From a virus, in the IMG/VR virus record IMGVR_UViG_3300017956_001865, positions 1-26,495 of that record: a stretch of DNA of 26,495 nt. One strand, given 5' to 3'. Each line of letters begins with the position of its first letter. The first letter of the stretch is position 1. The position numbers were made by a program, and so were the translations under genes. Under the pieces are notes generated by a model. It searched no databases. It was not told the origin of the DNA and saw only the letters and a program-made list of their open reading frames with translations. Shown one piece after another: positions 1 through 26,495 of this stretch.

Positions 1-807
1 ACTAGCATCTGTTGTTAATGTTAGTCCTGCAGCACCCGGTGTTTTAAAAGTTGTAGAGTTTATTTGTGTAGGTGCAGTATGACTACCTGTACTTTGTCTA
101 AGTATTACTGTAATAGTTGTACCTGAATCCATATTATTTATAGTCCAAGTAGTAATGTTTCCATCTAGTGTTATGTCAAAAACATTTCCATCTTCTACAT
201 CTAATGTAAGTACGTTACTTGTAAAACTTGTACCTGCACTAGCAGTAGTAGCAACTGTTTCTTTATAATCTTTAATCTCTCCACCTGTGTGTGCTAACTT
301 ACTGTCTATCTGTGTCTGTGCATTAGAACTTAATGTGTTTATATATTGGAACTCTGTGCTTGTTACAGAACCATCAGCAATCTTTGTAGCATCTACACCG
401 CTTGTCAATGTTGTAGAAATGTCTTGAGTAGAACTATCTATTGTTCCTGTAATTTCACCAGTTAATGCAACGTCATTTAGTCTGTCATGTAAATCTTCAA
501 ACATTTCACCTACTACTGCCATACGGACAGTTGTACCTGTGTCGTGACCAATGTCAGGAGTGTGCCTACCTTCAACATCTCTTGTTGCTGTTATTTGTAA
601 TGTACCTGTATTATGCGAAGTTACGTTAATTACTTCTCTGTTAGTTGCACTATCAGGATTAATTACTAAATAATATGGTGCGTTAATATAGTTCGTACCA
701 TCTGATGTAGGTAATGCACTAAGTGTTATAGTTGTATCACCACCGGCTACGTTGCCGTCTAATGTTGTTTCAAAAAAGTTACTGTATTCAGCTGTTTGTA
801 ATGTCAT
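1..807 (-). CDS. Phage tail fibre / receptor-binding protein, N-terminal 269 aa (runs off the window)
   Basis: The reading frame is open from an ATG at 807 to the left edge, so the C-terminus is missing. Residues 1-100 form a beta-rich head (YYLVINP, REVINV, then TRDVEGRH and a G-x-x-V-R-M end), of the kind that attaches fibres to the tail. About residues 140-180 hold the stretch DGSVTSTEFQYINTLSSNAQ followed by TQIDSKL, a repeat type common in tail fibres of marine phages. Residues about 190-269 are Thr/Ser/Gly-rich beta-strand sequence (FDITLDGNITTW). The ATG overlaps the stop of the upstream 59-aa gene (TAATG), so translation is probably coupled. Being last in the structural operon and next to tail-type genes fits a host-recognition role. 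The receptor cannot be guessed, because the tip domain lies outside the window. Confidence 0.8.
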   Translation of the reverse strand, partial: MTLQTAEYSNFFETTLDGNVAGGDTTITLSALPTSDGTNYINAPYYLVINPDSATNREVINVTSHNTGTLQITATRDVEGRHTPDIGHDTGTTVRMAVVGEMFEDLHDRLNDVALTGEITGTIDSSTQDISTTLTSGVDATKIADGSVTSTEFQYINTLSSNAQTQIDSKLAHTGGEIKDYKETVATTASAGTSFTSNVLTLDVEDGNVFDITLDGNITTWTINNMDSGTTITVILRQSTGSHTAPTQINSTTFKTPGAAGLTLTTDAS

Positions 808-986
808 TAAGCTTTCTTCTCCGTTACTACTGTATCACCAAAACGTGATAATCCAAAACTTGCTAGACCAATTATAGCAGAATAATTTATGTCGTCTGTA
901 AAATCAATATCTTCATCTATAGGTAAGTTACCAATAGTATCTATATTTAAACCGCCACCTTCTTTTAATATTGTTAATATACCCAT
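807..986 (-). CDS. Small 59-aa protein between nozzle-like and fibre genes
   Basis: I do not recognise this gene. It encodes 59 residues starting MGILTILKEGGG, with an acidic middle (PIDEDIDFTDDI), a hydrophobic stretch (YSAIIGLASFGL) and a charged tail (VTEKKA). It is supported by a clean ATG at 986 with an AGGA ribosome site about 7 bases upstream, and by its TAA overlapping the ATG of the fibre gene. A 23-base gap separates it from the 677-aa gene. It could be a small tail or fibre-attachment component. The hydrophobic stretch is too short for me to claim a membrane protein or holin. Confidence 0.65.
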   Translation of the reverse strand: MGILTILKEGGGLNIDTIGNLPIDEDIDFTDDINYSAIIGLASFGLSRFGDTVVTEKKA

Positions 987-1009
987 GTAATTATCCTAGC
1001 ATTTTTTTC

Positions 1010-3043
1010 TTATGCACCAAATCTTACTTCACCTAATTGACCTACACCAAACACAACCTCGCTAGATACAGGAGATATAGTAGGTTGTCTTGTACCTCTT
1101 ACAGTAATAATAGCAAACGTAAAGTCACTACCTATTACTTCGCTACCTGATATAGGATATGTTACTCTTTCTACTACACCTCTAATAACTTCATTAGGTT
1201 GGAATATTTGTAATGTAATAGCATCTCCTTCTAATTCTCTGAGTTTGCTATACAACTTATCTCCTAAACCTTTTACTAACACAGGTTTTCTTCCGGGTCT
1301 TTCAACTCTATCTGATATGTTTATAGGTATTTGTGCTACTACAAGTTCGGGTCTTGCTAATGCACGAAACTCTAATGATTTAACTTTAGGTGTATTAATA
1401 CCTGTTTCTGATTTAAGTATTAGTTTTCCTATAATATATCTTGCAACAGGATTGATTTGTTTTTCTAAATCACCTGAACCTGAGTTTTGTACTATGGCTT
1501 GTAGATATGAACCATTTTCAGGATTATCTAAATCTTCAAACTTGTTACTGTATTTTAGTTCTACTGATGTATTCTCACCTAAGTTTAATGTAGATACTTT
1601 TGCACCAACAAATTGTTTTTCTTCTGCAGTATAAAAGTCTGCTGCTGCAGTAACTACATATCCTTCTGAACTATATGTACTTGTTTCTTTGTACATAGCT
1701 TCACCTTCTACAGCTATAATAAACTTTGATGTTGAACCATCATTAGCACGTGTTAAACCTAGCACCTTAGCATTACTAGAACTACCGCTATGGTTTATTT
1801 CTAAATCTCTAGCAAATCCTGCAGTTGGTAAATAGTATCTCCAAAGATATGTAGTGTCTTCATCTTCTTGTACACCTACATAAATACTATCTCTAGAAAC
1901 ATAAGATGTTTGTGGTGCAGAATTTACAGATGTAACCCATTCTTTTACTAATTGTCTGTTAGCAAGAACATACAGATTATCAGCTACAACTAACTGTGCT
2001 CTGTAAAACCTTCCAATGTTTGATGCTTGTTCTTTTGTACCGAAAAATACAATACCTTCAGCAGCTGCTACGCTATGTACTTCTTCAAAACCTATTCGTG
2101 TTTGACCTTGTAAAACTAATAAACCACTTGTGTCATCTTCTTTAAGTGAATATATATTTCCATCAGTAGAAGATACAAGTATCGCTGCACCCGCATCTGT
2201 AGCATCAGAGTATGTATGTGTAGGTTCTGTTCTGCTAATGTAAGTAGAAGTAGATAATTCAGATGACCAACTGTCATCAAAAGGACTTACTTCCCATAAA
2301 TATGCTGCTTCATCATTGTAACCTGCAACAATTAATCTACCTTTTTCTAACCATATACCATTTAATTTAGTTGTTGTATTGGAACTTGTGTTATGTTTTT
2401 GCCATTCATCACCTGAATGATTAGCATCGTAATGTATTACTTCGTGATTATTACCACTAGAATCAGCTGTTATAAAATATACCGTATTACCAAATGCAAC
2501 TGCACCTGTAAAATTATAATTAATAGTTAATGCAGTATATGTAGAGTCAGTAACTTCTGCCCATGTATCACCACCATTACTAGATTTGATTACCGTATTA
2601 CCATCTGTAACATATAAATCACCATCAGTTGTTCTTGCTATATAATTATTACTGTTAGTAAAAGAATATTTATTTTCTGTAGTAAATAATAAATGTACAT
2701 TATAAGCTGTTTCTTCATCTCCATGAAAGACATCTATGTTCTTACTATCCCAAAATCTAGTAACATCATTAGTTGTACCATTAGCTCTGTGTGCAGTATC
2801 TAATCCCTGACCACCACTAAAGTTATTTCTAGAATATATACGACCTAAGTTAGATGTAAAGTCTTCTGCATTCTGTGCTACGTTAATTCTATTTTGTTGG
2901 TTCTCTACATCAGATGATTGTATTACTAATTGCCTACCTTCTTGTGGTCCGGTAGATGTTCTAAGTAGTAATGTACCTAAACGTAAATTATAACCATACC
3001 TTTGTGGGTTCTGAATTAAGTCAGTTGTTGGTATCCTAGGCAT
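1010..3043 (-). CDS. Tail nozzle-like / tail structural protein with beta-propeller features (677 aa)
   Basis: This large beta-rich protein has no signal peptide or membrane segment. The N-terminus (about 1-100) has QNPQRYGYNLRLGTLL and TNDVTRFWDSKNIDVF. The middle (about 100-480) has repeated strand-turn-strand units, including an Asp-box-like motif SSNGGDTW at residues 154-161 and other 'DG-x-[IL]-Y' turns (TDGDLYV, TDGNIYSL), as in beta-propeller blades. The C-terminal 120 residues form a separate domain (VVAQIPINISDRVERPGRKP ... GVVERVTYPI ... FAIITVRGTRQP). T7 gp12, the tail nozzle, is also a beta-propeller and follows the adaptor gene. The same order here supports a nozzle-like role, but no sequence similarity to gp12 can be claimed by eye. 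A minor tail or baseplate protein is the alternative. The start lies 2 bases after the upstream stop. Confidence 0.6.
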   Translation of the reverse strand: MPRIPTTDLIQNPQRYGYNLRLGTLLLRTSTGPQEGRQLVIQSSDVENQQNRINVAQNAEDFTSNLGRIYSRNNFSGGQGLDTAHRANGTTNDVTRFWDSKNIDVFHGDEETAYNVHLLFTTENKYSFTNSNNYIARTTDGDLYVTDGNTVIKSSNGGDTWAEVTDSTYTALTINYNFTGAVAFGNTVYFITADSSGNNHEVIHYDANHSGDEWQKHNTSSNTTTKLNGIWLEKGRLIVAGYNDEAAYLWEVSPFDDSWSSELSTSTYISRTEPTHTYSDATDAGAAILVSSTDGNIYSLKEDDTSGLLVLQGQTRIGFEEVHSVAAAEGIVFFGTKEQASNIGRFYRAQLVVADNLYVLANRQLVKEWVTSVNSAPQTSYVSRDSIYVGVQEDEDTTYLWRYYLPTAGFARDLEINHSGSSSNAKVLGLTRANDGSTSKFIIAVEGEAMYKETSTYSSEGYVVTAAADFYTAEEKQFVGAKVSTLNLGENTSVELKYSNKFEDLDNPENGSYLQAIVQNSGSGDLEKQINPVARYIIGKLILKSETGINTPKVKSLEFRALARPELVVAQIPINISDRVERPGRKPVLVKGLGDKLYSKLRELEGDAITLQIFQPNEVIRGVVERVTYPISGSEVIGSDFTFAIITVRGTRQPTISPVSSEVVFGVGQLGEVRFGA

Positions 3044-3045
3044 GA

Positions 3046-4044
3046 CTAACCCGGATATACAATACTATTTATAGTTACAGGTTCAGGGTATCGAGCACGT
3101 AAATCTTTTCTAGCTTGTTCTATTAATAAAGCTTTATATTGAAGTAAAGAGTTTCTTATACTGCTAGCAGAATTAACAGGAAAACTTTGTACTGCCATTT
3201 GTTCTGTAATATAAGATGCTGTTGCACTAGGTATATCTCTAGATGCTATCACTTGTGCAGCAACACCTGCCATAATTATAGGTTCATACTCTGCTTCTAT
3301 GCCTATAGATGATAAGGTTGTGTCTTCATCTGTAATAGATTTAAACTTTTTCTTAAATGTTACAAATACTTTTTTACCCGGATTAACACCATAAAACTGC
3401 AAACCCTTTACAACTAATGGACCTTCAGTATGTGTAACTGTATTCTCATCACCCTCACTATCAGTCCATGTAAAACCATTTGGTAAATCAATTAACTCTA
3501 CTGATACTCCTCTATATTGACTTCCTGTTTCATCAGCATCATTAGCAAATGTAACGTACTGACTAATAGCTGCGAGAGGTGCAACTAAGTAGTTGTCATT
3601 ATTGACTGAGTCTAATACTAGAAAGCCTGCAACTGCTGTTACTTCTTTTGTTTCAGTTGCAAATATTGTAGGATATAAAGTTTCTATTTGGTCTTTGACT
3701 GCATCATATACAGCTTGTCTTGTAAAGAAAGGTTTAATCTTTATTAAATCTCCTATAGCATGTGTGGTTGCTGTTGTTCCTCTTACTCCTCTTTCTACTG
3801 TAACTGTGTTATCAACAGTATTGATAGACTTACAATACATAAGTTCTTTACCAATTTCTATTACAGTACCTGCATCTAATAAATCTTCTTCTTCAATAGA
3901 TAACAAGTTACCATCAAAAGATATTGTGGTAGTTGTTGTATCTGTTATAGCAGTATCTAAATATGTATAACTAATTAAGTTATCAGGTGTTTCTAGATAC
4001 TCTCTATATACTCTATCTACGAGGTCACCAATGGTTGTACTCAT
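3046..4044 (-). CDS. Head-to-tail adaptor-like virion protein (332 aa)
   Basis: The protein opens with a short helix (TIGDLVDRVYREYLETPDN), then a small beta domain at about residues 36-104 ending in VTVERGVRGTTATTHAIGD. Next comes a helix (FFTRQAVYDAVKDQIETLYP), a beta-rich middle (about 130-235), and a helical C-terminus (EYEPIIMAGVAAQVIASRDI ... LLQYKALLIEQARKDLRARY). A helix-beta-helix protein directly after capsid genes and before a nozzle-like gene matches the place of T7 gp11-type adaptors. This is an inference from fold pattern and position, not from recognised homology. The inserted beta domain resembles the head of the fibre gene in this window. The ATG has an AGG ribosome site just after the upstream stop (7-base gap). 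Confidence 0.55.
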   Translation of the reverse strand: MSTTIGDLVDRVYREYLETPDNLISYTYLDTAITDTTTTTISFDGNLLSIEEEDLLDAGTVIEIGKELMYCKSINTVDNTVTVERGVRGTTATTHAIGDLIKIKPFFTRQAVYDAVKDQIETLYPTIFATETKEVTAVAGFLVLDSVNNDNYLVAPLAAISQYVTFANDADETGSQYRGVSVELIDLPNGFTWTDSEGDENTVTHTEGPLVVKGLQFYGVNPGKKVFVTFKKKFKSITDEDTTLSSIGIEAEYEPIIMAGVAAQVIASRDIPSATASYITEQMAVQSFPVNSASSIRNSLLQYKALLIEQARKDLRARYPEPVTINSIVYPG

Positions 4045-4051
4045 TGTTTAC

Positions 4052-4387
4052 CTAGCTACTTCTAAATACTAATTTAAATGTTCTATCTGCTGCTTCTGTT
4101 CCATTAGAGGTAATTCTTAAAAAACCTGATGATGCAAATGCCCAACCACTAGGGTCAATTCTTACAACGTCACCTGCTGTAATGTTGTATGTTACTGCAG
4201 TACCATCTGTTTCTACAACATCATACCAATTAGTACCATCAATACTAAAGTCAAATGTTAATTGTGAACCTGTTACTGTAGCAGGACATACAATTGCTGA
4301 TAAAAGTAAACCATCTGTATTTACTTTTTCGGAATTACTTGCGTCTGCTGAAACGTCTATTAAACAGCTTTTTACTTTTGTTTTCAT
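4052..4387 (-). CDS. Small beta-sandwich virion protein, capsid decoration-like (111 aa)
   Basis: I start this gene at the ATG at 4387, which has AAGG 5 bases upstream. A longer frame from a TTG at 4408 would begin inside the hairpin after the capsid gene and has no ribosome site. The 111-residue product is almost all beta strand: LTFDFSIDGTNWYDVV, then TYNITAGDVVRIDPSGW, GFLRITSNGTE and DRTFKLVFR. This resembles small beta-sandwich proteins often found beside capsid genes in marine phages. Its position, directly after the major capsid gene, suggests a capsid decoration or surface protein, or a small head-tail piece. The function is inferred from fold pattern and neighbours only. A hairpin in front of it may set its expression below that of the capsid protein. 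Confidence 0.6.
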   Translation of the reverse strand: MKTKVKSCLIDVSADASNSEKVNTDGLLLSAIVCPATVTGSQLTFDFSIDGTNWYDVVETDGTAVTYNITAGDVVRIDPSGWAFASSGFLRITSNGTEAADRTFKLVFRSS

Positions 4388-4404
4388 ATCTACCTTACTA
4401 TAGC

Positions 4405-4445
4405 ACAAGATAAGGGTGGAGGTGGATTTCCACCCTACATCTTGT
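4405..4445 (-). promoter_or_regulatory. Long intercistronic hairpin after the major capsid gene
   Basis: The 41-base palindrome lies between the capsid stop and the next gene. On the transcribed strand, ACAAGAT pairs with ATCTTGT at the base and GGGTGGA pairs with TCCACCC above it. They are separated by a 2/3-base internal loop, and the apical loop is 8 bases. An overlapping GGTGGA/TCCACC pairing offers an alternative inner stem. No U-run follows on the minus strand (next bases GCTATAGT), so it is not a classic intrinsic terminator. It is better read as a partial terminator, RNase processing site or mRNA 3' end stabiliser that favours capsid protein output over downstream genes. The structure is seen directly; the function is inference. 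Confidence 0.7.
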
Positions 4446-4456
4446 TATTAATTTAA

Positions 4457-5554
4457 TTAGGGAGCTGCTATGTCGCTAATCTTTAAGTGGTAATTTGGAG
4501 GACCGAAGTCAAATCCCATTTCCATGTAGATAGCTTTAGCTACTCTTGCATTATCTGCTTGGTCTACGTCCCTTACGAAAACAGTTCCTTTACCAGGAAT
4601 GTTTGTAAAGACAGGTGATACATAAGCTAAGTCTACGATATAAGCTGCTGTGTCACCAAGAACGTTGCTATCAAGAACCATCATTCCGATAGAACCAAAT
4701 GGTGTAATAATTGTATCGACATCGATACCACCAACGTTTCTATCTCTTGGAAGGATAGTACCTGTTAATGCACCTGAAACTGTAGGGCTTGCCAATTGCT
4801 TGTTAAGCTCTAATAAGTTAGCAGATGATACCAAAAGTACAGGTTGTTTCATAGGTGCAGATGAGTCATACATGACTTTCAATGCTCCTGCGATACCGTC
4901 CCAATGAATCTTTTGGTCTGTTCCGTCTGATGTTTCATCATCAGTATTGTAATAGATGTTTCCGCCTGTTAATGCGAGGTGTGCATCTAAACCTCTAAAT
5001 TGCCTGTCGTCTGTACCTGCAAAGTCTGCACCGGTACCATCATTGAATGTACCGTTGATAGCAAAATACTCAACTTCTTTTGCAATTTGGTCAAGTGCTA
5101 ATTCCATTTGCTCAGCAAATTCATCAGTAATTGGATTACCTCCGAACAATGCTAATCTACTTGTTGAAGAATTTTCACCTTCTCCATTTGTTTCGTTATA
5201 TGCTGCATTATCAAGATTAAATACATTTTGTTGATTGTATGTTGCTAAAGCAGTATATGACATTTTGACACCTTTATGGAAGATTTGAGTTACCTGATTA
5301 TAGGCAATTCTATCTCTACCAAGATACTCTGTAGGTGCTCCACCTTCAGTTCCTACGTCAGCTGCAGCTGATACAGTTGCAGAGTCAGCAGTTTGAAACT
5401 GAAAGAATGTGGATTGAATGACTTTACCACCACCGGTCATTCCGCCTACAGCAGCTGTGAAAGGTGTTCTTTGACCACCAACGCGGAACAATTCACCATG
5501 AAAGTTATTTATATACTTACTGTAAATAGGGTCCGCTGAACCTAATGCTGCCAT
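4457..5554 (-). CDS. Major capsid protein, HK97-fold type (365 aa)
   Basis: Length, position after a scaffold gene, and the strongest ribosome site in the window (AGGAG, 6 bases before the ATG) mark this as the main shell protein. The N-terminal arm (YSKYINNFHGELFRVGGQRT) leads into a TPFTAAVGGMTGGGK segment. The middle has a long helix typical of the HK97 spine (TDEFAEQMELALDQIAKEVE, then YFAING). A later segment with LLVSSANLLELNKQL, IDVDTIITPFGSIGMMVLDS and AYIVDLAYVSPVFTNIPGKG looks like the P-domain/A-domain core. The arrangement is like the SU10/DUF5309-type capsid proteins, an assignment I make by pattern only. No protease gene or long N-terminal delta domain is visible, so the scaffold is probably the separate upstream gene. 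Confidence 0.88.
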   Translation of the reverse strand: MAALGSADPIYSKYINNFHGELFRVGGQRTPFTAAVGGMTGGGKVIQSTFFQFQTADSATVSAAADVGTEGGAPTEYLGRDRIAYNQVTQIFHKGVKMSYTALATYNQQNVFNLDNAAYNETNGEGENSSTSRLALFGGNPITDEFAEQMELALDQIAKEVEYFAINGTFNDGTGADFAGTDDRQFRGLDAHLALTGGNIYYNTDDETSDGTDQKIHWDGIAGALKVMYDSSAPMKQPVLLVSSANLLELNKQLASPTVSGALTGTILPRDRNVGGIDVDTIITPFGSIGMMVLDSNVLGDTAAYIVDLAYVSPVFTNIPGKGTVFVRDVDQADNARVAKAIYMEMGFDFGPPNYHLKISDIAAP

Positions 5555-5582
5555 TATTTTCTCCTAGTTTGTTATCTTATAC

Positions 5583-6041
5583 TTATTTTTCTCTGTCATT
5601 AATTTGTTGAATCAAAGACATTTTTGCACGTATAGCATCTTTAACGCTACCTTCCTGTATAACACCACTTAATTGTTCCATGATGTCTTGAGATTCATTT
5701 GGATTACTAACAGTATTCAATTGTTGTACTCTTTGCTCTGCCGCTGTTACTTGCTCTACTTTACTTGCAGGTTGTTCAACAGGTGCTTCACTCACATTTT
5801 GGTTTGACACATAATTAAACTCATCTGCAACAAACTTGCTAATTGAATCTTTGTCTATTGGACCGTCATAGAGCTTTGTTACAGCTTTACCTAGTCCCTC
5901 GTTAGCACTCAATCCCATTTCACTGAGAGTAAGTCCAACAAGTTGTGACTCAGCTTCTTTGCGTCTGGCTTGTTCTTTTTTCAATTGTTCTCTTAGACCC
6001 TTCGGACTATTCTCCTCGTTGTCTATATCTGTATATTCCAT
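5583..6041 (-). CDS. Capsid assembly scaffolding protein (152 aa)
   Basis: This is a short, strongly charged, mainly helical protein. Residues about 13-37 form a likely coiled coil (SPKGLREQLKKEQARRKEAE then SQL). Next come an LGLTLSEMGLSANEG-like hinge region (about 37-55), a low-complexity acidic middle (about 80-105, rich in V, E, P, Q), and a helical C-terminus (VKDAIRAKMSLIQQINDREK). Size, charge, coiled coil and position directly before the major capsid gene are typical of phage scaffolds, which guide shell assembly and leave the head. The ATG has GGAG 5 bases upstream. It is the first gene after the promoter at 6212-6240, giving a scaffold-capsid transcript with a leader of about 160 bases. 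Confidence 0.85.
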   Translation of the reverse strand: MEYTDIDNEENSPKGLREQLKKEQARRKEAESQLVGLTLSEMGLSANEGLGKAVTKLYDGPIDKDSISKFVADEFNYVSNQNVSEAPVEQPASKVEQVTAAEQRVQQLNTVSNPNESQDIMEQLSGVIQEGSVKDAIRAKMSLIQQINDREK

Positions 6042-6211
6042 TTCTTCTCCGTTATCTCTAGCTATAAACCATTACACAATCAAACGCTAGGTTAAATGAT
6101 TGGGGTTTTGTTTTTGAACACTACGAATTAAATACACAATAGGACACGTAGGACACCCTATCGGATAGTTTGCAGGTCTATTCTCAGCGGACCACGCAAC
6201 GCAGTTAATCT
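6042..6211 (-). promoter_or_regulatory. Structured untranslated leader of the scaffold-capsid transcript
   Basis: This is the only sizeable non-coding gap in the window. Several stems can form on the minus strand. CAATCA pairs with TGATTG and continues as AAC:GTT around a CTAGC loop (6077-6102, with a 3-base bulge). The same CTAGC can instead pair with GCTAG just before the ribosome site (6057-6061). Farther up, ATAGG:CCTAT (6139-6161), TAGG-GTGT-CCTA (6149-6160) and CTAT-CGG-ATAG (6158-6168, given as + strand) compete with one another. These could control translation or stability of capsid mRNA. On the opposite strand the 6077-6102 stem is followed by a G/T-rich run, so it could also stop antisense transcription. 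I see no tRNA and no convincing open reading frame here. Confidence 0.5.
6140..6156. repeat. Tandem 8-base direct repeat TAGGACAC in the capsid leader
   Basis: TAGGACAC occurs at 6140-6147 and again at 6149-6156, separated by one G (+ strand). The 9-base period is close to one helical turn. The repeat overlaps the alternative stems of the leader. It could be a protein-binding site, part of the RNA structure, or chance. No function is known to me. Confidence 0.6.
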
Positions 6212-6240
6212 ATTATAACACTAAAGTTCTGTAAGTCCAA
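6212..6240 (-). promoter_or_regulatory. Sigma70-type extended -10 promoter for the scaffold-capsid genes
   Basis: On the minus strand a perfect TATAAT (6217-6212) is preceded by TGT, giving the extended -10 form TGnTATAAT. The hexamer TTGGAC (6240-6235) lies 17 bases upstream. It matches the first three bases of the -35 consensus. The -35 part lies inside the last codons of the 363-aa gene and the -10 begins right after its stop. Expected transcription start is near 6205. The position just before scaffold and capsid, which are needed in the highest amounts, fits a booster promoter read by host RNA polymerase. Confidence 0.65.
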
Positions 6241-7312
6241 CGACTTGACCAGTTTCTGTAGTTCTTGCACTTACATCAGCTGACTCTGCAGAAGCTGCTG
6301 CACTTGTAATTCTTGTAAATGTTGTTAATGCATCAGCATCTAAATCTACAAATGCTGACATATAGTCATCAATACTTAACATATCTGATTCACTAACAGG
6401 CATTCCTGATGTCCTAGCTTGTTGTAATGCAGTACGTTTTAATATGTTTGCTGCAGTACCAAATGTCTGTGTTGCTTCTGCTACACCATATCCTCTTTCA
6501 TACAAATCTAATGCCATACCTTTAGATATGTTAAATCCTTTTAATGCTGCTTGTACTCCTATATCAGCTATCTTAAATCTTTCGTCAAGTAACAACGCAT
6601 CAGCATCAGGTGCTATTGCTAGTAAAAATAATGCTTCATCTGTCATCTCTATTGGTCTTCCAGTTTCAACAAAGAATTGATTATATTTTTCTAATACAAG
6701 GTCTTTATCAGGACTGTCTAATACATTGGACCTTATCTCCTCTAGTCTAGATGAAAACTCTGTAGGGTCTATTTGATTTCTAAACAAGTCTGCTTTCTTT
6801 TCTTGCAAGAATGGTAAGAAAGGATTTAAACCTTTCTCTGATAATGCAACATTGTAGTTTCTTTCTGTTGATGTGTATTGAGAGATTGTATATATAGGCA
6901 CACCATTATCATCTTTAATACCGGGAAATGCTTGCTCTAAATATATACTGTTATACATAGCATCTTCTGCTAAGTCTTCTGAACCTGTCTTAATCCACTC
7001 ATTAATAAATACTTCAACTAATTCTCTAGCACCACTACGACCTTTAAGTTGTGGATTGTTTGCTAAGTATTCATCTACTGTAGATATCTTGTTACCTTGA
7101 TTATCTAAACCTGTTCTTCTGTTGTTGTACTCATTCTTACTAATAGCTGTGTATCCACTATCTAACAATCCCTGTAGTTCTTCGTCACTACCTGCTGTTT
7201 GTACATTGTTGTTATCATCTCTAACATATACAACAGTGTCATACTTACTACCGGGTTCTCCTGTATAAATAAACTGACTATCTACTATGCTACTTGTTAT
7301 TGGACCTGCCAT
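6221..7312 (-). CDS. Putative internal virion (ejection) protein, 363 aa
   Basis: I do not recognise a family. The product is soluble, mostly helical and acidic. The N-terminal 60 residues look beta-rich (QFIYTGEPGSKYDTVVYVRD). A helical region follows (about 95-290: ARELVEVFINEWIKTGSEDL, LFRNQIDPTEFSSRLEEIRS). A C-terminal Ala/Ser/Thr-rich tail (TRITSAAASAESADVSARTT) ends the protein. It is the last gene of the large block between portal and scaffold. Its ATG overlaps the stop of the 428-aa gene (TAATG), with a GAGGAG ribosome site. This coupling suggests that it acts with the 428-aa and giant proteins, plausibly inside the virion. Its N-terminal pattern (a YxVxFT/VVYVR-type strand pair) is loosely like that of the 428-aa neighbour. 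Confidence 0.5.
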   Translation of the reverse strand: MAGPITSSIVDSQFIYTGEPGSKYDTVVYVRDDNNNVQTAGSDEELQGLLDSGYTAISKNEYNNRRTGLDNQGNKISTVDEYLANNPQLKGRSGARELVEVFINEWIKTGSEDLAEDAMYNSIYLEQAFPGIKDDNGVPIYTISQYTSTERNYNVALSEKGLNPFLPFLQEKKADLFRNQIDPTEFSSRLEEIRSNVLDSPDKDLVLEKYNQFFVETGRPIEMTDEALFLLAIAPDADALLLDERFKIADIGVQAALKGFNISKGMALDLYERGYGVAEATQTFGTAANILKRTALQQARTSGMPVSESDMLSIDDYMSAFVDLDADALTTFTRITSAAASAESADVSARTTETGQVVGLTEL

Positions 7313-8598
7313 TAAAATTTCTCCTCGTATCTACTATCACCAAGTTTTCTACCAATTGCTTGTGCTAAAATATTTTGTGTAAACTCGTTACCTTCTTCAT
7401 ATCCTTGTTTTCTAGATAGCTCTAACATCTCACCGTAATTTAAATACTTATACTCATCAAACTTATCGTGAGTGATTGCCATATTTCTACCCTGATTAGT
7501 CATCATAGCTTCATTAAAGTATATGTACTGAGTGTATGCATTACTACCTTTTAGTGCATCAGGTGCACCTGCGTCCCATATAGCTTGTAATTCATCTTGT
7601 ACTTTTTTCTTACCGTCAGTAGTATCGTACATATTTTGAAACTGATTCATTTTAACTTTGTCGCTTTTAATAAACTCACCGGCTTTACCACCAACAATTC
7701 TATCTATGTCATCTGATATAGATGATAAGTTCTTAGTTAAATCTAATGTGAACGGGCTTTGAGTACCATAGATAGAACCTTTGATGCTATCAAAGTATTC
7801 ATTAAAGTCTTCGCCTAAGTCTTTATCCATAAACATTTTTTCTACAATGTTTTTTAATACAGCTTCGTTTTGTATATTACCTTCAGTCCATAATGCTTTT
7901 AGGTTTGCATATATCTCAGGATTATCAAATTTAAAATTACCTGCATAATCATCTAATACAGTATCAAGTGTTTCTTCTTGTGCTTGTTCCCATGCTGCCA
8001 TAGCACCCGGACCTGTAATCTTAGCATTTGTATAATCTAGTAATCTAAAATTAAATTCTGTACCCATAGGTAATGCATCTTGTATAGCTTGTCTATTAAC
8101 TTCTATACCTTGTATCGCAGCTTGAAACACTATATCTAGTACCTCATCATAATCCTTATTAAGGTATGGTCCCCACTTTTTCATAAACTTATCTGCTTGC
8201 ATATTCATTAACTCAAATGGGTCAAAGCCTCTTTGATTTAAATAAGCAGGTGGTAATTGATTAGCTTTACCTAAGTTAATACTCTCTGCAATAAATGCAT
8301 CAGATAACATAGAGCCATCATATACTTTTAATGATTGTACAAACTCACCTGTATCAGATTGCATTTGCACATCACTACCAAGTTTAGGACCATTAGGGTC
8401 TGTATATTCAAAGAATGCATTGACTTGTTCGCCATCTAGTTCTGTTGTAAAGACTACGTAGTATGTGTTACCTTTCTTATAAATAACACTATTAGGATTA
8501 GTAGGTACTTTACTAAGTACATTATGATATCCTACTTTACCAATGTTTGGGTCTCTTTCACCTAAACCATATACTCCATCTATTTTTGGTTGTCCCAT
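7312..8598 (-). CDS. Putative internal virion (ejection) protein, 428 aa
   Basis: No family is recognised. The N-terminus has a beta segment (VIYKKGNTYYVVFTTELDGE and NAFFEYTDPNGP). The rest is mainly helical, with NMQADKFMKKWGPYLNKDYD, a long Glu/Gln helix (MAAWEQAQEETLDTVLDDYA), and a charged C-terminus (NILAQAIGRKLGDSRYEEKF). It has no signal peptide or membrane segment. The ATG overlaps the stop of the 2577-aa giant (TAATG) and has GGAGG upstream, so it is translated from the same message. Co-transcription with a giant protein and with the 363-aa protein, and the absence of any tail-type feature, point to an internal virion or ejection complex. This is inference from context. Confidence 0.5.
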   Translation of the reverse strand: MGQPKIDGVYGLGERDPNIGKVGYHNVLSKVPTNPNSVIYKKGNTYYVVFTTELDGEQVNAFFEYTDPNGPKLGSDVQMQSDTGEFVQSLKVYDGSMLSDAFIAESINLGKANQLPPAYLNQRGFDPFELMNMQADKFMKKWGPYLNKDYDEVLDIVFQAAIQGIEVNRQAIQDALPMGTEFNFRLLDYTNAKITGPGAMAAWEQAQEETLDTVLDDYAGNFKFDNPEIYANLKALWTEGNIQNEAVLKNIVEKMFMDKDLGEDFNEYFDSIKGSIYGTQSPFTLDLTKNLSSISDDIDRIVGGKAGEFIKSDKVKMNQFQNMYDTTDGKKKVQDELQAIWDAGAPDALKGSNAYTQYIYFNEAMMTNQGRNMAITHDKFDEYKYLNYGEMLELSRKQGYEEGNEFTQNILAQAIGRKLGDSRYEEKF

Positions 8599-11500
8599 TA
8601 CTTAAGTCCTCCCGGTATATTATATATATCTTGTGGTTTTTCAAACATGTATTCAGGGTCACCGACTCTTTCTGTTTTATCTTTATTAAACATTTTCATA
8701 TTTCTCATTTGTCTATTTATAAATCTTCTAGCTGAACTGTAGTAATCATCACTATAATTATAAGATAGATGTTTAGTCTTAGCTAGGTCTGAGTAAGATT
8801 TCTGTATATTAGCTAACCATTCTTCTTCTGTATCTGCTTTATAATTTTCTGCAATTAACTCACTACGTTGTCTGCCTTGTTCTAATTGTCTACCTATGTT
8901 ACGTGGTCCACCTTCCATAAAACCTTCAAACAATCTACCAACAAAAGTGACAAAACCTATGTCAGTATTAATACCTTTTTCTTGCATGTTATATACTTTA
9001 ATTGTATTGTCGTATTGCTCTTTAGTTATCTCACCCATATCTAATTGTTCTTTTAATTTAGTTTTCTTCCCTAATAGTTTTTCTTTTTTATTAAATGGTA
9101 TCTCCATTATTTTTTGAATAGGATAAAAAACTTTATTCAACGCTTGTTGTGCCGGTTTTGTGTTTGCATGGTTAATAAATTCTTCATATGACATACCTGC
9201 TGTATCTTTATTATAAGCATTAAAAGCTAATATCATATCTGCATAAAACGCTGCTTGATTAACTCGACCATAAGCACGTGCAGGTTTAGTAACTAAAGTA
9301 TTTGTAAGATAGGCAGACTTAGTAGTTCTATACCAATCTTCAAATACTGAAGCATTTAAATCAACACCCGGTTTTGTTGGAAGACCTAATATTCCTGTTT
9401 TGCGATATATTTGTCTAGGTGTTCTTTTTATTGCACCTCTTGTTTGACCGGTAAAGTATGGTTCTGTAACATAATACCCTACATATACTCTAGGTCCTGA
9501 TTTACCTGCATGCTTATTATAAAAGTATGGTAACTCAGTTAATGTTCTAAGATTTCTAAAGTATCTCTTAAATGGATTTACATTCTCGTATGCAACCATA
9601 GATGTTTGTGGTCCTGCACCTGTGTACATAGTAAGTGCTTTACCTCTGCCAAAGTTATATTGATACTTAGCTTTAGAATATCTAATGTTTCTAGTAGCAT
9701 CTACAATGTTTTTAAGTACTGTAAAATCTCTAGGTGCTTTAACTTTTTTAGCTGTAGGTGCTGTAAATGCATTGTTAAATGGGTCACCCTCACCAAAGTT
9801 AGGACCTCTCTGTAAAGCTATAACACTATCATCATATAGCAAAGAACTTTGACCACGTAGTATTAAATCACTAGGACCTTGTGGTGGTCCTAATGGTATT
9901 GCAGGTCTAGCAGGTTCTACTATTTGCCAACCTAATGGACCTCGTTCAGCAAGTGTCTTATTACGTGTATTACCTGCTAATAACATTGGTGTTGTTGGTA
10001 TATCAATAATTGTATTTATGTATTCAAATAATGTATCTTGTCTATTTCTAATGTGTGAACTGATGTTTTCCATTTCAATTGTATAAGTTCTAATTAAATC
10101 ATCTTCAGCTGACCATGGTTTTATTACTTCGTTAAGTGCGTCTTTAGAAAACTGCATCATAAACATTGAACCAAAGTCTTTAAAGTTTGTTCTATCAATA
10201 GGACCTTTAGGTGGCTCTACTAATCTGTCAGTCATAATTTTATATTTATTTTTGGTATCTTCCCACCATTGACCTATATTTCTACCATCTTCTGTAAATC
10301 TGTTTGATTTAATATTTTCATATGTAGATTCGTATATGTTGTATGTACCTTGAAAGTATTCTTGCAATTGTTTATTGTCAGGTGTGCCTTCTATTTGTGG
10401 TAGCTTACTTACATCTACGCCTTGATTAAACTTATGCAACATTTGTATAAAATGAAATTCAGCTTCTCTACCTGATATCTTAAACTCTTTTGTATCAGGA
10501 ATAATAGGTTTCATCAAACCTGTTTCAGAATCAAAAAACATAGTGTCATGTAAGTTATTAGCTAGTTCTAATGCATTGTCAATATTTTTTCTTCCGAATT
10601 TTTTTTCTGTTAAGTCTTGTAACACCTCTACATATTGTGCTATTTCAAAATTTACACCGTCTTGTAACAATTTATCTTGTATGCTTTTCATATCTGATAT
10701 GTCTAAAGATTTATTTCTCAATAATATTGGAACCATAAATTGAGTAAAAGCTCTAACATCAGGTGCAGTCTGAAGTAATGCTTTGTCTATTTTTAATTTA
10801 GCTATTGGGAAAGCACCTGCATCATCTAATCCATAAAATGATTTAGTGCCTTTTTCTGCTACAAACTCTCTACTATATGACAATGCTCTAGCCTCTGCCA
10901 TTTTAAATGTTTCATTAAGTCCATCTTCTAAATATTCAAATGTAAGTTCTAATTGTTTTATCTTTGTTTCATCTGTAACTTTTGATAATGTTTCTTCTTT
11001 TAATGTTTCGTAGAAAGCTTTTATTTCTTTAATTTCTTCTCGCATTTGTTTTTGTAATGCTTCCATACCTACGTATTCTGATAAACTATCACTATACAAA
11101 TATGAATTTAAAAACCCACTTTTTAATACACTAGAGTTTTGATTACCATTTATAGATGTATTGTTTACATAACTGCTTGGTTGTTCTACTTCTAATATAT
11201 GTTGCAGTGCCATTTGAGCTTCTTTACTATTAGATAATGATTCCATTAAACCTATAGAAGGGTCTTTTAAAAACATTTCTATATGATAAAAAGCATCTGA
11301 ACCTTTAGACGGAGCTACTATAAATGGATTAAAGTTTTTTCCTTGTGATGCTTTTATTTCCCATTTGTCAGGAATATTAGATACTAACTTAAAACCTATA
11401 TTACTATCTCTTGTCATTCTATTGTATGTATATACCATATTTTGTAATCTTGCTTTAGTAGTTTTCTTTAGCTCTGTTACATCTTCAGGTTGTACTGTGA

Positions 11501-14500
11501 ATGCATCACCATCACCTGACAATAGTTTAAATACATTGTTGCCAAGTACCTTTTTCTTAAACTCTGCAAAGTTAATTTTATCTATACCTTTTGCTGATAA
11601 CTCTGCATCTAATATTTTCTTTAAGTTATCAGGACGTAGTGCTAATCTTTTTAAATTAGTTTCTAATACGAATGTTGCATAATTTAAAGCAAGTGGGTCA
11701 TTAGTAATATATCTATATAGTTCAGGGTAATCATCAGGTGGAAATACTTTCTTTAATGCATTGACCATATCTCTTGGGTCTAATGAAGATATATCTCCAC
11801 TCAATAATGTGTCTGCCACTTCTGTTATATATTCTCTTAAACTTTTAGCATCATTAAAATCTACTTTAGGTGCTTCACCTTTATTAGTTAATTTATACAT
11901 TTCATCTACTAATAAAGATAAAGAACCTTTATCAACAAATACAGTTTGTGCAATCATTGGTAATATAGACTGCATACTGTTTGTCATAGCTTCATTGTTA
12001 ATAACAATATCGCCATACTCTGCTGTAAAGTCTTTTATAAATTTATCTTGTATAGCAGGATTAACATTTGTGTCATTCATCATTAATGCTTGTAACGCAG
12101 TTGGTGATGAAGCAAAGAAATTTTCTAATCCATCTTTAAATATATGAGGTAAAAACTCTGAATCTAAAGCTTCTGTAATTAACTTAGATTTATACAATTC
12201 ATCATCAAATGGTTCAATCTCATTACCCATGTAATTAACACTGACTTCGCTACCAAATAAATTATCGACACGTAATTTACTTTCACCTAAATAAAAATTA
12301 GACCAATCATATATAATTCTTTGCAAAGCAGCAAATGGGTCTACTACATTACCAGGAAAAAATCCTAGTCGTTTATATATATCACCCATGTTTATAGCAG
12401 CATCAAATGAATTATTAAAAAATTCTATACTAGGTTTTGCTTCTAATTGAGAAAATACATCTTCTAAACTTTTTTTAAATATATTAAATTCACCAACTGT
12501 TTTTTGTTGTCTTAATTTTTCTATATTATTTGCTATTGCATCTTCTTCTGTTAGAGATAAAGCTCTGCCTTGACCATTAGCACTAGATATAATACCTTCA
12601 ATTCGATTTACAATTCTTGCAACTTCTCTTATCCAAGTATATTTACTTCTATTACCTTCATACTCAAGCTTTTCATTACCATAAGTTTTTATTACTTCTT
12701 GATACGCTTGATAAGATTCAAGCATGTCTGCTAAATCAGCACCTGTTAATCCTTGAAATGATTCAAGCAACGCATTCATCAAGTTACTTTTATCTGTAGG
12801 TTTCTTGTTTTTAAATCTAGGGTCAGCATCTCCTCTATCCATTATTGCACCCTCTATAGTTTCAGGGTCTATGTCTTCAGGAACAGGTGGCATAAACTCA
12901 CCTTCTACTTTATCTATAGCCCTAAGATTTTTGTAATCGTCTTTAAGCTGTGGATACTTAGTAAGCATTTCTATTTCTGCCATATGCAAGGCGTTAATAG
13001 TTTCCATAATCTTAGATGACAAGTAATCTTGATGATTACCTAATGTTTGATTTACAATTTGTTCCAATGCTTTAGCATTACCTAAGTCATCTAAATTCTT
13101 TACTGCATCTAAAAAGTTTTGTACTTTCTCCATATTGTTCTGTAAGTCATAATCTCTACTAGCCATTTCTTTTGCTATGTTTAAAGTTATTGCATCTAAT
13201 ACAGCATTGTGCCTACCCATTAACTTATAGAACATTGTTAATTTACCTAAGAAGTTTTGCTGTCTTGCTATTTCTAATTGTTTTATATCTACAGGCTTGA
13301 CAGCATTAGTTAATCCAATGTCATCTGTTAATAATGCATTTACAATTTCTTGTAGAGATTCTGATTTGAATACATCAGAATGTAAATTATTCATTAATCT
13401 ATTCATATCAAAATCTCTAGGTCCAAATTCAAATGAAGTTATAAAATTATATAGGTCAGCTATTAATGGCTCAAACTTGTTAGCAGATAAGAAAAGGTTT
13501 TGTACTCTGCCTTCGTAATTATTTTTACCTATTCTTGTAATAGCTTTAGGGTCTTGACCATATGACCAATATCTAGCATTTTGTAACTGTGCTTGTTCTA
13601 TTGCACGTAAAGCTTCATTGATAGCCTCTGCCTTTTTAGCAGAAGGACTTTTAACTTCACCTACTTCTAATAACCAAAATGGATGAGGCTCTTTTTTATT
13701 TTTAAATTTATCGTATCGAACTTTACTTTGATTAATAATATATTCTATAAGTCCTTCTTGTTGATATATTTTTAGTTCGTCAGGAAGTTTATCCCACATA
13801 TTTGTTTCAGGATTAAATTTAGATGGTATTTTAAAAGTAGCAGTAGGATTACCAATAAGCTCTATAAATCTATCTATATAATCTTGATTAGGTTTTGTAA
13901 GTTTATAATTTCCATCTTTTAATCTTTCAGTTTCACCAAACTTATATCCTTCTAATTTTTCCCAACCTTTAATATTTACTTTAAGTTCTTGACCTGCATC
14001 AAAGTTATTTAATCTTAATTTAGGATTAGTTTTTAATATCTTAATTGCATCTTTTACATTAGCTACTCCTAATTTTTTAAGTAAGTCTGCTTCTCTAATT
14101 AAGAATGCATTTTGTTTACCCTGTTCTATTAAATCTATTTGAGTAACAACATTAGGGTTATTGTAATTAGGTGCTAGTTTTCCACCTTCTAGTTGTACGG
14201 TCATAACGTTTTCCATTTTTTCGTTATTAATTACACTGTAATCATTTATAGCTACAGGGGATTTTGTATAGTCAGCTTGTACAGTGCCACCTTTCATATT
14301 ATCTTTCATGATTTGTGGCTTACCAAGTTTCTCGTAATACATATCAGGACTTACTAAAGCTTGTACTATTCTTTGTGCTAAGTCTTTATAGTATCCACCA
14401 ACAACATCAGTGTTACCTGTTACATGGATTGTGTAATCACTTATCTTGTTTTCAAACAATTGTGTAGCATTTGTATTTACATCTACTATCTTTAGCACTC

Positions 14501-16331
14501 CATCTATCTTGACCATTACTTTACCTTTACCAAGAAGTTCCTGTTGAAAATCTTCCATTGCGTTAGCAAATGTTGTATGGTCAAAGTTACTCAAATCAAT
14601 AACATATGTATTCTTTTTGACACCATCAGTACCCTGTATATTCCATTTGTTTAAAACTAAATCATTTTTAGATATTGTTCTTTCTATCTCTTTAAGTTTT
14701 GATTCAGCTGCTGCTTGCCAATATTCAAGTGGTCTTTTAAGTTGTGATTTTCTTCTTAACTCATCAGCAATTGCATCTATATCTCTATATAATAAAGCAT
14801 CAAAAGTTTTAACAACATATTCTCCTCCTGCTCTATAACCTATTACATTACGAGGTAATTTATATTCACCATATAAAGAATACATTGCTGTTTTAAGTGC
14901 AGTTTCATCAAACTTGTTACTATTAACCATTATCACATTTAAGTCAGCAGCATCAACGTTCATTTGTTTTGCTAATGAAAACTCTGCTTGTTTACCTTTT
15001 TTAACAGACCAACCTCTTTGATAATCTTGTGTGCCATCAGCATTTTTAGGTAAAGGTTTTGCATAGATATATGTTTGAGCTAGTTTAAGTAACACATCAT
15101 CATAACCCATTCTTGCCAACATATTGATATGGTTCTTTAATTCAGGACTTGCATTATCAAATAAATATTTATAAACTTTTGCGTCATCTATATCGACACC
15201 CGGTGTTACTCCTTCAGTTTTATACAATGGTGTAAGATTATACTCTTTACCTTTTTGCGGAAATATTTTTGGATTACTTACAGGGTTTGCAATAAATCCT
15301 GCAGGTGCATGTCCACCTGTTTGCATTTTATTTCTATTATGAATATCTAACGCAGCTTCTTCTATTCCCATTTGTCCTGAGTTAATGATTACAGGATTAT
15401 TACCAAACCATGAATCAGGTTGTGTTGCTTTCCATTCTTTCAAAGCATTAATCATTCCCTGACCTTTAACATCTAGTACAGGTTTATTCTTAGCTTCTGC
15501 TTTCTTTTTGTTTAATTCTTCTTGTAATTCATTATTTAGTTTCTTTAATACTTCAGGGTCTAAAAGATTTTCTCTTGCGTACTTAGCAATTAACTCTGCA
15601 TCAGCTAATACAACTTCTAATATTCTTGTAATGTCATTGTATTTATCTAGCGTCATTTCAAATACATCTACTTCACCACTAGGGTTCATAGATTTCATAT
15701 CATGTAAAGTAGCTATTTGTTCTACTGAATTTACAAACATATCTGACTGTGATGTATTAATAACTTGTTTATCACCAATCTTGTTAGTTACTTTTCTATA
15801 TGGCGTAAAAGCAATAAAGCCTTTTTCTATTGCAGTTATTGCTGCAAGTAAGTTTGTATATGCAGGTACAAAACCTGTAGGTCCATCAGGCATACGCCTT
15901 GTTCTTCCTAGTACATCTGTGTCTTGAAATGTTTGTGCTAAATCATAATTAGTTTCAGGACCTGTTGTACTCATATTTCTATAGATACCTTTGTAGCTAG
16001 GTGCATAAACTAATTCAATTATCTTAGATAATCTTTCAGCAGTAGGTTTAGATTTATCAAGTATCAATGATGAAAGTTGCACATCACCTGTAGTTTCAAC
16101 AATAGATTTATATAATCCTTTTACTAACTTGTCGTTTATACGACCTGTCTTCTTAGCTTTATCAATAAGCAGTTTTAATACTCTTAATTGATTATCAGGT
16201 ACACCTACTGTTTTACCTACTACAGATAACAACGATTCAACATCATATACCATAAGAGGGTCTTTATATGTTACACCTAATGTGTGATTAAAAAACTTTT
16301 CTAATATTTCTTTTATTTCTTTTTCATTCAT
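8598..16331 (-). CDS. Giant virion-type protein (2577 aa) with a SLOG/cpYpsA-like domain
   Basis: One uninterrupted frame takes up 29% of the window. The N-terminal 250 residues are helical. A Lys/Glu coiled coil follows at about 260-285. Residues 313-345 then read VIINSGQMGIEEAALDIHNR ... TGGHAPAGF. This resembles the S-G-G-Q-T-G-[VI]-D-x-A-A-L-D and G-G-W-x-P-x-G signatures of the cpYpsA / putative molybdenum carrier branch of SLOG nucleotide-binding proteins, with S318-G-Q-x-G and G339-G340 kept. Residues 465-660 hold further strand-then-Asn/Gly units (VIMVNSN, YVIDLSN, TIHVTGNTD). The remainder (about 950-2577) is mainly helical, ending in a basic region (about 2150-2577, KTKLKEQLDM, RRFINRQMRNMKMF). 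A giant multi-domain phage protein beside a wall hydrolase fits an internal virion or polyvalent protein delivered into the host. I looked for RNA polymerase motifs and found none I would defend. Confidence 0.6.
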   Translation of the reverse strand: MNEKEIKEILEKFFNHTLGVTYKDPLMVYDVESLLSVVGKTVGVPDNQLRVLKLLIDKAKKTGRINDKLVKGLYKSIVETTGDVQLSSLILDKSKPTAERLSKIIELVYAPSYKGIYRNMSTTGPETNYDLAQTFQDTDVLGRTRRMPDGPTGFVPAYTNLLAAITAIEKGFIAFTPYRKVTNKIGDKQVINTSQSDMFVNSVEQIATLHDMKSMNPSGEVDVFEMTLDKYNDITRILEVVLADAELIAKYARENLLDPEVLKKLNNELQEELNKKKAEAKNKPVLDVKGQGMINALKEWKATQPDSWFGNNPVIINSGQMGIEEAALDIHNRNKMQTGGHAPAGFIANPVSNPKIFPQKGKEYNLTPLYKTEGVTPGVDIDDAKVYKYLFDNASPELKNHINMLARMGYDDVLLKLAQTYIYAKPLPKNADGTQDYQRGWSVKKGKQAEFSLAKQMNVDAADLNVIMVNSNKFDETALKTAMYSLYGEYKLPRNVIGYRAGGEYVVKTFDALLYRDIDAIADELRRKSQLKRPLEYWQAAAESKLKEIERTISKNDLVLNKWNIQGTDGVKKNTYVIDLSNFDHTTFANAMEDFQQELLGKGKVMVKIDGVLKIVDVNTNATQLFENKISDYTIHVTGNTDVVGGYYKDLAQRIVQALVSPDMYYEKLGKPQIMKDNMKGGTVQADYTKSPVAINDYSVINNEKMENVMTVQLEGGKLAPNYNNPNVVTQIDLIEQGKQNAFLIREADLLKKLGVANVKDAIKILKTNPKLRLNNFDAGQELKVNIKGWEKLEGYKFGETERLKDGNYKLTKPNQDYIDRFIELIGNPTATFKIPSKFNPETNMWDKLPDELKIYQQEGLIEYIINQSKVRYDKFKNKKEPHPFWLLEVGEVKSPSAKKAEAINEALRAIEQAQLQNARYWSYGQDPKAITRIGKNNYEGRVQNLFLSANKFEPLIADLYNFITSFEFGPRDFDMNRLMNNLHSDVFKSESLQEIVNALLTDDIGLTNAVKPVDIKQLEIARQQNFLGKLTMFYKLMGRHNAVLDAITLNIAKEMASRDYDLQNNMEKVQNFLDAVKNLDDLGNAKALEQIVNQTLGNHQDYLSSKIMETINALHMAEIEMLTKYPQLKDDYKNLRAIDKVEGEFMPPVPEDIDPETIEGAIMDRGDADPRFKNKKPTDKSNLMNALLESFQGLTGADLADMLESYQAYQEVIKTYGNEKLEYEGNRSKYTWIREVARIVNRIEGIISSANGQGRALSLTEEDAIANNIEKLRQQKTVGEFNIFKKSLEDVFSQLEAKPSIEFFNNSFDAAINMGDIYKRLGFFPGNVVDPFAALQRIIYDWSNFYLGESKLRVDNLFGSEVSVNYMGNEIEPFDDELYKSKLITEALDSEFLPHIFKDGLENFFASSPTALQALMMNDTNVNPAIQDKFIKDFTAEYGDIVINNEAMTNSMQSILPMIAQTVFVDKGSLSLLVDEMYKLTNKGEAPKVDFNDAKSLREYITEVADTLLSGDISSLDPRDMVNALKKVFPPDDYPELYRYITNDPLALNYATFVLETNLKRLALRPDNLKKILDAELSAKGIDKINFAEFKKKVLGNNVFKLLSGDGDAFTVQPEDVTELKKTTKARLQNMVYTYNRMTRDSNIGFKLVSNIPDKWEIKASQGKNFNPFIVAPSKGSDAFYHIEMFLKDPSIGLMESLSNSKEAQMALQHILEVEQPSSYVNNTSINGNQNSSVLKSGFLNSYLYSDSLSEYVGMEALQKQMREEIKEIKAFYETLKEETLSKVTDETKIKQLELTFEYLEDGLNETFKMAEARALSYSREFVAEKGTKSFYGLDDAGAFPIAKLKIDKALLQTAPDVRAFTQFMVPILLRNKSLDISDMKSIQDKLLQDGVNFEIAQYVEVLQDLTEKKFGRKNIDNALELANNLHDTMFFDSETGLMKPIIPDTKEFKISGREAEFHFIQMLHKFNQGVDVSKLPQIEGTPDNKQLQEYFQGTYNIYESTYENIKSNRFTEDGRNIGQWWEDTKNKYKIMTDRLVEPPKGPIDRTNFKDFGSMFMMQFSKDALNEVIKPWSAEDDLIRTYTIEMENISSHIRNRQDTLFEYINTIIDIPTTPMLLAGNTRNKTLAERGPLGWQIVEPARPAIPLGPPQGPSDLILRGQSSLLYDDSVIALQRGPNFGEGDPFNNAFTAPTAKKVKAPRDFTVLKNIVDATRNIRYSKAKYQYNFGRGKALTMYTGAGPQTSMVAYENVNPFKRYFRNLRTLTELPYFYNKHAGKSGPRVYVGYYVTEPYFTGQTRGAIKRTPRQIYRKTGILGLPTKPGVDLNASVFEDWYRTTKSAYLTNTLVTKPARAYGRVNQAAFYADMILAFNAYNKDTAGMSYEEFINHANTKPAQQALNKVFYPIQKIMEIPFNKKEKLLGKKTKLKEQLDMGEITKEQYDNTIKVYNMQEKGINTDIGFVTFVGRLFEGFMEGGPRNIGRQLEQGRQRSELIAENYKADTEEEWLANIQKSYSDLAKTKHLSYNYSDDYYSSARRFINRQMRNMKMFNKDKTERVGDPEYMFEKPQDIYNIPGGLK

Positions 16332-17077
16332 TAGAACTTATTATATAACCTATCTAGCAAAGATTTTTCTTCTACTTCTGTACTATTATCTAAATCGTAT
16401 GTGTTAGTTGCAACACCATGTAGATAGGGTTGGTCAAATCTAGTAAAACCATATTGCTTTTCTAATACATTATGACCACTATCTATCTTACCGTACCTGT
16501 AAGCGTCCCATGCTGTACCACCATACAGACCTTTCTTTTCTCTATCCATAAATGCTTCTTTAGCAATTTCTTTTTGTACATCAAATGTGTTTGGGTCTTG
16601 AGCCCATTGCAATATAGCATATTTATTTTCAGGCATTTTTACCCATATATTTGCAGCTTCGAATAATTGTTTCTTTTTTTCTAAATCAGGGTCATCTGCT
16701 TTCCAATCATTCTTTTTAACACTAAATACTGTAGGGCTAAAACTAAATTCATCTGTATATCCTGTGTCAATCATGCTTCTCATTACCATATCTGGAAAAT
16801 TTTGAATATTAATTTGAAATACACCTACTGCTAACAAGTCACCATTCTCATCAAATGTATGTGCCATAGGATTAAAAGCTGTTTTATTCCAACTTTCACT
16901 ACCTATACCTTCTGCATCTGCAAAAGATTCCCATGCCATAGCACCAAACATATTCCATGCTTCTTCATAAGGTACAGTACCATAAGAAGTATCGCTAATA
17001 ATATCTAATATTGCTTCGTATACTTTCTCAGGTTCTACACTTGGTATAAGGTTATCTTCATGAAAATTGTATGACAT
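16331..17077 (-). CDS. Virion-associated lytic transglycosylase-like protein (about 248 aa)
   Basis: The pattern is that of an SLT/lysozyme-like fold: a helix carrying the likely catalytic Glu50 (AMAWESFAD), then FNPMAH at 68-73, then AVGVFQIN at 83-90. The last two correspond to the 'E-S ... N-P-x-A ... G-x-x-Q-I-N' signature of lytic transglycosylases, which cleave the MurNAc-GlcNAc bond of peptidoglycan. The second half (about 120-248) is helical and charged. I use the ATG at 17077, one base after the upstream stop. An ATG at 17155 would add 26 residues lying wholly over the upstream gene. There is no signal peptide in the form I chose. Position among internal-protein candidates suggests local wall cutting during DNA entry rather than lysis at the end of infection. 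Confidence 0.65.
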   Translation of the reverse strand: MSYNFHEDNLIPSVEPEKVYEAILDIISDTSYGTVPYEEAWNMFGAMAWESFADAEGIGSESWNKTAFNPMAHTFDENGDLLAVGVFQINIQNFPDMVMRSMIDTGYTDEFSFSPTVFSVKKNDWKADDPDLEKKKQLFEAANIWVKMPENKYAILQWAQDPNTFDVQKEIAKEAFMDREKKGLYGGTAWDAYRYGKIDSGHNVLEKQYGFTRFDQPYLHGVATNTYDLDNSTEVEEKSLLDRLYNKF

Positions 17078-17078
17078 A

Positions 17079-18449
17079 CTAACCCAAACTACTAAGCAAA
17101 GCCCAAAGATTTGTCCCATAATTTCGTTGTGTACTTCCTTCAGAAAATGCTGCATTGTCTTCTATTGCCATCTTTGAAATTGTTTCTGTAATCTTTTGTT
17201 CTATAAGCTGTAGTGGGTCTGACATAGGTTTAACTACACTTGAAGGTGCGTTACCTGCGACTCTATCCTGTTGTGCTTTCTTGTATATGCTTGATGCTAA
17301 ACCAAAAGCACCCATGTATTTACCTTCTGACATTTGTACATCTTCGTATATCTTTCCTACTTCTTGTGCAGCAACAGCAGCTAAATATGGATTCATCATA
17401 CTACCTGTCAATGAAAACCATTGTGACTTAGCATCTGCCATTCTAGCTTCGTAAGAAGGTGTAATTATTATTTGCATATCTGCACCCATTCTTTTTTTAT
17501 CTTTAATTAATTTGTCTGCACCTTGTATTAAATAATTATGAAACAGTTTTTTAGCATCATTACTAGATGCAACGTCTGCAAAGAATTGACTTATAGTAGC
17601 ACTATCACCACTTCCTAACGCAGTTTCAAATGCACCTGTATCTAAACCTAGTTCTGTCATATCTTTGAGAAGTTGAGATGCACCCGGTAAATACTGACCA
17701 CTTCTATTTAAAGTACCCATTAAATCTTCCAAAGCATTAATAGTTGCTTGGTCAAGTTGATTAGGAGTAAATATAGTTCTATCTTCTTGACCTACATAAT
17801 CTCCTAATAAACCTAATTCAATTAACCTAAGCTGTACATCTTGTAACCATGTTTGACCATTTTTTTGTATGTGTGGGTCAGAATATAAATTAGTTTCCAT
17901 ACCGTATGTGAATAGTGGTATAGTTCCACTACCTGATATATCTCTCCTACCTATTGCAGGATTACCACTAATACCATAAAATTGACCTGTCATTAAGTTA
18001 GCTACTGCTATCTGTATTTGTTCCTGTGATAAATCATTACCTAGTATTTCTGCTACACCTGCTTGTGACTGTATCCATTCTTCATATTCTCTTTCAGCAT
18101 CAGTCATTCTGCTTTGGTCTAATATATCTGCCCATAGTTCAGGTGCTTCTTCTACTAATGTAGGTAATGCTATATCTAAATCTTCTTTTCTTTTTGATAA
18201 AGCATTTATGTTGGTGTCAAAATAATTAAATATATTCTTACCTTCTGTTAATAACCTACGATTTAATTCTATTATTTCTGCATCACTTAATTCATAAGGC
18301 ATAGAACTTGTTATTTCATTTATTTGTTTTTCTATAGAACTATCATTTAAAAAGGCTTGTTCTTTAGTACCTTGTGCTGTAAACAAATCAGCTACAATAT
18401 AGTATTCAAGTAAAGGTAATATTTTGTTATAAGCTTCTTGTACTGTCAT
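17079..18449 (-). CDS. Putative internal virion protein, 456 aa
   Basis: This gene starts by a 4-base ATGA overlap with the 1721-aa gene. The product is helical and soluble. The N-terminal 140 residues are acidic (KEDLDIALPTLVEEAPELWA). A segment at about 210-255 (WLQDVQLRLIELGLLGDYV ... LDQATINALEDLM) recalls peptidoglycan-binding domain 1 (the usual V-x-x-L-Q-x-x-L-x-x-L-G start and an 'A-t-x-x-A-l' second helix), though the match is partial. The C-terminal part has an Ala/Gly-rich helix (PYLAAVAAQEVGKIYEDVQM) and GKYMGAFGLASSIYKKAQQD, which could be amphipathic. Its direct neighbour is the transglycosylase-like gene, so a wall-binding or ejection-channel role is possible but unproven. Confidence 0.5.
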   Translation of the reverse strand: MTVQEAYNKILPLLEYYIVADLFTAQGTKEQAFLNDSSIEKQINEITSSMPYELSDAEIIELNRRLLTEGKNIFNYFDTNINALSKRKEDLDIALPTLVEEAPELWADILDQSRMTDAEREYEEWIQSQAGVAEILGNDLSQEQIQIAVANLMTGQFYGISGNPAIGRRDISGSGTIPLFTYGMETNLYSDPHIQKNGQTWLQDVQLRLIELGLLGDYVGQEDRTIFTPNQLDQATINALEDLMGTLNRSGQYLPGASQLLKDMTELGLDTGAFETALGSGDSATISQFFADVASSNDAKKLFHNYLIQGADKLIKDKKRMGADMQIIITPSYEARMADAKSQWFSLTGSMMNPYLAAVAAQEVGKIYEDVQMSEGKYMGAFGLASSIYKKAQQDRVAGNAPSSVVKPMSDPLQLIEQKITETISKMAIEDNAAFSEGSTQRNYGTNLWALLSSLG

Positions 18450-21400
18450 AATTCAAATCCGTCAAATAGTGGTAAGTCCATTGTATCAGTATCTCTAAAC
18501 TCTCGCACACCAACATTATAAAACCAAAAGTAAAAATCAGGCGATATTCTCATCAATTTATCGGCTACATCTTGTAACAATGCACGTTCTTGTTGTGCAT
18601 CACTTCTTGCTAATGAAGCTGTAGCATCACCTGTTCTGAACCTTAATCCACCTAACATTAATTCTCTTTGTTGTAAGTATGCATTTAAAACATTAGCCAC
18701 AGGTAAATCTTTTACTTTTACACTACGACCATCAGGTAGCTTAACTACAGTATCTGCTTCATTCTTTAACATACGCTTTAATTCGTCCATTTGAGAATCA
18801 ATAGGCACAGCACTTATAGACGGGTACTCTTTTATCTGATATACGTCTGCTAGCTCTATAACGCCCATTTTAAACAAGTTATCTCTAGCTGTAGCATCTA
18901 GTGCCATGTTAGGATTTTCATACAAATTACGTCTTAAATTTTCTTTAGCTAAGTTAAATAGTCCTGTTTTGTATCCATCTTCATACCACTCATCTAAACT
19001 TCTAGCTTTTCTAGCACCTGTAATAAATGCGTTAGTATATGCTGTTAAATAAAATTCATCAGTAGGTGCATCAGGAAATAACCAATATGCAACATTAGGA
19101 TGCTTTGCAAATAAATCAGGATTAGCTGCAGCAAAGAATGTACCTTTCTCTGTATATGATGTAGGAACATTTTCTCTAGATTTAGAAGTAGTTAATGCAA
19201 CAGGATTAAATCCAAACTGTTTTATAAACCAATCTGTAGCTCTTAACTCATCGCCATCATATCTAGCTAACGCTCTGTAGTATGCATCACTAAACAATGT
19301 AGTTTCAAACCATTGTGGGTTTTCTTCTATCTCATCAGGTGTTAGATGTAATGCTGCACCCGGTGCTGTTGTCTTGTAGTCATACTTAACAAATGCCTGT
19401 GTAGGTAATACAAATTGAGTTGCAGCTCTATACAGCACAATATTTCTAGCACCTTTTTTAATTCTATCTAATGATTTAGCTTGTAGTTCAGGTGTAGAGT
19501 CATCATACAATCCTGTATCAAGATGTACCTGCATAACTTGTATCATTGTATCTTCAAATAATTTTCTTTTTTGTGGGTCATCACTATATATAGATTGTAT
19601 TTTTCTTACCCAACCCGGTAAAAATTGTGCTGATATTTCATCAGGTCTTCCAAATGGAAATATAAGTTTTTCCATATCAGTATTTAATTCTGCCGGTGGC
19701 AACATATAATTTATAGGTACAGTTGCTAATGGTCCTAAACCTAGACCTATACCACCTGTAATCATATTTAATCCTTCTAATCTAGAAGGTGTTTGAACTC
19801 TAGCTTGTACATCACCAACTTGTTCATCACTATTACCTACTGACCATTTAGTAAGTAATCTATCTCCAAACTGTGAGAAGTTATAAAATTCTTCTCCTGT
19901 TTGTGGGTCTGTATAAATAAATCCACTTTTCTTTGCACCGTCAATACCCATTTGTAAGTAACGTGGTATAGCAGGGTTTTTAGATAGCAACTTTTTCCAT
20001 GTTCCTAATACTTCGATATACACTTCAGCGAATGGAATAAGGTTACGTAGTATCTCAGATGTTACATGTCTTTTGTTTAAGTCATACAACAAGTGTTGTG
20101 TTTTAGTTAGAGCTTGTGCTTTAGCCATGTTATCTACATTTACAATATCACTATCTAATAAAGTAACTTTATAATTACCTGTTTTTTGCTCAGCAATACC
20201 TTTCTTAAGTTTCTTACCAAGACTACCTTTCATAACATTAGACTTGTATGCCATACGTGTTACTTGGTCACGTAATGCATTATCCATATGTGGTAACAAG
20301 TCAGCTATTTCGTCCCAATAAAATTGCCTAAAGGCAGGTGAACGTGACAATTGATTTGTAGGTCTTGACATAAATACATCAAATAAACTTTCCCAAGCTT
20401 TGTCTAATGAGTCACCCCACCCGTGTGATACATCGAATCTTTGTAATTTTACAGTAGGTGGTCTATTAGGAATTTTTTTTGTACCTAACCATTTTGTAAA
20501 TAATTTATACGCTTCTTGTGATTCACCTTCACCAAGATTAATAATATATTCTTTTTGAGTAACAGGATTAACCATATCTCTTAATGTAAATTGTGATATT
20601 AAACCACCTTCTTTAGGAGAAGCACCTAAGAAATCTTGAATAAGTTCTCTGTCACCTTGTTTAGTAATACGATAAGTAAATGCATCATTAATCCATTCTT
20701 GAGGATTTATTTCTTCACCCATTCCATATACACGACCGGTAGTTGTATTTACAACTTCATATGCACCACCTGTTTCATAATGCATACGAGCATAAACTGA
20801 TTCAACATATTCTCTAGCTTTTTGGTCTGATTCTAAAACTATTTTTTTACTATTAACAAAAGCATCATCAACATTTCCTGCAAATGCTTCTCTAATGTAT
20901 CTAAGGTCACCGTTAGTAAATCTTTCTACTATCTCATCTAAACTAATTTGTGTCATACCTGTACGGTGAAACTGTGCTAGTTCTTTAACTAATGGGTCTT
21001 TCTCTAATATAAATAAACCTCTAGCCCAACCTTTATCAAAACCTTCTATATCAGGACCTGTAGGTCTGTTTACATATTTCCAATATCTAGAACGTTCAGG
21101 GTCTACACCTAACCAACCACCGTGACCTACAGACATAGATGCTATATGGTCATAATGATGAGATGATATATTACCTGTAATGTCATACATTCCTTTACTA
21201 AATCTATCTTGAAACTTTTGAAATGCTATAATTGCTTCTTCTTCATCACCTTTGATTTTTGTAACAGTTTTCAAAAGTTTACTTCTTTCTGCAGGTGTTC
21301 TACCTAATACCCAACCCATCCATGACAATGGGTGATAAAATACTGAATCTAAATTAGCAGATGCCATACGTAATTGTTCTTCACCTATAACACGTGCTGT

Positions 21401-23611
21401 CCATGCAGGACGTAACAACACTAATGGTTTCCATAAACTTTGCATAATCCCACTAGAAAGTCTAGTGATAGCTGCTTCTTGTAAAGATATAGCATCTTCT
21501 ATATATTCACCACGCTTAGAAACTCTTGTTGCTTTAGCTACAAAACCTTTATAAAACAAATCCTCAATAGCTTCTAATCCTTTTAATGAACCGTGAGCAA
21601 CATCATCTAATTCTCTTTTTACTCCTAGTTCTATAGCACGTGCTAATGGTTTGTTCATAAATTTTTGTACACTTGCTGTATCTGCTAAACCTAATGTCAA
21701 TACTTTTCCTATAAACGTACGCAGAGGTCCAACAAGTTTTATAAAAGTTCTAATATCAGGCATTGGTATAAAACCTTCTGATACATACTCTGATATAAGC
21801 TGAGCAGTAGGTTGTGATATAAATATTTCTTCACCATTAACTTTTAATGATTTAAATTTTTGACCCGGTATTATCTGACCTGTATTAATACCTATACCTT
21901 CTTTTTGTCCTAAAGTAACAAAATATTTTCTAGTTTCATCAACTGATGCCCACCATTGTTCTACACCTTTTAATACTGACTCAGGTATTCCTGCATTTTT
22001 TAAACTATCAGTAATTTCGTTAAGCACACCTGTACCGGCAGGGTTATTCCATATATCAACAATAGTGTTAAAGTTATCAACAAAGTTTAAGTCATCAGTC
22101 ACAGCTTGACGTGATGCCATCTCTGCAATTCTATCTAATACTTCATCTTGTTTCTTAATAGATACATTTGCAAACTTCATCCATTCTGATAATTGTTTAT
22201 ATGTTCTATCTAGATTTCTAACTTCTAATTTTTCTACAGGAAATGCACTAGCTAACATTTGTCCTAATGCTGTACCATCTGCACCTAAAGACCTAACTGC
22301 AGTTGCACTACCTACATCAAAACCATATTGAAATCCTTTACCTTTAGCAGCAGAATATAAACCACCTGCAACTCTAGTAGGTACTGCACGTGTTAATAAA
22401 GAAGTAGCATCTAATCTATGTTTAATTGATGTACCCATATGTGGTACAAGTAAATCAATAACTTGTTCAGGTGTATCTGCTTTTTTAATTGCACCATACA
22501 ATGCAGCAGTACCTTCATACTTTAATAATGCTTGTATTTCACTATGTGTTTTAGCATTAGCTAAGTATTGTGCGATACGATATCCTGATTCAGATTTTCT
22601 AAAGTAATCATTAAGTGCAGGTTTATTAATTAAACGTCTGTACATTGTATCTACTAATCCTGCAGAACGTGCTGCACCTAAAGCCTCACCACTTTCTATA
22701 AAACCTTTTGTATATACTGAAGGTGCTTTTTTAACTTGTGCTGCTAACTTTCCGTAACCTGAACCTAGCCATAATCCGGGGTCTGTACCTAATCTCCATG
22801 CACCATCAAATATTGTGGACATTAATTTAAATTGCCAATCGTCCGGTTCAAATAACTCAACTGCTATGTTTCTACCAATAGACAGAGGAACTGTACCATT
22901 GTTAGTTGTGTAGCTACCAAAGTTAGCAACTTCTTCTCTGTAGTCACTTGTTATAGGAGCACCCATTTCTTCTTGTAATCTTTGTCCAACAATATTAGGG
23001 TCAGCACCCATACCTACTAACTGTTTAAATATTTCAGTATCTTCTGCCTTTTGACTTTCTCCTAATATTCCATCACCAAGATTTACTTTTTCTCCGGCTT
23101 TCATTTTGTTAATTGCTTGTACAAATGGTGTATCAGGTTGTGCTCTGTAATAATTCATTACGTCATCAGCATATGAAGGGTCAAGAGTACTCATAGCACC
23201 CCAAGCTAATATATTCCATGGCTTCATACCTCTATCCATTAATGCCATAGCATTTGCTTTATAAGTTTTATCTATAGAGTCTGCCATTGATTGCAAACCG
23301 GTAAAAGCCATACGTAATGCAGACTTACCTGCTTCTTTAAACTTTGATTGTTCCTCTGCTTCGTTCTGTAGCCACTTATCTACTATTGCGTCCCACTCAG
23401 GTCTATTAGGGTCTAATCCATATAATGATGCACCAACAATAGTATCGGTAGGTAGAAAGCCAAATGATACAGAGTTTTCTTGTAACCGAGATGTAAATTG
23501 TGGATTTTGAGATACGTAGTTTCTAAATGCTTTACGTTTTGCATTTTTAGCTTCTGCTTGTTTTGCAGCTTTATCCTCCATCCATGGAGGCATGTGATAG
23601 AACAAAGCCAT
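18446..23611 (-). CDS. Giant putative internal virion / ejection protein (1721 aa)
   Basis: The frame is unbroken and there is no recognised enzyme motif. The sequence is rich in Trp, Tyr and Phe and alternates helical blocks with short linkers, for example DDWQFKLMSTIFDGAWRLGT, VEQWWASVDETRKYFVTLGQ and AEVYIEVLGTWKKLLSKNPA. A Gly-rich hydrophobic stretch near residues 1275-1305 (about 19700-19790) and the repeated aromatic helices could insert into membranes. The N-terminus is basic and charged (DKAAKQAEAKNAKRKAFRNY). Being the first large gene after the portal, coupled to the 141-aa gene by a TAATG overlap and to the 456-aa gene by ATGA, it has size and setting like T7 gp16 (1318 aa) or gp15, which form the DNA ejection channel. 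A tape-measure role is less likely, because no tail-tube or chaperone genes are near. Confidence 0.5.
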   Translation of the reverse strand: MALFYHMPPWMEDKAAKQAEAKNAKRKAFRNYVSQNPQFTSRLQENSVSFGFLPTDTIVGASLYGLDPNRPEWDAIVDKWLQNEAEEQSKFKEAGKSALRMAFTGLQSMADSIDKTYKANAMALMDRGMKPWNILAWGAMSTLDPSYADDVMNYYRAQPDTPFVQAINKMKAGEKVNLGDGILGESQKAEDTEIFKQLVGMGADPNIVGQRLQEEMGAPITSDYREEVANFGSYTTNNGTVPLSIGRNIAVELFEPDDWQFKLMSTIFDGAWRLGTDPGLWLGSGYGKLAAQVKKAPSVYTKGFIESGEALGAARSAGLVDTMYRRLINKPALNDYFRKSESGYRIAQYLANAKTHSEIQALLKYEGTAALYGAIKKADTPEQVIDLLVPHMGTSIKHRLDATSLLTRAVPTRVAGGLYSAAKGKGFQYGFDVGSATAVRSLGADGTALGQMLASAFPVEKLEVRNLDRTYKQLSEWMKFANVSIKKQDEVLDRIAEMASRQAVTDDLNFVDNFNTIVDIWNNPAGTGVLNEITDSLKNAGIPESVLKGVEQWWASVDETRKYFVTLGQKEGIGINTGQIIPGQKFKSLKVNGEEIFISQPTAQLISEYVSEGFIPMPDIRTFIKLVGPLRTFIGKVLTLGLADTASVQKFMNKPLARAIELGVKRELDDVAHGSLKGLEAIEDLFYKGFVAKATRVSKRGEYIEDAISLQEAAITRLSSGIMQSLWKPLVLLRPAWTARVIGEEQLRMASANLDSVFYHPLSWMGWVLGRTPAERSKLLKTVTKIKGDEEEAIIAFQKFQDRFSKGMYDITGNISSHHYDHIASMSVGHGGWLGVDPERSRYWKYVNRPTGPDIEGFDKGWARGLFILEKDPLVKELAQFHRTGMTQISLDEIVERFTNGDLRYIREAFAGNVDDAFVNSKKIVLESDQKAREYVESVYARMHYETGGAYEVVNTTTGRVYGMGEEINPQEWINDAFTYRITKQGDRELIQDFLGASPKEGGLISQFTLRDMVNPVTQKEYIINLGEGESQEAYKLFTKWLGTKKIPNRPPTVKLQRFDVSHGWGDSLDKAWESLFDVFMSRPTNQLSRSPAFRQFYWDEIADLLPHMDNALRDQVTRMAYKSNVMKGSLGKKLKKGIAEQKTGNYKVTLLDSDIVNVDNMAKAQALTKTQHLLYDLNKRHVTSEILRNLIPFAEVYIEVLGTWKKLLSKNPAIPRYLQMGIDGAKKSGFIYTDPQTGEEFYNFSQFGDRLLTKWSVGNSDEQVGDVQARVQTPSRLEGLNMITGGIGLGLGPLATVPINYMLPPAELNTDMEKLIFPFGRPDEISAQFLPGWVRKIQSIYSDDPQKRKLFEDTMIQVMQVHLDTGLYDDSTPELQAKSLDRIKKGARNIVLYRAATQFVLPTQAFVKYDYKTTAPGAALHLTPDEIEENPQWFETTLFSDAYYRALARYDGDELRATDWFIKQFGFNPVALTTSKSRENVPTSYTEKGTFFAAANPDLFAKHPNVAYWLFPDAPTDEFYLTAYTNAFITGARKARSLDEWYEDGYKTGLFNLAKENLRRNLYENPNMALDATARDNLFKMGVIELADVYQIKEYPSISAVPIDSQMDELKRMLKNEADTVVKLPDGRSVKVKDLPVANVLNAYLQQRELMLGGLRFRTGDATASLARSDAQQERALLQDVADKLMRISPDFYFWFYNVGVREFRDTDTMDLPLFDGFEL

Positions 23612-24036
23612 TATATATTCTCTTGTCTAGATACTTGTCCTCGTCTAGTTAGTGCTGCAGTTTCGTAACTTGGAACAATAGCATTTATTTCTTCTAATAG
23701 TAAATCTACATCATCAGCAGATAATCCATTTTTCATAGATAGTGCAGGACCAACTGCAGGAATACTACTGCTTACAGGAATACTTCCACCGGTGCTTGGT
23801 CCGAATGCATCAGGTAAGTTCATTACTTGTGCTGCTGCATTTTCTTGTGCTCCTGAAGGTACTACACCTTGTTCTGCTTCTTTAGCTAAAGGTGCTCCTT
23901 GTTGTTGTGCTACAAAACTAGCACTTTGACCTGTAGGGTCACCTGCTGCTCTAGGAATATTTTGTACAGGTTGTGTATCGTATGACGGTCTTCCACCTGC
24001 TACAGGGTTGCTATCTCTTGTTCTTCTTTTAGCCAT
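23611..24036 (-). CDS. Small low-complexity protein after the portal (141 aa)
   Basis: I do not recognise this as a named family. It begins with a basic head (MAKRRTRDSNPVAGGRPSYD), followed by about 80 residues of Gln/Ala/Pro/Gly/Ser-rich, probably disordered sequence (QSASFVAQQQGAP, STGGSIPVSSSIPAVGPA). Near the C-terminus is a short acidic helix (SADDVDLLLEEINAIVPSYE). It starts by an 8-base overlap with the 66-aa gene, with a GAGG site upstream, and ends overlapping the ATG of the 1721-aa giant. A disordered protein with a short binding helix, lying between portal and ejection-type genes, could be a loading or linker factor for internal proteins. That is inference. Confidence 0.6.
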   Translation of the reverse strand: MAKRRTRDSNPVAGGRPSYDTQPVQNIPRAAGDPTGQSASFVAQQQGAPLAKEAEQGVVPSGAQENAAAQVMNLPDAFGPSTGGSIPVSSSIPAVGPALSMKNGLSADDVDLLLEEINAIVPSYETAALTRRGQVSRQENI

Positions 24037-24229
24037 TTATATCGTCCTCTTGTATAAATTCTATTCGTATAAAACCTAATCCCGGAAAATGTATTTCAGG
24101 TAATTGAAAGTCACCTTCTACTGTTTCGTTGTAGGTATCTAATTTAGCTTGATGCTTAGCCATTATCTGTTCGGCAACGCTAACATCATATCCAAATTCT
24201 TTATATATAATTTCGTTAAACTTGTCCAC
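24029..24229 (-). CDS. Small 66-aa protein overlapping the portal gene end
   Basis: The family is unknown. I chose the GTG at 24229 because GGAGG lies 5 bases upstream of it. This gives a 14-base overlap with the portal end. A GTG at 24268 would extend the frame by 13 residues but has no good ribosome site. The product starts with a helix (DKFNEIIYKEFGYDVSVAEQ) and ends with a beta-like acidic segment (FQLPEIHFPGLGFIRIEFIQ, then EDDING). Its overlap with both neighbours shows that it belongs to the portal transcript. A small head-assembly or regulatory protein is possible. The frame is convincing as a gene mainly because of the ribosome site and tight packing. Confidence 0.55.
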   Translation of the reverse strand: MDKFNEIIYKEFGYDVSVAEQIMAKHQAKLDTYNETVEGDFQLPEIHFPGLGFIRIEFIQEDDING

Positions 24230-25952
24230 CAACACCTCCAAATGCTTGTTGAACACTAGGCAATCCACCTTGCTGTGCCATAGCAGCAGCTTGCATCATT
24301 GCTTGTTGTTCTTCTTGTGCTTCTTGTTCTGCTGCAAAGAAATCATTTAATATATTTACCATATTTTTTGGTTCTTTATATATCTGACTTAATGCATTCA
24401 TTGCTTGCATGTTGCCCTGTTGTGCTTGTGCAAGTAAAGAATCAAACAAAACTCTTTCAGCTTTTTCTTTTGTTATTCTGTCATTTATCAATTGCAAATT
24501 ATCAAGACCGTCCATTTCTTCTTGCATGGTTTGTCTGTCGATAATACCCGCTTGCAATAATTGTAAACCTGTAATAATTTTTTGAGGTTCATCAAAGCTA
24601 GCCATAGCACCATACTTACGCACAGTTTTATATGCACCTTTGATATCTCTATCAGGTGTGTAGTTTTCTTCAAATATGCTACCTCTGTATATTCCTGATA
24701 TTGTTCTTTTAACATTACCGAACATAAGCTCATCATATTCAAGTCGTTTCATATCTACTTGTTCTAAAGCATTTCCTAATATTGTGTGATACTCACGAAC
24801 TATTGCACCAACACCACTTTGTAATTCTTCTAGTCCTCTACCTGTTACAAATGAGTTTGGTGAGATAGCGTCATCTTGTACCGGATATCCGGCTACGACT
24901 CGCAATTGTCTTTCAAGACGACTTACTTGGTCAAACAACTGATAAGGCAGATTGTTCACCGGCTTTACAACTTGTGTACCCGGAGATAGGTAATTTATTG
25001 CGTGCCTACCTTTTCTATATTGTCCTGACTCTAACTCACCAATCACATTTGTTTCGGTAAATACAGCATCTTCCATGGCAATAACAGACATAATGTTTAT
25101 CTTTGCCATTGCTGACATTAGACCGATTACTTGGTCAAATTGACCCTGTAATTTATCAAAGCTAAATCTTTTAGCCACAACGAATTGCGGACCTGATTTT
25201 AATGGATTAGGAATAAAATCCAATATTCTTTTTGCACCTGGGTGTACTACGTATGTACCTGTATCTTCCATATACTCTACAATGACATCTCCACCTTTTT
25301 GTGTTTCCCATCTAGGTTCGTCATTAGAGTTCATATTGCCTGTACCTACTAACATTGTGCTACCGGCTTTACGTCTATTTTTACTATCGTAATATGGTTT
25401 TAATTCAGGATACATTTTAACTAATGTTGGTGGAGGTACTCTACGTATAACAGCTAACTCTTGTGGTTCTTGACCTACACCATAGTAACCCGGATAGCAA
25501 TCATAAGGGTCACGTAATCTAGCACATGGATATGGAACTCCACCCGGTCCATATTTTGTTTCTATTGTCCATACTGCAAAACCATAACCCGGTAGCCATC
25601 TACCTACTTGTGGTAATTGCATATCTAGTTTCTGATGTTCGTCATAAGAATTAACAATACGTTCTAATTTATCTCGTCTATCTTTAGCTCTTACGCTATC
25701 TTTATTAACAGCTAAAGGTATTTCAAGATTAGGAACTCTACCTATCTTTTGTGCAATTCTATCTAACGCAGATAAAAGCAAGTTAGGTGCAGGTAACTCT
25801 CCTTGTGATGTATCAGCAGTATTACCTAGCAATTCTCTTATGCCGTCTGAACCACCATTTAATATATTTCTAAATCTGTTTCTATCAGGTAAAGCTCTGT
25901 CGTGTAAATCATATAGCTCAGAAACTCTATCTATGATGTTATCTATTTTCAT
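24216..25952 (-). CDS. Portal protein (578 aa)
   Basis: This is the ring protein at the unique head vertex through which DNA is packaged and ejected. It starts at the base after the terminase stop (TAAATG, preceded by GGAGA), the usual terminase-portal order. Visible family-like features are an N-terminal helix (MKIDNIIDRVSELYDLHDRA) and PAPNLLLSALDRIAQKIGRV. A wing region carries AVWTIETKYGPGGVPYPCAR and RDPYDCYPGYYG. A long central helix pair includes DQVIGLMSAMAKINIMSVIA. The crown-like C-terminus is rich in Gln, Ala and Met (EEQQAMMQAAAMAQQGGLP). The length is normal for portals of short-tailed or siphovirus-like phages. No fused MuF or protease domain is present. Confidence 0.85.
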   Translation of the reverse strand: MKIDNIIDRVSELYDLHDRALPDRNRFRNILNGGSDGIRELLGNTADTSQGELPAPNLLLSALDRIAQKIGRVPNLEIPLAVNKDSVRAKDRRDKLERIVNSYDEHQKLDMQLPQVGRWLPGYGFAVWTIETKYGPGGVPYPCARLRDPYDCYPGYYGVGQEPQELAVIRRVPPPTLVKMYPELKPYYDSKNRRKAGSTMLVGTGNMNSNDEPRWETQKGGDVIVEYMEDTGTYVVHPGAKRILDFIPNPLKSGPQFVVAKRFSFDKLQGQFDQVIGLMSAMAKINIMSVIAMEDAVFTETNVIGELESGQYRKGRHAINYLSPGTQVVKPVNNLPYQLFDQVSRLERQLRVVAGYPVQDDAISPNSFVTGRGLEELQSGVGAIVREYHTILGNALEQVDMKRLEYDELMFGNVKRTISGIYRGSIFEENYTPDRDIKGAYKTVRKYGAMASFDEPQKIITGLQLLQAGIIDRQTMQEEMDGLDNLQLINDRITKEKAERVLFDSLLAQAQQGNMQAMNALSQIYKEPKNMVNILNDFFAAEQEAQEEQQAMMQAAAMAQQGGLPSVQQAFGGVGGQV

Positions 25953-26495
25953 TTATCTCCAAGGTACTTCATTCCAAGTTGATTCGTTATAACCAGAATA
26001 ACTTGGCTCGTAATCATATTCCATGTTAGCATAAGAAACTTTACTTAGTCGCCTAATAACTTTCATAGGAAACCAACTAGCCATAACTATGTCGGAAACG
26101 TGTTTGTTTTTAGATTGACCTTTGCTAGCAAAATATACTAACTGTTTTTTATATAAATCTACTTTGATTTGTGACTCAGCATTCTTGTAAGGTAGAACAA
26201 CTTTTCTATCTTCAAACAAGTTAGCCATAGCTGTAACACCAAATGCAGGGTCCCATTTGTTTTTGTATGTTTCATGTCCTTCTAAAATAATGCCTCTTTG
26301 GTTGCAAAAATCTTTTATACGTGTATCTTGTCTAATAGCTTTCTGAAAGTTGTTTTCTTCAATTACCCAATGATACAATTCATATCTCTGATTCCATTCT
26401 TGTATAACTCTTAATGCTTGGTCTATACCACCACCATGTTGATTGTCTATATCTACTAACACCATCTTGAATGGTTCATAAGTAACTGCCCATAA
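25953..26495 (-). CDS. Terminase large subunit, C-terminal nuclease domain (partial, 180 aa)
   Basis: The frame is open to the right edge, so the N-terminal ATPase lies outside the window. The visible part is the RNase H-like nuclease that cuts concatemeric phage DNA during packaging. Metal-binding positions can be seen in order: VLVDIDNQHGG (Asp15 or Asp17 of the visible part), WVIEENNFQ (Glu46/Glu47), and HVSDIVMASWF (Asp135), the usual D...E...D arrangement. ILEGHETYKNKWDPAFGVTA between them fits the beta-hairpin region. The C-terminal tail (YDYEPSYSGYNESTWNEVPW) is aromatic and may dock to the portal. An internal ATG at 26465 is not the start, because the frame continues upstream as LWAVTYEPFK. 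Confidence 0.85.
   Translation of the reverse strand, partial: LWAVTYEPFKMVLVDIDNQHGGGIDQALRVIQEWNQRYELYHWVIEENNFQKAIRQDTRIKDFCNQRGIILEGHETYKNKWDPAFGVTAMANLFEDRKVVLPYKNAESQIKVDLYKKQLVYFASKGQSKNKHVSDIVMASWFPMKVIRRLSKVSYANMEYDYEPSYSGYNESTWNEVPWR

Follow-up and report, generated by a model that had tools for sequence, protein, structure and literature searches.

Viral SLOG domains are described as typically standalone proteins, and cleavage of the N-glycosidic bond of nucleotides such as cyclic ADP-ribose has been proposed for them generally; in the same survey, Macro, NADAR and Nudix domains, not SLOG, are named as encoded among virion genes (PMC9503650). A role against NAD- and ADP-ribose-based immunity has also been put forward for viral SLOG domains. 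The YpsA clade carries a GxD/E signature, G53 and E55 in B. subtilis YpsA (PMC6459960), and its circularly permuted SLOG relatives (cpYpsA) form the family PF12694. Two kinds of very large phage protein are also relevant. Polyvalent proteins are encoded in the terminase-portal block, are thought to be packaged and injected, and carry several effector domains each, with SLOG absent from the main text of the survey that describes them (PMC5512222). The ejection proteins of short-tailed phages are huge products of the virion gene cluster, as with T7 gp16, a 1318-aa protein that includes a transglycosylase domain and for which membrane segments have been proposed (PMC8954989). Our literature search found no paper on a SLOG domain inside a giant virion protein, which is weak evidence because mostly non-subscription papers were searched.

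The window analysed here, a virus contig of 26,495 bases, contains an open reading frame of 2577 aa (8598-16331, minus strand), hereafter the giant protein, whose start codon overlaps the stop codon of the gene upstream (TAATG). Its candidate SLOG domain, like those of the viral survey (PMC9503650), is phage-encoded and of the YpsA-like clade, whereas the surveyed domains are described as typically standalone and the 18 viral cpYpsA reading frames used for comparison, two of them partial, span 41-400 aa.

Residues 313-345 (15297-15395, minus strand) read PVIINSGQMGIEEAALDIHNRNKMQTGGHAPAG, with F346 as the next codon. The segment comprises a first strand, a GxxG loop and a helix (INSGQMGIEEAAL) followed by TGGHAPAG, and the signature INSGQMGIEEAALD...TGGHAPAGF spans residues 316-346. 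In the whole window, a degenerate GQMG pattern was found a single time, where 0.01 occurrences would be expected. PF12694 matches residues 315-354 with E-values of 0.0053 (whole giant protein), 2.6e-4 (167-aa fragment) and 4.8e-6 (one-genome search). It is the only Pfam family at the site and the only credible known-family match in the protein, and it was matched independently by five of six giant proteins and by none of 14 control genomes; the SLOG-type model LDcluster4 had no match within the window. When a profile of true cpYpsA N-termini was aligned to the site with hhalign, the score was 51.8. Across 84 windows of the giant protein, those containing the whole motif scored 49-52, the best without it 18.1, and the median was 10.2. 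The motif match exceeds chance. Coordinates, Pfam match and hhalign score thus bear out the first-pass annotation, which had placed a motif of the cpYpsA branch of SLOG at these residues. What it overlooked is that the match, although to the right family, is sub-threshold and partial, and that three insertions interrupt the domain. At 17-21 bits, the PF12694 score at the motif falls short of the curated cut-off of 26.2, which no relative passes either, and the match covers profile positions 1-41 of 145. Our comparison set comprised 16 viral cpYpsA proteins, collected by the canonical DNA pattern GGQTGVDxAAL; the six of these that were checked against PF12694 scored 92-179 bits over the whole profile.

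A sub-threshold, partial Pfam match is also what might be expected if a loop and helix with a glycine signature had arisen by chance or convergence on an unrelated fold. The gap between 51.8 and 18.1 in the hhalign comparison speaks against such an origin, as do the GxxG and GGxxPxG loops standing in register with a third motif following in order. Structure prediction bears on the question from both sides. An unseeded AlphaFold model, built from the six relatives only, was poor (pLDDT 45.7, pTM 0.31), although helix-strand-helix (443-487), strand-helix (575-601) and helical (646-660) elements can already be read from it; a PDB search with it gave nothing and was discarded as meaningless given the quality of the model. 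This failure is what convergence would lead one to expect. A model seeded with the giant proteins plus the 16 cpYpsA rows reached pTM 0.66 and pLDDT 64.3, and Foldseek against the PDB placed 3IMK first (probability 0.99, TM 0.61 by target length, E 0.021), the other matches listed having probabilities of 0.12 or less; this 3IMK match points away from convergence. In BFVD, the named proteins that the seeded model matched best came from Clandestinovirus (DprA-like) and Medusavirus ('molybdenum cofactor carrier'). The Rossmann-like three-layer fold of SLOG, with its pocket loop after a strand, is suggested by the seeded model but not by the unseeded one. Because the added cpYpsA rows carry the fold in, the seeded fold is support, not proof, and because the model failed without those rows the fold evidence is partly circular. 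Weighing both sides, we consider convergence improbable and homology of the domain to SLOG very probable. The two outcomes that the first-pass annotation had named as telling against its family call, no SLOG match or a helical fold lacking the loop, did not arise.

Downstream of the motif, the rest of a cpYpsA domain can probably be traced to about residue 664. The likeness to PF12694 runs through the IxSGxxGx(D/E)xAAL helix and the GGxxPxG loop and then, in order, an N-V strand, a T and a last-strand G. Together, alignment A5, the seeded AlphaFold2 model and the Foldseek match to 3IMK suggest a complete but divergent domain at about residues 314-664 (14340-15392, minus strand); the first-pass estimate of 290-670 agrees well with the extent of about 312-664 found here. 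Three insertions of about 70, 80 and 30 aa break it up. Insertion 1 (residues 371-444; 15000-15221, minus strand) is poorly conserved and mostly helical in both the seeded and unseeded models. Core segment 2 (residues 445-495; 14847-14999, minus strand) would contribute a helix, the third strand (NVDAADLNVIMV) and a helix with T481; it was placed by a block scan and by N458 and T481, which are common to true cpYpsA. Insertion 2 (residues 496-573; 14613-14846, minus strand) is again poorly conserved: invariant columns make up 20% of residues 371-440 and 18% of residues 496-573, against 37% of the giant protein overall. Core segments 3 and 4 (residues 574-664; 14340-14612, minus strand), placed by the secondary structure of both models and by G639, also common to true cpYpsA, are predicted as a strand-helix unit (TYVIDL...), an inserted β-hairpin (604-617) and a second strand-helix unit (YTIHVTG...).

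In the block scan, Y..RT..NV..AD scored best at residue 451 across the whole giant protein (4.5 bits; next -0.7), downstream of the motif as the cpYpsA order would predict, whereas the other two C-terminal cpYpsA blocks found no support. A test of the three blocks in order gave 5.7% against shuffles, which is not significant, and the first block alone was placed convincingly. The C-terminal two thirds of the domain are not significant by profile alone, whether by hhalign or by block scan. The joint alignment pairs N458, T481, P493 and G639 with conserved cpYpsA positions, and the placement of the last segment varies among single-sequence alignments. Weak matches to PHROGs 6244 and 24440 at residues 454-495 were dropped as support, since true cpYpsA proteins lack them.

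The region of the putative pocket is partly preserved and partly rewritten. Nine columns are invariant in the six giant proteins and the 16 viral cpYpsA proteins: G319, G322, A326, A327, L328, G340, N458, T481 and G639. The giant proteins also keep Q320 (in five of six), an acid at 324, both TGG glycines, P343 and G345. In the first loop and helix, NSGQMGxEEAAL stands in place of SGGQTGxDxAAL, so that the GxxG glycines and AAL are kept and the S, the first G and the T are changed (S317N, G318S, T321M); in the second, TGGxAPxGF is invariant in all six. Before the third strand, YxxRTxxNV becomes F..(A/S)K..NV, with N and V kept and R and T gone (R454A/S, T455K). From the GTxLT loop and the LNVAGxR strand only T481 and G639 are kept, G477 being replaced by various residues and R641 by T or S. 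The G-to-S and T-to-M substitutions noted in the first-pass annotation are thus correct; it missed that the R of YxxRTxxN, the G of GTxLT and the R of NVAGxR have also gone. Replacement of these canonical residues means that the pocket has been remodelled, and loss of G318, T321, R454, T455, G477 and R641 makes the usual ligand less likely and could leave the domain with no ligand at all. By sequence and by model, the domain is best described as a divergent, SLOG-derived one and not as a canonical cpYpsA member: it differs from PF12694 in falling below the cut-off, in its three insertions and in the lost pocket residues, even though 3IMK is the best match of its seeded model.

These residues also bear on function. 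The GxD/E signature of the YpsA clade is present as G322-x-E324, invariant in the six giant proteins, and by alignment we read it as equivalent to G53/E55 of B. subtilis YpsA. Retention of the acidic E324 would be compatible with a catalytic domain that cleaves the N-glycosidic bond of a nucleotide such as cyclic ADP-ribose. Such activity is very unlikely, however, because R454, G477 and R641, fixed or nearly so in the 16 comparison proteins, are gone in the giant proteins. Our best reading, a tentative one, is that the giant protein belongs to the virion and bears a SLOG-derived site for a small ligand, probably without catalytic activity. It stands slightly ahead of a structural role, which is almost as likely: a cpYpsA-derived domain that no longer binds a ligand and acts, within a virion or ejection protein, as a folded brick or as a surface for interactions. 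The loss of several canonical pocket residues and the three insertions favour that structural role, and so does the presence of the domain in all members of the group, within the core virion block and not in a sporadic accessory gene. A pure brick, however, need not keep the G322-x-E324 signature, nor would its conservation need to peak at the two pocket-building loops; the segment that contains them (308-370) lies in the top 1.5% for conservation among windows of the same length in the giant protein. That the loops are strongly constrained and the insertions are not argues for a functional site, for a ligand or a protein partner alike.

The giant protein itself is narrowly distributed. In IMG/VR, the same six contigs came back whether the query was the domain, the whole protein or a conserved middle segment; they are the only other ones in which relatives were found. 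One relative is 100% identical across its full length and the remaining full-length copies are 51-64% identical, whereas the sixth, whose gene is interrupted by Ns, shows 67% identity over its first half. The six aligned giant proteins are that of the window and five diverged relatives. An apparent split of the gene into two reading frames in relative G004 was rejected, the interruption (L084:18839-18849) being an assembly run of Ns. No relative was matched among 50,697 cultured phage records, an Asesino phage match (E 0.4) being rejected as chance, and the domain as query matched nothing in GTDB genomes. Beyond the group, DNA scans for variants of the motif turned up nothing but chance matches among viral contigs, and no match at all in 84,980 genomes of bacteria and archaea. 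Elsewhere in the giant protein, searches with Pfam, PHROGs, NCBIfam, PADLOC and PDB profiles yielded no further credible domain; Pfam matches to SHOCT and DrrA1-3_C (E 0.0045 and 0.098) lie far under their cut-offs and were rejected. No segment rises above a simple hydropathy threshold.

The gene lies between those for the portal (24216-25952, minus strand; profile match to the portal of Streptomyces phage WRightOn, E 4e-30) and the SU10-type major capsid protein (4457-5554, minus strand; PF17236, E 3.4e-39; PHROG 1328, E 3.5e-29). The order is conserved in three relatives of about 44 kb (43-45 kb), which read, with sizes in amino acids, TerL-portal-141-1721-456-274-giant-428-363-scaffold-like-major capsid, followed by further late genes. 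The virion-type context given in the first-pass annotation agrees with this position. The closest relatives of the portal come from Streptomyces phages in the Beephvirinae, which are also among the best matches of the terminase (25953-26495; profile E 1.5e-38). These relationships are distant, yet the three relatives (G003, G004 and G006) have 34-35% G+C. No tRNA genes were found in the relatives read. One of the three carries a tryptophan-halogenase-like protein at the end of the late gene block (L083:2215-3327; PF04820, E 7e-39), and the relatives also carry, as at L081:4340-6944, an AAA_5/MoxR-like ATPase adjoining a 638-aa protein that has no Pfam match.

In WRightOn, the portal-capsid interval encodes a 1644-aa protein (gp10), a peptidase and a glycosylase, and no homolog of the giant protein is detectable there. 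The 1721-aa neighbour in the window (18446-23611, minus strand) may be the equivalent of gp10, given a weak profile match (E 0.0044) and the same place between portal and capsid genes; it is conserved far better (86-88% identity in three relatives) than the adjoining giant protein (51-67%). The 274-aa neighbour (16331-17155, minus strand) has, by eye from its sequence and alignment A6, a lytic-transglycosylase-like look (AWESFAD...GVFQIN, E76). It had no convincing match in Pfam, PHROG, NCBIfam or PDB, and from its sequence is possibly a wall-degrading virion protein.

By analogy, this layout is in keeping with internal virion or ejection proteins (see PMC8954989 for comparison). Its position, the conserved order of genes and the actinophage block related to it make it most likely that the giant protein belongs to the virion. 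Alternatively, whatever its domain does, the protein might be made late and work in the infected cell, for example in assembly. We know of no virion proteomics for this phage group and no homolog was found in cultured phages, so this alternative carries some weight, but it is unlikely given a portal-capsid position beside large proteins, as in the actinophage block with gp10, peptidase and glycosylase. In size and position the giant protein resembles the polyvalent proteins (PMC5512222); with no second domain found in it, it differs from them in showing no set of several effectors. It resembles T7 gp16 in being huge, in its virion cluster and in its possible wall-lytic neighbour, whereas gp16 itself includes a transglycosylase domain and is proposed to have membrane segments. 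The likeness to the SLOG sensor ThsA of Thoeris (PMC7272460) is at the superfamily level only, and ThsA is a host defence sensor whereas the giant protein is a putative virion protein. With further pocket residues gone, the Thoeris analogy is only a lead.

On the small-ligand reading, residues about 314-664 of this uncultured tailed phage protein would be a SLOG domain from the cpYpsA branch that has diverged and taken up insertions, as the sequence profile shows for the first 40 residues and the seeded model suggests for the rest, and the giant protein would be one of several large proteins of the portal-capsid interval that leave the head with the DNA. The domain would keep its fold together with the two glycine loops of the SLOG pocket, and the changed pocket could bind a small nucleotide-derived ligand without catalysis, acting as a sensor or sponge upon entry of the protein into the cell. 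The first-pass annotation was sound as to family and context but went too far on function: injection of the protein, nucleotide binding and action on host signals are all matters of inference. A special case of this reading is a pre-loaded, virion-borne sponge, whose pocket, retuned away from the ligand of known cpYpsA proteins, would capture an immune or metabolic nucleotide signal before phage gene expression; we regard it as a long shot.

If the presence of a SLOG-derived domain in a large protein of the core virion block holds true, binding would take place at the first moment of infection. Alternatively, if the domain is structural, a nucleotide-binding fold would have been recycled into a virion part. 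Either outcome is directly testable, and the domain is only about 350 residues long.
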